Positions 1 through 64,000 of a DNA stretch of 64,000 bases are shown here, in pieces. The notes under the pieces were generated by a model, which was not told where the DNA came from, did not search any database, and saw only the letters and a program-made list of their open reading frames with translations. The stretch is taken from NCBI GenBank assembly GCA_018823745.1, contig JAHJHR010000003.1, positions 372,001 to 436,000 on the forward strand, written 5' to 3'. This DNA comes from Alphaproteobacteria bacterium (GTDB lineage: Bacteria; Pseudomonadota; Alphaproteobacteria; Oceanibaculales; Oceanibaculaceae). Each line of letters starts with the position of its first letter. Position 1 is the first letter of the stretch. The position numbers and the translations under genes were made by a program.

Positions 1-52
1 TTCCGGGTTTTCACCCATCACCATCCCCCATCACCACCCCAAGGACCGAGAA

Positions 53-1012
53 ATGGCCGCCCAGAGCTATCCCGTCGAGCTGACCGCCCCGGATATCGAG
101 CCCTATCGCAAGGGCAATACCGGCATCGAATTCGTCACCAGCTTCGACAGCGGCAAGCCCGGCCCGCATGTCATGATCAACGCCATCACCCATGGCAACG
201 AGATTTGCGGCGCCATCGCCCTGGACACGCTGTTCAAGCTGGGTCTGCGCCCGTCGCGCGGCATCCTGACCTTCGGCTTCATCAACCACATGGCCTATGC
301 GCGCTTCGATGCCGCCAATCCCGATGCCTCACGCTTCGTCGACGAGGATTTCAACCGGGTCTGGGTGGAAAACCGGCTGGACAGCGACGAGGACACGGTG
401 GAACTGCGCCGGGCACGCGAGCTGCGGCCGCTGTTCGACACGGTCGACCTGATGCTCGACATCCACTCGCTGGGCACCTATTCCAAGCCGCTGATGATCT
501 GCCACGGGCTGAAGAAGGAACGGGATTTCGCTGCCAAGGTGAATTTCCCGGCGCATATCATGTGCGGTTCCGGCCATATCGTCGGCAAGCGCATCATCGA
601 ATACACCCCGTTCAACGATGCGGCGAACGACAAGGTGGCGCTGCTGGTTGAGTGCGGCCAGCATTGGGCCGCCTCCAGCGGCCGCGTGGCGCTGGACACG
701 GCGCTGCATTTCCTGCGCGTGGCGGATGTGGTCGACCCGGCCTTCATCGACGCGCATCTCTCGGCCGAGGGCAAGAACCCGCCCAAGGCGGAGATGTGGG
801 AAGTGACCGGCGGCATCACCGCGAAGACAGATGATTTCCGCTTCGCCGAACAGTATATCGGCATGGAGGTCATCGCCAAGGCGGGCACGCCCATCGCGCA
901 GGATGGCGGCGAGACCATCGTCACCCCGCATGATGACTGCCTGCTGATGATGCCCAGCTACAAGCAGGGCGCTGGCACCCGCAAGCTGCGGCTTTGCAAG
1001 CGCATCGGCTAG
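53..1012 (+). CDS. Succinylglutamate desuccinylase/aspartoacylase-family (M14-like) hydrolase
   Basis: A zinc-dependent deacylase of the AstE/AspA branch of the M14 carboxypeptidase fold. Such enzymes cut the amide bond of N-acyl amino acids in the cytoplasm. The 319-residue protein shows the zinc-site motif HGNE (His47, Glu50), an asparagine-arginine pair in DFNRVW (about residue 101) and a third ligand His138 in LDIHS. The start is ATG, preceded by AAGGA at a good distance. It converges with the EamA permease, leaving seven bases between stops. Its neighbours (PutA, amidase, peptide importer) fit amino-acid salvage, but the acyl group removed cannot be read from sequence. The family call is firm; the substrate is unknown. 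Confidence 0.85.
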   Translation: MAAQSYPVELTAPDIEPYRKGNTGIEFVTSFDSGKPGPHVMINAITHGNEICGAIALDTLFKLGLRPSRGILTFGFINHMAYARFDAANPDASRFVDEDFNRVWVENRLDSDEDTVELRRARELRPLFDTVDLMLDIHSLGTYSKPLMICHGLKKERDFAAKVNFPAHIMCGSGHIVGKRIIEYTPFNDAANDKVALLVECGQHWAASSGRVALDTALHFLRVADVVDPAFIDAHLSAEGKNPPKAEMWEVTGGITAKTDDFRFAEQYIGMEVIAKAGTPIAQDGGETIVTPHDDCLLMMPSYKQGAGTRKLRLCKRIG

Positions 1013-1019
1013 GACAGGA

Positions 1020-1952
1020 TCAGGTGCTGCGGCGGCGTTCTGCCAGCCAGATGCCGCCCAGCACGCTGCCCAGCGCCAGCGCGTGATAAAGCTGGAACTG
1101 CTCGCCCAGGATGACGACCCCAAGGGCGGCTGAGAATACCGGCACCAGATTGACGAAGACGCCGGCCCGGCCCGGCCCGACCAGCTCGACACTGCGCAGG
1201 AAGAATATCTGTGACAGCAGGGACGGAAACACCACGACATAGGCCAGCACGCCCCAGCCGGTCAGCGTCGGCCACTGGAAATCGCCCATCGCCACCTCGA
1301 TAATGACCAGCGGGATCGAGGTCAGGAAGGCGGCCCCGGCCATGACCGAGAACATCGCCAGCCCCGACACCGCCGGGCGACGGCGCAGCGCCACGGTGTA
1401 GCCGGCATAGAGCGCACAGGCGACGACCATCAGCAGATCGCCCCGGTTGAATTGGAAATCGACGATCCGCGCCAGCTCACCCTGCGTGGCCACCAGCGCG
1501 ACGCCGATCATCGTGGCGGCCACCCCCAGAATCTGCACCAGCGTGACCCGCGTGCGGTAGACCAGATAGGCGCCCAGCAGCACGAAGATCGGGATCGAGC
1601 CCTGGATAATGCCGATATTGATCGCCTGCGTCGTATGCGCGGCGACATAGAACAACGCGTTGAAGGCCGTGAATCCCAAGGCGCCGAGGATCATCAGAAA
1701 GGGCAGATGCCGGCGCAGGACCGGCCATTCCGCCGTCACGGTCTTGCGCGCGAAGAGCACCAGCAGCACCACGACGCCGACCCAGCGGAAGCCGGTCAGC
1801 GCCATCGGCGATATCTCGCCCACGGCCAGACGACCCGCCACCGCATTGGCGCCCCACATCAGCGTGGTCAGCACCAGCAGCAGATAGGCATTGCCGAACA
1901 GCAGGCCGCCGCTGCGCGTGCCTGCTTCCTGTCCTGACGATTCCTGTTTCAC
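1020..1952 (-). CDS. EamA/DMT-family permease
   Basis: An inner-membrane protein of the drug/metabolite transporter superfamily. The 310 residues give about ten hydrophobic helices in two homologous EamA halves, as usual for RhaT/YdcZ-like exporters of amino acids or metabolites. The start is GTG (the reverse complement reads GTGAAACAG), preceded by a GAGGG-like site seven bases upstream. It lies 107 bp downstream of putA on the same strand, so it may be co-transcribed and export or balance proline or glutamate, but that is context only. No substrate-specific residues are recognisable. Confidence 0.85.
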   Translation of the reverse strand: MKQESSGQEAGTRSGGLLFGNAYLLLVLTTLMWGANAVAGRLAVGEISPMALTGFRWVGVVVLLVLFARKTVTAEWPVLRRHLPFLMILGALGFTAFNALFYVAAHTTQAINIGIIQGSIPIFVLLGAYLVYRTRVTLVQILGVAATMIGVALVATQGELARIVDFQFNRGDLLMVVACALYAGYTVALRRRPAVSGLAMFSVMAGAAFLTSIPLVIIEVAMGDFQWPTLTGWGVLAYVVVFPSLLSQIFFLRSVELVGPGRAGVFVNLVPVFSAALGVVILGEQFQLYHALALGSVLGGIWLAERRRST

Positions 1953-2059
1953 CCAAGCCCTCTTCCAGACGGAGCCTCAGCCTGTTTACTCGGCCGAATA
2001 GCGCCAGAGCGCAAGCGTTATGGGCGCAGGGCAGAGTTTCCGGCGGGTAAGCTGGCGCC

Positions 2060-5000
2060 CTACCCGATCGTCATCAGGCTGGCGTTGCCGCCGGCGGCGG
2101 CGGTGTTGATGCTGATCGACTGCTCCTCGACCAGCAGGTCCAGCGGGTAGTCGCTGATGCCGCTGGCCAGATCGTCGCGGGTCACGCCATAGACCGGGAC
2201 AATCGGGCCGTCGCGTTCCGCCAGAATGCCATTCTGCGTTTTCAGCGCGTCGCTATCGCCTTCGAACAGCACCGCGGCGTAATTGGTAGAAGCGTCAGAC
2301 ACGATGTGCGGCTTCACCGATTCCGGCAGCGTGTTGAGCAATGCAGCCTTCTCCGCCGGCACCAGCGCCGTATTGCCGGTGGCCAGCGCCGCGCCGATCT
2401 GGATCAGCAGCCCGGCATCGGTCTGCGCCAGACAGAGAACCGCGCCGCGCGGCTGCAGCGTGTAGACATTGCGCTCCCCGACCGGGCCGGGCAGATCGAC
2501 CGAGCCACCGATCAGGCTGCGCCGCAGATAGGCATCGACGCGCGTTGCCGCCTCCGCATGCCCCTGCGCCGCCAGCCAGTCGCGATAGTCCGTCGCCGGT
2601 TCCAGCGCCTTGGCGGACGGCGCCAGATCGACCGGCCTGTCCTGCGGCCGCCGGGACAGCAGACGGTGTAGATAGAGCGGTCCGCCCGCCTTCGGACCAG
2701 TGCCGGACAGGCCGCGCCCGCCAAAGGGCTGCACGCCGACCACCGCACCGATCAGATTGCGGTTCACATAGATATTGCCGGCCTGGATCTGCGCGATCAG
2801 CTTGTTGATCGTCTCGTCGATCCGGCTGTGCACGCCGAAGGTCAGGCCATAGCCGGTGTTGTTCACCGCCTCGACCAGCGCCTTCAGCTTTGTGCGGCGA
2901 TAGCGCAGCACATGCAGCACCGGGCCGAACACCTCGCGGCTCAGTTCCGACAGGCTGTCGATCTCGATCAGCGTCGGTGCAACGAAGGTGCCGTTGCGTG
3001 CCGCCGCCGGCAGGGCAGCCTGCTCGACCTTCCGGCCGCCTTCCCGCATCGCGTCGATATGCGCCTGGATGGTCGCCCGCGCCTCCTCGGTGATGACCGG
3101 GCCGACATCGGTGGACAGCCGGTCGGGATTGCCGATCGACAGCTCCGCCAGCGCCCCCTTCAGCATGGTCAGCACGGTATCGGCAATCTCCTCCTGCAGG
3201 CACAGCACGCGCAAGGCGGAGCAGCGCTGCCCGGCGGAATCGAAGGCCGACATCAGCACATCGCCGACCACCTGTTCCGGTAGGGCCGAGGAATCGACGA
3301 TCAGCACATTCTGGCCGCCGGTCTCAGCAATCAGCGGGATGGTCCTGCCCTCGGCGGTCAGCCGCTCGGCCAGGGTGCGGCGGATCAGCTTTGCCACCTC
3401 GGTCGAGCCGGTGAACATGACTCCGGCCGTGCGGCTATCCTCCACCAGCGCCGCGCCCACCGCGCCATCGCCCGGCAGCAGCTGCAGCGCGCCGGCCGGG
3501 ACGCCGGCCTCATGCAGCAAGGCAACTGCCTGCGCGGCGATCAGCGGCGTCTCCTCGGCCGGCTTGGCCAGCACGGCATTGCCGGCAGCCAGCGCCGCCG
3601 CCACCTGCCCGGCAAAGATCGCCAGCGGGAAGTTCCACGGGCTGATGCAGACCACCGGCCCCAGCGGGCGATGCGTGTCGTTGGAGAAACCCTTGCGGAT
3701 CTGGACCGCGTAATAGCGCAGGAAATCGACCGCCTCGCGCACCTCGCCCACCGCATTGGGCAGCGATTTTCCGGCCTCGCGCACGATCAACCCGAGCAGG
3801 GCCGGCAGGCGCGCTTCCATCAGATCGGCGGCGCGAGTCAGGCAGGCCGCGCGCTCCTCCGGCGGGGTCGACTGCCAGATCGGCGCATAGGCGGCGGCAT
3901 GCTCCATCGCGGTGGCGACGGTCGCCGGCGTGGCATCCAGGACGGTGCCGACGATGTCGCGGTGATTGGCCGGGTTGCGGATCTGCCGGGACACGCCCTC
4001 CGCCGGGCCATCGGCCAGCAGCGGGGCTGCGGTATAGACCATCTCCGCGCTGGCCAGCAGCGCCCCGGACAGCGAGGCCAGGCGCTGCTCGTTCGACAGA
4101 TCCAGCCCGGCGGAATTCGGCCGTTCCGGCGCGAACAGGTCGCGCGGCAGGGAAATCTTCGGATGCGGCGCGCCGACCGGCGTGATGGCCGCAGCCTGCG
4201 CCACCGGATCAGCCGTCAGCTCCTCCACCGGCACCGCCGGATCGGCAATGCGGTTCACGAAGGAGGTATTGGCGCCGTTCTCCAGCAGGCGGCGCACCAG
4301 ATAGGCCAGCAGCGTCTCATGCGTGCCGACCGGCGCATAGATGCGGCACGGCCGGTTCAGCTTGTTATGGCCGACCACCTCGTCATAGAGCGGCTCGCCC
4401 ATACCGTGCAGGCACTGGAACTCGTACTGGCCGGCGTAATAATTCGACCCCGCCATGTGATAGATCGTCGCCAGCGTATGGGCGTTATGCGTGGCGAATT
4501 GCGGGTAGACCGCATCGGGAGCCGCCAGCAGCTTGCGCGCACAGGCGATGTAGGAGACGTCGGTGTAGACCTTGCGGGTATAGACCGGGAAGCCTTCCAG
4601 GCCATCCAGCTGGGCGCGCTTGATCTCGCCATCCCAATAGGCGCCCTTCACCAGCCGGATCATCAGCCGGTGGCTGCTTCGCCGCGCCAGGTCGATGACA
4701 TAATCGATCACGAAGGGCGCGCGCTTCTGGTAGCCCTGGATGACAAAGCCGATGCCGTTCCAGCCCGCCAGATCAGGGTCGAAGCACAGCGCCTCCAGCA
4801 GATCGAGGGAGATTTCCAGCCGGTCGGCTTCCTCCGCATCGATGTTCAGGCCGATATCATACTGCTTCGCCAGCATGACCAGCGATTTCAGGCGCGGCAG
4901 CAGCTCGCTCGTCATGCGCTCATACTGGCTGCGGGAATAGCGCGGGTGCAACGCCGACAGCTTCACCGAGATCCCCGGCCCCTCATAGATGCCGCGCTTG

Positions 5001-5941
5001 CCCGCCGCCTTGCCGATGGCGTGGATTGCCTGTTCGTAGTCGCGGTAATAGCGGTCGGCATCCGCCGCCGTGGTCGCCGCCTCGCCCAGCATGTCGTAGG
5101 AATAGCGGAAACCGCGCGATTCGTATTTGCGGCTGTTGGCCAGCGCCTCGGCGATGGTCTGGCCGGTGACGAACTGCTCGCCCATCATCCGCATCGCCAT
5201 GTCGACGCCCTTGCGGATCAGCGGCTCGCCGCCCTTGCCGATCAGCCGGGTCAGCGCCGAAGACAGGCCGGATTCGCTGCTGGTTCCGGTCAGCTTGCCG
5301 GTGACAAGCAAGCCCCAGGTGGCGGCGTTCACGAACAGCGACGGGCTGTGGCCGATATGCGCCTCCCAATCGCCGACGCCGATCTTGTCGCGGATAAGCG
5401 CGTCGCGCGTACCCCGGTCGGGAATGCGCAGCAGCGCCTCCGCCAGGCACATCAGCGCCACGCCCTCCTGGCTGGACAGCGAATATTCGTGGATCAGCGC
5501 CTCGACACCGCCGCCATGCAGCTTGGCACGCAGCGATTCAACCAGCGTGCGGGCCAGCTGGCCGGCCTGGCTCACCGTTGCCGCCGGCAGCGTCGCCTGG
5601 GTCAGCAGCAAAGGCAGGCATTCCGGTTCCGGCCGGCGATAGGCCGCCGTGATCTTGGCGCGCAGCACGCTTTGCGGCTGGACGGTCTGGGCGAATTCCA
5701 GGAAGGGGGTTAGGGCCGCTTCCTCGGCCGCCTCGACCATCTCCAGCTCGGCGCCCTCCTCGCCCAATATCCCGGACAGGCTGCCGCCGCGCTCGATATG
5801 CTCGACGGTGGAGAGCAGCGACTGCTTGATCAGCCAGTGCGGCGACCGCCCGACCCGCTCCGCCACCGCCTTCAGCCGGTTGCGCAACCGCTCGTCGACC
5901 TTTACGCCAATAGTGGTGGACGCATTCTTGCCGCTGGTCAT
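2060..5941 (-). CDS. putA: Trifunctional PutA: proline repressor, proline dehydrogenase, P5C dehydrogenase
   Basis: Oxidises proline to glutamate in two steps: FAD proline dehydrogenase, then NAD-dependent delta-1-pyrroline-5-carboxylate dehydrogenase. At 1293 residues it is full trifunctional length. Residues 1-50 are a ribbon-helix-helix DNA-binding domain with the diagnostic PHWLIKQ motif. The PRODH barrel spans about 210-570. The ALDH domain spans about 650-1100, with Glu873 in AETGGQ and catalytic Cys907 in AGQRCSAL. The C-terminal tail about 1270-1290 carries NTAAAGGNASLM, typical of long PutA proteins. The start ATG follows GGGAG by eight bases. Three GTTGC(A/G) sites just upstream suggest autorepression. 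No putP transporter is adjacent; the next gene downstream is an EamA permease. Confidence 0.96.
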   Translation of the reverse strand: MTSGKNASTTIGVKVDERLRNRLKAVAERVGRSPHWLIKQSLLSTVEHIERGGSLSGILGEEGAELEMVEAAEEAALTPFLEFAQTVQPQSVLRAKITAAYRRPEPECLPLLLTQATLPAATVSQAGQLARTLVESLRAKLHGGGVEALIHEYSLSSQEGVALMCLAEALLRIPDRGTRDALIRDKIGVGDWEAHIGHSPSLFVNAATWGLLVTGKLTGTSSESGLSSALTRLIGKGGEPLIRKGVDMAMRMMGEQFVTGQTIAEALANSRKYESRGFRYSYDMLGEAATTAADADRYYRDYEQAIHAIGKAAGKRGIYEGPGISVKLSALHPRYSRSQYERMTSELLPRLKSLVMLAKQYDIGLNIDAEEADRLEISLDLLEALCFDPDLAGWNGIGFVIQGYQKRAPFVIDYVIDLARRSSHRLMIRLVKGAYWDGEIKRAQLDGLEGFPVYTRKVYTDVSYIACARKLLAAPDAVYPQFATHNAHTLATIYHMAGSNYYAGQYEFQCLHGMGEPLYDEVVGHNKLNRPCRIYAPVGTHETLLAYLVRRLLENGANTSFVNRIADPAVPVEELTADPVAQAAAITPVGAPHPKISLPRDLFAPERPNSAGLDLSNEQRLASLSGALLASAEMVYTAAPLLADGPAEGVSRQIRNPANHRDIVGTVLDATPATVATAMEHAAAYAPIWQSTPPEERAACLTRAADLMEARLPALLGLIVREAGKSLPNAVGEVREAVDFLRYYAVQIRKGFSNDTHRPLGPVVCISPWNFPLAIFAGQVAAALAAGNAVLAKPAEETPLIAAQAVALLHEAGVPAGALQLLPGDGAVGAALVEDSRTAGVMFTGSTEVAKLIRRTLAERLTAEGRTIPLIAETGGQNVLIVDSSALPEQVVGDVLMSAFDSAGQRCSALRVLCLQEEIADTVLTMLKGALAELSIGNPDRLSTDVGPVITEEARATIQAHIDAMREGGRKVEQAALPAAARNGTFVAPTLIEIDSLSELSREVFGPVLHVLRYRRTKLKALVEAVNNTGYGLTFGVHSRIDETINKLIAQIQAGNIYVNRNLIGAVVGVQPFGGRGLSGTGPKAGGPLYLHRLLSRRPQDRPVDLAPSAKALEPATDYRDWLAAQGHAEAATRVDAYLRRSLIGGSVDLPGPVGERNVYTLQPRGAVLCLAQTDAGLLIQIGAALATGNTALVPAEKAALLNTLPESVKPHIVSDASTNYAAVLFEGDSDALKTQNGILAERDGPIVPVYGVTRDDLASGISDYPLDLLVEEQSISINTAAAGGNASLMTIG

Positions 5942-5959
5942 GCCCCGTCTCCCGAGCAG

Positions 5960-6004
5960 GTTGCACCTGGGAAGACGTTACGGTTGCGACGATAAAGGCG
6001 CAAC
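5960..6004. promoter_or_regulatory. Candidate PutA operators upstream of putA
   Basis: The 120-bp leader of putA holds GTTGCA at 5960-5965, GTTGCG at 5983-5988 and the inverted form CGCAAC at 5999-6004. The ribbon-helix-helix domain of E. coli PutA recognises GTTGCA-type sites in the put control region. A PutA with the same domain sits directly downstream, so autoregulation by proline is the simplest reading. Only one of the three matches is exact. Confidence 0.5.
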
Positions 6005-6036
6005 CGGATTCTGGGGGTCTTTGGTGTATCCCTACA

Positions 6037-6050
6037 GGCCGGGAATGACG
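6037..6050. repeat. Half-copy of the intergenic palindromic repeat
   Basis: GGCCGGGAATGACG here is the reverse complement of the outer half of the repeat at 59726-59754. The other arm is missing. It sits in the gap between putA and the amidohydrolase gene and looks like a decayed or truncated copy. Confidence 0.35.
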
Positions 6051-6061
6051 TTCATATCAAA

Positions 6062-7183
6062 TCAAGCCCACCACTTCCCGCCCAGCACGATGCCCTCGCA
6101 GCGGAGCATCTGCTGGCCCGCGACGTTTTCGCCTGTGGAGTCGGTGAAGTTGAAGGCGCCGTCTTCGAGCGACAGGATGGTAGCGTCGCCGAGCAGGCCC
6201 GGCTTCAGCGTGCCGCGGTCGGTCTTACCGACGGCGAGAGCCGGGTTGATGGTGCTGGCGCGAATCACCTCGGCCAGGGGCAGACCCATGGCCAGGAATT
6301 TCGACATGACATTGAGCTGGTCGAAGGCTGGCCCCTTCTCCGACAGGATATGAACGTCGCTGGACAGCACGTCGGGCAGGAAGCCCTGCTTCATCATGCC
6401 CATGGCAGTCTCGAAACCGAAGCTGCCCTTGCCATGGCCGATATCGAAGATCACGCCGCGCGCCCGCGCTTCCAGCACATCGTCATGGATGCGCTTGTCG
6501 CCGGCGACCGGGCTGTTCGGGAAGGGGCGGAAGCAATGGGTGAGGATGTCGCCCTTGCGCAGCCGAGGCATCACCTCGCTGCGGTAGGGCGGTGGCGAAT
6601 CCAGATGCACCATGACCGGCAGGCCGGCATGGTCCGCCACCTCCAGCGCCATGTCGAGCGGGGCAATCGCCATCGGGCCGCTGGTGGTGCGCCCGACGCG
6701 GACCTTGATGCCGCAGACCAGATCGGCATGCTCGCGTGCCGCCTTCAGGCATTCCGGCGAGTTGATCAGGCGAAGATTCTCGTTCTCGCCGAACATCACA
6801 TTCAGCGAGAAGGCGAAGATGCCGGGATAGGAGATGTTGATCAGCGGCAGGATGCGCACTTCCGACCGCTCGATGATGTGCTTGCGGAAACCCAGTATAT
6901 TGCCCGGCCCGGCAGAACCGGCATCGATCAGCGTCGTGCAGCCGGATTTGCGGGCATAGGCGTCGGGATCGACGCCCAGCGAGGTACCGCCATAATAGAC
7001 ATGGGTGTGCAGATCGATCAGTCCCGGCGTGACGATCTTGCCGGAAACATTCCAGCTTTCCGTGCCCGCCAGACCGTCACCGATGGCGGCGACCTTGCCG
7101 CCGGTGAAGGCCACGTCGGTCACCTTGTCGATGCCCTGCGCCGGGTCGATCACCCGGCCGCCGGTCAGCACCAGATCATGCAT
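6062..7183 (-). CDS. Amidohydrolase/deacetylase-family metallohydrolase
   Basis: A cytoplasmic metal-dependent hydrolase with the dihydroorotase/EF0837-like amidohydrolase fold. The 373 residues begin with the small beta-sandwich typical of the family (LTGGRVIDPAQGI). The metal motif LIDLHTHVYYG lies at about residues 57-67, with later His/Asp ligands around MVHLDSPP and SSDVHIL. The start ATG follows GAGGA. It lies 14 bp downstream of the D-threonine-aldolase-like gene and appears co-transcribed with it and the amidase. Relatives are annotated as dihydroorotases or deacetylases without firm substrates. An N-acyl or cyclic amide of an amino acid would fit the context, but that is inference. 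Confidence 0.85.
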   Translation of the reverse strand: MHDLVLTGGRVIDPAQGIDKVTDVAFTGGKVAAIGDGLAGTESWNVSGKIVTPGLIDLHTHVYYGGTSLGVDPDAYARKSGCTTLIDAGSAGPGNILGFRKHIIERSEVRILPLINISYPGIFAFSLNVMFGENENLRLINSPECLKAAREHADLVCGIKVRVGRTTSGPMAIAPLDMALEVADHAGLPVMVHLDSPPPYRSEVMPRLRKGDILTHCFRPFPNSPVAGDKRIHDDVLEARARGVIFDIGHGKGSFGFETAMGMMKQGFLPDVLSSDVHILSEKGPAFDQLNVMSKFLAMGLPLAEVIRASTINPALAVGKTDRGTLKPGLLGDATILSLEDGAFNFTDSTGENVAGQQMLRCEGIVLGGKWWA

Positions 7184-7197
7184 GATCCCCGTTCCTC

Positions 7198-8280
7198 TCA
7201 GCTCAGCTTGCCGCGCGCCGCGACCGGCAATTCGCCGATCAGCCGGTCGCCGCGCACAGTGACGAAACGGTCGACCATGTTGGAGACGACGCAGACATGG
7301 TTCGGCACGATGCGCACCACATCACCCACGCCCGGCCGCACATTGCAGGCCGCGAGGTCGAGGAAGCCATGCTCCTCGGCGAATTTCTCGATACGGGCCT
7401 TGGGGTGTTCCAGGATCATCCCGAAACCGTCCAGCCCGCCCTTGTCATTGGTCAGCGTCTTGGAGCCGGAATCGAGAATGCCGCGCTCCGCCCCTGCCCG
7501 GCTGACCACCGTGGCATAGACCGTGACCGCGCAATCCTCCAGCGTCGCCGCACCACAGGCCATGGTCATGCGGTCGTTGAAGATGCAGGTGCCGGCGCGA
7601 TGCTCGGTTGCGCCCTTGATCTTGCCCAGATTGATCAGGTTCGGCGTGCCGCCGGAGGACACGATACCAACATCCAGCCCGGCTTCGCGCACGCCGGCCG
7701 TCGCCTGGTCGAGGAAGGCCTGGGTCTCCGCCATCGCATCCTCGGGCGGGTAGAGCATGAAGCCGGCGAAGTTCAGGCCCGGCCGGCTGGCGATATCCTT
7801 CGCCAGCGCCACCGCCTCGGCCACTGTCTCGACGCCGGAACGCTTGCGCCCCGTATCGCATTCCACCAGCACATCGAGCGTCCGCCCGGCGATCTCGGCG
7901 GCTGCCGGCAGGCCTGCCACCACCACCGGATTATCGGCGGCAACGCGGATCGTGATCCGCTGCAACAGCTTGCCCAGCCGGCCGATCTTCTCCTCGCCCA
8001 GCAGATTGTAGCTGATGAAGATGTCGTCCTGCCCGCCATCGGCCATCACCTCGGCCTCGCCCAGCTTCTGGCAGGTGATACCGGACGCCCCCGCGGCGCG
8101 CTGCATGGCGGCCAGAACAGGGCTCTTATGCGTCTTGATATGCGGCCGGTTGCCGACCCCCGCCGCGTCGCACATCGCTTGTACGCGGGCGATGTTACGC
8201 TCCACCACATCGAGGTCGATGACCACGGCCGGGGTGGAGAAATTCAGGGCGATTTCGCGTTTCAGCGCGTCGATGCTCAT
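7198..8280 (-). CDS. D-threonine aldolase / D-serine dehydratase-like PLP enzyme
   Basis: A fold-type III (alanine-racemase-like) pyridoxal phosphate enzyme of the DTA/DSD family, which acts on beta-hydroxy D-amino acids. The PLP lysine is expected in RPHIKTHK (about Lys49). DTGRKRSGV and SSGGTPN are phosphate-binding signatures. Near the C-terminus PNHVCVVSN gives His328 and Cys330, the position of the divalent-metal pair in this family. A His-x-Cys pair resembles the zinc site of eukaryotic D-serine dehydratase. The length of 360 residues is normal. It is flanked at 14 bp on each side by the amidase and amidohydrolase genes. Aldolase and dehydratase activity cannot be separated from sequence. 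Confidence 0.85.
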   Translation of the reverse strand: MSIDALKREIALNFSTPAVVIDLDVVERNIARVQAMCDAAGVGNRPHIKTHKSPVLAAMQRAAGASGITCQKLGEAEVMADGGQDDIFISYNLLGEEKIGRLGKLLQRITIRVAADNPVVVAGLPAAAEIAGRTLDVLVECDTGRKRSGVETVAEAVALAKDIASRPGLNFAGFMLYPPEDAMAETQAFLDQATAGVREAGLDVGIVSSGGTPNLINLGKIKGATEHRAGTCIFNDRMTMACGAATLEDCAVTVYATVVSRAGAERGILDSGSKTLTNDKGGLDGFGMILEHPKARIEKFAEEHGFLDLAACNVRPGVGDVVRIVPNHVCVVSNMVDRFVTVRGDRLIGELPVAARGKLS

Positions 8281-8294
8281 GATTCTGTGAACTC

Positions 8295-9785
8295 TTATTC
8301 TGCTTCGACCGGCGGTGCGGTGACGATGGATTTCAAATCCGGGCGCGCCGTTGCCAGCTTGGCCAGATCCGGCTTCGGACGGGCCAGGCCGGGGATGGCG
8401 GTGAAGGCGCTTTCCATTGCCTGGGCCGCGTCCAGCAATTCCAGATCGCCGCGGAACCGGCCGATGATCTGAAGACCGAACGGCATGCCGTTGGCATCGA
8501 CGCCGCAGGGCAGCGAGATCGCCGGGTTGGTGACCAGCGTGATGAAATAGGTCAGCGACAGCCAGTGATAATAATTGCGCAGCTTCTGCCCTTCCATCTC
8601 GGTCAGATAGAGCTGGGTCCAGGGGAAGGGGCTGACCGGGGTAGTCGGCGCGATGATCAGGTCATAATCCTGGTATAGCGCCTGGAAGCGGCGGAACAGG
8701 TTGGTCTGCTCGGTATGGGCCCAGGCGGCATCGGCCATGGTCATCGCCGCGCCGAGTTCGTAATTGGCGACGATGTTTGGCCCCAGCTTCTCGCGCTCGG
8801 TATCGTAGGAATGCTTGTAGCGCGCGACATAGCTCTGAGCGCGGATCACATCGAACATGCGGTCCGCCTCGCCGAAATCGACATCGATCTCGTCGCAGGA
8901 CAGGAACAGATGGCTCATCGCCTTCATCCGGGCGCGCATCACCTGCTTAATGTCGCTGGCCACCGGGCACTGGCCGAAATCCGTCGTCCAGGCGACCCGC
9001 AGGCGCGACAAATCGAGCGGCCGGCTGGCCGAGGCCGCAGCGGCATCCAGCGGCTGCGACAGCGGATCGCGGTCATCAACGCCCAGTTGCGCACCAAACA
9101 GCAGCCGTGTGTCGGCAACATCGCGGCCCATCGGCCCCAGCACGGAGATCGGCGTCCAGCCCAGCCCGCGCCCATCCATCGGCACCAGCCCCGGCGAGGG
9201 GCGATAGCCGACAATGCCGCAGATCGCGGCGGGGATGCGCAAGGAACCGCCGGTATCGGAGCCGGTACAGATCGGCAGCATGTCACAGGCCAGCGCGGCA
9301 GCCGAACCGCCCGAGGACCCGCCGGCATTCAAGGACGGGTTGAACGGGTTCCCGGTAGCACCCCAGACCGGGTTGCGCGAATTTGCGCCTGCGCCGAATT
9401 CCGGCACATTGGTCTTGGCGGTGACGATGGCGCCGGCCTTGCGCACCAGCGCGATCTGCGCTGAATCCCGCTTCGGCACATTGTCACGATAGAGCGGCGA
9501 GCCATGGGTGGTCAGCAGCCCCTCGGTATCCTGCAGATCCTTCACGCCCAGCGGCAGCCCGTGCAACGGCGGCAGATCCTCGCCGGCCAGCACCGCCGCC
9601 TCGGCCGCCTTCGCCTCCTGCCGGGCGCGCGTGTAGCCCTTGGCGGCGATGGCGTTCACCGCCGGGTTCAGCGCGTCGATTCGGGTGATACAGGCATCGA
9701 GCAGCTCGACGGGGGAAATCGCCTTGGTGCCGATCAACCGCCGCAATTCGACGGCGGACAGGGCCAGCAACGAGTCGGAGGACAT
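8295..9785 (-). CDS. Amidase (amidase-signature family)
   Basis: A Ser-Ser-Lys amidase of the GatA/amidase-signature family, hydrolysing a carboxamide to acid and ammonia. In the 496-residue protein the triad is Lys82 (GVKDLQD), a serine of GGSSGGS (157/158) and nucleophile Ser181 (DTGGSLRIPAA). An upstream in-frame start would add 42 low-complexity residues. The chosen ATG gives the family-like N-terminus MSSDSLLALS and follows GAAGG. It is 17 bp downstream of the dppF-like gene, so it belongs to the importer operon. GatA is unlikely, since gatB and gatC are absent. The imported peptide or amide is probably its substrate. Confidence 0.9.
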   Translation of the reverse strand: MSSDSLLALSAVELRRLIGTKAISPVELLDACITRIDALNPAVNAIAAKGYTRARQEAKAAEAAVLAGEDLPPLHGLPLGVKDLQDTEGLLTTHGSPLYRDNVPKRDSAQIALVRKAGAIVTAKTNVPEFGAGANSRNPVWGATGNPFNPSLNAGGSSGGSAAALACDMLPICTGSDTGGSLRIPAAICGIVGYRPSPGLVPMDGRGLGWTPISVLGPMGRDVADTRLLFGAQLGVDDRDPLSQPLDAAAASASRPLDLSRLRVAWTTDFGQCPVASDIKQVMRARMKAMSHLFLSCDEIDVDFGEADRMFDVIRAQSYVARYKHSYDTEREKLGPNIVANYELGAAMTMADAAWAHTEQTNLFRRFQALYQDYDLIIAPTTPVSPFPWTQLYLTEMEGQKLRNYYHWLSLTYFITLVTNPAISLPCGVDANGMPFGLQIIGRFRGDLELLDAAQAMESAFTAIPGLARPKPDLAKLATARPDLKSIVTAPPVEAE

Positions 9786-9802
9786 GGATCTACCTTCAGG
9801 GT

Positions 9803-10809
9803 TCAGACTGTGGGGGTGAGCGGCGCGAGATCTCCACCGAGCGGCCGGCGGATGCAGGCAACCTGATGGCCGGGGGCGACTTCCAGCAAGGCCGGGTCGA
9901 TGGTCTTGCACTCGGCAATCGCATAGGGGCAGCGTGTATGGAAATGGCAGCCGCTGGGCGGCTTTGCCGGGCTGGCCACATCGCCGGGCAGGATGATGCG
10001 CTGGGCGCGCTTCTTTGTGGGGTCAGGCACCGGGGCGGCGGAGAGCAGCGCCTCGGTATAGGGATGCAGCGGCCGGGTGAACAGGCTGCGCTTGTCGGTC
10101 AGCTCCACCACGCGCCCCAGATACATGACGGCGATGCGGTGGCTGATATGGCGCATCACGCCGAGATCATGGCTGATGAACAGATAGGCGAGGCGATATT
10201 CCTCCTGCAGATCGATCATCAGGTTCAGCACCTGCGCCTGCACCGACACATCGAGCGCGGAGACCGGCTCATCGGCCACGATCACCTCGGGATTGACCGA
10301 CAGCGCCTTGGCGATGCCGAGACGCTGGCGCTGGCCGCCGGAGAATTCATGGGTGAATTTGCGCATGTTTTCCGGCCGCAGGCCGACACGCTGGAACAGG
10401 GCGGCGACCTGCTCGTCCCGCTCCTTGCCATGGGCGAGGCCGAAATTCTCCAGCGGCTCGCCGACGATATCGCCGGCCCGCATGCGCGGGTTCATCGAGG
10501 AATAGGGATCCTGGAACACCGTCTGGATCTGCCGGCGATGCGACCACATCTGGCCCGGGCTGAAATCGGTGACATTCACCCCATCCAGCAGGATTTCGCC
10601 GGCTGTCGGCTCCAGCAGCTTCAGCACCGTCTTGCCGACGGTCGACTTGCCGCAGCCGGATTCGCCGACCACGCCCAGCGTCTCGCCGCGCCGGATCGAG
10701 AAGCTGACGCCATCGACCGCGCGCACCGTGCCGGTCTGGCGCTGCAGCAGCCCGCCATGCAGCGGGAAATGCTTCTTGAGGTTACGGACCTCCAGGCTGG
10801 GTTTCTCGC

Positions 10810-10813
<4 letters not shown>
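9803..10813 (-). CDS. Peptide ABC transporter ATPase, DppF/OppF type
   Basis: The second ATP-binding subunit of a dipeptide/oligopeptide importer. It shows Walker A GESGCGKST, signature FSGGQRQR, Walker B VIVADEPVSALD, and the C-terminal oligopeptide-ATPase extension with cysteines in CHFHTRCPYAIAEC. The start ATG at 10813 overlaps the upstream ATPase stop by four bases (ATGA), giving 336 residues. A longer frame of 30 extra residues lacks family similarity. It pairs with the adjacent DppD-like ATPase; the amidase follows directly. Confidence 0.93.
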
Positions 10814-11807
<994 letters not shown>

Positions 11808-11811
<4 letters not shown>

Positions 11812-12683
11812 ATCCGCCTCGACAGCCGGGGGTCCAGACGGTCACGCAGACCGTCGCCAAGAAGATTGACCGCCAGCACGGTCAGGGTGAGGAAGGCGCC
11901 GGGGATCAGGATGCTCCAGGGGGCAATCTGGAAGAAGGACCGGCCCTGCGAGATGATGTTGCCCCAGCTTGGAATCTCCGGCGGCACGCCGGCCCCCAGA
12001 AAGCTCAGCCCGGCTTCCACCAGCATCGCCGAGGCGCAGACATAGGTCGCCTGCACGATCAGCGGCGCCATGGTGTTGGGCAGGATATGCCGGATCAGCA
12101 GTTTGGCGCCGCGCGTGCCACCGGAAATGGCGCTCTCGATATAGGGCTGGCTGCGGATCGACAGCACGACGGAGCGGGTCAGCCGCACGACGCGCGGCAC
12201 CTCGGGAATGACAATGGCGACCAGTACGATGCCGAGGCCCGGCCGGGTCAGCGTGATCAGCGCAATGGCCAGCAGGATGGAGGGGATCGACATGATGCCG
12301 TCCATCACCCGCATCACGATGGCGTCCACCTTGCGGAAATAGCCGCAGAGCAGCCCCAGGGTCAGCCCGATGACGCTGGCGAAGGCCGCCACCGACAGCC
12401 CGACCACCAGCGACACCCGCGCCCCATGGATAGTGCGGGCGAAGACATCGCGGCCATACTGATCCGTGCCGAACCACCAGCGCTCGGAAGGCGGGCGCAG
12501 CCGCTGCGACGGCGTCAGCTTCAGCGGATCACCGGTGATCCAGGGCGCGATCGCGGCCAGAACGATCAGGATCAGCAGGATCGTCCCGCCGAAGAAGATC
12601 GTCGGATTGCGCCGTATCGCCGTGCCGGTCTTCGCCAGCAGCGAGGGCGCGCGGGGAACGACCGCATCCGTGACAGCGGCCAT
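11808..12683 (-). CDS. Peptide ABC transporter permease, DppC/OppC type
   Basis: An inner-membrane permease subunit of 291 residues. An N-terminal helix (about 30-50) precedes a periplasmic loop, and then five helices carry the BPD_transp_1 domain. The EAA-like loop reads SAISGGTRGAKLLIRHILP, where the ATPases dock. It is the first gene of the permease-ATPase-ATPase-amidase block. Its partner permease DppB is not adjacent but lies 5 kb away on the other strand (17887-18828), an unusual split. The 317-bp gap upstream suggests either readthrough from the M81 genes or a separate promoter. Confidence 0.92.
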
Positions 12684-13000
12684 GAGTCAGCGCCGTCCCG
12701 CAACGGCGAGACCGACGGGCTGTTTCACCATGATTTCAGTGATTTGTTCCATACGCGCAGCCCCAGCCCTGAATTATTTGCGCCGCCTTAGGGCAGCTTG
12801 TGCTTGTAAAGTATGATGACAAAAAATCGACGGGGTCAATGCGCTGGGTCGGGAAAAGAAGGCTGGGTTGCGTGGTGGTGCCACCCTCCCCTGCCCTTGC
12901 CCCGTATTCCGTGACGCCGCACCCTCATCATCGTCACCCTCGGGCTTGACCCGAGGGTGACGATAAAGTGTGTGGCTGGCGGGCGAGCGTATCCCACTCC
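12684..13000. other. Gap between dppC and the M81 gene
   Basis: This 317-bp stretch holds no convincing gene. The only structure seen is the palindromic repeat at 12932-12962. No clear rho-independent terminator lies between the peptidase and permease genes, so transcription may continue through. Confidence 0.6.
12932..12962. repeat. Intergenic palindromic repeat, single copy
   Basis: A 31-bp near-perfect palindrome, CGTCACCCTCGGG-CTTGA-CCCGAGGGTGACG, with 13-bp arms. The same CGTCACCCTCGGGCTTGACC arm recurs at 24187. It lies between two same-strand genes, where it could fold in RNA and affect transcript ends or stability. Confidence 0.75.
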
Positions 13001-14470
13001 TCAGAAAATCAATCCCGGGTTCGTCACCTCGTCCAGTGGCCAGATCGGGCGGTTGACCTTGGTGAAGGGGATCTTGGTGAAGGTCCGGCTTAAAGGCGCA
13101 TCCGATTCGATGTAGATGACCTTCTTGGCGATGGGGCCGAAGGCGGCCATGAAGTGGTTGGTGGATTTCACTATCAGGATTTTCTTCGCCAGCGGGTCGA
13201 TGCCCAGATTGGTGAAGAGTTCCAGCCCCAGCGCCTGGGTGCGGTTGTCGATCAGCACGATCTCGACACCGCCGATGCGGATGGCGGCACAATCGCCCAG
13301 CGGCACCTTGGTCGGGCCGAAGCTCTGCCAACAGTCGCGGGCGAGGCCGATGACCTCCACCGTCGCATCGATGGGCTGGCCAGAGGACGGGCCGATCTTG
13401 CCGCCGAAGCGCAGCGGGAAATGCGCGCCCAGCCCGGCATCGAAGCACAGCCGCACCGCGACCGGGTCCCAGATCGGGCCGACGGCGGCGTCCTGCGCAT
13501 CCTTCTCGATCAGCTGGCGCAGGATGGTGGTGTTGTCCGACGGCGCGCCGCCGCCGGCATTATCGGCGGGATCGGCCATGACCACCGGGGCATCGTTGAA
13601 CTCCATGCCGATCTTCACGCCCTCGGCCGGGGAGTGATATTCCGGCATGGTCTTGCCGCGCATCGAGACGAATTCCTCGCCCAGGCGGGTCGCCAGCGCA
13701 TCGGCCTTCGCCTTGTCGCCATCGGCCACGACAAGGATACGGCCGGTCAGCTCCGGCACATCCGCATAGGGGAAGCAATGCGCCGCCGAGACGGAGAGGA
13801 TGCCGTCCTTGCCCTCCAGCGCGAACATGCGGTCGACGAAGCCGCGCATCAGCGGCAGGGTCGTGGGGTAGCTGCTGATCTGCCGGCAGTCATAGACCGA
13901 CATGACCGGCTTCACCTCGCCCCGGATGGTGCGCAGCACGAGGTCGAGCAGGTCTTCCGCGCGGTCCTGCACGTCGGTATGCGGGAATTCCTTGTACAGA
14001 ATGACGATGTCGGCGTTGGAGACACGCTTCAGCGTCAGATGGCAATGCGGGTCCAGCTCCACGCCGATCACGCAATCCGGCCCGACAATGGCGCGGGCGC
14101 GCTCCAGAATGTCGCCTTCCACATCGTCATAGCCATAAGCGACCATCGCGCCATGCAGGCCGAACAGCACGCCATCCAGCGGCAGCGCGGCCTTCAGCTG
14201 GTCCAGAACCTCGTCACGCATGAATTCATAGGCGTCGCGATTCACCGTGCCGGCAGGGCTGGCAGCAAAGCAGCTGCCCTCGATCAGCGTATAGCCTTCC
14301 GCCTTGGCGCGCTGGCGGGCGACGAAAAGCGGTGCCGTGCACATGCGCGGCGCGTCGGTCGGATGCTCGCCGGGGCGCAGCCAGACGTTCTGGCGGAAGG
14401 CGTCCAGGCTGGTCGGCAAGGGCGAGAAGGTGTTGGTCTCGGTCGCAATGGTGGCGGAGAACAGACGCAT
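13001..14470 (-). CDS. M81-family (MlrC-like) metallopeptidase, copy 1
   Basis: A 489-residue zinc peptidase of family M81. The reference member MlrC (microcystinase C) cleaves the linearised microcystin peptide next to the Adda/iso-D-glutamate residues. Family features seen are TETNTFSP near the N-terminus, FGLHGAM, a ligand region ELDPHCHLT, and the glycine loop ADPADNAGGGAPSDNTT. The start ATG follows GAGGAG. It lies 10 bp downstream of a second, diverged M81 gene on the same strand. A role in opening unusual or D-residue peptides after import fits the neighbouring ABC genes. The ligand motif DPHCH differs from DLHAN in the neighbour. Confidence 0.88.
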   Translation of the reverse strand: MRLFSATIATETNTFSPLPTSLDAFRQNVWLRPGEHPTDAPRMCTAPLFVARQRAKAEGYTLIEGSCFAASPAGTVNRDAYEFMRDEVLDQLKAALPLDGVLFGLHGAMVAYGYDDVEGDILERARAIVGPDCVIGVELDPHCHLTLKRVSNADIVILYKEFPHTDVQDRAEDLLDLVLRTIRGEVKPVMSVYDCRQISSYPTTLPLMRGFVDRMFALEGKDGILSVSAAHCFPYADVPELTGRILVVADGDKAKADALATRLGEEFVSMRGKTMPEYHSPAEGVKIGMEFNDAPVVMADPADNAGGGAPSDNTTILRQLIEKDAQDAAVGPIWDPVAVRLCFDAGLGAHFPLRFGGKIGPSSGQPIDATVEVIGLARDCWQSFGPTKVPLGDCAAIRIGGVEIVLIDNRTQALGLELFTNLGIDPLAKKILIVKSTNHFMAAFGPIAKKVIYIESDAPLSRTFTKIPFTKVNRPIWPLDEVTNPGLIF

Positions 14471-14480
14471 CGGAAGCTCC

Positions 14481-16025
14481 TCAGGCTGAAGGCGGGGTCC
14501 AGCTGGTCTGGTCGTCCAGCGGATAGACCGGGCGCGGCAGACGGGTCCAGTTGAAGTTATGCAGCGCGGGAGAGGTCAGGCCGGGGCAATCGACCTCGAT
14601 GATCCGGTCCGGCGTGAAGAATTCGTCGAAGCCGGCGCGAAAATGCCCGCGGCTCTTCACCACGACACAGCGCGCCTGCGACAGGTCGACGCCAAGCAGC
14701 TCGATCTGCATCGGGTCCAGGCATTGCTGGCGGTTGGTGATCACCACCACCCGCACGCCGCCGACCTGCAACAGCGCCGCCGGCCCCAGATCGGCCGCCA
14801 GATCCTTATACATGCCGCGCCGCCCGATGAATGGGCCATCGGCCAGCGCCAGCACCTCGACCTCGGCCTGGAACACCTCGGAGAATTCGGTGCTCTCATC
14901 GCGGTTGAAGCGGGCGGTGAACCGCGCACCCTTGCCGCGATTATGGGCCTCGGCGGCCAGCGACGGGTCGTTGAACACGCCGATGACAGCGCCCTCGGCC
15001 CCGGCCTCGACCAGCGCGCGCAGTATATAGGTCGTGTTGCCACGCCCGCCGCCGCCCGGATTATCGGCGACATCGGCCAGCAGCACCGGCGTGCGCTCGC
15101 CCTTGCCGGCGGCAACCGCCTGGGCCACGGCATCCGCCAGCGGGGTCATCGCCTTGCGGAAGCGGTCGCGCATCGCCCAAGTCTTTTCCGCGATATCCAG
15201 CGCCACGGCGCGGGCGGCCGCCCGGTTGCCGTTGCGCGCCGTCACCACCGCCGTATAGCCATTCTTCGGCGTGTCGGAAAAGGCGAATCCGGCCATCACC
15301 GAGACATTCATGATGTCTCCGCCGACCTTTGTCTGACCATAGGCGATCATCTCGCCATAGGGATTGCCGGCGGCGGTCAGCAGCGCGATGGAGGGCGGCA
15401 CCAGCGGCAGCTTCACCATCTCGATGGCGGTCTCGGCGCCGGCCAGCAATTCGCGCATATGGCGGGCGGCCTCGACGCCGCGATCATAGATATCAACATG
15501 CGGATTCTCGCGGTAGCCGACAAAGACCGAGATCGTGTCGGTCATCCGGCGCGAGATATTGGCGTGCAGATCGAACACGGCGGCGACCGGCACGGCAGGG
15601 CCGACAATGCCGCGGATCATCGTCAGCATATCGCCATCGGGATCGTCGCTGCCGGTTGACAGCGCCGCGCCATGGGCGGCCACGAAGACACCGTCGAACG
15701 GCCCCTGCGCGCGCAGCCCGGCCTCGATTTCGGCCAGGAACCCGTCGAAGAATTTCTGATCGACCGGCCCGCCCGGCTGCGCCAGGGCGACGCGCAGCGG
15801 CACGGGGGTCCAGGGACCAGTGCGGTCCATCTCGGCGAAGAAGCCCGGCAGGTCCGGCAGGGTCATGAAATTTTCCGACCGCGCCTCCTGAAGAATGCGA
15901 TCGCCGCTGATATCCAGATCCTCGGCGAAATCGGCGGCGGTGGAAACCGGCGAGAAACGATTGCATTCGATGGCGAAGCCGAGGATCGCAATGCGCGGGC
16001 TTTCTGGTGGAGTCTTGAGGCTCAC
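14481..16025 (-). CDS. M81-family (MlrC-like) metallopeptidase, copy 2
   Basis: The second M81 peptidase, 514 residues from a GTG start at 16025. AGAGG lies nine bases upstream of that start, while an earlier ATG would add 23 residues without family similarity. It shows IECNRFSPVST, VAAHGAA, the ligand motif VFDLHANIS and ADVADNPGGGGRGNTTYI. Its sequence is clearly diverged from copy 1, so the pair is not a recent duplication and the two may cut different bonds. It is the first gene of the leftward block and faces the binding-protein gene across a 185-bp divergent control region. Confidence 0.88.
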   Translation of the reverse strand: MSLKTPPESPRIAILGFAIECNRFSPVSTAADFAEDLDISGDRILQEARSENFMTLPDLPGFFAEMDRTGPWTPVPLRVALAQPGGPVDQKFFDGFLAEIEAGLRAQGPFDGVFVAAHGAALSTGSDDPDGDMLTMIRGIVGPAVPVAAVFDLHANISRRMTDTISVFVGYRENPHVDIYDRGVEAARHMRELLAGAETAIEMVKLPLVPPSIALLTAAGNPYGEMIAYGQTKVGGDIMNVSVMAGFAFSDTPKNGYTAVVTARNGNRAAARAVALDIAEKTWAMRDRFRKAMTPLADAVAQAVAAGKGERTPVLLADVADNPGGGGRGNTTYILRALVEAGAEGAVIGVFNDPSLAAEAHNRGKGARFTARFNRDESTEFSEVFQAEVEVLALADGPFIGRRGMYKDLAADLGPAALLQVGGVRVVVITNRQQCLDPMQIELLGVDLSQARCVVVKSRGHFRAGFDEFFTPDRIIEVDCPGLTSPALHNFNWTRLPRPVYPLDDQTSWTPPSA

Positions 16026-16129
16026 AGGAGAATTTTCCTCTCTGTTGGCGGATGGGTCGATGCCCAGCCTCGGGCCATCGGGCAGGCACGACAATCGGGA
16101 AAAACGAATGGGTGGGTCCGGCTAAACGA

Positions 16130-16159
16130 TTGCGCTTACAATTATATGAAGATTATAAA
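16130..16159 (+). promoter_or_regulatory. Candidate sigma-70 promoter of the binding-protein gene
   Basis: TTGCGC at 16130-16135 is followed after 18 bp by TATAAA at 16154-16159, in an AT-rich patch unusual for this sequence. This places the start of transcription about 45 bp before the ATG at 16211. The same divergent gap must also drive the leftward M81/Dpp block, but no convincing leftward promoter was picked. Confidence 0.4.
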
Positions 16160-16210
16160 TTAGTCAGGTCCGTATACAAATCGCAGATAACTGCCGAAAA
16201 GGGGACAGGG

Positions 16211-17815
16211 ATGGGTAACAGTATTTCTCTTCGCACTCTGCTGATGGGGACGGCTGCCGTCCTGATCGGCCTGGGTGCCTTCACCGCGACACCGGCCAAG
16301 GCCGAAACCGTGCTGCGTGCGTCGATGCATGCCGATGTGCGCACGCTCGATCCGCATTGGACGACGCAGACCATCGCCGGCATTCACGGCATCATGATCT
16401 ATGACACGCTGTTCGGCATCGACGACGATCTGGTGCCACATCCGCAGATGGTCGGCGACTACACGATTTCCGACGACCGCAAGCTCTACACCATGACGCT
16501 GCGCGACGGGCTGAAATGGCATGACGGCACGCCGGTCACCACCGACGACGTGATCGCCTCGCTGAAGCGGTGGGGCGCCAAGGACCAGGCCGGCCGCGCC
16601 ATGATGGGCTATGTGACGGCGCTGGAAAAAGTCGACGCCAAGACCTTCAAGATCGTGCTGTCGGAGCCCTATGGCCTGGTGCTCGATTCGCTGGGCAAGA
16701 CCGGCACCATGGTTCCGGTCATCATGCGCGAGAAAGACGCCAAGACCGAAGGCAACAACCAGGTCACCGAGGCGGTCGGTTCCGGCCCCTTCATGATGCT
16801 GAAGGACCAGTGGGTCCCGGGCAGCAAGACGGTTTATGCCAAGAACCCGAATTACGTGCCGCGCAAGGAGAAGGCCGAGGGCCTGTCCGGCGGCAAGGTG
16901 GTGAAGGTCGACAAAGTCGAACTGCTGTGGATCGCTGATTCGCAGACCAAGATGCAGGCGCTGATCGCCGGCGAGATCGACTTCCTGGAACAGCCCTCCA
17001 CCGATTTCATCCCGATCCTGGAATCGACGCCCGGCATCAAGGTGATGAACACCGGCAAGGTGGATAGCCACTGGGGCACCATCCGCCTGAACCATCTGCA
17101 CCCGCCCTTCGACAAGCCGGCGGTGCGCCAGGCGATGTATCACCTGGTCAACCAGGAGGATTTCCTGCAGACCATCGTCGGCGACGAGAAATACTACAAG
17201 GTCTGCCACAGCTACATCACCTGCGGCACGCCCTATGCCGACGAGACCGGCAAGGACGTCATCGGCAAGTATGATCTGAAGCTGGCAGCCCAGAAGATGA
17301 AGGCGGCCGGCTACAATAACGAGCCGATCTACGTGCTGGCGGCGACCGACCACCACACCATCACCCCGGCCTCCCAGGTGCTGCTGACCGCCATGCGCGA
17401 AGCCGGCCTGAACGTGAACGCGGTTTCCCTGGACTGGAGCTCCGTGGTCGCCCGGCGCACCAAGAAGGAAAAGCCGGAAGATGGCGGCTGGAACCTGTTC
17501 GTCACCACCTCGTCCGGCGTGTCGGCGCTGAATCCGGCGCTGAACACCTGGCTCGGCGCCGGGTGCGACAAGGCCAATATCGGCTGGCCCTGCGATGAGG
17601 AGATGGACAAGCTGCGCGCCCAGTTCGCCTTCGCCAAGACCGAGGACGAGCGCAAGGCGCTGGCGAAGAAAATCCAGGTAAAGGCCACCGAGCTGGTGCC
17701 CTATATCAGCTTCGGCCAGTGGACCCAGCCGCTCGCCTACCGCTCCGACAAGCTGTCGGGCATCGTGCCGGTCACCGGCCTGCCGGTGTTCTGGAACATC
17801 GAAAAGAAGAACTGA
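16211..17815 (+). CDS. Peptide ABC transporter substrate-binding protein (family 5)
   Basis: A periplasmic binding protein of the DppA/OppA class (SBP_bac_5). The chosen ATG gives 534 residues, with a Sec signal peptide of about 30 residues ending ATPAKA-ET. The purine-rich GGGGACAGGG precedes the start. The N-lobe motif RTLDPHW and the later KWHDGTPVTTDDVIASLKR are hallmarks of the family. It has no lipobox, so it is soluble rather than a lipoprotein. It is divergent from the M81/DppCDF block and followed by a hairpin, then the DppB-like permease. The ligand is unknown; the neighbouring peptidases suggest a peptide or amide. Confidence 0.93.
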   Translation: MGNSISLRTLLMGTAAVLIGLGAFTATPAKAETVLRASMHADVRTLDPHWTTQTIAGIHGIMIYDTLFGIDDDLVPHPQMVGDYTISDDRKLYTMTLRDGLKWHDGTPVTTDDVIASLKRWGAKDQAGRAMMGYVTALEKVDAKTFKIVLSEPYGLVLDSLGKTGTMVPVIMREKDAKTEGNNQVTEAVGSGPFMMLKDQWVPGSKTVYAKNPNYVPRKEKAEGLSGGKVVKVDKVELLWIADSQTKMQALIAGEIDFLEQPSTDFIPILESTPGIKVMNTGKVDSHWGTIRLNHLHPPFDKPAVRQAMYHLVNQEDFLQTIVGDEKYYKVCHSYITCGTPYADETGKDVIGKYDLKLAAQKMKAAGYNNEPIYVLAATDHHTITPASQVLLTAMREAGLNVNAVSLDWSSVVARRTKKEKPEDGGWNLFVTTSSGVSALNPALNTWLGAGCDKANIGWPCDEEMDKLRAQFAFAKTEDERKALAKKIQVKATELVPYISFGQWTQPLAYRSDKLSGIVPVTGLPVFWNIEKKN

Positions 17816-17829
17816 TCTTGCCCAACCCG

Positions 17830-17865
17830 GCCCGGCGGCCCACCATGCCGCCGGGCTTTTCTTTT
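17830..17865 (+). terminator. Hairpin/attenuator between binding protein and permease
   Basis: A 10-bp GC stem (GCCCGGCGGC paired with GCCGCCGGGC, six-base loop) is followed by CTTTTCTTTT. In the 71-bp gap between the binding-protein and permease genes it looks like a leaky terminator, which would keep permease expression below that of the binding protein. Confidence 0.7.
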
Positions 17866-17886
17866 CGACACTGAGCCGGAACCGGA

Positions 17887-18828
17887 ATGACCGCCTATAT
17901 CGTCCGCCGCCTGTTCGCCACCATCCCGGTGATGGCCGTTGTTGCCGTCTTCGTGTTCCTGCTGCTGCGCCTGGCACCGGGCGATCCGGCGGCGCTGATC
18001 GCCGGCGACGATGCGACATCCGCCGATATCGAAGCAATCCGCATGCGTCTTGGCCTCAACCTGCCGATCTGGACCCAGTTCGTCATCTGGCTCAGCAATA
18101 TCGCGCAGGGTGATCTGGGCGTTTCGATCTTCTCCAACCTGCCGGTCACGACGCTGATCGCACAGCGGCTGGAACCGACCCTGATGCTGATGGTGGCGAC
18201 CCTGTTCGTCGCCGTCACCCTGGCCATTCCGCTGGGCGTCTGTGCCGCCTGGAAGGCGCGCACCTGGATCGACCGGCTGGCTATGGTGATTTCCGTCCTG
18301 GGCTTTGCCGTGCCGGTCTTCCTGGCCGGCTATGTGCTGATCTATGTCTTCTCGATCCAGCTGCGCTGGCTGCCGGTGCAGGGCTATACCTCGCTGGATA
18401 ACGGGCTGTGGGCGTGCATCCGCAGCCTGATCCTGCCGGCCATCGCGCTGGGGACGACCTATATGGCGCTGATCGCGCGCATCACCCGGGCCTCGATGCT
18501 TGACGTGCTGTCGCAGGATTATATCCGCACCGCCAATTCCAAGGGGCTGGCGACCAAGCGCGTGCTGCTGCTGCATGCGCTGAAGAATGCCGCCGTGCCC
18601 ATCGTCACCGTCATCGGCATCGGCATCGCCCTGCTGATCAGCGGCGTGGTCATCACCGAGACCGTGTTCAACATTCCGGGACTGGGCCGGCTGACGGTAG
18701 ATGCCGTGCTGAAGCGCGACTACCCCATCGTGCAGGGACTGATTCTGGTCTTCGCGGCGACCAAGGTGCTGATCAATCTGATGATCGATATCTCCTACGC
18801 CTTCCTCGATCCGCGCATCCGCTACTAG
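17887..18828 (+). CDS. Peptide ABC transporter permease, DppB/OppB type
   Basis: An inner-membrane permease of 313 residues with a first helix at about 9-29 and five further helices. Its EAA-type loop reads IRTANSKGLATKRVLLLHA. It completes the importer whose other permease and two ATPases lie on the opposite strand at 9803-12683. The start ATG is preceded by GAGCCGGAACCGG. A strong terminator follows at 18887, so the rightward unit contains only this gene and the binding protein. Confidence 0.92.
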   Translation: MTAYIVRRLFATIPVMAVVAVFVFLLLRLAPGDPAALIAGDDATSADIEAIRMRLGLNLPIWTQFVIWLSNIAQGDLGVSIFSNLPVTTLIAQRLEPTLMLMVATLFVAVTLAIPLGVCAAWKARTWIDRLAMVISVLGFAVPVFLAGYVLIYVFSIQLRWLPVQGYTSLDNGLWACIRSLILPAIALGTTYMALIARITRASMLDVLSQDYIRTANSKGLATKRVLLLHALKNAAVPIVTVIGIGIALLISGVVITETVFNIPGLGRLTVDAVLKRDYPIVQGLILVFAATKVLINLMIDISYAFLDPRIRY

Positions 18829-18886
18829 GCTGCATCGGGGGTTTTTCGGAACCTTTGCTCCAAGCTCCGGGTTTATTGAGGGACAG

Positions 18887-18909
18887 GGCCGCGCCAGGCG
18901 CGGCCTTTT
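18887..18909 (+). terminator. Rho-independent terminator after dppB
   Basis: The stem GGCCGCGCC/GGCGCGGCC is followed by TTTT. It ends the rightward transcription unit and separates it from the EEP-family gene. Confidence 0.75.
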
Positions 18910-18936
18910 CCGTATCCGACACAACCGAAGAGCTTG

Positions 18937-19644
18937 ATGACGGCATCGACGATCCGCGTCTTCACCTGGAATATTCACGGCGCCATTGGCCCCGACCGGC
19001 GCTATGACCTGGAGCGCGTGATCGCGCTGGTGCGCCTGCACAAGCCCGATATCATCGCCCTGCAGGAAGTCGATTCGCGGGGCCGCAACGGCAATTCGCC
19101 GTTTCAGCGACTGGTGGCCACGCTGGGCACCCATTCGGCGGAGGCACGGACGATCACCGCCCCGGATGGCGAATACGGCCACATGCTGATCAGCCGCTGG
19201 CCAATGGCACAACCGATCCTGCACGACCTCTCCATGGATCGGCGCGAGCCGCGGCTGGCGATTGAAACCACCATCGAAACGCCGCTGGGCCGGCTGCACA
19301 CAATCGCCGCCCATTTCGGCCTGGGCTTCAGCGAGCGCCGGCGCCAGACCTCCATCCTCAACGCCATACGCTGCCCGTCCGACGCCCCCCTGTCGATGAT
19401 GCTGGGCGATTTCAACGACTGGCACTGGCGCGGGCCGGTCCGCCGCATCCTGGCGGGCAGTCTGCCCTCCCATACCGGGCACATGACCTTTCCGGCCTGG
19501 GCGCCCCTGTTGAAGCTGGACCGCATCTATTGCGGCGGAGAGGCGCAGGTCCGGCGCAGCTGGACAGACCGGGGCGCGCGCCGCGCCTCCGACCATCTGC
19601 CGGTGATTGCAGATATCGGCCGGGGTAGCGCTTCAGAACTGTAG
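18937..19644 (+). CDS. Endonuclease/exonuclease/phosphatase-family protein
   Basis: A 235-residue metal-dependent phosphoesterase of the EEP (DNase I/ExoIII-like) superfamily. Motifs in order are FTWNIHGAIG near the N-terminus, LQEVDSR, MLGDFNDWHW and the C-terminal SDHLPVIADI. These hold the Asn, Glu, Asp-x-Asn and Asp-His residues of the active site. No signal peptide is seen, so it is probably cytoplasmic. Similar short bacterial members are uncharacterised and may act on nucleic acids or phospholipids. An in-frame TTG lies one codon before the chosen ATG. The last 12 bp overlap the convergent regulator gene. Confidence 0.85.
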   Translation: MTASTIRVFTWNIHGAIGPDRRYDLERVIALVRLHKPDIIALQEVDSRGRNGNSPFQRLVATLGTHSAEARTITAPDGEYGHMLISRWPMAQPILHDLSMDRREPRLAIETTIETPLGRLHTIAAHFGLGFSERRRQTSILNAIRCPSDAPLSMMLGDFNDWHWRGPVRRILAGSLPSHTGHMTFPAWAPLLKLDRIYCGGEAQVRRSWTDRGARRASDHLPVIADIGRGSASEL

Positions 19645-20604
19645 CGGCCGGGGATTATAGGTGACGCGCCCGCAATCGCTGACGTCATAGCCGCCCAGCA
19701 GCGCCGCCTGCTCGGCGAATTCGGGGCTGCGGGTCAAAGCGAGCAGCGCCTGGAAGGGCGGCTCGAAATAGGCCCAGCGCTGCACCACCAGATCGAAGCG
19801 CTCGCGGCGCAGCGGCACGAAGCCCAGCCTGAAGCGCCGGGCAACGGTCTCGATACCCAGGCCGACATCGGCGCGGTCATCCGAGATACAGGCTCCCAGA
19901 TCATATTGCGTGCGTTCGGCATGGGGCAGGCAGTCCAGCGTCGCCGGGTCGATATCGGCCTCGGCCAGCATATGCTCCAGCAGGGCATTGCTGCCGCTGC
20001 CTTGCTGGCGCATCACAAGACGCGCCCGGCTGGACTGGATATCGCCGATACCGGCCAGGCCCAGCGGATTATCCGGCGCGACGATCAGCCCCTGCTGGCG
20101 CCACGCCCACTGGATGACCACGATATCACCCACCGGCACCTGCTGGAACACAGCCGACAGATTGTAATCCCCGGCGCCGCTGTCCACGAGATGCGTGCCG
20201 GCGGCAATCGCCCCGCCCTGGGCCAGCCGGTTGATCCCCGCCAGGCTGCCTTCGACGATCAGCGCAATCGATGAATTGCTCTCCCGGACCGCCCATTCCA
20301 GCAGCGGCTCGTGGCTGCCGGCGATCACCAGCGGCAGGTCGTAGGATTGATGATGGCCGGGATAATCCGTGGTCTCGACGATCCAGCGCTGCACCATCGC
20401 GCGGGGGAACAGCAGCTTGCCGCCGATACGGCAGAACGGGATACGCTGGGTGCGGACCAGATCATAGACCGTGCGGTTCTGCACGCGCAGAAACCGCGCC
20501 ACCTCCGGCACGGTCATCAGCGATTCCTGGTCTGCCAGGGCAGTCACCGGAGAATTACTCACCGGCACCGCGCCGGCAGTTCCCGGTTTGCGTTTTTCCA
20601 CCAC
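19633..20604 (-). CDS. HTH regulator with periplasmic-binding-like ligand domain
   Basis: A one-component regulator of 323 residues. An excisionase/MerR-type winged HTH (about residues 28-80, TVPEVARFLRVQNRTVYDLV) precedes a PBP_like domain related to molybdate/tungstate-binding proteins. The start is one of two tandem GTG codons; GGAGG lies eight bases before the first, at 20604. A longer frame would add 54 residues without domain content. Such regulators often control metal-cofactor enzymes or oxyanion transporters, but no mod, tup or formate dehydrogenase genes are adjacent, so its target is unknown. The nearest candidates are the divergent GNAT/PAS/flavoprotein genes. Confidence 0.82.
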   Translation of the reverse strand: MVEKRKPGTAGAVPVSNSPVTALADQESLMTVPEVARFLRVQNRTVYDLVRTQRIPFCRIGGKLLFPRAMVQRWIVETTDYPGHHQSYDLPLVIAGSHEPLLEWAVRESNSSIALIVEGSLAGINRLAQGGAIAAGTHLVDSGAGDYNLSAVFQQVPVGDIVVIQWAWRQQGLIVAPDNPLGLAGIGDIQSSRARLVMRQQGSGSNALLEHMLAEADIDPATLDCLPHAERTQYDLGACISDDRADVGLGIETVARRFRLGFVPLRRERFDLVVQRWAYFEPPFQALLALTRSPEFAEQAALLGGYDVSDCGRVTYNPRPLQF

Positions 20605-20991
20605 AGATCGACCCTCCAGGGCCCCGGCGCCACCACCATACACGCGCCACGGCAGGTTCCTCCATAAGCGCAACGTTTTGCCGACGCAAGGGCCGCCCTG
20701 AGGCCTCCCTTGTTCCCACCGCTCAGGAGATGCTTGATTTACAGCATTCTCATCGGTATTTTCCAAATCGTGTCAAGAAACCGCATTTTTTGCAGTCAAA
20801 CTACACGACTGTAATATCGATTTCCGTCTCGGATTTTGGATATGCGGCTGCGAGGGCACTCTTCAACGTATCCACCTTACCCCGATCCAGGAAAAACCTG
20901 TGGTCGGGGTCTTTCATTTCCGCTTTGATTCCGCCGGCGCTTCGGCCAGCCTGTCGCCGGAAGGCGTCCTTCCTTGCACCAGGAGACAGGC
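20605..20991. other. Divergent intergenic region with hairpin
   Basis: A 387-bp gap between the regulator and the GNAT gene without a credible coding frame. Its middle (about 20740-20830) is richer in A and T than its surroundings and probably holds promoters for both directions. A stable hairpin lies at 20880-20909: arms CCCCGATCCAGG and CCTGTGGTCGGGG with an AAAAA loop, followed by a T-rich stretch. It may be a terminator, a leader element or the end of a small RNA. Confidence 0.45.
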
Positions 20992-21456
20992 GTGGCCCCG
21001 CCGATGCTGCTTATCCGACCGATTGTTGCCGCCGACCAGGCCGCCTGGCGCGGCTTATGGGATTCCTATTGCGATTTCTACAAGGAGGCCGTGCCGGAGC
21101 CGGTCAGCCAGGGGCTCTGGCAGCGCTTGCTCGATCCCGAACAGCCAATCGGCGGCATGCTGGCCGAAGCGCAGGATGGCCGGAGTGTCGGGCTGATGCA
21201 TTACGTGCTGCATCCCAACACCTGGAGCCTTCAGACCCTGGGCTATCTGGAAGATTTGTATGTCGCGGCGGACCAGCGCGGGCAGGGCATCGGCCGGGCG
21301 CTGATCGAGGCGCTGGTAGAGAAAGGCCGGGCGGAAGGCTGGTACCGGGTCTATTGGCATACCAACACCGATAATGCCAATGCCCGCTTCCTCTACGACA
21401 AGATCGCCGGGCCGTCGGCAGCGGTGAAATACACAATCCCGTTAGGCTATAAATAA
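20992..21456 (+). CDS. GNAT-family N-acetyltransferase
   Basis: A cytoplasmic acetyl-CoA-dependent acyltransferase of about 154 residues. The acetyl-CoA pyrophosphate loop is DQRGQGIGRALIEAL, preceded by the beta-strand LEDLYV; the C-terminal NANARFLYDKI is typical of the fold. The start is taken as GTG at 20992, with AGGAGA five bases upstream. TTG at 20974 would place the ribosome site inside the gene, and ATG at 21004 is also possible. The substrate, which could be a small amine, an antibiotic or a protein N-terminus, cannot be told. Confidence 0.82.
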   Translation: MAPPMLLIRPIVAADQAAWRGLWDSYCDFYKEAVPEPVSQGLWQRLLDPEQPIGGMLAEAQDGRSVGLMHYVLHPNTWSLQTLGYLEDLYVAADQRGQGIGRALIEALVEKGRAEGWYRVYWHTNTDNANARFLYDKIAGPSAAVKYTIPLGYK

Positions 21457-21520
21457 CCTTACGGCAGGGGGTTGCCCTTCGACGCCTGACACCTCATGGT
21501 TAATCGTGAATCGAGGTGAC

Positions 21521-22048
21521 ATGGCGCAGAATGCGACATCCATACAGCCTGATAGGGCGACCGGTAGAATCGTGGATTCCCCACTTTCGGAGGATATCCA
21601 CTGCCGCATTCGCTGGGCTTACGACTACTGGAACGCCAAGCGTGGCGCTCGCCCCTGGCCGCTGCGCGAGGATATCGACCCGGTCGATTTCCCCCGCGAT
21701 GCCTTGCCCACAGTCTATATTCTGGAACGGCTGGATTCTGAGGATGACTACCTCGTCCGCCTGGGCGGCAATGTCTATCGCCAGATCTATGGCCGGGAAA
21801 CCACCGGGTTGCGGGTCAGCCAGATGATCCCGCGCGATGGCGACGGCGCAGCCATCCACGATGAATTCGCCACTGCCCTGTCGACCGGGCGTCCGGTCCT
21901 GCATATCGGTCGGCTGTGCTGGCATAAACAAGGCGCGCATCTCTCCTTCCAGCGCATTCTGCTGCCGGTCAGCGGCAATGGGACGCGCTGTGACATACTG
22001 GTCGGTGTCGCCGTGATGTTCGGCCTGGACGGTGCCATGCGCTACTGA
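21521..22048 (+). CDS. PAS_5-like domain protein
   Basis: A 175-residue single-domain protein resembling the PAS_5 family that is common and multicopy in Rhodospirillales. Recognisable parts are an opening helix IRWAYDYWNAKRG, the core LERLDSEDDYLVRLGGN and the closing strands LLPVSGNGTRCDILVG. No kinase, cyclase or HTH output domain is present. The start ATG directly follows GAGGTGAC. It lies 73 bp before the flavoprotein gene on the same strand and may be co-transcribed. Its ligand and partner are unknown. Confidence 0.7.
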   Translation: MAQNATSIQPDRATGRIVDSPLSEDIHCRIRWAYDYWNAKRGARPWPLREDIDPVDFPRDALPTVYILERLDSEDDYLVRLGGNVYRQIYGRETTGLRVSQMIPRDGDGAAIHDEFATALSTGRPVLHIGRLCWHKQGAHLSFQRILLPVSGNGTRCDILVGVAVMFGLDGAMRY

Positions 22049-22121
22049 CCCGACATACAGGGTTGTGCAGGCCGATTCCAGCCGACAAGATTAGTGCGCA
22101 TATCACCGGAGGCGCATTTCC

Positions 22122-23816
22122 ATGAGGCAGATCGAAACAGATGTTGTCGTGATCGGCGCCGGCGGGGCCGGGATGGCTGCGGCCATCGCCGCCTCGGAAG
22201 CCGGCAAACGCTCCATCCTCATCGACCGCAGCCTGATCGGGCGCGGCGGGGCCACGGTGATGGCGCAGATGACCGTTGCCGCCGCCGTCGGCGAGCAGAC
22301 CGAGGATCACTGGACGCACCATCTGAAGGACACGCTGGCCGCCGGGCGCGGGCTGTGTGACGAGCGCCTCGCCCGCCTGCTGTGCGAGGAGGGTGTGACC
22401 GCCATCCGCAAGCTGCAGGAGTGGAAGGTCGGCTGGGCCGCCGAGGATGGCCATCTTAAGCAGGTGCAGGCACCCGGCCATGACCGGCCGCGCTGCGTCT
22501 ATGTCGATTTCCTGAATACTGGCCCCGCCGTCTCCAAGACGCTGCGCACGCAGGTCATCCGTCATGATCGGATCCGCCGGGTCGGCGATCTCTATGCGCT
22601 GGATATCGTGCTGCGCGACGGGGCCGCCGTCGGCGTGCTGTGCGTGCATCTGCACACCGGCGAGCCGGTGCTGATTTCCGCCCCCGCCACCATCATCGCC
22701 ACCGGCGGGCTGACCCGGCTGTACCGGCGCAACAGCGCCTCGCTGAATATGAGCGGTGACGGCTATGCCATGGCGCTGCGCGCCGGGGCCAGCCTGATCG
22801 ACATGGAATTCGTGCAGTTCTTCCCGATCGGCCATCTGGCCCCGCGCCTGATCGGCATGGACCCGATCATGTGGGACCCGTTCCGCTACAAGCTGGGCGG
22901 ACGGCTGCTGAACGGCAACCGTGAGGAATTCACGCAGAATTACGGTGTTGCCGATGGCGGCCGTTACCAGATCACCCGCGACCAGGCGACCTATGCCATT
23001 ACCAAGGAAGTCGAGGCCGGACGCGGCAGCCCGGCGGGCGGCGCCTATCTCAGCTTCGAGCATGTGCCGGAAGCGGAACTGCGCAAGGCGTTCGGGCCGA
23101 TCATCGACAAGCTGGCGAAGAACGGCATCGACCTGACCAAAACCGCTGTCGAGGTCGCCCCCATCGCGCATTACCACATGGGCGGGGTGCGCGTCGGCGT
23201 AGATATGGAAACCGAGGTGCCGAACCTCTATTGCGCCGGCGAGGCGGTGGGTGGGGCGAATGGCGCCAACCGGCTGTCCGGCAACGCAATCACCGAGGCG
23301 CTTGCCTTCGGCTTCGTCGCCGGGCGCAACGCGGCTGCGCGGGCGGCCGACACCGGGCCGGCAGGCGACATTGCAGCGGATGCGGCGGAGGGGCTGGCCC
23401 TGTTGCAGGCTGATGGCCCGACCGATGCCCCGAACAGCGCCGCCCTGGTCACCGCGTTGCAGGCTTTGATGCAGGATTATGTCGGCCCGTTCCGCACGGC
23501 GGAGAAACTCGCCCATGCGCTGGCCGAACTGCGCCGCATGAAGGCCGAACTGGGCGACACGCCCTATGGCAGTGGCGGCACCTATGATTCGGAGCGGCTG
23601 GACTGGTTCGATCTGCGCACCATGCTGGTCATTGCCGAGGCGGTCACGCTGTCGGCCCAAGCCCGCACCGAGAGCCGGGGGGCGCATCAGCGCGAGGATC
23701 ACCCCGGCCTGGAAGCCGCGTGGGAGGTCAATCAGGTGATCCGCCTTGCCGAGGGCACGCTGAGCCTGGAACGCCTGCCTGTGATCCGCGAAACCGTGCT
23801 GGAGGCCGCGTCATGA
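22122..23816 (+). CDS. FAD-dependent oxidoreductase, fumarate reductase/SdhA-like flavoprotein
   Basis: A 564-residue flavoprotein of the succinate dehydrogenase/fumarate reductase/aspartate oxidase family. An N-terminal Rossmann motif VIGAGGAGMAAAIAASEAG binds FAD. The active-site segments HYHMGGVRVG and GANGANRLSGNAITE match the dicarboxylate-binding region. The SHT-type histidine that carries covalent FAD in SdhA and FrdA is not visible (the equivalent stretch reads GRGGATVMAQ), suggesting non-covalent FAD. The C-terminal helical domain is shorter than in SdhA. It overlaps the next gene, a tiny 2Fe-2S protein, by four bases, so the two form one enzyme. No membrane anchors accompany it. The substrate is unknown. 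Confidence 0.85.
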   Translation: MRQIETDVVVIGAGGAGMAAAIAASEAGKRSILIDRSLIGRGGATVMAQMTVAAAVGEQTEDHWTHHLKDTLAAGRGLCDERLARLLCEEGVTAIRKLQEWKVGWAAEDGHLKQVQAPGHDRPRCVYVDFLNTGPAVSKTLRTQVIRHDRIRRVGDLYALDIVLRDGAAVGVLCVHLHTGEPVLISAPATIIATGGLTRLYRRNSASLNMSGDGYAMALRAGASLIDMEFVQFFPIGHLAPRLIGMDPIMWDPFRYKLGGRLLNGNREEFTQNYGVADGGRYQITRDQATYAITKEVEAGRGSPAGGAYLSFEHVPEAELRKAFGPIIDKLAKNGIDLTKTAVEVAPIAHYHMGGVRVGVDMETEVPNLYCAGEAVGGANGANRLSGNAITEALAFGFVAGRNAAARAADTGPAGDIAADAAEGLALLQADGPTDAPNSAALVTALQALMQDYVGPFRTAEKLAHALAELRRMKAELGDTPYGSGGTYDSERLDWFDLRTMLVIAEAVTLSAQARTESRGAHQREDHPGLEAAWEVNQVIRLAEGTLSLERLPVIRETVLEAAS

Positions 23817-24142
23817 CCCAGACCGCCCATCTCGTCGTCACCCGCGGCACCAGCGGGGACGACACCCATATCGAGAGCTATGACGTGCCGTTCGAGCCCG
23901 GCCAGTCGGTGCTGGACGGCCTGCGCTGGATCCGCACCCACCACGACCCCAGCCTCGCCTTCCGCTTCTCCTGCATCAGCGCCAATGCCTGCAAGGAATG
24001 CATGATGCTGCTGGACGGCAAGGTGATCTATGCCTGCACCGAACGCCTGACCGATGGCGAGATGCGCGTCGAACCGCTGGCCAACAAGACGCTGATCCGC
24101 GATCTGGTCACGGAAATCGCCCCGCCGGATGAGCGGCTGTAA
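23813..24142 (+). CDS. Small 2Fe-2S protein, SdhB/FrdB N-domain-like
   Basis: A 109-residue ferredoxin-like protein corresponding to the N-terminal half of succinate dehydrogenase/fumarate reductase iron-sulfur subunits. The 2Fe-2S cysteines lie in SCISANACKECMMLLDG and VIYACTE. The C-terminal domain with the 4Fe-4S and 3Fe-4S clusters, which makes normal SdhB about 240 residues, is absent and the gene ends cleanly. The ATG overlaps the flavoprotein stop (ATGA), so the subunits are probably made in equal amounts. It would pass electrons from the flavin to a soluble acceptor rather than to quinone. Confidence 0.82.
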   Translation: MTQTAHLVVTRGTSGDDTHIESYDVPFEPGQSVLDGLRWIRTHHDPSLAFRFSCISANACKECMMLLDGKVIYACTERLTDGEMRVEPLANKTLIRDLVTEIAPPDERL

Positions 24143-24186
24143 GGGGTGCCGTAGCCCCGGCCTCTCTTCGTCCCCCTCCCTTCCTT

Positions 24187-24272
24187 CGTCACCCTCGGGC
24201 TTGACCCGAGGGTCCATCTGGCCGTGCAATTCGCTCGGTCAATGGATGGTCGGATCAAGTCCGACCATGACG
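24187..24272. repeat. Paired palindromic repeat between convergent genes
   Basis: Two hairpin units in inverted orientation: CGTCACCCTCGGGCTTGACC with its closing arm (24187-24215), and its mirror-type copy ATGGTCGG-ATCAAGT-CCGACCATGACG (24246-24272). Both outer ends read CGTCA. The pair fills most of the 155-bp gap between the 2Fe-2S gene and pepN, which converge here, and could serve as a two-way transcript end. Confidence 0.75.
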
Positions 24273-24297
24273 ATCTCTTCAGGGTAAGGTCGTCACC

Positions 24298-26964
24298 CTA
24301 CCCCGCCAAACTCTTGGAGGCGATTTCGTAGACATCCTTGGACAGGCCGGGGACCGCCAGGACGCGCTCGATCTCGGCTTTCAGCAAGGCCTGACGGGCG
24401 GTATCGAAGCGGCGCCAGCGGGCGAAGGGCGAGAACAGGCGGGAGGCGACCTGCGGGTTCATCGGATCGAGGGCGATGACCTGATCGGCGATGAAGCGGT
24501 AGCCCGCGCCGTCGGCCGCATGGAAACCGACCGGATTGCCAGAAGCGAAGGCGCCCAGCAAAGAGCGCACCTTGTTCGGGTTCTTCAGCGAGAAGGCCGG
24601 ATCGCCCATCAGGGCCTTTACCCGTGACAGGGTATCGGGCCGCTTCGCCATGGCCTGGATGGCGAACCATTTGTCCAGCACCAGCGCATTGTCGCGCCAG
24701 CGCTCGTGGAACGCCGCCAATGCCCGGTCACCCGCTGCATCGGTGCTGTCGGCCAGGCAGACCAGCGCCGCCACGCTGTCGGTCATCACCTGCGCGCCGG
24801 CGAATTGCGCCTCGGCCAGCGCCAGCCCCTCGGCATCCAGCCCGGACAGATAGCCCAGCAACAAATTGCGCAGCACGCGCTTGCCGATGGCCGCGCCCTC
24901 CAGCTGCACGCCCGGCACCGCCAGCGCCGTATAGAGCGCCAGCATCACCGGCTTCAGCCTGCAGGCCAGCACGCCCCGCAGATGCTCGCGCGCGGCGTGG
25001 ATGCCATCGACATCGATGGTTGCCATGGATTCGCCGAGATCGCCTTCCGACGGCAGCGACAGCGCCTGTGCCCGGAAAGCCGGCGATGCCCCGTCATCGG
25101 TCAGCACGCGGCTGGCGGCATCGACGAAACTGTCCGGCACCGCCATGTCGCGCCCGGCCGCCCGGTCAGCGACCATGCCGAGCAGCAGCCGGCGGGCCAG
25201 CGCCTGCCCGGCTTCCCAGCGATTGAACTCGTCGCTGTCATTGGCCATCAGGAAGGTCAGGTCGGCCTCTGAATACCCGGCCTCCAGCTTGATCGGCGCG
25301 GAGAAGCCCCGGAACAGCGAGGGCAGCGGCTCCTCCGATACGCCGACGAAGGTGAAGACCTGCCGCGCCTCGGTCACGCGCAGCACGCGGTCCGTGCCCT
25401 GGGGGGCGTTCTCGCCCTCAAGCTGCAAGGGCAGATCAGATTTGGAGACGCTGCCGACCAGCCCCATCGCCATCGGCATCAGCACCGGCTGCTTCACCGG
25501 CTGGCCGGGCGTCGGGGGCGTGGTCTGATCGATGGTCAGCGTATAGGTTTTGGCAGTGGCATCGTAGCGGCCCTGTGCGGTGACCTGCGGCGTGCCGGCC
25601 TGCTCGTACCAGCGGCGGAACTGCGTCAAATCGGCGCCATTGGCGTCTTCCATGGCGACGCAGAAATCCTCGCAGGTCACGGCCTGGCCGTCATGGCGCT
25701 GGAAATACAAATCCATGCCCTTGCGGAAGCCTTCCGCACCGAGCAGCGTGTGGTACATGCGCACCACCTCCGCCCCCTTCTCATAGACGGTGGCGGTGTA
25801 GAAATTGTTGATTTCGATATAGGAATCGGGCCGCACCGGATGCGCCATCGGCCCGGCATCCTCGGGGAACTGGGCGGCGCGCAAGCCGCGCACATCCTGG
25901 ATACGCTTCACCGAGCGGGCATTCATGTCGGCCGAGAATTCCTGGTCGCGGAAGACCGTCAGGCCCTCCTTCAGGCTCAGCTGGAACCAGTCGCGGCAGG
26001 TGACGCGGTTGCCGGTCCAGTTGTGGAAATATTCATGGGCGATGATGCCCTCGATCAGCTGGTAGTCGGTGTCGGTCGCGGTGTCGGGCTTGGCCAGCAC
26101 GTATTTGGCGTTGAAGACGTTCAGGCCCTTATTCTCCATCGCGCCCATGTTGAAGTCGCTGACCGCGACGATCATGAAGATGTCGAGGTCGTATTCCAGG
26201 CCGAACACCTCCTCGTCCCAGCGCATCGACTTCTTCAGCGACACCATGGCGTGATCGCATTTGTCCTCGTTGCCCTTCTCGACATAGATCCGCAGATCGA
26301 CCTTGCGGCCCGAGGCGGTGACGAAACTGTCCTTCACCGGCACGAGATCGCCAGCCACCAGGGCGAACAGATAGGCCGGCTTGCGGAACGGGTCTTCCCA
26401 TTTCGCCCAGTGCCGGCCCTCCGGCAACTCGCCCTCGCCGACCGGATTGCCGTTCGACAGCAGCACCGGACAGGAGGCCTTGTCGGCCTCGATGGTGGTG
26501 GTAAACAGGGCCATGTTGTCCGGCCGGTCGATGAAATAGGCAATGCGGCGGAAGCCCTCCGCCTCGCACTGGGTGCAGTACATCGAGCCGGATTTATACA
26601 GCCCCTCCAGCGCGGTGTTCTTTTCCGGATGGATGCGGGTGCGGATTTCCAGCACTGCGCGGTCCGGCACCTCCTCAATCACCATGCATTCCGGCTGCAC
26701 GACATAGCGGCAGGGCGGCACATCCTCGCCATCCATTTTCAGATAGATCAGCTCCTGGTCCTGCCCGTCCAGCACCAGCGGCGCGTTGGCGGCACGGTCC
26801 GGATTGCCGGTCACCACCAGCCGGGAGGTGACAATGGTCCCGCCATCGCGGATATCGACATGCAGGTCGATCTGTTCCACCCGGTAGTCCGGCGGGGTGT
26901 AATCCTCGCGGCGGATCAGCGCCGGTTCGGTCTGGGGCAAGGTCTGACCGTCAAGGCGATCCAT
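24298..26964 (-). CDS. pepN: Aminopeptidase N (M1 family)
   Basis: A cytoplasmic zinc aminopeptidase that removes N-terminal residues from peptides, the last step of peptide breakdown. At 888 residues it is close to the usual 870. The exopeptidase motif is MGAMENKGLNVFN and the zinc site HEYFHNWTGNRVTCRDWFQL (HExxH plus downstream Glu), both canonical for the proteobacterial PepN group. The N-terminal beta domain precedes them and the large helical C-terminal domain follows. The gene stands alone: a repeat pair lies beyond its stop and glycosyltransferases lie upstream. Confidence 0.96.
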   Translation of the reverse strand: MDRLDGQTLPQTEPALIRREDYTPPDYRVEQIDLHVDIRDGGTIVTSRLVVTGNPDRAANAPLVLDGQDQELIYLKMDGEDVPPCRYVVQPECMVIEEVPDRAVLEIRTRIHPEKNTALEGLYKSGSMYCTQCEAEGFRRIAYFIDRPDNMALFTTTIEADKASCPVLLSNGNPVGEGELPEGRHWAKWEDPFRKPAYLFALVAGDLVPVKDSFVTASGRKVDLRIYVEKGNEDKCDHAMVSLKKSMRWDEEVFGLEYDLDIFMIVAVSDFNMGAMENKGLNVFNAKYVLAKPDTATDTDYQLIEGIIAHEYFHNWTGNRVTCRDWFQLSLKEGLTVFRDQEFSADMNARSVKRIQDVRGLRAAQFPEDAGPMAHPVRPDSYIEINNFYTATVYEKGAEVVRMYHTLLGAEGFRKGMDLYFQRHDGQAVTCEDFCVAMEDANGADLTQFRRWYEQAGTPQVTAQGRYDATAKTYTLTIDQTTPPTPGQPVKQPVLMPMAMGLVGSVSKSDLPLQLEGENAPQGTDRVLRVTEARQVFTFVGVSEEPLPSLFRGFSAPIKLEAGYSEADLTFLMANDSDEFNRWEAGQALARRLLLGMVADRAAGRDMAVPDSFVDAASRVLTDDGASPAFRAQALSLPSEGDLGESMATIDVDGIHAAREHLRGVLACRLKPVMLALYTALAVPGVQLEGAAIGKRVLRNLLLGYLSGLDAEGLALAEAQFAGAQVMTDSVAALVCLADSTDAAGDRALAAFHERWRDNALVLDKWFAIQAMAKRPDTLSRVKALMGDPAFSLKNPNKVRSLLGAFASGNPVGFHAADGAGYRFIADQVIALDPMNPQVASRLFSPFARWRRFDTARQALLKAEIERVLAVPGLSKDVYEIASKSLAG

Positions 26965-27020
26965 GGGGGGTCTCCGGGGTAAGGGGTGGGGGTAGTCGGT
27001 CCGTCAGATATGGGAAGGGC

Positions 27021-27992
27021 CTAGCCGAAGACCAGATCGGCGATGCGCCGGGCGCGTGCATCATAGCCATGTTCCGCCAGGGCGCGGCGCTGGGCGTTGC
27101 GGCCCAGCAGCAGGCTGTAGTCGCGGTCCTTCAGCAGGCGCTGCCAGTGTTCGGCGCAGTCCCCGGCATCATCGGCCAGCAGGATTTCGCTGTCCGGCTC
27201 GAAATAATCCAGAATTTCCAGCCCGGCGGTCAGCATGATCTGCGCCGCACCGGCGAAGGCTGCCTCGAAAGTGCGCGGCCCAGGCGTCGAGGGACGGATG
27301 GCGAAGCGGCGATTGGCGATATTCTCGTCCCGGCCGATATTCACCACACCCAGCGCCGAGGCGTAGAGATCGGGCAGCGCCGCATTGGGCAGGCGCATCG
27401 GAGTCACGCCTTCGATGGCATCGCGCTCCCAGCCGCTGCCGACGACGCAGAGCTCCGCGCCCAGCCGTTTCGCATGCGGCGCCAGATCGCCGAAGAACCG
27501 GCTGCGATTGGCGAAGCGATGGCCGCAGAAGAACAGGTCCGGGCCGCCCCGAGTCACCACAGGCCGCAGATGGGTGGCCGCACTGCCGGCCAGCGGCAGA
27601 TGATGCACCGGCACCGAAGGCGGATAGAAATCCAGGCTCGCCCGGTCATTGGTGAAGACAATATCGGCCATGCCATAGATCCGGGCATTCATGTCGAACT
27701 CATAGGGATCGTCATGCAGCCAGAAACCCAGCAGCCGGCCATGGCGTTTCGTGACCTCGGCAATCGGCCCAAAATCCGCCCCGTCGAGCATGATGCTGCC
27801 GAAAACCAGGGTCATGTCGGGCTGCAGCGCCTGCGCACTGCGCACGCCGTCCTCATAGGAGGACACAGCGATGGTCGCTTCCGGGAAGGCCGCGCGGAAG
27901 CCCTCGCCGACATAATGGCGCAGGCTGGCATTGGTGTTCAGCGCATCCGGGCTGCCGCTCATCACCAGCAGCTTGAAATTCTGGCGGGTCAT
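27021..27992 (-). CDS. CgeB-like glycosyltransferase
   Basis: A 323-residue GT-B-type protein resembling the CgeB/spore-maturation family. The N-half ends with a conserved HDDPYEFDMN. The C-half carries the nucleotide-sugar-binding segment RPSTPGPRTFEAAFAGAAQI and DYFEPDSEILLAD. The ATG overlaps the stop of the 812-residue glycosyltransferase by four bases. Together with that gene and the family-2 enzyme it forms a three-gene glycosyltransferase operon. Such sets may decorate surface polysaccharide or flagellin; no acceptor gene lies nearby. Donor and acceptor are unknown. Confidence 0.75.
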   Translation of the reverse strand: MTRQNFKLLVMSGSPDALNTNASLRHYVGEGFRAAFPEATIAVSSYEDGVRSAQALQPDMTLVFGSIMLDGADFGPIAEVTKRHGRLLGFWLHDDPYEFDMNARIYGMADIVFTNDRASLDFYPPSVPVHHLPLAGSAATHLRPVVTRGGPDLFFCGHRFANRSRFFGDLAPHAKRLGAELCVVGSGWERDAIEGVTPMRLPNAALPDLYASALGVVNIGRDENIANRRFAIRPSTPGPRTFEAAFAGAAQIMLTAGLEILDYFEPDSEILLADDAGDCAEHWQRLLKDRDYSLLLGRNAQRRALAEHGYDARARRIADLVFG

Positions 27993-30427
27993 GCCGGGCG
28001 CAGCCTTGCCGCGATCTGGCGCAGCTTGTTGCGGGCCATGCGAAGGGCGAGGCCCATTCCGTCAGTACGGGCAACGGCGACGAAGCGGCGCATCATGAAA
28101 CCGACGCCGCGCGGGCCGGAGAGCAGGCTGAAGCCATACAGGCTGCGCTGGGTCCAGGTCGGGCTGTCGAGAAACACGCCATATTCCTCCAGTGACAGCA
28201 GCCGCCGTGTCTCGGCCGGGGCTGCCGCCGGCTGCGGCGGCAAGCCGGCATACAGCGCCTCCAGCCCGGCGATGAAATCATCGGCCCCGATACCGGCATC
28301 AAGGGGTTGGGCAGCCCGCAGGGCGTTCAGCCGCGTCCGGTCCTGCGCCAGAGTCAGCACGATATCCGTTACCGCCAATGCATCGCCGATCTCGACCAGG
28401 AAACCGGTCTCGCCATCGCGAACCCGCTCCGCCTGGGCGCCCAGATTGGTGACGATGGGCACCAGCCCGGCCAGCTGCGCTTCCGACAGGGTGATGCCGT
28501 AAGTCTCGGGCCAGGTGGACAGGAACAGCATGACATCGCAATCGGCCAGCGCTGCGGGCAGCGTGCCGCCACTGAAGCTGCCATGCAGAGTCACGCTGCT
28601 GGCGGTGTATTTTTCGACCAGCGGCAGGAAATCAGGATCGACGCGGCCGAAAATATGGAATTCGACCGGCTGGCCCTGACACCGGGCGATCACCTCCAAT
28701 ATCGTATCCGCCCCCTTGTGCCGGCCGAAATTCCCCAGATGCGCGACCTTCAGCGGTCCGGCCTCGCGCGGTGCCGGACGCGGCGGCGCGGCATTCACCG
28801 GCGGCGGCAGAAGATGCGTACGCGCCGCCGTCTCCAGATAGAAATGCTGCAGCAAGGCGGCACTGGCGGCGGAGCCAGCAAGCACGACATCGATGGCCGC
28901 CAGACTGTCGCGCATGAAGCGGCGGCGGCGGGCCTGGCTGCCCGGCTCCAGCCCCTGGGTCTGCTTCAGGCAGATATCGCAGGTCGCTGGCGGGCGGCGA
29001 TCAATCTCGCAATAGCGCCCCGCCGGTCCCAGCAGGTTGAAGCGCTCGCAGATCGGGAAATAATCATGCAGCGAATACAGCGTCGTTGCCCCCATCGCCC
29101 GGGCGATGATCGGCAGCGAGGGCGGAAAGCCCAGCAGATGGTTGAAATGCACCTGCTCGAAGCGGTGCTCGGCCAGCAGCTTCTGGAAGAAGATTTCCAG
29201 CTCCGGATGGGTCAGCAGTGCGGCGGCATAAGGCGCGCCCAGCGTGACGCTGTCGCGCACGACAAGGTCGCGGTCATAGAGCAGGAAACGCCGCCCATCG
29301 ATCTTGCGGTTATCCGGCACCAGTATCCAGGGATCGACCGTGCCGATCCGCGCCCGGATCGCCTCCAGATAAGTCTCCGCCCCGCCGAAGCGGCCATGCT
29401 GAACAATGTTATGGGCGACGAACAGCACGCGCGGGCGTTGCCGTGCCGGCGCAGGCGCAAGCACCGGCGTCTCAAGTGCTGCCACCCGGTCGAGCATCGC
29501 TGCGACGCGGTGGCGGTACAGATGCGCCTGCCCGACATGCGTCTGGGCATCGCGGGCGATGGCGCGGCGGCGTGGCTCATCGGCCAGCGCCGTCTCGATC
29601 TGCGCCAGGCAGTCATCCATGGTGCGGAAGCCAAGGTAATGCACGCCCTCAGTGAACAGGCTGGCCGCCGCACTGGTGGTCTCGGCATCGACGATCTGGC
29701 AGGACCCGGCCAGCGCCACCTCGAAGAAGCGCGGCCCCGGCGTGTCGCTGGCGGTTTCGGGATCGGCCTCGGAGGTCGAGAATTTGCGCGGCAGGGTCAG
29801 CGTCACCCGGCTGGCATTCGCCAGACGGCAGAAATCGCCGATGGAAACACCGGGCGTGAACTCGAAGCCGTCGCGCATTCCCTCGATATGCGGATCGAGC
29901 GCAGGATTGCTGACCAGCACGAATTTGCAGCGCAGATCGGGCCGGCGGCGCTTCAGCTCCGCCAGGAATTTAAGCCGGTTCGGCCAGGCCGTGCCGCCGA
30001 AGAAGACATCGTAGCGCGGTTTCTGGTCAGTGATCGCATGGCGGTTGCGCTGCGGATCGCCGGCCAGCGGCAGGTGGATGCCGCGATTGTCGTAATAGGC
30101 CGCACTCGACCCGTCATTGGTGAAGACGAGGTCGAAATGCCGGGACAGCGCCAGGTTGACGCCGCGCTCATAGGGGTCCTCGGTAAACCACACAAGCTTG
30201 CGCTGGATCAGCTCCAGCAGGCGGGAGATCACCGGGTTTCGCGCCTCCTCGCCATCGAAGGCGAAGAGCAGGTCGAAGGGCTGGGCCAGCGCCAGCGGCA
30301 CGGCATCGGCGTATTCGGCCCAGACAGCCTCGACCACGCGCGGATCGGCGCGCAGCGCATCGAACACGCCGCGCGCGATGTAGCGGTTGGGATTGAACGG
30401 TTTGGTATCGATGAACAGGACACGCAT
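27989..30427 (-). CDS. Two-module glycosyltransferase (CgeB-like plus GT4)
   Basis: An 812-residue fusion of two glycosyltransferase units. Residues 1 to about 320 resemble the CgeB-like neighbour: FTEDPYERGVNLA, then DTPGPRFFEVALAGSCQI. After a short linker, residues about 335-760 form a GT4 enzyme, with HNIVQHGRFGGAETYLEAI at the N-lobe and WPETYGITLSEAQLAGLVP with a Glu-rich donor-binding loop in the C-lobe. A cysteine set CEIDRRPPATCDIC lies in the GT4 acceptor region. The start ATG lies 12 bp after the family-2 gene. The two units could add two successive sugars. The target is unknown. Confidence 0.82.
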   Translation of the reverse strand: MRVLFIDTKPFNPNRYIARGVFDALRADPRVVEAVWAEYADAVPLALAQPFDLLFAFDGEEARNPVISRLLELIQRKLVWFTEDPYERGVNLALSRHFDLVFTNDGSSAAYYDNRGIHLPLAGDPQRNRHAITDQKPRYDVFFGGTAWPNRLKFLAELKRRRPDLRCKFVLVSNPALDPHIEGMRDGFEFTPGVSIGDFCRLANASRVTLTLPRKFSTSEADPETASDTPGPRFFEVALAGSCQIVDAETTSAAASLFTEGVHYLGFRTMDDCLAQIETALADEPRRRAIARDAQTHVGQAHLYRHRVAAMLDRVAALETPVLAPAPARQRPRVLFVAHNIVQHGRFGGAETYLEAIRARIGTVDPWILVPDNRKIDGRRFLLYDRDLVVRDSVTLGAPYAAALLTHPELEIFFQKLLAEHRFEQVHFNHLLGFPPSLPIIARAMGATTLYSLHDYFPICERFNLLGPAGRYCEIDRRPPATCDICLKQTQGLEPGSQARRRRFMRDSLAAIDVVLAGSAASAALLQHFYLETAARTHLLPPPVNAAPPRPAPREAGPLKVAHLGNFGRHKGADTILEVIARCQGQPVEFHIFGRVDPDFLPLVEKYTASSVTLHGSFSGGTLPAALADCDVMLFLSTWPETYGITLSEAQLAGLVPIVTNLGAQAERVRDGETGFLVEIGDALAVTDIVLTLAQDRTRLNALRAAQPLDAGIGADDFIAGLEALYAGLPPQPAAAPAETRRLLSLEEYGVFLDSPTWTQRSLYGFSLLSGPRGVGFMMRRFVAVARTDGMGLALRMARNKLRQIAARLRPA

Positions 30428-30438
30428 GCGGATCGGTT

Positions 30439-31542
30439 TCAGCCCCTACGGAAAAACCGCTTATACAGCCGCGAGAGGACGCGCAGCGGGGCAGAAACCT
30501 GCCAGCTTGTGGAATGATAGAGGTCGTTGATCCGGGTATTCAGATCGAGCAATTGATGCGTCAGCACCTGTTCGCGCACAAGGGCGGCATCATGGTCCTG
30601 CTTCGCCAGCGCCAGTTCGGCCGCCTTCGCTTCAGCGGCCTGCGCCCGCTCCCGCGCCTCGACGATGACCTGCCGCAGCGCCGGGGCGGCACGCGCCTCG
30701 ATCAGGCTGGCCGGCGTGGTGAAATGGATTTCGTCGGTCACCGCCGTCGACAGATTGGTCAGGATGCCGATATCGACCCGGCCCTTGTCCATGTCCGCGC
30801 GCAGCAGATCATTGCGGATCGCCGCATCGTAATAGGCGTGCTGTGAGGCCCCGCCCAGGATGCTGTTGGAATAACCATCAGGGGAATCGCTGACCCGGTG
30901 ATGCCAGTAGGCCAGGGCCTCCGGCACCACGCCGATATCGTAGCGGCGCAGAAAACGCAGGTTGAAATCCCAGTCGCCCAAGACCGGCAGATCCTCACGA
31001 TAGGGGCCAATGGCCTCCAGTGCTGCGCGGCGATACAGAAAGGAAATCGGCGGAAACAGATTACGCACCGCCATCTGGGCGAAGGGGATCGCCAGAAGAT
31101 TGGCATTGAACGCCTCATGCCCCAGGATCACCGGCGTATCATCTTCCAGCCGCTCGCGGATCAGGATGCTGTGGCAGATCGCCCCTGCCGCCGGGTCTGG
31201 TGCGTCTTCCAGATAGCCGACCAGACGGTCCAGGCAGGTCGGATGCCAGGTATCATCATCGTCATGGATGATCAGATAGCGGCTGGCGCTGGCGGCGATG
31301 CCGCGATTGGACGCTACTTCCATGCCCAGCGATTGCGGATTGTCCACCCGGACCAGACGGCCGGCATAGGCATCCATATACCCCGCCAGCAGCCCATCCA
31401 CCGGTGCCGGATCGCCACCGTCATTGACGATGACATGCACCCAGTCGCTGTAATGCTGGGCCAGCACGCTGTCTATCGCGCGCCGCAGCAGGATCGGACG
31501 GTCCTTGGTCCGGGTGATGATGGCGACGACAGGTTCAGGCAT
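30439..31542 (-). CDS. Family 2 glycosyltransferase with C-terminal coiled coil
   Basis: A GT-A inverting glycosyltransferase of about 367 residues. VAIITRTKDRPILLRRAIDSVL starts the nucleotide-binding half. The metal motif is IIHDDDDTWHP, and LGDWDFNLRFLRRYD gives the probable acceptor/catalytic region. Residues about 285-345 are Ala/Glu/Arg-rich and predicted coiled coil (ARERAQAAEAKAAELALAK), followed by the tail SWQVSAPLRVLSRLYKRFF that is common in rhamnan-type enzymes. A GTG two codons earlier is possible. It is the first of three glycosyltransferase genes, 94 bp downstream of a LysR gene. Confidence 0.85.
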   Translation of the reverse strand: MPEPVVAIITRTKDRPILLRRAIDSVLAQHYSDWVHVIVNDGGDPAPVDGLLAGYMDAYAGRLVRVDNPQSLGMEVASNRGIAASASRYLIIHDDDDTWHPTCLDRLVGYLEDAPDPAAGAICHSILIRERLEDDTPVILGHEAFNANLLAIPFAQMAVRNLFPPISFLYRRAALEAIGPYREDLPVLGDWDFNLRFLRRYDIGVVPEALAYWHHRVSDSPDGYSNSILGGASQHAYYDAAIRNDLLRADMDKGRVDIGILTNLSTAVTDEIHFTTPASLIEARAAPALRQVIVEARERAQAAEAKAAELALAKQDHDAALVREQVLTHQLLDLNTRINDLYHSTSWQVSAPLRVLSRLYKRFFRRG

Positions 31543-31636
31543 ATGCACGACAGGTCATGGCTTGGGGCAAGTTCGGGCACACTGTGCCGCGACCGCGCGC
31601 CCGTCAAGTCGCCAGAGCCATATCGCCTGCCTGCCG

Positions 31637-32527
31637 TCACGCCGCCGCCAGCTGCCCCATATCGCCCTTCAGCAGATCGATGAAGCTGCGTGCCGGCGCG
31701 GAAAGCGGCCGCAACGAGGGATAGGCGGCCACGACCTGCAGGGAGACGCGCGGGCGCAGGGGACGCATGGCAAGGCGGCTCAGGCCGGCACGGGCGACCA
31801 GGGCATCGACCAGGGCCACGCCCTTCCCCTCGGCCGCCAGGGCGCAGGCAATCGCGGCGGATGACACTTCCACATCGACGCGGCGCTTGCGGCCGGCCTT
31901 GCGGAACAGCTCGTCAAGCTGCGCGCCCATCGCCGTGTCGCTGCCGGGGCCGATCATGGCCACATCCGACAGATCCTTCGGCTCGATGCCATCATGGCTG
32001 GCCAGCGGATGCTTTTCCGTCATGACGCAGACGATATCCGTGCTCGACATCTCCTCGACACCCGCCGAGGCTGCCGTGAACGGACCGAACAACAGGGCCA
32101 GATCGACCTGGCCCTTGCCCAGCTGCTCGCCAATGGCGCTGGATTCGACTTCGGTCAGCAGGACCTTCACGCCCGGATTTGCATCCTGGAACAGCGTGAC
32201 CGCGCGGGGCGCCACCGAGGCTGACAGCGAGGCTGTCGCCGCAACGCGCAGAATGCCGCTGTGACCGTGACGCAACTCCTTCACGAAACGGCGCAGCCCG
32301 CCGATGTCCTGGAAGATGCGGTCGACTTCGGGGAACAGCTCCTCAGCCTCGCGGGTCGGCACAAGACGGCCCTTCACGCGCTGAAACAGGCGCATGCCCA
32401 ACTGGGTTTCGGTCTGGCGCAGCATCTTGCTGACTGCCGGCTGGGAAACCTCAAGCATGCGGGCTGCATCGGTAATTCCCTGGCAGCGCATGACCGCCCA
32501 AAATACCTCCAACTGACGAAAATTCAT
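31637..32527 (-). CDS. LysR-family transcriptional regulator
   Basis: A 296-residue LysR regulator. The N-terminal winged HTH reads MNFRQLEVFWAVMRCQGITDAARML-VSQPAVSKML, and the substrate-binding domain starts near residue 90 (GILRVAATASLSASVAPRAV). The ATG at 32527 places the HTH at residue 3 as is usual; a longer frame adds 19 unlikely residues. It lies upstream of the glycosyltransferase genes on the same strand and divergent from the galE-like gene, 176 bp away. LysR proteins usually control a divergent neighbour, so galE is a candidate target. Confidence 0.9.
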   Translation of the reverse strand: MNFRQLEVFWAVMRCQGITDAARMLEVSQPAVSKMLRQTETQLGMRLFQRVKGRLVPTREAEELFPEVDRIFQDIGGLRRFVKELRHGHSGILRVAATASLSASVAPRAVTLFQDANPGVKVLLTEVESSAIGEQLGKGQVDLALLFGPFTAASAGVEEMSSTDIVCVMTEKHPLASHDGIEPKDLSDVAMIGPGSDTAMGAQLDELFRKAGRKRRVDVEVSSAAIACALAAEGKGVALVDALVARAGLSRLAMRPLRPRVSLQVVAAYPSLRPLSAPARSFIDLLKGDMGQLAAA

Positions 32528-32703
32528 CGCCGTCACTTTCTCCTGGCAGACGGGGGGCTTCCAGTTGAAACCCTGCCGTAACAAAAACTCTCTCCTGTCA
32601 AAACCGATCTTGATGACAAAGGTTCCCGCTTGCCTTCCCCCTTGCCATCAGGGACACCTGCCGCTTCCATGGCGGCAGGGCTGACACAGCGGGGATTGAG
32701 GTT

Positions 32704-33696
32704 TTGGCCAAGGGCAGCATTCTGGTAACCGGCGGGGCCGGCTATATCGGCGCGCAGATGGCGCTGACTCTGGCCGAGGCCGGGTATGAGCCGGTGATTC
32801 TGGACGATCTGCTGACCGGCCATCGCGCCGCAGTGGACGCGCTGCCCTTCGTCGAGGGCGATGTCGGCGATGTCCGCCTGGTCACAGACCTGCTCGCCCG
32901 ATACCAGCCGGTCGGCGTGCTGCATTTCGCCGGTGTCAGCCAGGCCGGCCAGTCGGTCGAGCAACCGGCGCTGTATTACGACCGCAATCTGGTGCGCAGC
33001 CTCGCCCTTCTCGACGCGCTGCGCACACTGCCGACCCTGCCGGCCTTCGTGTTTTCCTCCAGCGCTGCGGTCTATGGCGAGCCGGCGGCACTGCCGATCC
33101 GGGAGGACCATCCCTGCGCCCCGGTCAATCCCTATGGCGCGACCAAGCTGGCGGTGGAAGGGGCGCTGGAAGCCTATGGCACGGCCTATGGCCTGCGCTG
33201 GGCCGCCTTGCGTTATTTCAACGCTGCCGGGGCTGACCCGCAGGGCCGCAGCGGCGAATGCCATGAGCCGGAAACCCATCTGATCCCGCTGGCCCTGCAG
33301 GCCGCAGCCGGCCTGCGGCCGCCGCTGAACATCCATGGCCGGGATTACGACACGCCGGATGGCACCTGCATCCGGGACTATGTGCATGTCGCCGATCTGT
33401 GCCGCGCCCATCTGCTGGCGCTGGAGAATCTGATTCAGGGCAGCCCGGTCGGCTGCGTCAATCTGGGCGGGGGCACCGGGCGCTCCGTGCTGGAGGTCAT
33501 CGCGGTGGTGGGCCGCGTCACCGGCCAAACCGTACCGGTGGCCGATGCACCGCGCCGCGCCGGCGATCCGGCCCGGCTGGTTGCCGATATAACCCGCGCC
33601 AAACAGATATTAGGCTGGGAACCGGCGATGAGCGACCTAGATACAATCATCGGGCATGCGTGGACGTGGGAGAAACAGAAACACGGCACCGCCTGA
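32704..33696 (+). CDS. galE: UDP-glucose 4-epimerase-like NAD-dependent epimerase
   Basis: A short-chain epimerase of 330 residues that probably interconverts UDP-glucose and UDP-galactose, supplying sugar nucleotides for surface glycans. It shows the Rossmann motif TGGAGYIG, the catalytic serine region SSSAAVYGE, the YxxxK pair in PYGATKLA, RYFNAAGADPQGRSGE, and the substrate loop DYDTPDGTCIRDYVHV, which is close to GalE proper. The start appears to be TTG at 32704: no ATG or GTG lies before the nucleotide-binding motif, and GAGG precedes it closely. A membrane sulfatase-like gene follows after 35 bp. Confidence 0.88.
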   Translation: MAKGSILVTGGAGYIGAQMALTLAEAGYEPVILDDLLTGHRAAVDALPFVEGDVGDVRLVTDLLARYQPVGVLHFAGVSQAGQSVEQPALYYDRNLVRSLALLDALRTLPTLPAFVFSSSAAVYGEPAALPIREDHPCAPVNPYGATKLAVEGALEAYGTAYGLRWAALRYFNAAGADPQGRSGECHEPETHLIPLALQAAAGLRPPLNIHGRDYDTPDGTCIRDYVHVADLCRAHLLALENLIQGSPVGCVNLGGGTGRSVLEVIAVVGRVTGQTVPVADAPRRAGDPARLVADITRAKQILGWEPAMSDLDTIIGHAWTWEKQKHGTA

Positions 33697-33731
33697 CCTT
33701 CCCGGCCCTTGCTTGGCCACCCGAATGGAAT

Positions 33732-35432
33732 ATGCGCGTGCCAGCACTCCTTTCCATCTTCCTTGTCACCCTTGGCTTCGCCGCCGTGCTGGCGCTGCCC
33801 TTCCGGATTCCGTCCGACCATCCGCTGAATCTCCTGTCCTTCTCGGTCGAGGCTGTCGGCCTTCTCGCTTTGCTCACCGTGGTGCCGCTGCTGCGCGACC
33901 GGCGGCCGGTTGCCGCCCGGCATTGCGCTGCCCTGCTGGCCGGGCTGATCATCTTCGTGGCGCTGGGCGATCTGATGACGCGGCTGGCACTGGCCCGGCC
34001 ACTCAACCTCTATCTCGATGTGAACCTGCTGCCATCGGTCATCAGCCTGGCGCTGGGTGGGCTGGGGCCGCTGCTCGGCGTTCTGGCGGTGGCCGCCCTG
34101 CTGTTGCTGCCTGTATTGGCCTATGGGCTGGCGCTGGCCGCCGGGGCCTCCGCACAGCGCCTGGGCCGCCAGCCGGGCGGGCGGGCGGGGGCGATGATGG
34201 CGCTGGCGCTGGTCGCCGGGCTGCATCTGGCCCAGGAACGCCAGCCCTATCTGTTCCACCGCTTCTGGCCGTCCTCGACCGATATCGCCACGGCCACCAC
34301 GGCCCAATGGACGCAATACCGCGCCGTGAAGGCCAGCGAGCCGCTGTTCCGCGCCGCCGGCCGGCAGGACGCATTGGCCGGCATCGCGCCCGAGGATCTG
34401 CTCTCGGCGCTGAAAGACACGGATGTGCTGGTCGCCTTCATCGAATCCTATGGCGAGAGCACGCTGACCCCGCCCTATCGCCCGGTCATTGCGCAGCGTC
34501 TCGCCAGTTTCGAAGACAGCGTCAGCCAGGCCGGGCTGAAGGCGGTGTCGGGCTGGTTCGTCTCCGCCACCTCGGGCGGGCAGTCCTGGCTGGCGCATTC
34601 CAGCCTGCTCTCCGGCCTGACCATCGACAGCCAACATCTCTATGACATGCTGGTCGGCAGTGAGCGCCGCACGCTGGCGCATTACTTTGCCCAGGCGGGT
34701 CATCGCACCATCGATGTCCAGCCGGCCATCGTGAAGCCCTGGCCGGCCGGCGATTTCTTCGGCTTCGACACCATCTACCAGGCCGGTGATCTGGGCTATC
34801 GCGGCCCCGCCTTCGGCTGGGTGACGATGCCCGACCAGTACACCCTGTCGCATATCGAGCAGACCGAGCGCGGTACCCCCGACCGGGCACCGCTTTTCGC
34901 GCAATTCGCGCTGATCAGCAGCCACGCGCCCTTTACCCCTCTGGCGCCGCTGGTGGACTGGGATGCCATCGACGAGGGCACTGTCTTTCACGGGGTCGAG
35001 CCGGTCGGCCTGCCCTCGGAGGATGTGTGGCGCGACATCAACCTGTTGCGCGACCATTACATCCGCTCCATCGACTACACGCTGGCAACGCTGCAGGGCT
35101 ATGCCGCCCGCCATGTCGCCGCTAGGGCGGGCCGCGAGACGCTGCTGATCCTGGTCGGCGACCATCAGCCGCTGCCGCTGCTGGCCGGCGACACCGCCTC
35201 GCTTGCCGTGCCGGTGCATGTGATCAGCGGCGACCCGGCGCTTCTGAAACCTTTCCGGGAAATCGGCTTCACCGCCGGCATGATGCCGAATCCAGCCTCG
35301 CCACACCTGCCCATGGCAGCGTTCCGCGACTTTTTCGTCACCGCCTTCAGCGGCGGGACCGGCCCGGTTCTGGCCCGGCAGGAGCGGAAGACTCCGGGTG
35401 ATATGCTGGACGGCAGGACGCGATCCAACTAG
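33732..35432 (+). CDS. Membrane sulfatase / LTA-synthase-like alkaline phosphatase superfamily protein
   Basis: A 566-residue inner-membrane enzyme with five hydrophobic helices in the first 185 residues, then a large periplasmic sulfatase-like domain (about 220-540). FIESYGES begins the metal-binding core. SATSGGQSWLAHSSLLSG holds the likely nucleophile and its loop, and VGDHQPL near the end gives the Asp-His metal pair. Such proteins transfer or remove phospho-alcohol groups on lipids or glycans (LtaS, OpgB, EptA relatives). It lies 35 bp after the galE-like gene, which suggests glycan modification. The exact group moved is unknown. Confidence 0.82.
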   Translation: MRVPALLSIFLVTLGFAAVLALPFRIPSDHPLNLLSFSVEAVGLLALLTVVPLLRDRRPVAARHCAALLAGLIIFVALGDLMTRLALARPLNLYLDVNLLPSVISLALGGLGPLLGVLAVAALLLLPVLAYGLALAAGASAQRLGRQPGGRAGAMMALALVAGLHLAQERQPYLFHRFWPSSTDIATATTAQWTQYRAVKASEPLFRAAGRQDALAGIAPEDLLSALKDTDVLVAFIESYGESTLTPPYRPVIAQRLASFEDSVSQAGLKAVSGWFVSATSGGQSWLAHSSLLSGLTIDSQHLYDMLVGSERRTLAHYFAQAGHRTIDVQPAIVKPWPAGDFFGFDTIYQAGDLGYRGPAFGWVTMPDQYTLSHIEQTERGTPDRAPLFAQFALISSHAPFTPLAPLVDWDAIDEGTVFHGVEPVGLPSEDVWRDINLLRDHYIRSIDYTLATLQGYAARHVAARAGRETLLILVGDHQPLPLLAGDTASLAVPVHVISGDPALLKPFREIGFTAGMMPNPASPHLPMAAFRDFFVTAFSGGTGPVLARQERKTPGDMLDGRTRSN

Positions 35433-35478
35433 AAATGGTGCAAGACTTCCCTGAAACGGCAACCCGATACCAGCCATC

Positions 35479-36624
35479 GTGCCAGCCGTAACCGCCGCCA
35501 CCACCACCCTGCCGCCGACCATCCGTCCGGCGACGCCGGGCGATATTGAGGCGCTGCTGGCGCTGGAAAACCGCACCTTCCAGACCGACCGGCTGACCCG
35601 GCGCAATTTCCAGCATCTGCTGACGCGGGCGCATGCCGCCTGTCTCATCGCCGAGCGCGGGGATGAACTGCTGGGCTATGTACTGGTGTTGTTCCGGCGT
35701 GGCACCTCGCTCGCCCGGCTGTATTCGCTGGCGGTCGCCGAGACGGCGCGGGGGCTGGGCATCGGCCGGCTTCTGCTCGAAGCGGCGGAAGCGGCGGCGC
35801 TGGAAAACGAGGTCTGGCTGATGCGCCTGGAAGTCCGCCCCGACAACGCGCCGGCGATTAAGCTGTACGAGGCAGCCGGTTATCATCGCTTCGGGCGCTA
35901 TCTCGATTATTACGAGGATCATGCGGAGGCGCTGCGCTATGAGAAGCGGCTGCGTCCGCATGTGACGCCGCCCGAACCGAAAGTGTCCTATTACAGCCAG
36001 ACAACGGATTTCACCTGCGGTCCGGCGGCGCTGATGATGGCGATGAAGGCGCTGGACCCCAGCCTGCCGATGGGCCCCCGGCTGGAATTGCAGCTCTGGC
36101 GCGAGGCGACGACGATCTTCATGACCTCCGGCCCCGGCGGCTGCGGGCCCTATGGCCTGGCGCTGGCCGCGCATCGACGCGGCTTCCTAGTCGATCTCTA
36201 TGTGAACAACGAGGCGCCCTTCTTCGTGCATACTGTACGCAACGAGGAAAAGAAGCGCGTGGTGGAGCGTGTCTCGCAGGATTTCCGCGAGCAACTGGCG
36301 GAAAGCGACATCCAGCTGCATCGCCGCGCCCTCACTCTGGACGAGATGACCGGGCTGATCGACCAGGGGGCGATGCCGCTGGTGCTGATCAGTCTGTTCC
36401 GGATGTACCGGGAAAATGTGCCGCACTGGGTTGTCGTACACGCGCATGACAGCCGCTTTGTCTATGCGCATGATCCGCTGGTCGATCCCGACCATCTGGA
36501 CATGATCTCCGACAAGGCCAATATGCCCATCCCGAAAAGTGAATTCGACCGCATGGCGCGGTTCGGCCGGAACGAACTGCGCGCTGCCCTCGTTATTCGC
36601 CAGCGGGAGAACACAGCCATATGA
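35479..36624 (+). CDS. GNAT acetyltransferase fused to C39-like peptidase
   Basis: A two-domain protein of 381 residues. Residues 14-155 form a GNAT domain with the acetyl-CoA loop ETARGLGIGRLLLE. Residues about 165-370 form a papain-like C39 peptidase: catalytic Cys180 in DFTCGPAAL, His316 in PHWVVVHAHD and Asp332 in AHDPL. The start is GTG at 35479 with a weak ribosome site; no ATG precedes the GNAT core. Its stop overlaps the ATP-grasp ligase start (ATGA), so the two act together. Comparative studies of ATP-grasp amidoligases have described such GNAT/peptidase/RimK sets as probable peptide-forming systems. The product is unknown. Confidence 0.88.
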   Translation: MPAVTAATTTLPPTIRPATPGDIEALLALENRTFQTDRLTRRNFQHLLTRAHAACLIAERGDELLGYVLVLFRRGTSLARLYSLAVAETARGLGIGRLLLEAAEAAALENEVWLMRLEVRPDNAPAIKLYEAAGYHRFGRYLDYYEDHAEALRYEKRLRPHVTPPEPKVSYYSQTTDFTCGPAALMMAMKALDPSLPMGPRLELQLWREATTIFMTSGPGGCGPYGLALAAHRRGFLVDLYVNNEAPFFVHTVRNEEKKRVVERVSQDFREQLAESDIQLHRRALTLDEMTGLIDQGAMPLVLISLFRMYRENVPHWVVVHAHDSRFVYAHDPLVDPDHLDMISDKANMPIPKSEFDRMARFGRNELRAALVIRQRENTAI

Positions 36625-38081
36625 CCGATTGGGTCGTCGTCGTCGACAAGCGCAGTGACTTTACCGGGATCGAGGATGACCGCTCGATCCTGCGGACGCG
36701 CGAATATATCGCCAAGCCGGGCATGCTGAAACCGCAGGCGCCGAAGATCATCAACCTGTCGCGCAGCTATGCCTATCTGTCGGAGGGGTATTACACCTCG
36801 CTGCTGGCTGAGGCGCGCAATCACCGCGTCATGCCGACGGTCGATACCATCCTGCAGCTGCGCCAGCGCAGCCTGTATTCCGGCGAGATCGCCGATCTGG
36901 AGGATGAGCTGAACCGCCGGGTGAAGCGGCTGGTCAATCCGCCGACCGACTCCTTTCGGCTGCTGATCGCCTTTGGCTATCCCTATGACGGGCGTTTCCA
37001 GGCCTTTGCCCGGCATGTCTTCGACACCTTCCGGGCGCCGCTGCTGGAATTGCGCGTGCGGCATGGCGAATGGCTGAAGATCACCAGCATCCGCGTCGTC
37101 GCCATCGACGAATTGGACGAGGACCAGCATGTCCTGTTCAACTGGGCGCTGGACCAGTATACCCGCGCCGGCTGGCGCAAGCAGAAGCCCCGTATACCGG
37201 CCAAATACACCATGGCCGTGCTGTATAACCCGAAGGAGGAAATGCCCCCTTCCGACCCGGCCTCGCTGAAGAAGCTGATCCGCGTCGCCGAGGGCATGGG
37301 CGTGGATGTCGAGCTGATCGAGAAGAAGGATTATCTGCGCCTCGCCGAATACGACGCGCTGTTCATCCGCGAGACCACGACCATTGAGAACCATACCTAT
37401 CGCTTCGCCAAGCGTGCCGAGGTTGAGGGCATGCCGGTGATCGATGATCCCACCTCCATCCTGCGCTGCACCAACAAGGTCTATCTGGCTGAATTGCTGA
37501 AGGCCAACAAGGTGCCGACGCCGAAGACCATCGTCGTCAACGCGCTGAAATCGCTGGAGGAGCTGGAAGGCGAACTGACCTATCCGATGGTGCTGAAGAT
37601 CCCCGACGGATCGTTCAGCCGCGGCGTGCACAAGGCCGGCGACCGGACCGAGCTGAAAAAGATCAGCCGGGAATTGCTGGAAGAATCCGACCTGATCCTG
37701 GCGCAGGAATTCATGCCGACCGATTATGACTGGCGCGTCGGCGTGCTGGATGGCGAACCGCTTTTCGTCTGCCAGTATCTGATGGCAAAGAAGCACTGGC
37801 AGATCGTGAAGCATAATGCCGACGGCCCGGCGACCCATGGCGGCTTCAAGAGCTTCACCATCGAGCAGGCGCCGAAGGAAGTGATCGACACCGCCGTCCG
37901 GGCTGCCCGCTTGATCGGCAACGGCCTCTATGGCGTCGACCTGAAGCAGAACGAGCGCGGCGTCTTCGTCATCGAGATCAACGACAACCCCAATCTCGAC
38001 ACCGGCGTCGAGGATTCCGCCCTGAAGGACGAATTGTGGAAGCGCCTGGTCGGCTGGTTCCTGAAACGGCTGGAGGCGTAG
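36621..38081 (+). CDS. RimK-like ATP-grasp ligase with RLAN N-domain
   Basis: A 486-residue amidoligase. The N-terminal half (about 1-190) is the RimK-like ATP-grasp N-terminal (RLAN) domain, with INLSRSYAYLSEGYY. The C-terminal ATP-grasp domain (about 285-480) has the lysine and glycine loop VLKIPDGSFSRGV, EFMPTDYDWRVGVLDGEP, and magnesium ligands Asp440, Glu452 and Asn454 (GVDLKQ, EINDNPNLD). It is longer than ribosomal-S6-modifying RimK (about 300 residues) and belongs to the separate RLAN group. Coupling to the GNAT-C39 protein suggests it joins amino acids to a peptide or small molecule. The substrate is not known. Confidence 0.88.
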   Translation: MTDWVVVVDKRSDFTGIEDDRSILRTREYIAKPGMLKPQAPKIINLSRSYAYLSEGYYTSLLAEARNHRVMPTVDTILQLRQRSLYSGEIADLEDELNRRVKRLVNPPTDSFRLLIAFGYPYDGRFQAFARHVFDTFRAPLLELRVRHGEWLKITSIRVVAIDELDEDQHVLFNWALDQYTRAGWRKQKPRIPAKYTMAVLYNPKEEMPPSDPASLKKLIRVAEGMGVDVELIEKKDYLRLAEYDALFIRETTTIENHTYRFAKRAEVEGMPVIDDPTSILRCTNKVYLAELLKANKVPTPKTIVVNALKSLEELEGELTYPMVLKIPDGSFSRGVHKAGDRTELKKISRELLEESDLILAQEFMPTDYDWRVGVLDGEPLFVCQYLMAKKHWQIVKHNADGPATHGGFKSFTIEQAPKEVIDTAVRAARLIGNGLYGVDLKQNERGVFVIEINDNPNLDTGVEDSALKDELWKRLVGWFLKRLEA

Positions 38082-38165
38082 GACCGTCCTGTCTCCCACC
38101 GTTGATTGCAGCGGCCGACAGGCGCATATAAACGGGCTGTTCCCTTACAGCGCCCGAGTGCCTTC

Positions 38166-39143
38166 ATGATCCCCACATCTGCCGACGATATCGCCCATGC
38201 CCGCCGCGTCATCGACATTGAGGCCGATGCGCTGAAAACCATGTCGGCGCAACTTGACGGGAAGCTGGGCGAGACCCTGGCCAGCGCGGCGCAGGCACTG
38301 GCCGCGCTCAAGGGCCGGGTGATCATCACCGGCATGGGCAAATCGGGCCATATCGCACGCAAGCTGGCGGCGACCTTCGCCTCGACCGGCACCACCGCGC
38401 ATTACATCCACCCCGGCGAGGCGAGCCATGGCGATCTCGGCATGATCGGGCCGGAAGATGCGGTGATCGCCTTTTCCAAATCCGGCGACACTTCCGAGCT
38501 GGCCGACATCCTGCACTACGCCAAGCGCTTCCGCATTCCGCTGATCGGCGTGACCGAGCGGGAAGGCAGCTCGCTGGCCGAGGCCGCCGATTTCCCGCTG
38601 ATCATCCCGGCCTGCCCGGAGGCTTGTCCGATGGGTCTGGCGCCGACCACCTCGACCACGCTGATGCTGGCGCTGGGCGACGCGCTGGCGGTCACGCTGC
38701 TGCAGCGCAAGGGCTTCACGGCCGATGATTTCCGCGTCTTCCATCCCGGCGGCAAGCTGGGCAAGCAGCTGATGAAGGTGAAGGCGCTGATGCGCCCGAT
38801 CGAGCGCGTGCCTTTGGTCACGCGCGACCAGCCCATGTCCGAGGTCATGCTGGATATCAGCGAGATGGGCACCGGCTGCGCCGGCGTTGTCGATGCCGAC
38901 GGCCGGCTGACCGGTATCATCACGGATGGCGATCTGCGGCGCCACATGGCGCCCACGCTGCTGGCCCAGCCGGCCGGCACGGTAATGACCGCCAGCCCGC
39001 AGACCATCCGCCCCGACGCGCTGGCCGCCGAGGCGCTGGCGATCATGAATGAACGCCGCATCACCGGGTTGTTCGTCGTCGATGACAGCAAGCCGCTCGG
39101 CTTCGTCCATATCCACGACCTTCTGTTGGCCGGCGTCGGCTAA
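38166..39143 (+). CDS. kdsD: Arabinose-5-phosphate isomerase (KpsF/GutQ family)
   Basis: Converts ribulose 5-phosphate to arabinose 5-phosphate, the first committed step to Kdo of lipopolysaccharide. The 325 residues match the usual 328. The N-terminal SIS domain has GMGKSGHIARKLAATFASTGT and the phosphosugar loop FSKSGDTSEL; two CBS domains follow from about 200 (LMRPIERVPLV and VMTASPQTIRP). The ATG at 38166 is preferred over a 20-residue longer frame that lacks similarity. Its stop lies six bases before the convergent S4-domain gene. Confidence 0.93.
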   Translation: MIPTSADDIAHARRVIDIEADALKTMSAQLDGKLGETLASAAQALAALKGRVIITGMGKSGHIARKLAATFASTGTTAHYIHPGEASHGDLGMIGPEDAVIAFSKSGDTSELADILHYAKRFRIPLIGVTEREGSSLAEAADFPLIIPACPEACPMGLAPTTSTTLMLALGDALAVTLLQRKGFTADDFRVFHPGGKLGKQLMKVKALMRPIERVPLVTRDQPMSEVMLDISEMGTGCAGVVDADGRLTGIITDGDLRRHMAPTLLAQPAGTVMTASPQTIRPDALAAEALAIMNERRITGLFVVDDSKPLGFVHIHDLLLAGVG

Positions 39144-39149
39144 GGGCGC

Positions 39150-39539
39150 CTACTCGAACGGATCGATCAGCCGGTCGGTGGCGCGGCGTTCGGCCTTGGT
39201 CGGGCGGCCGGTACCGCGCTCGCGGCTGGCCGGGGACTGGTCCTCGGGCGGCTGTTCGGCCCTGGGCTGCGGCGGGGCAAGATCGGCGTAAAGCGTCTGC
39301 GCCTCGACCGCCGGGCCGCGCCGCGTGCCCAAAGCCACCACCTCGATCACCCTGACATGCGGGCCTTGCGGAAAGGTCAGCACATCGCCGGGGCGCAGCA
39401 TCTGGTTGGCCTTGGTCACTGCCTTGCCGGCCAGCTTGATGCGACCGGTCTCGCAGAGCTTCCCGGCCAGCGTCCGGCTCTTGCAGAAGCGCGCGAACCA
39501 CAGCCATTTATCCAGCCGGATAACGCTCTCCCCTGCCAT
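39150..39539 (-). CDS. S4-domain RNA-binding protein (Hsp15-like)
   Basis: A 129-residue protein with an N-terminal S4 domain: RLDKWLWFARFCKSRTLAGKL, then GRIKLAGKAVTKANQMLRPGD. A basic, proline-rich C-terminal tail follows (PASRERGTGRPTKAERRATD), as in Hsp15/HslR proteins that bind stalled 50S ribosomal subunits. Its ATG overlaps the TAA of the Suv3-like helicase by one base (TAATG), so it is translated from the same messenger. That association supports a role in RNA handling or ribosome rescue. Confidence 0.87.
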   Translation of the reverse strand: MAGESVIRLDKWLWFARFCKSRTLAGKLCETGRIKLAGKAVTKANQMLRPGDVLTFPQGPHVRVIEVVALGTRRGPAVEAQTLYADLAPPQPRAEQPPEDQSPASRERGTGRPTKAERRATDRLIDPFE

Positions 39540-42085
39540 TAACGCCGCCCGCCAGAGCCGAGCGCCTTCAGCACGGCAAAGGGGCTGTCGAAAGCCTGCG
39601 GCCGGGCCGGCTCAACTGGTTTCGGCTTTGCGCTGCGCGGTTTCGGCTGGCGCTTCGGCTTGCGGAACCTCGTGCCGGTCTCGTCGATGCTGGCGCGGTA
39701 GCCCAGCGCGGTCAGGATGCCGACCATCTCCACCGCCCCGCAGCCGGCCAGCGACAGCAGTTCCGGGCTTGCCGCGAAGCTGCCATCGCCTTCCCGCAGC
39801 AGGCCGCGCGCGATGGCGGCGATGCGTTCCACCATGTCGATGCGCAGCACGCGCGGCCCCAGAACGGCATAGCCGATGGCGGGATAGAAACCGTCCGGCG
39901 CCGGCGCCTCATCCGTGGCGAAGGACACCCGGCCAGGGGCCGGCGGATGCGGGATCGGCCGGGCCTTGTGCTGCACCGACCAGAGCACGGCGCGCAGCGC
40001 CACGGCCTTGGGCTTCAGCAAAGCCGGAAAGAACACCGATTCCGTGCCGAAACGGATGCCAAGACGGGTCAGTTTCTTGCGATCCGCCGGTTGCAGCGCC
40101 GACAGCATCGCGCCGGCAGCGCCTATGGACAGCCCGCCCAGCCCCTCGCCCAGCTGGAAGACCAGACCGCGCGCCGGCCCCGGCAGATCGGCGTCGAGCG
40201 CTTTTGCCAGCGGTCCCAGCGCATCGGCCACGGCAGCAGCCAGCCAGCCGGCCAGCCGCTGCTCGACCCGGTCGCGCAAACCGGGTGTCAGCAGATCATC
40301 GCCGAACGGCTCGACACCCGGACGCAGGATCGATCCACCGGGGCGCAGCCGGCCAACCACCGCCTCGTCACCTGCCTCCTGCTTCCATGAAATGCCGCCA
40401 TCGGGCAGCAAGCGGAAGCCGGTATCGGGGGTTTCCTCCAGCCGCCGCACCCGGCCGGGCATCTCGCCGGACAGCGCCCGGCGGGCGGCGGTGCGCAGCG
40501 CCTTTGCCTCCTCGCCGATGGCCTTGTCGTCGGCAATAAAGTTCAACCCGTCCAGCCGGCCAATGGCATGGCCCTCGACCAGCACCTCGCCATCGCGGCG
40601 GACAATGGCGATCAGCTCGTCCTGATCCTTCAGCCGCTTCACCAGAACCGCGCTGCGGCGGTCGACGAAGCGCTGGGTCAGTCTTTCATGCAGCGCATCC
40701 GACAGCCGGTCCTCAATGCCGCGCGCGCGCTCCTGCCAGTGCTGCGGATCATCGATCCAGTCGCCGCGATGGGCGATGTAGTTCCAGGTGCGGATGTGGG
40801 CGATGCGCTCCACCAGCGTCTCGATATCACCATTGGTGCTGTCGAATTGGTCGAGCTGCTTTGCCACCCAATCAGTGCCCAGCCGGTTCGCCCCCTCGGT
40901 CAGTTGCAGATAGATGCGGGTCAGCAGCGCTGTATGGTGGTCGGTCAGCAGCTTGCGGAAATCCGGAATCTGGCAGACTTCCCACAACAGCCGGACGGTC
41001 GGCGCGTTGCGGGCGCGGGCCAGCAATTGCTCGTTGCGCGACAGCACCTCCAGCGCCAGCGTGTCACCGGCATCGCGCTGGCGCATCAGGAAGGGATAGG
41101 GTGCCCGCGCCTCCAGGCTGCGCTGCAGGCTGCCAACGCTGCGGAAATCGAGGCTGCTGGACCGCCAGGTCAGCGCCTTCAGCGGCTCGAAGGCGTGGTT
41201 CTCGATCTGCTCGACCATTTCCTCGTCGATGCCTTCCACCTCGGCTGTCGTGCCGAAGCTGCCATCGCTCATATGCCGGCCAGCGCGCCCGGCAATCTGC
41301 CCCATCTCCGCCGCCGTCAGCCGGCGCGGGCCGCGCCCGTCAAACTTGCCGAGCCGGGCGAAGGCGACATGGTCGAGATCCATGTTCAGCCCCATGCCGA
41401 TGGCGTCGGTGGCGACCAGATAATCGACCTCGCCGGCCTGGTACATGTCGATCTGCGCGTTGCGGGCACGCGGGCTGAGTGCGCCCAGCACCACCGCCGT
41501 GCCGCCGCGCTGCCGGCGCACCAGCTCTGCCAGGGAATAGACATCGGAGGCCGAGAAGGCGACTACGGCGGAGCGGCGCGGCAGCCGCGTCACCTTCTTG
41601 TAGCCGGTATAGCTGAGCGTCGAGAAACGCTGCCGGCTGATGAACTCGGCCTGCGGGATCAGCCGCTTCAGCAGCGGCCGGATGGTGTCGGAGCCGAGGA
41701 ACATGGTCTCGTCCAGCCCGCGCGCATGCAGCAGCCGGTCGGTGAAGACATGGCCGCGTTCACGGTCGGCGCAGAGCTGGATCTCGTCCACCGCCAGGAA
41801 GGACACCCGGCGGTCCAGCGGCATGGATTCCACCGTGCAGACGAAATACCGGGCGCGGGGCGGCACGATCTTTTCCTCGCCGGTGATCAGCGCCACCATC
41901 CCCGCCCCCTTGATGCGGGCGATGCGGTCGTAATTCTCCCGCGCCAGCAGGCGCAGCGGAAACCCGATCATGCCGCTGGCATGGCCCAGCATCCGCTCAA
42001 TGGCCAGATAGGTCTTGCCGGTATTGGTTGGCCCCAGCACGGCGGTGATACGGCCGGCCGATGAAGGGTGAGTGTGCGCGTCCAT
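39539..42085 (-). CDS. Suv3-like superfamily 2 RNA helicase
   Basis: A bacterial homologue of the mitochondrial degradosome helicase Suv3, found mainly in alphaproteobacteria. About 848 residues: Walker A GPTNTGKT at 20-27, motif II VDEIQ, the helicase C-domain with VATDAIGMGLNMDLDHVAF and QIAGRAGR. The long C-terminal half ends in a Pro/Lys-rich tail (PKRQPKPRSAKPKPVEP) and is about 150 residues longer than the core needs. ATG at 42085 is chosen; GTG one codon earlier also follows GAGG. It is co-transcribed with the S4 protein. Confidence 0.9.
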   Translation of the reverse strand: MDAHTHPSSAGRITAVLGPTNTGKTYLAIERMLGHASGMIGFPLRLLARENYDRIARIKGAGMVALITGEEKIVPPRARYFVCTVESMPLDRRVSFLAVDEIQLCADRERGHVFTDRLLHARGLDETMFLGSDTIRPLLKRLIPQAEFISRQRFSTLSYTGYKKVTRLPRRSAVVAFSASDVYSLAELVRRQRGGTAVVLGALSPRARNAQIDMYQAGEVDYLVATDAIGMGLNMDLDHVAFARLGKFDGRGPRRLTAAEMGQIAGRAGRHMSDGSFGTTAEVEGIDEEMVEQIENHAFEPLKALTWRSSSLDFRSVGSLQRSLEARAPYPFLMRQRDAGDTLALEVLSRNEQLLARARNAPTVRLLWEVCQIPDFRKLLTDHHTALLTRIYLQLTEGANRLGTDWVAKQLDQFDSTNGDIETLVERIAHIRTWNYIAHRGDWIDDPQHWQERARGIEDRLSDALHERLTQRFVDRRSAVLVKRLKDQDELIAIVRRDGEVLVEGHAIGRLDGLNFIADDKAIGEEAKALRTAARRALSGEMPGRVRRLEETPDTGFRLLPDGGISWKQEAGDEAVVGRLRPGGSILRPGVEPFGDDLLTPGLRDRVEQRLAGWLAAAVADALGPLAKALDADLPGPARGLVFQLGEGLGGLSIGAAGAMLSALQPADRKKLTRLGIRFGTESVFFPALLKPKAVALRAVLWSVQHKARPIPHPPAPGRVSFATDEAPAPDGFYPAIGYAVLGPRVLRIDMVERIAAIARGLLREGDGSFAASPELLSLAGCGAVEMVGILTALGYRASIDETGTRFRKPKRQPKPRSAKPKPVEPARPQAFDSPFAVLKALGSGGRR

Positions 42086-42235
42086 CACTTAAGCCTCGGG
42101 CGTTCCGGGCGGGGTGGCAAGAGGGCAGGGCTACCATCCCTGTCCCCACATCATATAGGGTCTTGCAGGGCGGGGATAAGTTCACATATCTCAACCACTC
42201 TTTTCCACCCAATGACGAAGAAGAAAATCACGCTC

Positions 42236-44110
42236 ATGTCGGCAGAAAAGCTCTCCTTTCAGGCGGAAGTCAGCCGCCTTCTCGATATCGTGGTGAACTC
42301 GCTCTACAGCGAGAAGGAAATCTTCCTGCGCGAGTTGATCTCGAACGCATCCGATGCCTGCGACAAGCTGCGCTATCTGGCGCTGACCGAGGCGGCGCTG
42401 CTGGGCGACGACACGGAATTCGCGATCACTATCTCAGTCGATAAGACGGCGCGCACAATCATCATCGCCGATAACGGCATCGGCATGAACCGGGACGAGC
42501 TGGTGGCCAATCTGGGCACCATCGCACGGTCCGGCACGGCGGCCTTCCTGGGTGACCTCAGCGGCGACGCGAAGAAGGACACCAACCTGATCGGCCAGTT
42601 CGGCGTCGGCTTCTATTCGGCCTTCATGGTGGCGCGCGAGGTCGAGGTGCTGACCCGCAAGGCCGGCGAGGATACCGCCTGGCTGTGGATTTCCGACGGG
42701 CGCGGCGATTTCACCATCGCCGAGAGCGAGAAGGCCGGCCGCGGCAGCATCATCACCCTGCGCCTGCGCGACGGCATGGAGGAATATCTCGAAGCCGACC
42801 GGCTGAAGCAGATTATCCAGCGCTATTCCGACCATATCGCCATCCCGATCAAACTGATCGATGGCGACAAGGTGGAGACCGCGAACCGCGCCTCGGCACT
42901 GTGGACCCGCAGCAAAAGCGAGATCAAGCCGGAGGATTACAAGGAATTCTACCACCATGTCTCGCACGCCTTCGACGACCCGGCGGAGACCATCCACTGG
43001 CGGGCCGAAGGCATCATCGAATATACCGGCCTGCTGTTCATCCCTGGCGCGCGGCCTTTCGACCTGTTCCATCCGGAGCGCAAGAACCGGGTGAAGCTGT
43101 ATGTCCGGCGCATCTTCATCACCGATGACTGCCAGGAGCTGGTGCCGGAATATCTGCGCTTCCTGCGCGGCGTCATCGATTCCGAGGATCTGCCGCTGAA
43201 TGTCAGCCGCGAGATGCTGCAATCCAGCCCGGTGGTGCAGAAGATGCGCCAGGGCGTGGTGAAGCGCGTGCTGGGCGATCTGGAGAAGAAGGCCGAGAAG
43301 GATGCTGAATCCTACGCAGCCTTCTGGGAGAATTTCGGCGCCGTGCTGAAAGAGGGCCTGTACAGCGAGCATGGCAGCGAACAGGCTACGTTGCTGAAGC
43401 TCGCCCGTTTCCGTTCGACCCACGGTGATGCACTGGTCAGCCTGGCCGAGTATATCGGCCGGATGAAGGACGGGCAGGACACGATCTTCTACATAACCGG
43501 CGAGGATGGTGCGGCACTGCTGTCCAGCCCGCAGCTCGAAGGCTTCAAGGCCAAAGGCGTCGAGGTGCTGCTGCTGACCGATCCGATCGACGAATTCTGG
43601 GTGCCGGCCATCGGCCAGTTCGAGGGCAAAAACTTCAAATCGGTTACCCGTGGCGGTGCCGATCTGTCCAGGGTGAAGGCCGAGGACAAGCCGGAGGACG
43701 AGCAGAAAGATGAGACCGCCGAGAAGGATGACGATATCGGCAGCCTCGTCGCCCTGCTGAAGCTGGCACTGAAGGACGAGGTGAAGGATGTCCGCGCCTC
43801 GGAGCGGCTGACCGACAGCGCGGTCTGTCTGGTCGCCGATGATGGCGACATGGACATGCATCTGGAACGGCTGCTGCGCCAGCACAAGCAGCTCGACAGC
43901 GCCTTCAAGCGCATCCTGGAGGTGAATGCCAGCCACCCGGTGATCCGCCGCCTGGCCACGCATGTGGCCGCCAGGGGCGCCGAGGCGGAGATTGACGACG
44001 CAGCCTATCTGCTGCTCGACCAGGCCCGCATCGTCGAGGGTGAGCCGGTGCCCGATCCCCGCGCCTTTGCCCGGCGGCTATCGGGTTTCCTGGAAAAGGG
44101 TCTGGCGTAA
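42236..44110 (+). CDS. htpG: Molecular chaperone HtpG (Hsp90)
   Basis: A cytosolic ATP-dependent chaperone. From the ATG at 42236 it is 624 residues, the same length as E. coli HtpG, and begins MSAEKLSFQAEVSRLLD as is typical. The ATP-binding domain shows LRELISNASDACDKLR, IADNGIGMNRDEL and GQFGVGFYSAFMVA. The middle domain has GVIDSEDLPLNVSREMLQ, with its catalytic arginine nearby. A charged stretch KAEDKPEDEQKDETAEKDDD lies before the C-terminal dimer domain. An ATG 24 bp upstream has no ribosome site. Its stop is seven bases from the convergent unknown gene. Confidence 0.97.
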   Translation: MSAEKLSFQAEVSRLLDIVVNSLYSEKEIFLRELISNASDACDKLRYLALTEAALLGDDTEFAITISVDKTARTIIIADNGIGMNRDELVANLGTIARSGTAAFLGDLSGDAKKDTNLIGQFGVGFYSAFMVAREVEVLTRKAGEDTAWLWISDGRGDFTIAESEKAGRGSIITLRLRDGMEEYLEADRLKQIIQRYSDHIAIPIKLIDGDKVETANRASALWTRSKSEIKPEDYKEFYHHVSHAFDDPAETIHWRAEGIIEYTGLLFIPGARPFDLFHPERKNRVKLYVRRIFITDDCQELVPEYLRFLRGVIDSEDLPLNVSREMLQSSPVVQKMRQGVVKRVLGDLEKKAEKDAESYAAFWENFGAVLKEGLYSEHGSEQATLLKLARFRSTHGDALVSLAEYIGRMKDGQDTIFYITGEDGAALLSSPQLEGFKAKGVEVLLLTDPIDEFWVPAIGQFEGKNFKSVTRGGADLSRVKAEDKPEDEQKDETAEKDDDIGSLVALLKLALKDEVKDVRASERLTDSAVCLVADDGDMDMHLERLLRQHKQLDSAFKRILEVNASHPVIRRLATHVAARGAEAEIDDAAYLLLDQARIVEGEPVPDPRAFARRLSGFLEKGLA

Positions 44111-44117
44111 CCGCGGC

Positions 44118-45065
44118 TCAGCGCATCGCGCCAATGGTCCATTCGACCTTTGGCGCGTAGCGCCGGCCGAGGAACTGGTAGGTCCGGCGCAGCAGGCGGA
44201 TGCCGACCTCGTCGGCCGTCGGCTCGGCATCGTCCCAGACCTTCATGATTTCTTCCCAATCCATCGCCATCGCATGCAGATGGTCACGGCATTTGCGGAT
44301 GAAGGCGACGCTGTTCTCGTAATTCAGCACCAGGCTGCGGATCTCCGAGGTCTGGGCATCGACATCGTCGAAAAGCGCCTTGATCTCCGCATAGGGGTTG
44401 GAATACAGGGCACGGACCCGCGCAATCTCCTCGCCGACGACGCGGCTGGTAGCGAATAATTTGCCAAAGCGGTCCAGCTTGTCAGAGATCGTCTTCATCG
44501 AATGGAAACGGTCGCGCAGCGCCTCGATATAGGTCAGTTCGCGGACCAGAGATTCGACACGCACCTTGCCCTGCTCAAGGCCAACCGCTTCCGGCTCATT
44601 CGGAGATACTTCCCAGGACAGGCGCTTCATCGCCTTTTCCAGCTTCTCATTGGTCTGCGGGTCGTCCGCGATCTGCTCCAGCAGATCGGCATCAACCACG
44701 ACCTGCTCATCCCCCGACACCCAGGAGGCCAGCTGGACATGCAATCGCCAGCGCGCGCGGAACTCGTGGTGATCCTCGACCGACCAGGAGGCCGTGCCGT
44801 CGAGCAACTCTTTGGGAATGGAATCGCCGGGATGGATGCGGCGGACATAATCCAGCCCCCGGACCGCCATATCGATCAGCTTGCGGTCGGGATGATCCGC
44901 ATCAATGCCGAATTCGCGCATCAGCGCCGGCACGGCCACCACAGCGTCCAGCCCCTCGCACGGAATGCTGTAGACAGGCCCCTGCCCATCGTCGCCCTGC
45001 CGGAAATGCGCCCCGGGAATGGCAAAAATCCTGTGTTCGAGCAGAAAATGGGTGGGGGGTTCCAT
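44118..45065 (-). CDS. Conserved-looking protein of unknown function
   Basis: I do not recognise this 315-residue protein. It has no signal peptide or membrane helix and is rich in charged residues. The N-terminal part reads HFLLEHRIFAIPGAHFRQ and PALMREFGIDADHPDRK. The C-terminal 150 residues are helical with heptad-like spacing (VRELTYIEALRDRFHSM, DDVDAQTSEIRSLVLNYE), so a coiled-coil partner-binding region is likely. ATG at 45065 is preferred, because an in-frame ATG at 45110 would leave only 28 bp to the terminator of the chemoreceptor gene. Composition matches its neighbours, so there is no sign of recent transfer. A signalling or structural role is possible but unsupported. Confidence 0.7.
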   Translation of the reverse strand: MEPPTHFLLEHRIFAIPGAHFRQGDDGQGPVYSIPCEGLDAVVAVPALMREFGIDADHPDRKLIDMAVRGLDYVRRIHPGDSIPKELLDGTASWSVEDHHEFRARWRLHVQLASWVSGDEQVVVDADLLEQIADDPQTNEKLEKAMKRLSWEVSPNEPEAVGLEQGKVRVESLVRELTYIEALRDRFHSMKTISDKLDRFGKLFATSRVVGEEIARVRALYSNPYAEIKALFDDVDAQTSEIRSLVLNYENSVAFIRKCRDHLHAMAMDWEEIMKVWDDAEPTADEVGIRLLRRTYQFLGRRYAPKVEWTIGAMR

Positions 45066-45138
45066 TGGGATTGCACGCCTGACAGGCTGGTTAATTTGGG
45101 TTGCCCCCATTCTGGACCGAAGCGGTTAATTAATCATG

Positions 45139-45177
45139 AAAAAGCCCTCCCCGATCCAAATCAGGGAGGGCTTTTTT
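45139..45177 (-). terminator. Terminator after the chemoreceptor gene
   Basis: The stem GCCCTCCC/GGGAGGGC (45144-45151 and 45164-45171) is flanked by AAAAA on the left and TTTTTT on the right. It can stop transcription in either direction, and its leftward use follows the chemoreceptor stop at 45199. It also shows that the next gene leftward needs its own promoter. Confidence 0.88.
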
Positions 45178-45198
45178 CACGCGCCTGGGGTGTAGGGA

Positions 45199-46890
45199 TC
45201 AGGCCGCGCGCACGCCGTCGATGAAGCGTGACACGCTGCCCCGCAGCCCGGTCGATTGCCGTGCCAGTTCCTGCGAGGAGCTGAGCACCTGCACGGCGCC
45301 GGCCGAGCTGGTCTCCGCGGCATCGTTCACGCCGACAATGCTGCTCGACACCTCGCCGGTGCCGCGCGCTGCCTCGGTGGCGTTGCGGCTGATCTCCGAG
45401 GTGGCGGCCGTCTGCTGCTCAACGGCAGCCGCCACGGCGGAGGACAGGTCGTTCAGCTTGAAGATCACCTCGGCAATCGAGCTGATCGCGGTGACCGCGT
45501 CATCGATTGTCGCCTGCATGTTGTTGACCTGGGCCTGGATCTCACCGGTGGCGTTCGAGGTCTGGCTGGCCAGCGCCTTCACCTCGGAGGCAACGACTGC
45601 GAAGCCCTTGCCGGCCTCACCGGCACGGGCCGATTCGATAGTGGCATTCAGCGCCAGCAGATTGGTCTGGTCGGCGATGCCGCTGATCAGGCCGATCACC
45701 TCGGCAATCTTCTGCCCGGCCTCGGTCAGGCTCTTCACCCGGTTCTGGGCTTCCTGAGCGCTTTCGGCGGCCTGGTCGGCAACGCTGCGGGCCTCGCCCA
45801 TCTGGCGGGCGACTTCGCTGACGGTTGCGGTCAGCTCGTCAGTTGCGGAGGCGACGGTCTGCACATTGACCGAGGCTTCCTCGGCAGCGGCACTGACCGT
45901 GGCTGCCTGACGCGAAGTTTCCTCGGAGGAGGCGGACAGCGAATTCGCCGTTGCCTCCAGCTCGGTCGAGGCCGCGCTCATCACGGACAGGGCCTCGCCG
46001 ACCTCGGTCTCGAAGGTGGCAATCATCTGCGAGACGACTTCCGCGCGATCCAGTTTCGCCTGGTTCTCGCGATCCTGCTCGACCTGCAATGCCTGGCGTT
46101 CCAGGGCGTTGTCCTTGAAGATCACCATGGTGCGGGCAACATCGCCGATTTCGTCCCGGCGTTCCTGGCCGTGAATTTCGGTGCTCAGATCGCCATCCGC
46201 CAGCCGGCGCAGCGCCTGCACGGCCCGGGTCAGCGGCCCGACCACACCCTTGCTGGAGACGATCCAGCCCAGCAACCCGCCCAGCAGGATGCCACCAAGG
46301 GCAAAACCGGCGATCAGGGTCTGGACGGTCGATGCCAGCGCAGCAGTCTCGGCCGCGGTACGGTCGCCAAATTTGTCAGTGTAAATAACGAAGTCGCTCA
46401 TCTGCCGTCTCAGCGCATCGGCCGCTGACCGGCTTTTCTGCACCTGGGCCAGAATCTCCTCCTGGGCGCTGCTGACGTCCACGCCACGATGCTTAGCGGC
46501 AACCTTGAGCGTGGCAGCACTCAGTTCCGAATAGTGGCGAATGCCGCTTTCGATCTGGGTCAGCATCGCCGCCTGATCTGTGTCGGCGGTGAGCTTCAGC
46601 GCATCCAGCGCCGCGACCATTTCCTTCTGGGCATTCTGGACGGCCGGCAGCACCTCGTCATAATCGCCCGGATCGGCGGCCACGCGATATTCGCCGCGAT
46701 TCAGTTCGATCAGATTCCGGTTCATCCGCGCCGCCGTGCGGATTTCCGTGGCGGAGACATTGATCTTGTCTGCCGCGTCGCTGAGCTGCTTCAGCGCCAG
46801 CATGGATGCGATGGATATTCCCGCAGCAACCAGGGCCATGACGCCGAGAACCGCGAAAACTTTTGTGGATACCTTCAAGCGAGCAAGCAC
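45199..46890 (-). CDS. Methyl-accepting chemotaxis protein
   Basis: A 563-residue transmembrane chemoreceptor. Helix 1 lies at about 9-31, then a helical periplasmic sensor (about 32-188), helix 2 at about 190-212, HAMP (about 212-265) and a cytoplasmic coiled coil. The CheA/CheW-binding hairpin tip is IADQTNLLALNATIESARAGEAGKGFA in two adjoining parts. The sensor contains a four-helix-bundle-like segment without an obvious ligand motif. The start is GTG, with AAGGAG seven bases upstream. No che genes are adjacent; the terminator beyond it shows a single-gene unit. Its upstream region is strikingly AT-rich. Confidence 0.94.
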   Translation of the reverse strand: MLARLKVSTKVFAVLGVMALVAAGISIASMLALKQLSDAADKINVSATEIRTAARMNRNLIELNRGEYRVAADPGDYDEVLPAVQNAQKEMVAALDALKLTADTDQAAMLTQIESGIRHYSELSAATLKVAAKHRGVDVSSAQEEILAQVQKSRSAADALRRQMSDFVIYTDKFGDRTAAETAALASTVQTLIAGFALGGILLGGLLGWIVSSKGVVGPLTRAVQALRRLADGDLSTEIHGQERRDEIGDVARTMVIFKDNALERQALQVEQDRENQAKLDRAEVVSQMIATFETEVGEALSVMSAASTELEATANSLSASSEETSRQAATVSAAAEEASVNVQTVASATDELTATVSEVARQMGEARSVADQAAESAQEAQNRVKSLTEAGQKIAEVIGLISGIADQTNLLALNATIESARAGEAGKGFAVVASEVKALASQTSNATGEIQAQVNNMQATIDDAVTAISSIAEVIFKLNDLSSAVAAAVEQQTAATSEISRNATEAARGTGEVSSSIVGVNDAAETSSAGAVQVLSSSQELARQSTGLRGSVSRFIDGVRAA

Positions 46891-47110
46891 GACATTTCTC
46901 CTTATCTAGCAGAACTCGGCACCCCTATTCTTGACAATTCCGCACTGAACACAGGAAGAAATTATTCGCGCATTATTAATAAAGCATGAATCAAGTAAAA
47001 ATGAGAACGAACGTTACTTTTTTACTGAAAAAAGACTCTGGCTAATTGTGATAAGTAATTTTAGTATCGTTCGTGAACTTTATCTAACTTCAAAACTGGA
47101 ACACTCTCCT
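46891..47110. promoter_or_regulatory. AT-rich leader of the chemoreceptor gene
   Basis: These 220 bp are far richer in A and T than anything else in the window, especially 46960-47090. They hold an 8-bp inverted repeat AGTAAAAA/TTTTTACT (46994-47001, 47019-47026) and a wider one ACGAACG/CGTTCGT (47007-47013, 47068-47074). No coding frame is seen. The region probably carries the chemoreceptor promoter and may bind a regulator or nucleoid protein. I could not place a confident -10/-35 pair. Confidence 0.5.
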
Positions 47111-48037
47111 TTAAGTTGCGGCCTGGACGATCCCGACAAGGCCGATCAGCACCAGGCCCAGGCCGATGAATTCGCGCGTGGTCAGCTTCTCCCGGAAGAC
47201 GCGTTGCGAGACGATCAGGCTGAACAGCAACTCCGTCAGGCCCAGAGTGCGCACATTCGCCACCGGCTCGATGGCCATGGCGGTGAACCAGCCGATCGAG
47301 GCCAGCGCCCCCATCATCCCGGCCAGCAGGGAGATGCGCCAGGCCCGCATGACGGCGATCACGACCGGCCAGTCGCGCAACCCCAGATAGCCGAGCAGGA
47401 GAATGGTCTGGATCGATTGTGCCCAGACCAGCGCAGTCGCCGCCGCCAGCACCGGCATGTCCGGTGCGATGGCCAGCGCGGCACCACGATAGCCGACCGC
47501 CGAGAAGGCAAACATCGCGCCCGAGGCGATGCCAATCAATGCCGGGCGCGAGGTCAGCCCGGTCAGCAGGCTTTTCGCCGAAAGCTCGCCGGCCGGGGCC
47601 GACACCATGATGACGCCCATGGTCGCAATCAGGATGGCCAGGATGGCCGGCAGGGTCACCGGGTCGCCCAGCAGCACCGCGCCGAAAATGGCGACCTGGA
47701 TGATCTCGGTCTTGGAATAGGCGACGCCCAGGGCGAAATTCCGCTCCGCCATGGCGCGCAGTAGCAACGCCGTGGCGGCAATCTGCGCCACCGCCCCGCC
47801 GGCAACCCAGAAGACGAAAGCGAGGTTGGGCGCCGGGATCGATCCGCCGCTCCACAGCAGCACGATGGCCAGCCAGGCGATGGCGAAGGGCAGGCCATAG
47901 AGGAAGCGCACCAGCGTCGCCCCCATCGTCCCCAGACCGCCGACCAGGCTGCGCTGGGCGGCGTTGCGGATGGTCTGCGCGAAGGCAGCCCAGATGGTGA
48001 TGGGAATCCAGATCCAGGAAAGATCGGCGAGGGACAT
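47111..48037 (-). CDS. EamA/DMT-family permease
   Basis: An inner-membrane transporter of 308 residues with about ten hydrophobic helices in two repeats. It opens with LSWIWIPITIWAAFAQTIRN, and the second half starts near SRPALIGIASGAMFAFSAVGY. It is a member of the drug/metabolite superfamily but not closely like the copy at 1020-1952. Substrate unknown. It lies upstream of the chemoreceptor gene on the same strand across the AT-rich gap, and divergent from the RutE-like gene. Confidence 0.83.
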   Translation of the reverse strand: MSLADLSWIWIPITIWAAFAQTIRNAAQRSLVGGLGTMGATLVRFLYGLPFAIAWLAIVLLWSGGSIPAPNLAFVFWVAGGAVAQIAATALLLRAMAERNFALGVAYSKTEIIQVAIFGAVLLGDPVTLPAILAILIATMGVIMVSAPAGELSAKSLLTGLTSRPALIGIASGAMFAFSAVGYRGAALAIAPDMPVLAAATALVWAQSIQTILLLGYLGLRDWPVVIAVMRAWRISLLAGMMGALASIGWFTAMAIEPVANVRTLGLTELLFSLIVSQRVFREKLTTREFIGLGLVLIGLVGIVQAAT

Positions 48038-48213
48038 GCGCGGTATCCGGCTGACGAGGACAGAGCGTCACTCTAGAACCAGTTTGCGCCGGCCAGCCCT
48101 GCTTTCTCGTCAGCCCCGCCCTTTCTCGCAATTGCGAAAGCAAGGCTGGCGGGCGCGGGCAGTCGGGCCTAATCTGCGTTTCAATCCACACCGCTATCGC
48201 CAGGAACAACCCG

Positions 48214-48804
48214 ATGCGCAAAACCCTGCCGGAAGACGGCCTCGACCTGATCTTCCGCGACGCCCGCACCTATAACAGCTTCGCCCCCACCCCGGTCGAC
48301 CCCGCCCTGCTGCGGCGGGTCTACGATCTGGCGAAGATGGGGCCGACAGCCGCGAATTCGCAGCCTGCTCGCATGGTCTTCGTCACCTCGCCCGAGGCGA
48401 AGGAGAAGCTGAAGCCTGCACTGGCGCCCAACAATGTGGAAAAGACCCTGGCTGCCCCGGTCATCGTGATCTTCGCCCATGATCTGGAATTCTACGACAA
48501 CCTGCCCAAGACCTTCCCACATGTCGATGCCCGCGCCTGGTTCGTCGGCAAGCCGGCGCATATCGAGGCCACGGCCTTCCGCAACGGCACGCTGCAGGCC
48601 GCGTATTTCATGATCGCCGCCCGCGCGCTGGGGCTGGATTGTGGGCCGATGTCCGGCTTCGACAATGCCAAAGTGGACGAGGCCTTTTTCGCCGGCACCG
48701 CCTGGAAATCCAATTTCATCTGCAATCTGGGCCATGGCACGACCGACAAGCTGTTCGGCCGCCTGCCGCGGCTGGAGTTCGACGAAGCCTGCCGGATCGA
48801 CTAG
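48214..48804 (+). CDS. RutE/HadB-type nitroreductase (malonic semialdehyde reductase-like)
   Basis: An FMN-dependent oxidoreductase of 196 residues in the nitroreductase superfamily. [18 protein letters not shown] and [17 protein letters not shown] match the RutE group, as do the C-terminal [17 protein letters not shown] and FICNLGHG. RutE reduces malonic semialdehyde from uracil breakdown to 3-hydroxypropionate. No other rut genes are present here, so the physiological substrate may differ. ATG follows AGGAAC. The efflux-type transporter starts three bases after its stop, suggesting a two-gene operon. Confidence 0.88.
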
Positions 48805-48807
48805 ACC

Positions 48808-49995
48808 ATGCCCTCTGCCCTGCGCCTCGCGCTGATCCTGGGCGCGCTGACCGCCTTTGCGCCGATGTCGATTGACATGTACCTGCCCGCCTTCCCGGCG
48901 ATGCAGCAGGATTTCGCCACCAATGCCGGCCATGTCCAGCTGACCCTGTCGGTCTTCCTGCTGGGGCTGTCGCTCGGCCAGATCTTCTATGGCCCGCTGG
49001 CCGACCGCTACGGGCGAAAGCCGCCGCTTTATGTCGGCATCGCGCTGTACACGGTCGCCTCGGTCGCGATTGCCCTGTCGACGACCATCGACAGCCTGAT
49101 CCTGCTGCGCTTCGCCCAGGCGCTGGGCGGCTGCTCGGGCATGGTGATTGCCCGCGCCATGGTGCGTGATCTGTTCGACGAGCGCGGCTCGGCCAAGATG
49201 TACGCGCAATTGATGCTGGTCATGGGCGCGGCGCCGATCCTGGCGCCAATCCTGGGCGGCTATGTCCTGCTGGTCGCCAACTGGCACGCCATCTTCTGGA
49301 TTCTGGCGGTCTTCGGCGGTGCCTGTCTGACCGCCGTCGTCTTCGCCCTGCCGGAAAGCCTGCCGGCCGAGCGGCGCGGTGCCGGTGGCCTCGGCCCGGC
49401 ACTGGTCAATTACGGCTTCCTGCTGCGCAGCCCCGCCTTCCTGGCGTTCGCCATGACCGGGGGCTGCATCCAGGCCGGGATGTTCGCCTATATCACCGGG
49501 TCACCCTTCGTCTTCATCGACCTCTACAAGGTGCCGGCGGAGCAATATGGCTATCTGTTCGGGCTGAACGCTCTCGGCCTGATCGCCTCCTCGCAGATCA
49601 ACCACCGGCTGCTGTCGCGCTATAGCGGCCGGCAGATCCTGAACACCGCCGTGCCGGTGATCGCCACGGCGGCGCTGGTCCTGGCCGCCCTGGCCGCAAC
49701 CGGCACCGGCGGGCTGCTCGGCATTGTGGTGCCGCTGTTCTTCTGCATCGCCGGCATGGGCTTCGTCGGCCCGAATGCGCTGGCGGCAGCCATGGCCCCG
49801 CATGGCCGGATCGCCGGCAGTGCCTCCGCCCTGCTGGGGGTGCTGCAATTCGGCACCGGAGCCATGGCCGGCACGATTGTCGGGCTGCTGAATGACGGTA
49901 GTGCCCGGCCGATGGCCTTCACCATTGCCGGTCTTGCCTGCTGTGCTGCGGCGCTGCGCTTCTTCGTCCTGCCCCGCTTCAACCGGCCGGCCTGA
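48808..49995 (+). CDS. Bcr/CflA-family MFS multidrug exporter
   Basis: A major-facilitator exporter of 395 residues with about twelve helices. The Bcr/CflA signature at the N-terminus is LTAFAPMSIDMYLPAFPAM, followed by the MFS loop GPLADRYGRKP between helices 2 and 3 and QALGGCSGMVIARAMVRDLF. It would export drugs or small metabolites by proton antiport. Its tight linkage to the RutE-like reductase suggests a detoxification pair, but that is only inferred from spacing. Confidence 0.9.
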   Translation: MPSALRLALILGALTAFAPMSIDMYLPAFPAMQQDFATNAGHVQLTLSVFLLGLSLGQIFYGPLADRYGRKPPLYVGIALYTVASVAIALSTTIDSLILLRFAQALGGCSGMVIARAMVRDLFDERGSAKMYAQLMLVMGAAPILAPILGGYVLLVANWHAIFWILAVFGGACLTAVVFALPESLPAERRGAGGLGPALVNYGFLLRSPAFLAFAMTGGCIQAGMFAYITGSPFVFIDLYKVPAEQYGYLFGLNALGLIASSQINHRLLSRYSGRQILNTAVPVIATAALVLAALAATGTGGLLGIVVPLFFCIAGMGFVGPNALAAAMAPHGRIAGSASALLGVLQFGTGAMAGTIVGLLNDGSARPMAFTIAGLACCAAALRFFVLPRFNRPA

Positions 49996-50190
49996 CACCC
50001 TCCCACGACGGACACATTCCGATGACGAAAAACACACGCTGCAATCACGACAGCGTGACGATGCTTGATTTTACCAGTGCGCAGGATTCGGTCACTTTGG
50101 CTGTGTAATAAATAGCCGGGCAGGCCAATAACGCTTTCCAGAAGGCCGTTTATTACTTTTGCTTCAAATGTCCTTGTCTGGAGAAATGCG

Positions 50191-50493
50191 ATGAACCGCT
50201 CTGCAATGGCGCTTGGCGCCGCCCTCGTCACCGCCCTCGGCGTTTCCATGCTGAACAACGCCCAGGCCCAGTCCACCAATGTGGAAAAATGCTTCGGCGT
50301 CTCGCTGGCCGGCAAGAATGACTGCGCCGCCGGTCCCGGCACCACCTGCGCCGGCACCTCGAAGGTCGATTACCAGGGCAATGCCTGGAAGCTGGTGCCG
50401 AAAGGCTCCTGCGAGACCATGGTCATCAAGACCAGCGACGGCAAGGAAGTGAAGGGCAGCCTCAAGGCGCTGAACCGCAACCTGCCGAGCTAA
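50191..50493 (+). CDS. bufA1: Bufferin precursor, DUF2282 (BufA1-type RiPP)
   Basis: A 100-residue secreted peptide of the DUF2282 family. A signal peptide ends at about residue 26 (NNAQA-QS). The mature part has the four conserved cysteines 34, 45, 53 and 74 in [22 protein letters not shown] and VPKGSC. In characterised bufferins the central cysteines become thiooxazoles that bind copper, giving periplasmic metal buffering. ATG follows GGAGA by seven bases. The enzyme and partner genes follow directly. The 195-bp leader contains a CACGCT/AGCGTG inverted repeat (50035-50057); no sigma factor or anti-sigma gene is adjacent, unlike in many bufferin loci. Confidence 0.92.
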
Positions 50494-50569
50494 TCCTCTA
50501 CCGCAGCGCCGGCCGCCCCTCATCATGGTCAGCGGCCGGCAGCCTGCCCTTCCAGCCGAAAGCAATGGC

Positions 50570-51415
50570 ATGGTCTCGTCTTCGATCCCGCAGCGCGTCG
50601 GCGTTGGCCTGAAGCTGGAGCATTACCCGGCCATCGCCGGCAGCCTGCCGGATATCGGCTGGTTCGAGATTCATGCCGAGAATTTTATGGTCGCGGGTGG
50701 CCCCCGGCTGCGGCTGCTTGAGCATATCCGCCATCACTACCCGCTTTCACTGCATGGCATCGGTCTGTCGCTGGGCGGTGTGGAGCGCCCCGACCCGGCG
50801 CATCTGGCAGCACTGCGCCGATTGATCGACCGGTTCTCGCCCGGCCTCGTCTCCGAACATCTGGCCTGGAGCAGCGTCGGCGACACCTATTTCGCCGATC
50901 TGCTGCCGTTGCCACTGAATGCCGGCTCTCTGGCGCTGGTGGCCCGCAATATCGAGATCGCCCAGGACCATCTGAAATGCCGGATACTGATCGAGAACCC
51001 CTCGAATTATCTGGCCTTCACCGATGCCGAGTTGCCGGAGCAGGAATTCCTGGCCGGGCTGGTGCAGCGCACCGGCTGCGGCCTGCTGCTTGATGTGAAC
51101 AATCTGTATATCAGCCACCGGAATATCGGCCTCGACATCAATGTCTATCTGGCAGGGCTGCCGCAGGATGCCATCGGCGAAATCCATCTGGCCGGCCATG
51201 TTGTCGAGTCCCATGGCAGCGGCGATCTGCTGATCGATACTCATTCAACCGCCGTGACGGCGCCGGTGCGCGCAGTGTTCGAGCATGTCATCCAGCGCTT
51301 CGGGCCGCGCCCCACTCTGATTGAATGGGATAACGACCTGCCGGAATGGGATGTCCTCCTGGCCGAGGCCCGGATAGCCGGACAGGTGCTGGACCGGATT
51401 CCCGCCGATGCCTGA
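50570..51415 (+). CDS. bufB: DUF692 multinuclear non-heme iron enzyme (BufB)
   Basis: The maturase of the bufferin operon, a TIM-barrel MNIO enzyme that oxidises cysteines of the precursor. From ATG 50570 it is 281 residues and starts just before GVGLKLEHYP, as relatives do; an ATG at 50525 would add 15 residues and also lacks a clear ribosome site. Iron-binding positions are visible in FEIHAENFM, LHGIGLSLG, ENPSNYL, LLDVNNLYIS, EIHLAGH, DTHS and IEWDND. It overlaps the partner gene by eight bases and follows the precursor by under 80 bp. Confidence 0.93.
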   Translation: MVSSSIPQRVGVGLKLEHYPAIAGSLPDIGWFEIHAENFMVAGGPRLRLLEHIRHHYPLSLHGIGLSLGGVERPDPAHLAALRRLIDRFSPGLVSEHLAWSSVGDTYFADLLPLPLNAGSLALVARNIEIAQDHLKCRILIENPSNYLAFTDAELPEQEFLAGLVQRTGCGLLLDVNNLYISHRNIGLDINVYLAGLPQDAIGEIHLAGHVVESHGSGDLLIDTHSTAVTAPVRAVFEHVIQRFGPRPTLIEWDNDLPEWDVLLAEARIAGQVLDRIPADA

Positions 51416-52184
51416 TCTCAGCACCCTGCAACGCGATTTCGCCACTGCCCTGCAAACCCGGCAGACGCTGCCTGACGGGTATCTGCCGGCGGCGCACCAG
51501 ACGCGTTTCGCCATCTATCTGAACAATGTGCATCACGGGCTGGCGCAGAGCCTGGCGGCGGCCTATCCGGTGGTCAGGCGACTGGTGGGCGAGGAATTCT
51601 TTTTCGCGGCGGCCGGTCTCTATGTCACCGAAAACCTGCCGCGCAGCCGCTCGCTGACCCTGTATGGCGCAGATTTCCCACGCTTCCTGTATCGCTTCCC
51701 GCCAGCCCGCAGCCTGCCCTATCTGGCCGATATCGCCCGGCTCGAACGGGCCGCGCTGGAGGCCCTGCATGCGCCAGACGATCCCGTCGCCAGCCAGGCC
51801 GATCTGTTCGCGCTGGGCGATGCCCTCTCCGAAACACCTCTGGCACTGCACCCGGCCACAAGGCTGGTGGTCTCGCGCCATCCGGTGCTGGCAATCCATG
51901 ACGCCAATCAGGCGGCGGACACCGCCACCCGGGCGATAGAAGCGACACCGCAGGCGGTTCTGGTGTTCCGGCAGGATGACGGCCTGTGCCGGCAGGCGGT
52001 GGCACCCGCCGACGCGATCCTGCTGCGCCGGCTGAAGGCAGGATGGAGCCTGTCGCGTATTGCCGGAGACTGCCCCGCTGTCCATGCCGGCGGCGGTCTC
52101 GTCTCACGCTTTCAGCGCCTGTCTTTGCTGCCTGTCTTCGCCCGGCCGCCCCTGGATATCCACCCCCTGGAGACCCGACCATGA
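51408..52184 (+). CDS. bufC: DUF2063 precursor-recognition partner (BufC)
   Basis: The partner protein of the MNIO enzyme, 258 residues. The N-terminal DUF2063 domain (about 3-95) reads LQRDFATALQTR, then FAIYLNNVHHGLAQSLAAAYPVVRRLVG; the C-terminal part is a RiPP-recognition-like region. In bufferin systems it delivers the precursor to the DUF692 enzyme. Its ATG overlaps bufB by eight bases and its stop overlaps the DoxX gene by four, so all three are translationally coupled. No transmembrane segments are seen. Confidence 0.92.
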   Translation: MPDLSTLQRDFATALQTRQTLPDGYLPAAHQTRFAIYLNNVHHGLAQSLAAAYPVVRRLVGEEFFFAAAGLYVTENLPRSRSLTLYGADFPRFLYRFPPARSLPYLADIARLERAALEALHAPDDPVASQADLFALGDALSETPLALHPATRLVVSRHPVLAIHDANQAADTATRAIEATPQAVLVFRQDDGLCRQAVAPADAILLRRLKAGWSLSRIAGDCPAVHAGGGLVSRFQRLSLLPVFARPPLDIHPLETRP

Positions 52185-52639
52185 CGAACACTGTGATCGC
52201 CCGCCTGCACCATGCCCTGCTGCGCCTGCAAACAGTTCTGGAGCCACTGGCGCTGCTCGCCCTGCGCCTGCCGGTCGCGGTGGTGTTCTGGCGGTCTGCC
52301 CGCACCAAGGTGGAAGGCTGGAACATCTTCGCCCCGACCGATGGCGCCTTCTTCCTGTTCCAGCATGAATACGGCCTGCCCTTCCCGGTGCTGTCGACCT
52401 ATGCGGCGACGCTGGCGGAGCATGTCCTGCCGGTCCTGCTGGTGCTGGGCCTGGCCACCCGCCTGGGCGCGCTGGGGATGCTGGTCATGACGCTGGTGAT
52501 CCAGATCTTCGTCTATCCCGACGCCTGGCTGAGCGCCCATATGTTCTGGGCCACCATCCTGTTTGCCGTGCTGGCACTGGGGCCGGGAAAACTGTCGCTG
52601 GACCATCTGATTGCCCGGCGTCTCCCCGCGGCGCTCTAG
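52181..52639 (+). CDS. bufD: DoxX-family membrane protein of the bufferin operon
   Basis: A 152-residue inner-membrane protein with four helices, of the DoxX family that regularly ends bufferin operons. Hydrophobic segments include LALLALRLPVAVVFWRSA, HVLPVLLVLGLATRLGA and FWATILFAVLALG. A charged pair, TKVEGWNIF, follows the first helix. The ATG overlaps the bufC stop (ATGA). DoxX proteins are thought to handle redox or quinone-linked chemistry, but their role with bufferins is unresolved. The symbol is by position in the operon. Confidence 0.85.
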   Translation: MTNTVIARLHHALLRLQTVLEPLALLALRLPVAVVFWRSARTKVEGWNIFAPTDGAFFLFQHEYGLPFPVLSTYAATLAEHVLPVLLVLGLATRLGALGMLVMTLVIQIFVYPDAWLSAHMFWATILFAVLALGPGKLSLDHLIARRLPAAL

Positions 52640-52649
52640 CAATCCGAGG

Positions 52650-53414
52650 GTGCTGCCCTATCTAGATGGCGTGCAGACTGACGAACCCCCAAGAAAGCCG
52701 AGACGCGGCCGCGCCTTAGGCTGGCTGCTGGCGCTTGCCCTGCTGATCGGCGGGCCGGTGCTGGCGATCCATCAATCCTGGATTCAGATACCGGCCAACT
52801 GGGCGCCCTGGGGCGATGTCGAGCTGGAGGCCCCGCCTTCCTGGCTGGCGCGCTCGCAGATCAACAGCCTGGTCGCCGATCCGCCTTCCTGCCTGGCAGC
52901 ACTGGAGCGCACGGCACTGCGCTATACCCCGATGCCGGAAAAGCCGCTGGTCAAAGGCTGCGGCTATCTCAACGGCGTGCGCCTTGAACGCTCGCAGATC
53001 GCCTATAGCAGCGGCGTGGCGGCGAATTGCCCGGTGGTCGCGGCGCTGTACTGGTATGAGCGCGATCTGCAACAGGCGGCGCGGGAGCATCTGGGCACGG
53101 AGATCGCGCGGATCGAGCATCTCGGCATCTATGCGTGCCGCAACGTCTATGGCCGCAGCGCAGGACGGATGAGCCAGCACGCCACCGCCAATGCCATCGA
53201 TATCGGCGGCTTCCGCCTGAAGAATGGCGAGACAGTCTCGGTGCTGCGGGACTGGCCCAAGGACGGGCCGGCTGACAGCCCCGAATCGCGCTTCCTGAAA
53301 GCCGCCCGCGACAGTGCCTGCCGCTATTTCAACACCGTGTTGGGGCCGGAGTACAACACCGCCCATGCCGATCACTTCCATCTGGATCTCGGCAAGTCCC
53401 GCATCTGCCGTTAG
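52650..53414 (+). CDS. Extensin-like (M15-type fold) periplasmic protein
   Basis: An extensin-family protein of about 254 residues. One N-terminal membrane helix (GWLLALALLIGGPVLAI) precedes a periplasmic domain. The metal-peptidase-like ligands are SQHATANAIDIGGF and HADHFHLDLG, resembling zinc D,D-peptidases of the M15/VanY fold; two cysteine pairs may form disulfides. The start is uncertain: TTG 52611, GTG 52650 and GTG 52671 are in frame and none has an ideal ribosome site. It begins just after the DoxX stop and may be a fifth member of the bufferin operon. A role in cell-wall trimming is likely but unproven. Confidence 0.82.
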   Translation: MLPYLDGVQTDEPPRKPRRGRALGWLLALALLIGGPVLAIHQSWIQIPANWAPWGDVELEAPPSWLARSQINSLVADPPSCLAALERTALRYTPMPEKPLVKGCGYLNGVRLERSQIAYSSGVAANCPVVAALYWYERDLQQAAREHLGTEIARIEHLGIYACRNVYGRSAGRMSQHATANAIDIGGFRLKNGETVSVLRDWPKDGPADSPESRFLKAARDSACRYFNTVLGPEYNTAHADHFHLDLGKSRICR

Positions 53415-53424
53415 GAACGGGGCG

Positions 53425-53919
53425 CTAACGGAAGCGGCAGACCATCAGATACTCGTCATGATAGACGCCATCGACCAGAAGGCTGCGCGGCTCGGTGCCA
53501 TAGATCTCGAAGCCATGGCGCTGATAGAGCCGCAGGGCCGGCGGGTTATCGACCGCCACCGCGCAATGCAGCTGCACCACATGTGGCCGGGCGGCGGCGA
53601 TGACTGTCTCGATCAGCCGGTCGGCGAGACCACTGGCCCGATGCCCCGGCTGGACATAAACCCCGAACAGAATGCCGCGATGGCTTTCCTTCACCGCAGC
53701 AAAGGGCGCAAAACAGGCGGAGCCGACAAGCACGCCATCCAGACGGGCGGCGAAGATATGGCTGCGGCCGGTCATGCCGGCCTGCCATTCCTCCGGCGTC
53801 TGCCGGCTTTCCGTCTCCCAGTCGCCCCCGAAGGCGGCGGGGTGGCGTTGCAGGGCGTCCAGGCGCAGCGCCTTCCACTCCCGCCACTGCGCCGGGGTAA
53901 GCTGTTCAATCACCGGCAT
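53425..53919 (-). CDS. GNAT-family N-acetyltransferase coupled to the TOMM gene
   Basis: A 164-residue acetyl-CoA-dependent acyltransferase: LDGVLVGSACFAP, then GVYVQPGHRASGLADRLIETV, which holds the CoA loop, and VDNPPALRLYQRHGFEIYG. ATG at 53919 shares one base with the stop of the cyclodehydratase gene (TGATG), indicating coupled translation. In azole RiPP pathways such enzymes can acetylate the peptide product or protect the producer. Here it is the only tailoring enzyme seen. Its stop converges with the extensin-like gene. Confidence 0.85.
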   Translation of the reverse strand: MPVIEQLTPAQWREWKALRLDALQRHPAAFGGDWETESRQTPEEWQAGMTGRSHIFAARLDGVLVGSACFAPFAAVKESHRGILFGVYVQPGHRASGLADRLIETVIAAARPHVVQLHCAVAVDNPPALRLYQRHGFEIYGTEPRSLLVDGVYHDEYLMVCRFR

Positions 53920-56240
53920 CAGACGAAGAAGCTCAACGGGTTCAGCTCCGCCTCCTTCAGCGGCTTGTCCAGCAGGCCCTGGGCGACAGGGGCGGAGAAC
54001 AGGCGGGGCACGCCGCGACGGTTCCAGAAATGGCACAGGCCGGGAACGACGACCCGCACGCAATCCAGCGGCAGATTGCCCCGGTCGAAATTCAGCACGA
54101 CCACCTCATGTCCCATCTCGTCCAGCCGGTCGACACAGTGGCGCACGGCGGCGTCGATCGAGTCTATGCCCCGGATCGACAGGGCATTCGGATCGACCGG
54201 CGCGCCCTCACGGGCTTTCAGATAGGGGTGCTGCGCCAGAGTGGCGCTGTCGTTCCATTCCCGCGCGGTGGGGAATTCGTCCTTCTTGCCGGGGGCCAGC
54301 GGCACCTTCATGGCATCGTTAAAGAAGAACATCTGGTTCAGCTCGGTGATCGCCCGTGTCGCCGCGACCTTGCCGTCGATATGCGCGCCGAAGCCCATGG
54401 TCAGGCCAGTGCCGGTCTCCAGCTCGGCCGAAATCGCCACCATGACCGGGATGCCGATATCGCTGGTGATGTTCAGCACCTCCAGCGTGCGGCCGCTCTG
54501 CTGGATATAGTCGCGCATGGCGCTGATGAAGGCGCTGTCCAGATCATCCAGATCGACCGCCGGATAGCGCAACCGGTTGTACCACCACAGTGAGATCGAA
54601 TCGCGCTCGACGATCTCCAGCAGCCCCTGCAGAATTGCCTCCTCCAGCGTGCCACCAGAGGCGCAGCCATTGGAATCGCCCAGGCAGAAGACATGGTCGC
54701 CGGGCACGTCCTGGGAGCGGTAGTCGAAATAGCAGAACCGGGTCGGCAGCCAGCGCGGCTCGTCATGGGTGAGCGACCAGGCCGGCGACCAGTCTATGAG
54801 GTTCTCCTTCCGGAACGGCTCCGGGATCAGGTGCATCGCCTCCGTGCCCTTGTTCAGCTCGGCGCGGTTGGCGTATTGCGCAGCACTGAAGCCCAGGATC
54901 GAGTGCGGGTGGATCGCCGTCTTGCCCAGATCGGTCATGCGCGCCGGACGGCGGGCCTCGGTGCCGACCCAGCCGCTGGCATAGCGCTCCACCGCCTCGG
55001 CCAGGCAGCTGACGCGTGCCTGAGTCAGGGTGACGCCCTTGCCGCCGGCGGAACCCGGCTTGCCCAGCCGGCGATTGGCGCGCGGATCGACGCTTTCGCC
55101 ACTGGCCTGCGCGGCCGAGGTGACATACAGCCCCTTGCCGAAGACATGGTCATTGAGCTGCGAGACGATGCCGGTCAGCGGGCTGACCAGCGGGTTCAGC
55201 CGGGCCAGCGCCTGTTCGGCCGTCAGCGCACGCCAGCCGCCATCGCCATCACCGCCGGTGCTGACCGGCTGCAGGCGGATCGGCGTCGGCTGCAGGGGCG
55301 TCTTGGAGGTGCTGGCCGGCGCGCCGCAATGCGGGCAATCCGTGAAGCGCGGCGCGAGATGGGTGGTCGCCCCCCCGGTAATCGTATCGATGGTCAGCAG
55401 ATGATGATCGGTGCGGGCATCGCCGCTGCGGACATGCTGCAGGATTTCCGCCACCGCCATGCCGCGGGCCAGCGCCAGCGAGCCGGCGGTCCAGCCGCGT
55501 GCCGGGCGCAGCCCGCCGCTGGGCGCCTGCACCAGCGTATCACCCGGCCGGTGGCTGATCAGCCGCCGCGCCAGGCAATGATAACAGGGCCGCCGCCCAT
55601 CCGACCGGCCGGTCGGGTTTTCCGCCAGCGGCGTGCCCGCCCCCATGCGGGGACCGATCCAGGCGCTGTTGCCGCCCGGCTTGAAGGGCAGCCAGGACCA
55701 CCCGGCCCTGTCGGCCTGCACGGCGAAATCGACCAGCGAGGATTGCAGATAGTCATCGACCAGCACGATCAGCAGATCGGCCTGCGCCGGATCGGCCACG
55801 GCGAAGCCCGACCCGGCCAGCATGGAGAGCAGCGCGCCCGCGCCCTCGGCGCCCGTCACCGATCCCTGGCCCAGCGGCACCACACCGATGCGCTGGCCGG
55901 TCAGGGTTTCCGACACCGCCAGCGGCGTCTCGCCCTGTGCGCTCCAATAGGCCGCCAGATGACCGTCATGACGCGCCGGGACCGGGACGATATAGCCTTT
56001 GGCCTGCATGTCGGTCAGCATGCCGACAACCTCCGGCTCTGGCACCTTGCCCTTGAAGACAGCGACGATCTGCCCACCGGTCAGCGCGCCGGTCAGATGC
56101 GGCAGCAGATCGCGGTAGAACTGCCCGCGCAGCCGGAAGCTGCGCGACTCGGACAGCAGCAACAACCGCTCATCATCCTGCAGATGCACCGAGAAATGCG
56201 GCGCCAGGGCAAGATGATGGGTCAGAATTTCCGTCGACAT
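53919..56240 (-). CDS. Fused TOMM cyclodehydratase (E1-like plus YcaO)
   Basis: A bifunctional RiPP enzyme of 773 residues that would convert Cys/Ser/Thr of a precursor peptide into azolines with ATP. Residues 1-310 form the E1-like, leader-binding half with a zinc tetrad Cys219/Cys222 (RRPCYHC) and Cys302/Cys305 (DCPHC). Residues about 330-773 form the YcaO domain, with ATP/Mg motifs SCLAEAVER (Ser411, Glu415, Glu418) and EEAILQGLLEIVERDS (Glu534, Gln538, Glu542, Glu545). The C-terminus ends ELNPLSFFV rather than a clear PxPxP. ATG at 56240 follows AGGA; an earlier frame adds 30 unlike residues. No flavin dehydrogenase, exporter or precursor gene is visible nearby. Confidence 0.9.
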   Translation of the reverse strand: MSTEILTHHLALAPHFSVHLQDDERLLLLSESRSFRLRGQFYRDLLPHLTGALTGGQIVAVFKGKVPEPEVVGMLTDMQAKGYIVPVPARHDGHLAAYWSAQGETPLAVSETLTGQRIGVVPLGQGSVTGAEGAGALLSMLAGSGFAVADPAQADLLIVLVDDYLQSSLVDFAVQADRAGWSWLPFKPGGNSAWIGPRMGAGTPLAENPTGRSDGRRPCYHCLARRLISHRPGDTLVQAPSGGLRPARGWTAGSLALARGMAVAEILQHVRSGDARTDHHLLTIDTITGGATTHLAPRFTDCPHCGAPASTSKTPLQPTPIRLQPVSTGGDGDGGWRALTAEQALARLNPLVSPLTGIVSQLNDHVFGKGLYVTSAAQASGESVDPRANRRLGKPGSAGGKGVTLTQARVSCLAEAVERYASGWVGTEARRPARMTDLGKTAIHPHSILGFSAAQYANRAELNKGTEAMHLIPEPFRKENLIDWSPAWSLTHDEPRWLPTRFCYFDYRSQDVPGDHVFCLGDSNGCASGGTLEEAILQGLLEIVERDSISLWWYNRLRYPAVDLDDLDSAFISAMRDYIQQSGRTLEVLNITSDIGIPVMVAISAELETGTGLTMGFGAHIDGKVAATRAITELNQMFFFNDAMKVPLAPGKKDEFPTAREWNDSATLAQHPYLKAREGAPVDPNALSIRGIDSIDAAVRHCVDRLDEMGHEVVVLNFDRGNLPLDCVRVVVPGLCHFWNRRGVPRLFSAPVAQGLLDKPLKEAELNPLSFFV

Positions 56241-56433
56241 GGGCGTGATCCTGGAGAGTGTCTGAGCGGATGACCGGAGACCAGGAAGAGGCAGGCCGTC
56301 CGGCAGGAACCTGCAAGCGTTGTAATACAAAGCGCCGGGACGCGGGTGGCCAAGTTGCTATTCTGTCGGTTTTTTAATGCCAGGGCCGAGTGCTACCGGG
56401 CGCCGCAGGTCGCAAAGTACGGTGCCGGACGAC

Positions 56434-56468
56434 AAAAAAACGCCGCGGAACCTTCTGGTTCTCGCGGT
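56434..56468 (-). terminator. Terminator of tRNA-Ser
   Basis: Leftward, CCGCG...CGCGG with an inner AACC/GGTT stem is followed by seven Ts (A-tract 56434-56440 on the plus strand). It lies just past the 3' end of the tRNA and upstream of the TOMM gene, so that gene needs its own promoter in the 190 bp between. Confidence 0.75.
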
Positions 56469-56496
56469 TCATTTTTGCGTCATCTGAAAGAGAAAT

Positions 56497-56588
56497 TGGC
56501 GGAGGGGATGAGATTCGAACTCACGATACGGTGTTACCCGTATAACGGTTTAGCAAACCGCCGCCTTCAGCCACTCGGCCACCCCTCC
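56497..56588 (-). tRNA. tRNA-Ser(GCT)
   Basis: A class II tRNA with long variable arm, 92 bases including an encoded CCA. The acceptor stem is GGAGGGG/CCCCTCC with discriminator G. The D-arm is TGGCCGAGTGG, the anticodon loop TTTGCTAAA gives GCT (serine codons AGC/AGT), and the T-arm contains GTTCGAATC. No repeated copy of its 3' end or integrase was seen. Confidence 0.97.
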
Positions 56589-56687
56589 GCCGTGAGCGGC
56601 TTACGTTCACGACGTATGCGGACGCTCCTTCTATAGGCCGCCCCCAACCCTGTCAACGAGAGAAGGAGCAAGGGTCGGAAAGAAGGA

Positions 56688-56723
56688 AGAAAAAGCTGTC
56701 GCCCCCATCACAGGGGCGACAGC
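56688..56723 (-). terminator. Terminator after the YghU/YfcG-type GST
   Basis: Leftward, an 11-bp stem GCTGTCGCCCC/GGGGCGACAGC (56695-56705 and 56713-56723) is followed by a T-rich tract. It ends the glutathione S-transferase transcript. Confidence 0.88.
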
Positions 56724-56735
56724 CGGGGGAACATT

Positions 56736-57356
56736 CTAGCTGGGCACCGCCATGCCCTTCTGTACAGCCGGGCGGGCGGAAATCTCGTCGAACCAGCGCT
56801 TCAGATTGGGAAAATCGGCCCAGTCGATGCCGTGCCATTCCCAGCGCGCGATCCACGGATAGGTGGCGATATCGGCGATGCTGTACTCGGCACCGGCCAG
56901 ATAGGGCGTCTCGCCCAGGCGCTTGTCCATGACGCCATAGAGGCGATGCGTCTCGCTGGTATAGCGTTCGATGGCATAGGGCACCTGCTCCTTGGCGAAG
57001 CGGCGGAAGTGATGCGCCTGACCCAGCATCGGCCCGACACCGGCCATCTGGAACATCAGCCAGGTCATGGTCTCGTAGCGACCGGCCGGGTCAGCCGGCA
57101 TCAGCTTGCCGGTCTTCTCGGCCAGATAGAACAGGATCGAGCCGCTTTCGAACACGCTGATCGGCTTGCCGCCCGGCCCGTCGGAATCGACGATGGCGGG
57201 GATCTTGTTGTTCGGGCTGATCTTCAGGAAATCCGGCGCGAACTGCTCGTCCTTGGAGATGTTGACCGGATGCGCCGTATAGGGCAGCCCGATCTCCTCC
57301 AGCATGATGGAAACCTTGCGGCCGTTCGGCGTGGTCCAGGTATAGAGATCGATCAT
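56736..57356 (-). CDS. Glutathione S-transferase, YghU/YfcG-like
   Basis: A 206-residue cytoplasmic enzyme with a thioredoxin-like N-domain and a helical C-domain. DLYTWTTPNGRKVSIMLEEIGLPY contains the TPNG active-site motif of the Nu class (YfcG, YghU), known as disulfide-bond reductases. SPNNKIPAIVD with FESGSILFYLAEK is the glutathione-binding site. The ATG at 57356 is six bases after GGGAG; adjacent upstream ATGs are possible. A single-gene unit closed by a strong terminator. Confidence 0.92.
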   Translation of the reverse strand: MIDLYTWTTPNGRKVSIMLEEIGLPYTAHPVNISKDEQFAPDFLKISPNNKIPAIVDSDGPGGKPISVFESGSILFYLAEKTGKLMPADPAGRYETMTWLMFQMAGVGPMLGQAHHFRRFAKEQVPYAIERYTSETHRLYGVMDKRLGETPYLAGAEYSIADIATYPWIARWEWHGIDWADFPNLKRWFDEISARPAVQKGMAVPS

Positions 57357-57452
57357 CATCGACTCCCAATGGTTGCGGAATATGGCGCGCACCTTAAAGC
57401 AGCGCCTGTCCAGAGGGAACAGGGGGCGAGTATAGCGCCCCCTCTCCTTGGC

Positions 57453-58604
57453 CTACACCGCAGCCAGCGCCTGTTCCAGATCGGCGATCAGATCATCCAG
57501 CTTCTCGATGCCGATGGAGAAGCGCAGCAGATCCTCGGGCACCGGGCTTTCCGGACCTTCGATGGAGCGGCGATGCTCGACCAGGCTTTCAACGCCACCC
57601 AGCGAGGTGGCGCGTTTGAACAGCACCAGCCCGGCGGCGGCCTTCACCGCGCCCTGCTTGCCGCCCTTGATGCGGATCGACAGCATGCCGCCGAAACCGC
57701 CACTCATCTGCCGGGCAGCCGTGGCATGGCCGGGATGCGAGGGCAGGCCCGGATAGAGCATCTGGACGACCTTGGAATGCCCCTCGAAATGCCGGGCAAT
57801 CGCCATCGCATTGGCGCTGGCGGCCCGCACGCGGACATGCAGCGTGCGCATCCCGCGCAGCAGCAGCCAGGCCTCGAACGGCCCCATGATGGTGCCGATA
57901 TCCTTGCGGATGGAGACGATGCGCTGCCAGAAGGCGTCATCCTGCGCGGTGACCAGCGCGCCGGCGATCACGTCGCTGTGCCCGTTCAGGTATTTCGTCG
58001 CCGAATGCATCACGATATCGGCGCCATGCGCCAGCGGCTGGGTCAGCACCGGCGTCGCGACGGTCGAATCGACCGCCAGCTTCGCGCCGACCGAATGGGC
58101 GATGCGCGCCGCCTCGGCAATATCGGTGACGCTCCACATCGGGTTGGACGGGGTTTCCGCCCAGATCAGCGCCGGGCGGTGCTGTTCGGTCAGCGCCCGC
58201 AGCGTCGTCATGTCGTCATTGGGGTAATAGACGATCTTCACGCCCCATTCGGCGCCCCAGCTGTTCAGCCATTTTCGCACGCCCCAATACATGACCTCTG
58301 GTACCAGGGCGGTATCGCCCGGCTTCAGCGCCATGAACACGCCGGTCGCCGCCGACATGCCGGACGCCACCAGCAGGCTGGCCACCCCGCCTTCCAGCGT
58401 GGTCAGCACGGCCTCGGCCTGGCGGACGGTCTGGTTGTCCGCCCGGCCATAGATGAAGCCGTTCTTGTATTCCAGATCGGGCTCGCGCTCGAAGGTGCTG
58501 GAGATATAGACCGGCGGGGTTACGGCGCCGGTCAGGGGCTCGGTCACACCAAGCGCCTGCACGGCCAGCGTCTCGGGCGACGCATCGGGAAAGTTTTTGC
58601 TCAT
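57453..58604 (-). CDS. Cystathionine gamma-synthase-family PLP enzyme
   Basis: A Cys/Met-metabolism PLP-dependent enzyme of 383 residues: FIYGRADNQTVRQAE near the tetramer-contributed phosphate site, and PLP lysine in HSATKYLNGHSDVIAG. It belongs to the trans-sulfuration family (gamma-synthase, gamma- or beta-lyase, sulfhydrylase), whose members cannot be separated by sight. The start ATG at 58604 gives MSKNFPDASPETLAV; a longer frame adds 21 residues without similarity. A LysR gene is divergent at 189 bp. No methionine-type riboswitch was recognised upstream. Confidence 0.9.
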   Translation of the reverse strand: MSKNFPDASPETLAVQALGVTEPLTGAVTPPVYISSTFEREPDLEYKNGFIYGRADNQTVRQAEAVLTTLEGGVASLLVASGMSAATGVFMALKPGDTALVPEVMYWGVRKWLNSWGAEWGVKIVYYPNDDMTTLRALTEQHRPALIWAETPSNPMWSVTDIAEAARIAHSVGAKLAVDSTVATPVLTQPLAHGADIVMHSATKYLNGHSDVIAGALVTAQDDAFWQRIVSIRKDIGTIMGPFEAWLLLRGMRTLHVRVRAASANAMAIARHFEGHSKVVQMLYPGLPSHPGHATAARQMSGGFGGMLSIRIKGGKQGAVKAAAGLVLFKRATSLGGVESLVEHRRSIEGPESPVPEDLLRFSIGIEKLDDLIADLEQALAAV

Positions 58605-58792
58605 GGCGATAGTGCTAGCGCGCCGGGGCAAGTCTCCACAAGTGCCGTCAACGCATGGGCTCGTCAAAAGAATAGCGCGGGTCGGCGGCGGGTTTTCTGG
58701 CCCCCGATTCGCGCCTGGATTTATACATTGCGGCGGCCGGGAGAATCGGTTGATCTGTGCAGGAAATCTTTCCGCTGAGGAATGAAAGACCG

Positions 58793-59704
58793 ATGGATCG
58801 TTTCCTCGCTTTGCAGATATTCACCACCACCGTCGAATCGGAAAGCCTGATCGGCGCCAGCCGGAAGCTCGGCCTGTCGCCCTCGGCAGTCAGCAAGAAT
58901 CTGGCGGCGCTGGAGGAGCATCTGGGCGCGCGCCTGCTGAACCGCACGACCCGGCGCATCGGCCTGACCGAGATCGGCGAGGCCTATTACGAACGCGCCG
59001 CGCGCATCCTGGCCGAGCTGGCCGATGCCGACCAGTCGGTCAGCCAGCAGGACGGGCTGCCGCGCGGGTTGTTGCGGATTTCAGCGCCCATCAGCTTCGG
59101 CCAGCGCCATGTCGCCCCGGCCCTGCCGGAATTCCGCGCCGCCTATCCCGATGTGACCGTGCAGATGATCTTGAACGACGCCGTGGTCGATATCGTCGCC
59201 GAACGCTTCGACCTGGCCATCCGCATCGCCAATCTGAAGGATTCCAGCCTGGTGGCGCGCAAGCTGGCGGCCAATCACCGGCGGCTCTATGCCGCGCCGG
59301 ACTATCTGGCACGCAAGGGCGGGCTGGCCAGCCCGTCAGATATCGAACAGCATGATTTGATCAGCCCGCCCGCCGGCTCGCCCTTGCTCGATCTCAGCCT
59401 GACGCGGAATGGCGACACACGGGCGCTGCATCTGCTGGGCCAGATTCAGCTCAGCTCGGTCGAAGCCATACTGGAAGCCTGCCTTGCCGGCGGCGGCCTG
59501 GCCGTGCTGCCGGAGTATATGGTCGGCGAGCCGATGGCCGCTGGAAGGCTGGTCCCGGTGCTGCCGGATTACACCGTGCCCGACACCGTGATCCAGGCGG
59601 TCTTCCCGTCCTCCCGGCACCTCTCGGCCAAGGTGCGGGCCTTCCTCGATTTCCTGGTCGCCCGCTACAACCCGGTGCCGCCCTGGCAGAAACAGGGCGG
59701 GTAG
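58793..59704 (+). CDS. LysR-family transcriptional regulator
   Basis: A 303-residue LysR regulator: HTH MDRFLALQIFTTTVESESL, then SPSAVSKNLAALEEHLGARLL, and effector domain from about residue 90 (GLLRISAPISFGQRHVAPALP). It belongs to the CrgA/YafC-like subgroup, judged by RTTRRIGLTEIGEAYYERA. The start ATG follows GAGG; a GTG 36 bp earlier is in frame but would displace the HTH from its normal place. It is divergent from the cystathionine-gamma-synthase-like gene, its most likely target. Confidence 0.9.
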   Translation: MDRFLALQIFTTTVESESLIGASRKLGLSPSAVSKNLAALEEHLGARLLNRTTRRIGLTEIGEAYYERAARILAELADADQSVSQQDGLPRGLLRISAPISFGQRHVAPALPEFRAAYPDVTVQMILNDAVVDIVAERFDLAIRIANLKDSSLVARKLAANHRRLYAAPDYLARKGGLASPSDIEQHDLISPPAGSPLLDLSLTRNGDTRALHLLGQIQLSSVEAILEACLAGGGLAVLPEYMVGEPMAAGRLVPVLPDYTVPDTVIQAVFPSSRHLSAKVRAFLDFLVARYNPVPPWQKQGG

Positions 59705-59725
59705 GACGCAGGGTTCTATTCCTAC

Positions 59726-59823
59726 GTCATTCCCGGCCTTGTGCCGGGAATCCAAGGTTCAGCCTACTCGACCAGCATCCAGAAAGCGGAAGCATGGACC
59801 CCCGGCACAAGGCCGGGGGTGAC
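59726..59823. repeat. Paired palindromic repeat between convergent genes
   Basis: Two hairpin units in inverted order: GTCATTCCCGG-CCTTGTG-CCGGGAATCC (59726-59754), and GGACCCCCGGCACAAGG with its closing arm ending GTGAC (59796-59823). About 40 bp separate them. The layout matches the pair at 24187-24272, also between two convergent gene ends. Confidence 0.75.
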
Positions 59824-59846
59824 GGTCTTAGAGGGCTGCGGAATTC

Positions 59847-60467
59847 CTACGCGGCCGGGCGCGGCAGGGCGTCCTGCGGGGTCTTCATGCCGGGCAGCGC
59901 GGCCATGCGCGTCATCCAGGACTGGATCGCCGGATAGGCATCCAGCGAGATTTCCGCATCGCCGGCATAGGCGGCGGTGACGAAGCAGGCGATGTCGGCC
60001 ACACTCGGCTGGGCGCCGACCAGATACTCCTTGCCGGTGAGGGCTTCGTTCAGCATGCCGAGTGCGCGTTCGCCCCGGCCCTTGAAGAAGGCGATCACGT
60101 CCGGCGCACCATTGTAGAACAGGCGCTGGGCACGGGTGGAGGCGATGCCGGGATACATCAGGTCGGCCTCCCAGAACAGCCATTCGCGGATCTGCTGCTT
60201 TTCCGCCGGGGTCGTGCCGTCGAATTTGCCGGTCTTGGCCGCCAGATCCAGCAGGGTGGCGCCGGACTGCGTCATCGGAACGCCATCGGCAACCAGCACC
60301 GGCACCTGGCCCCATTTGTTCAGCTTCAGGAAATCCGGCGTCTTGCTTTCGCCGGCGCGCAGATTGACATGCTTGTAGTCATAGGCAAGGCCGCAGAGAT
60401 CGAGCATCAGGCCGATCTTCACGCAGGGCATGGAGAGAAAAGTGCCGTAAAGCGTATAGCTGGACAT
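59847..60467 (-). CDS. Glutathione S-transferase family protein
   Basis: A 206-residue protein with the GST fold: an N-terminal thioredoxin-like domain (YTLYGTFLSMPCVKIGLMLDL), the cis-proline region KWGQVPVLV and QSGATLLDLAA at the glutathione site. The helical domain follows from about 85, with VADIACFVTAAY. The reacting residue near the N-terminus is probably Ser12 or Cys15. It is only distantly like the GST at 56736-57356. It lies 79 bp downstream of the phosphatase gene on the same strand and could be the end of that operon. Substrate unknown. Confidence 0.87.
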   Translation of the reverse strand: MSSYTLYGTFLSMPCVKIGLMLDLCGLAYDYKHVNLRAGESKTPDFLKLNKWGQVPVLVADGVPMTQSGATLLDLAAKTGKFDGTTPAEKQQIREWLFWEADLMYPGIASTRAQRLFYNGAPDVIAFFKGRGERALGMLNEALTGKEYLVGAQPSVADIACFVTAAYAGDAEISLDAYPAIQSWMTRMAALPGMKTPQDALPRPAA

Positions 60468-60546
60468 GGGTCCTCCGGTTCGGTAACCGCCTTGTGGCGG
60501 CCCCCGATGAAGGCCGGTGAAGGCCCCGGCGTCAAGGCCGCTATCG

Positions 60547-61005
60547 TCAGACCTGGGGTGTCAGGGGAGCAGGAAAACGTTCCTTGAGCCGCGTCATCAG
60601 GCTGTCGCGCACCTGGCGATAGGCGGCCAGCCGCGCCTCCCGGCTGCCTTCATAGGCAGTGGCGTCCAGCGTCGGCCAGTATTCGACCTCGCAGGCCATG
60701 GTGCGGGTCATCTCCACCGCCTTGTGCTGTGCCTCGGGCGACAGCGAGATGACGAGATCGAAGGAGGTATCCAGCAACTCGTCGAAGCTCTTGCCGCGAT
60801 GGCGCGAGATATCGATGCCGATCTCGCGCATCACCTCGGCCGCGAAGGGGTCCAGCTCGCCGCCGCGCACGCCGACCGAATCGACATAGACCCGCTTGCC
60901 ATACAGGGATTTCAGGATGCCCTCGGCCATCGGCGAGCGCACCGCATTCAGCGAGCAGGCAAACAGGACGGAGCCGGGCAGATCACGCGATATCATCCCC
61001 CTCAC
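60547..61005 (-). CDS. Low-molecular-weight phosphatase-family protein
   Basis: A 152-residue protein of the LMW protein-tyrosine-phosphatase/arsenate-reductase fold. The P-loop reads [15 protein letters not shown] (C-x5-R-S), which departs from the usual CxGNxCRSP by lacking the second cysteine and the glycine-asparagine. A general acid is expected in the C-terminal [11 protein letters not shown]. The start is GTG at 61005, overlapping the UPF0262 stop (GTGA); ATG at 60996 is an alternative. This gene regularly follows hisD and UPF0262 in alphaproteobacteria. Confidence 0.87.
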
Positions 61006-61493
61006 CCCCGGATATGCAGGACGCAGATGAGGGTGAAGAGCCGGCGGGCGGTCTTGAAATCGACATCGACCTTGCCGGCCAGCCGCTCACGCAGCAATTC
61101 GGAGCCTTCGTTGTGTAAGCCGCGCCGCCCCATGTCGATGGCCTCGATCTGGGAGGGCGTGGCGCGCCGGATCGCCTGGTAATAGCTTTCGCAGATCGTG
61201 AAATAATCCTTCACGATCCGCCGGAAGGAGGTGATCGGCAACTGCACCTCCGCCACCCGGACATCCTCGACGCTGCGGATATCCATGACGAGGCGGTTAT
61301 CCTCGATCGACAGGCTCAGATGATACGGCCCGCCCTCATGGCCGCAGGGTGCGAAGCTGTTTTCCTCCAGCAGATCGTAGATCGCGACGGCCCGTTCATG
61401 CTCGACCTCCGGGCTGCGCCGGACAACCGTGCGCTCGTCAAGCGCGATCTTGACGAGGCGCTGGGTGGCGGTGCCGTCTGGCGCGCCGGCCAA
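61002..61493 (-). CDS. UPF0262-family protein
   Basis: A conserved 163-residue alphaproteobacterial protein of unknown function. Family-like segments are [39 protein letters not shown], and [20 protein letters not shown]. The start is TTG (MAGAPDG), three bases after the hisD stop and behind AAGGA; no ATG lies before the conserved part. It lies between hisD and the phosphatase gene, overlapping the latter by four bases. The constant pairing suggests a linked but unidentified role. Confidence 0.87.
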
Positions 61494-61496
61494 GCG

Positions 61497-62801
61497 TCAG
61501 ATGTCCTTCGGCTGGCCCAGCCTCACGGAAACGGAGCGGGCATGGGCGTCGAGCCCCTCGGCCTCGGCGAGGGTGACAGCCGCCGGGCCGATGCGGGCCA
61601 GACTGTCGGGATCGCAGCGGATGATCGTGCTCCGCTTCATGAAATCAAGAACGCCAAGCCCCGACGAGAAGCGCGCCGTGCGCGAGGTCGGCAGCACATG
61701 GTTCGGCCCGGCGACGTAATCACCGATGGCTTCCGGCGTATGCCGGCCCAGGAAGATCGAGCCGGCATTGCGGATGCGCGACGCCAGCGCATCGGGATCG
61801 GCCACCGCCAGCTCCAGATGCTCAGGCGCAATGCTGTCGACCAGCGGCACGGCCTGCTCCAGACGCTCCACGACGATGATGGCGCCGTAATTCTGCCAGC
61901 TGCGGCCAGCGATCTCGCCGCGCGGCAGCACCGCCAGCTGGCGCTCGACGGCGGCGGCCACGGCATCAGCAAACAGCGAATCATCGGTGATCAGCACCGA
62001 TTGCGCATCGTCGGAATGCTCGGCCTGGCTCAGCAGATCGGCGGCGATCCAGTCGGGATCATTGTCGCGGTCGGCAACAACCAGGATTTCCGACGGGCCA
62101 GCGATCGAATCGATGCCCACCATGCCGAAGACCTGGCGCTTGGCTTCGGCGACATAGGCATTGCCAGGGCCGACGATCTTGTCGACCGGCTGGATGGTCT
62201 CGGTGCCATAGGCCAGCGCGGCCACTGCCTGCGCCCCGCCCAGACGGTAGATTTCCGTCACGCCAGCCAGCTTGGCCGCTGCCAGCACCAGCGGGTTCAG
62301 CACGCCATCCGGCGTCGGCACGGTCATGACGATGCGCGGCACACCCGCCACCTTGGCCGGCAGGGCATTCATCAGTACCGAACTGGGATAGGCCGCCAGC
62401 CCGCCCGGCACATAGAGGCCAACAGCCTCCACCGCGGTCCAGCGCAGGCCAAGCTCCACGCCCTGGGCATCGGTATAGGCGAAGCCTTCGGGCAGCTGCC
62501 GCTGGTGAAAGGATTCGATACGGCCGGCCGCGATCTTCAGCGCCTCGATATGCGCCGCATCGCAGGCCGCGAAGGCGGCGTCAACTTCAGCCGCCGGGAT
62601 ATGCATCGTCCAGGGGGTCAGGGTCAGCCGGTCGAATTTCTGGGTATACTCCAGAACAGCGGCATCGCCCTCGGCGCGCACGCGCTTCACGATATCGCTG
62701 ACGACGCCGGTGACATCGACACCATTGTCGCGGTTTTCTGCCAGGAAGGCGGCGAAATCCTGCGCGAAGCCGGGCTCGGTGATGGTCAGTCTACGCGGCA
62801 T
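61497..62801 (-). CDS. hisD: Histidinol dehydrogenase
   Basis: Catalyses the last two steps of histidine synthesis, histidinol to histidine with two NAD. At 434 residues it is normal. It shows the NAD/zinc region [35 protein letters not shown], the zinc-binding [17 protein letters not shown], and the C-terminal [18 protein letters not shown]. The N-terminus overlaps the hisG stop by 11 bp, so the two are coupled. No other his genes lie in the window. Confidence 0.97.
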
Positions 62802-63471
62802 TGCCCAGCTCCTGCGAGGCGGCGCGGAACCGGTCGATCCAGTAGGTCACCTGTTCCGGACGTGTCTTCAGCGCCGAGCGGTTGACGGCCAGGCGCGAGG
62901 AAATTTCCGCGATCTTCTCCACCTCGACCAGGCCATTCGCCTTCAGCGTCGAGCCGGTCGAGACCAGATCGACGATGCGCCGGCACAGCCCGAGGGTGGG
63001 GGCCAGCTCCATCGCACCATTCAGCTTGATGCACTCCGCCTGCACGCCGCGCGCCGCGAAATGCCGGCGGGTGATTTCCGGATATTTGGTGGCGACGCGG
63101 ACATGGCTCCAGCGCTGCGGATCGTCGCGGCCGGCCAGATCGGCAGGCTCCGCCACGGACAGCCGGCACTTGCCGATGCCCAGATCGAGCGGCGAATAGA
63201 TTTCCGGATAGGTGAATTCCATCAGCACATCGCTGCCGGCCACGCCGATATGCGCCGCGCCGAAGGCAACGAAGGTGGCGACATCGAAGCTGCGCACGCG
63301 GATGATGCTGACTTCCGGGCGGTTGGTGGCAAAGGTGAGCTGGCGCGAATGCTCGTCCTCGAACGCCGCCTCCGGCTCGATCCCGGCATGGCGGACCAGC
63401 GGCATGACCTCGGTGAGGATACGGCCCTTCGGCAGTGCCAGGACCAGCCTGTCATTCGCGTTCGCGGACAT
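62791..63471 (-). CDS. hisG: ATP phosphoribosyltransferase, short form
   Basis: The first enzyme of histidine synthesis, joining ATP and PRPP. At 226 residues it lacks the C-terminal regulatory domain of the 300-residue long form, so it should need the HisZ regulatory subunit, which is not in this window. Recognisable parts are [40 protein letters not shown] and the PRPP loop [16 protein letters not shown]. The ATG is preceded by an ATTGGAAGACGC-like site. It is the first gene of the hisG-hisD-UPF0262-phosphatase unit. Confidence 0.96.
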
Positions 63472-63643
63472 GATGCGTCTTCCAATTAGGCGCGTGGTGA
63501 GGCGCCAGCGGCAATGGACCGCTTGACCTAGGCGCAGTTGGCGCCAGTGTCAACGTCTCTAGGCAGAAGGGCATGGTTGGCCCAGCAGGAAACCTGCCCC
63601 TCTTCGGCTATGCTTGGTGTATGAAGTGAGGGCCGGTCACTAT

Positions 63644-64000
63644 ATGGAAAATCGCATGAACAGCGATAAGACAAGTACCAGCATAGCACATCCGCAGGAC
63701 GCCCTGTCCGGCGCGCGGCGGGTGGAGTTCCAGCGTCTTGATGGCGATTACCGGTCGAGTTTCGAGCGCGCCCCGGTAGGCCTGTACCGGTCCACGCCGG
63801 ATGGCCAGGTGGTGCGCGCCAACCCTGCCCTGGTCGCCCTGAACGGCTATCGTGACGAACGCGACATGCTGGATGATCTGCGCAGCAACGGCAACGACTG
63901 GTACGTCGACCCCACGCGCCGCAGCGACTTCCACGAGCTGATGGCCACGCAGGACCGGGTGCAGGATTTCGTCTCGGAAGTCTACCGGATGAAAACCCGC
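63644..64000 (+). CDS. PAS-domain signalling protein, 5' part
   Basis: The first 119 codons of a gene cut by the window edge. After a polar lead of about 35 residues comes a PAS domain: SSFERAPVGLYRSTPDG, VVRANPALVALNGY and FVSEVYRMKTR. This resembles sensor modules preceding diguanylate cyclase or histidine kinase domains, but the output domain lies outside. ATG 63644 or ATG 63656 may be the start. The composition matches coding sequence and the frame is open to the edge. Confidence 0.75.
   Translation, partial: MENRMNSDKTSTSIAHPQDALSGARRVEFQRLDGDYRSSFERAPVGLYRSTPDGQVVRANPALVALNGYRDERDMLDDLRSNGNDWYVDPTRRSDFHELMATQDRVQDFVSEVYRMKTR

What the first reader, a model, noticed from the sequence alone, without database searches (positions are those of the whole stretch)
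53919..56240. Orphan fused TOMM cyclodehydratase with only a GNAT as companion
The 773-residue protein keeps both halves of an azoline-forming enzyme: zinc tetrad Cys219/222 and 302/305, and the YcaO ATP motifs. Yet there is no visible precursor, dehydrogenase, protease or exporter. A GNAT is translated from its stop codon. Either the precursor is encoded elsewhere, or the enzyme modifies an unusual substrate. This could be a minimal, undescribed azol(in)e pathway with an acetylated product.
Basis: partly seen in the sequence, partly recalled or inferred. Interest (0 to 1): 0.75.

Follow-up and report, generated by a model that had tools for sequence, protein, structure and literature searches.

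The report
Split ring-maker with 26-core precursor
A seemingly lone ring-forming peptide enzyme of an alphaproteobacterium likely acts on a giant repeat protein, encoded elsewhere in the same genome beside an oxidase gene and a predicted acetyltransferase gene, whose 26 repeat units are each predicted to yield a small modified peptide.

Summary
The enzyme is real: minus strand 53919-56240, 773 aa, fused TOMM cyclodehydratase, 423 bits to LynD over residues 10-769; four zinc cysteines and the ATP residues are kept. It is not an orphan. It is the only YcaO found in the genome. The only SagB-type dehydrogenase found lies on another contig (C12), beside a GNAT-like gene and a divergent 633-aa ORF of 26 units, each a Pro/Cys-rich core plus a [VI]S-D-D-E-E-L-type element. 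Of four genomes of the genus, G000 and G001 have all four genes and G002 and G003 none; in G001 they sit together. Multi-core precursors also lie near YcaO, SagB and a tandem GNAT in Thalassospira, a Rhodospirillales MAG and Albimonas. A 14-residue core segment is identical in this genome and Thalassospira although 10 of 14 codons differ. Best reading: a split azole pathway with an iterated docking motif. Pairing and chemistry are inferred.

The parts
53919..56240 (-). Fused TOMM cyclodehydratase (RRE-position domain + E1-like/zinc part + YcaO), 773 aa
55989..56204 (-). N-terminal winged-helix domain (RRE position), residues 13-84, PF21084
   Evidence: RRE role from family knowledge
55575..55586 (-). 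First Cys pair, Cys219/Cys222
   Evidence: zinc role from family knowledge
55326..55337 (-). Second Cys pair, Cys302/Cys305
   Evidence: Cys305 is replaced in Thalassospira rows L016, L017 and in P0016
54036..55043 (-). YcaO ATP-dependent cyclodehydratase domain, residues 400-735
53425..53919 (-). Small GNAT, 164 aa, start overlaps the YcaO stop (TGATG); judged not a pathway member
56497..56588 (-). tRNA-Ser (gct) upstream of the YcaO gene

Best explanation
The window's 773-residue fused cyclodehydratase is likely the ring-forming enzyme of a split pathway whose predicted substrate is a 633-residue repeat protein, built of 26 units and encoded on another contig of the same assembly beside the only SagB-type dehydrogenase gene found there and a GNAT-like gene. 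Predicted course: the N-terminal winged-helix domain docks on the acidic element [VI]-S-(D)-D-E-E-L of each unit, as LynD's domain docks on the L(X)4L strand of PatE; the YcaO domain turns core cysteines (two or more in 21 of 26 units) into thiazolines with ATP; SagB would oxidise them to thiazoles; an unidentified protease would cut between units; the GNAT-like protein would acetylate the freed N termini. Because the docking element comes with every core rather than once in a leader, one chain could supply about 20 different small azol(in)e peptides. Shown: the genes, the repeats, co-occurrence in the genus and linkage in relatives. Inferred: docking, ring formation, oxidation, cleavage, acetylation and the products.
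For: One YcaO match in the genome and one SagB match (TIGR03605 118.8 bits, cut-off 78.4; ThcOx domain). Four genomes of the genus: YcaO, SagB, precursor and GNAT-like protein matched in G000 and G001, none in G002 and G003. In G001 precursor, SagB and GNAT run in one direction and YcaO converges on them. Multi-core precursors were read in 7 of 8 loci with a match to this GNAT: own, G001, L016, L017 (two precursors, each with its own GNAT), L018, L020, L021. The orthologues of the GNAT-like protein in G001, L016 and L018 pass the Pfam GNAT cut-off (44, 46, 43 bits; cut-off 20.7), with two stretches in L016 and L018. 26 docking-type elements in the 633-aa ORF against a mean of 0.41 and a maximum of 3 in 1000 shuffles; of 1074 control ORFs 10 have two and none more. 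SAPMPCTFSRISDD (14 aa, 10 codons differ) and VPPPCGFPCRIS (12 aa, 5 codons differ) are identical in this genome and Thalassospira: selection on the peptide, in this frame. Promoter-like site upstream and a 14-pair terminator-like hairpin right after the stop (consensus matches only). SagB on a different contig from YcaO recurs in the genomes of L013, L014 and L039.
Against: YcaO and precursor lie on different contigs, so the pairing rests on co-occurrence in only four genomes (completeness 91-98%). In the tree the window's YcaO groups with L013/L014 (93/90, below the 95 mark), whose loci carry an ABC exporter, SPFH and DUF697-like set and no multi-core precursor that I recognised, rather than with G001. 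A database search with the 633-aa ORF found no protein at E <= 0.001, and plasmids gave no match. Most own elements are V/I(X)5L; (X)4L is the rule in L018 and L039 and holds for 5 of 7 in G001. In L017 the strict element occurs once in each precursor, no more than in shuffles; its repeats read LSDSNL, and those of L020 and L021 are worded differently again, so a docking role cannot be read off in them. No protease or exporter for the pathway was found in the ORFs scanned around either locus. The own GNAT-like protein has weak Pfam hits only, one of them just over the cut-off (21.7 against 20.7), and none in its second half alone. The structure prediction failed.
Confidence: 0.72

Rival explanations
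1. One reading: a minimal azole pathway of this enzyme and the co-translated small GNAT, acting on an unknown substrate.
For: TGATG overlap; no TOMM gene next to it in the scanned ORFs of the window.
Against: The small GNAT's 76% orthologue is in G002, where the enzyme gave no match, in a block collinear with window 44540-53896, and no close orthologue is in G001, which has the enzyme. SagB and a precursor exist in the genome.
Confidence: 0.04
2. The window's enzyme serves a second, unfound substrate like that of its nearest relatives (L013, L014: ABC exporter, SPFH, DUF697-like loci), and the C12 set works with another cyclodehydratase or alone.
For: Tree position beside L013/L014; different contig.
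Against: No second YcaO match in the genome. The SPFH match is only 35% here and 33-35% in all four genomes of the genus, with or without YcaO, so the L013/L014 set is not evident; the ABC and DUF697 genes were not searched in this genome.
Confidence: 0.14
3. The 633-aa repeat protein is an unmodified cysteine-rich metal-binding or structural protein, and its closeness to SagB is incidental.
For: 58 Cys, CxxC in 17 of 26 units; no database homologue.
Against: Repeat precursors lie near SagB and a GNAT in several genera and share the presence pattern of YcaO in the genus.
Confidence: 0.1

Closest known systems
Cyanobactin heterocyclases LynD / TruD and PatE-type precursors
   Same: Fused enzyme alike over nearly the whole length (423 and 408 bits); several cores in one precursor; an L(X)4L docking strand in PatE (PMC12455567, passages). 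LSEEAL stands in the cyanobacterial repeat precursor of L053.
   Different: Cyanobactin precursors are reported with 1-4 cores (PMC4663559, passages); here 26 units, each with its own element; no PatA/PatG-type protease seen in the ORFs scanned; SagB separate; a GNAT; genes at two loci.
Goadsporin (GodD/E/H)
   Same: Azoles plus N-terminal acetylation by a GNAT after leader removal (PMC5303826, passages).
   Different: The repeat precursor, and a longer, two-part GNAT in relatives; acetylation here is a prediction.
Multi-core microviridins (AMdnA) and other multi-core RiPPs
   Same: Several cores in one chain, called rare (PMC5934393, abstract and passages); microviridin J cores are acetylated after release (same paper, figure legend).
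   Different: ATP-grasp chemistry, three cores in AMdnA.
Azole RiPP families of Cox, Doroghazi and Mitchell 2015 (PMC4603692, passages by term search only)
   Same: C-D fused cyclodehydratase with a SagB-type dehydrogenase; [quoted passage not shown]
   Different: No many-unit precursor with a GNAT in the 12 of 22 passages shown to me; 'acetyltransferase' does not occur in the main text; supplements not read.

Membership tests
TOMM fused cyclodehydratase (C-D fusion) | RRE/E1-like part plus YcaO in one chain over curated cut-offs | tested here: met
   TIGR03882 76.7 (36.9) and TIGR03604 239.4 (219.25); LynD 423 bits over 10-769
TOMM fused cyclodehydratase (C-D fusion) | Zinc Cys tetrad | tested here: met
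   Cys219/222/302/305, (metal itself not testable)
TOMM fused cyclodehydratase (C-D fusion) | ATP-binding Glu/Arg/Asn residues of YcaO conserved | tested here: met
   Glu415/418/534/542/545, Arg419/546, Asn524, Gln636 identical in 32 of 32 rows, (roles recalled)
TOMM fused cyclodehydratase (C-D fusion) | C-terminal PxPxP motif that I recall for azoline-forming YcaO proteins | tested here: inconclusive
   The motif is absent: the protein ends LNPLSFFV, and relatives mostly LNPxxFF. Whether it defines the fused family is recalled only, and the two rows that would serve as yardstick (L038, L053) were cut short
TOMM / azole RiPP pathway | SagB-type dehydrogenase in the genome | tested here: met
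   G000:C12:151720-153168
TOMM / azole RiPP pathway | Precursor with Cys/Ser/Thr-bearing core next to the genes | tested here: inconclusive
   633-aa, 58-Cys repeat ORF beside SagB but on another contig than YcaO
TOMM / azole RiPP pathway | ATP-dependent ring formation on the precursor | not testable with these tools
   needs an enzyme assay
Cyanobactins | PatA/PatG-type subtilisin proteases in the cluster | tested here: inconclusive
   No protease family in Pfam scans of 19 ORFs around the enzyme or of 9 ORFs around SagB; the whole genome was not searched for them
Bufferin (MNIO) pathway next door | Enzyme inherited together with the bufferin cluster | tested here: not met
   G002 has the bufferin block collinear but no match to the YcaO

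The most novel reading that the evidence does not exclude
A new azole-peptide family in Alphaproteobacteria in which the docking motif of the cyclodehydratase is repeated with every core, so that one 26-unit chain, the largest multi-core bacterial precursor I know of, is turned into a library of about 20 different acetylated thiazole peptides by enzymes encoded at two separate loci; some of these peptides (APMPCTFSRIS, VPPPCGFPCRIS) are kept unchanged between genera.
Probability: 0.47. Interest if true: 0.88.

Novelty: new variant of a known kind. Interest (0 to 1): 0.73.

Why it matters
Multi-core precursors are called rare in RiPP biosynthesis, and cyanobactin precursors hold 1-4 cores (PMC5934393, PMC4663559, passages). 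A 26-unit chain with a docking-type element per core gives a direct test of how one cyclodehydratase handles many sites, and a possible scaffold for peptide libraries. The split layout also means that mining by gene neighbourhood would call the enzyme an orphan and miss the precursor; this may hold for other 'orphan' cyclodehydratases, since three relatives here also keep SagB away from YcaO.

Tried and rejected
Small GNAT as partner: rejected. Bufferin MNIO cluster as co-worker: rejected, it is collinear in G002 without the enzyme. Nitroreductase at 48214-48804 as the dehydrogenase: 196 aa, not SagB; the third hit, on C12, proved to be SagB. SPFH set of L013/L014 in the own genus: only a 33-35% match in all four genomes. 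Genome-collection scan with the single protein found no relative; with the alignment it gave 80 loci. Homologue search with the 633-aa ORF: none; plasmid search: none. My pattern searches for multi-core ORFs missed L017, L020 and L021, which were found by reading frames, so 'none recognised' in the other loci is weak. SagB loci of the L013, L014 and L039 genomes: SagB with AurF-like diiron oxygenase, no multi-core ORF recognised. Protein-structure search with the GNAT-like protein: no GNAT relative, one weak unrelated match. Structure prediction of the enzyme failed.

Full report
What is there. The gene lies at 53919-56240 on the minus strand and encodes 773 aa. It passes the curated cut-offs for TIGR03604 and TIGR03882 and matches the solved cyanobactin-type heterocyclases LynD (423 bits), TruD (408) and MusD (374) over nearly its whole length. 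Cys219, 222, 302 and 305 and the YcaO Glu/Arg/Asn columns are present. Of 22 columns checked in a 32-row alignment, 20 are identical in all rows; column 522 is Asn in two rows (L030, P0050), and the fourth cysteine (305) is Gln or His in three (L016, L017, P0016). The C terminus is LNPLSFFV rather than the PxPxP that I recall for azoline-forming YcaO proteins.

Not an orphan. The own assembly (G000, 3.97 Mb, 19 contigs, 93% complete, 0.4% contamination) has one YcaO match and three nitroreductase-family matches. One of these, on contig C12, is a 483-aa protein over the SagB cut-off (118.8 against 78.4 bits) with a ThcOx match. It is followed by a 308-aa GNAT-like gene. The Pfam GNAT hits of this protein are weak, 21.7 bits against a cut-off of 20.7 at best, but its 60% orthologue in G001 and the relatives in L016 and L018 pass clearly, the last two with two stretches; I therefore call it a tandem GNAT. 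Divergent from SagB stands an ORF of 633 codons, G000:C12:153365-155266 with its stop, with a promoter-like site upstream and a 14-pair terminator-like hairpin directly after the stop. GC of the window, of this locus and of the ORF is alike (0.65 each). Other ORFs scanned around SagB are of general kinds: MarR regulator, BNR-repeat protein, ThiS-like, short-chain dehydrogenase, E1 dehydrogenase/transketolase, sigma factor.

Anatomy of the 633-aa ORF. It holds 26 units, 20 of them 22-24 residues long, and 58 Cys; 26 of 26 units have a Cys, 21 two or more, 22 contain Pro-Cys. Each unit is marked by an element such as VSDDEEL or ISDDEEL: 26 found, against a mean of 0.41 and a maximum of 3 in 1000 shuffles. 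By my reading of the list there are 20 different cores, GPKPCGQCWV being the commonest (5 copies). In the repeat families D1-D7 and D9 all spacings are multiples of three (the last copy of D8 lies outside the ORF). No Pfam or NCBIfam family matches the protein and no database homologue was found.

Co-occurrence. The held set has four genomes of the genus. YcaO, SagB, GNAT-like protein and precursor are matched in G000 and G001 and not in G002 or G003, which are 91 and 98% complete. In G001 a 195-aa precursor with 7 elements, SagB and GNAT follow each other, and YcaO converges on them. G001 groups with a protein named Oceanibaculum nanhaiense, so the genus is probably Oceanibaculum (inference).

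Relatives. Of 20 close loci (L013-L029, L039, L046, L093), SagB is in the fetched stretch of 17; in the genomes of the other three it lies elsewhere, beside an AurF-like diiron oxygenase. Two kinds of neighbourhood appear. In one, SagB goes with the GNAT and multi-core precursors: own, G001, Thalassospira L016 and L017, L018, Albimonas L020 and L021; an eighth locus with a weak match to the GNAT (L145, 26-29%) showed no precursor that I recognised. In the other, YcaO goes with a cyclic-peptide-type ABC exporter (TIGR01194, 298 against 286 bits in L015), an SPFH protein, a small membrane protein and a DUF697-like protein (26.1 bits, below the cut-off of 27.7); Albimonas has both. L039, of the second kind, also has a short repeat precursor with VSDEAL elements. 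Nine of nine more distant loci (32-34%, L124-L132) showed none of these partners apart from weak ABC matches in four. In the class, 13 of 385 genomes sampled had the enzyme at E <= 1e-150.

Selection on the cores. SAPMPCTFSRISDD is identical in this genome and Thalassospira L016 with 10 of 14 codons different; VPPPCGFPCRIS with 5 of 12; VPPPCGFPCR is shared with L018 with 6 of 10. This supports strand and frame and says that the peptide, not the DNA, is kept. Within the own array the picture is mixed: among seven CGQCWVS units there are 73 synonymous and 105 nonsynonymous codon differences, so parts of the units vary freely.

The small GNAT. G002 is collinear with window 44540-53896, covering the bufferin block, the extensin-like gene and the GNAT; the DNA match ends 23 bases inside the GNAT's start codon at 53919, and nothing of the window beyond it matches the fetched G002 stretch. 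So the enzyme most likely came in between this GNAT and the tRNA-Ser side (inference); the overlap is no evidence of joint function.

Mechanism. LynD binds PatE by a strand with L(X)4L, and both leucines matter (PMC12455567, passages). LSEEAL, which I recall as the PatE wording, is in the cyanobacterial repeat precursor of L053. The elements ISDEDL, VSDEEL, VTDEEL and VSDEAL of G001, L018 and L039 have the same spacing with a hydrophobic first residue; the own elements mostly have one residue more, and L017, L020 and L021 are worded differently. I infer that each element is a docking site. Cyclodehydration of Cys, oxidation by SagB and acetylation by the GNAT follow from the families; goadsporin is the precedent for the last (PMC5303826, passages). 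Protease and exporter are unknown.

Literature. Ten searches of an open-access library listed no paper that, by title and start of abstract, describes this precursor type; the two papers with both 'Oceanibaculum' and a word beginning with 'RiPP' are on other subjects by title. Subscription journals and supplements were not seen, so novelty is provisional.

Noticed in passing
window 50191-52639 (+): A bufferin-type cluster: DUF2282 precursor, MNIO maturase over the BufB cut-off (353 against 310 bits), HvfC-like partner (below cut-off), DoxX protein; collinear in G002.
   Followed up: partly
L093 (G001:C9) 9622-12017: G001's YcaO is split over two frames near residue 650; a near relative named O. 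nanhaiense (P0013) is listed at 767 aa. Sequencing error or real damage not settled.
   Followed up: no
L016, L017, P0016: Thalassospira-type enzymes have lost the fourth cysteine (Cys305 to Gln or His) while keeping the ATP residues.
   Followed up: no
L013, L014, L015, L039: A second arrangement: YcaO with cyclic-peptide-type ABC exporter, SPFH, small membrane protein and DUF697-like protein; SagB and an AurF-like diiron oxygenase lie a few kilobases away in L015 and elsewhere in the genome in the others; precursors mostly unrecognised.
   Followed up: partly
L154 (Thalassospira marina plasmid, 4812-15595): A LanM lanthipeptide synthetase, a 'thiocillin family RiPP', a TOMM enzyme, a P450 and an S53 peptidase side by side.
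   Followed up: no
L094 6943-8765 (+): A BNR-repeat (beta-propeller-like) ORF and a ThiS-like small ORF convergent with the GNAT-like gene; relation unknown.
   Followed up: no
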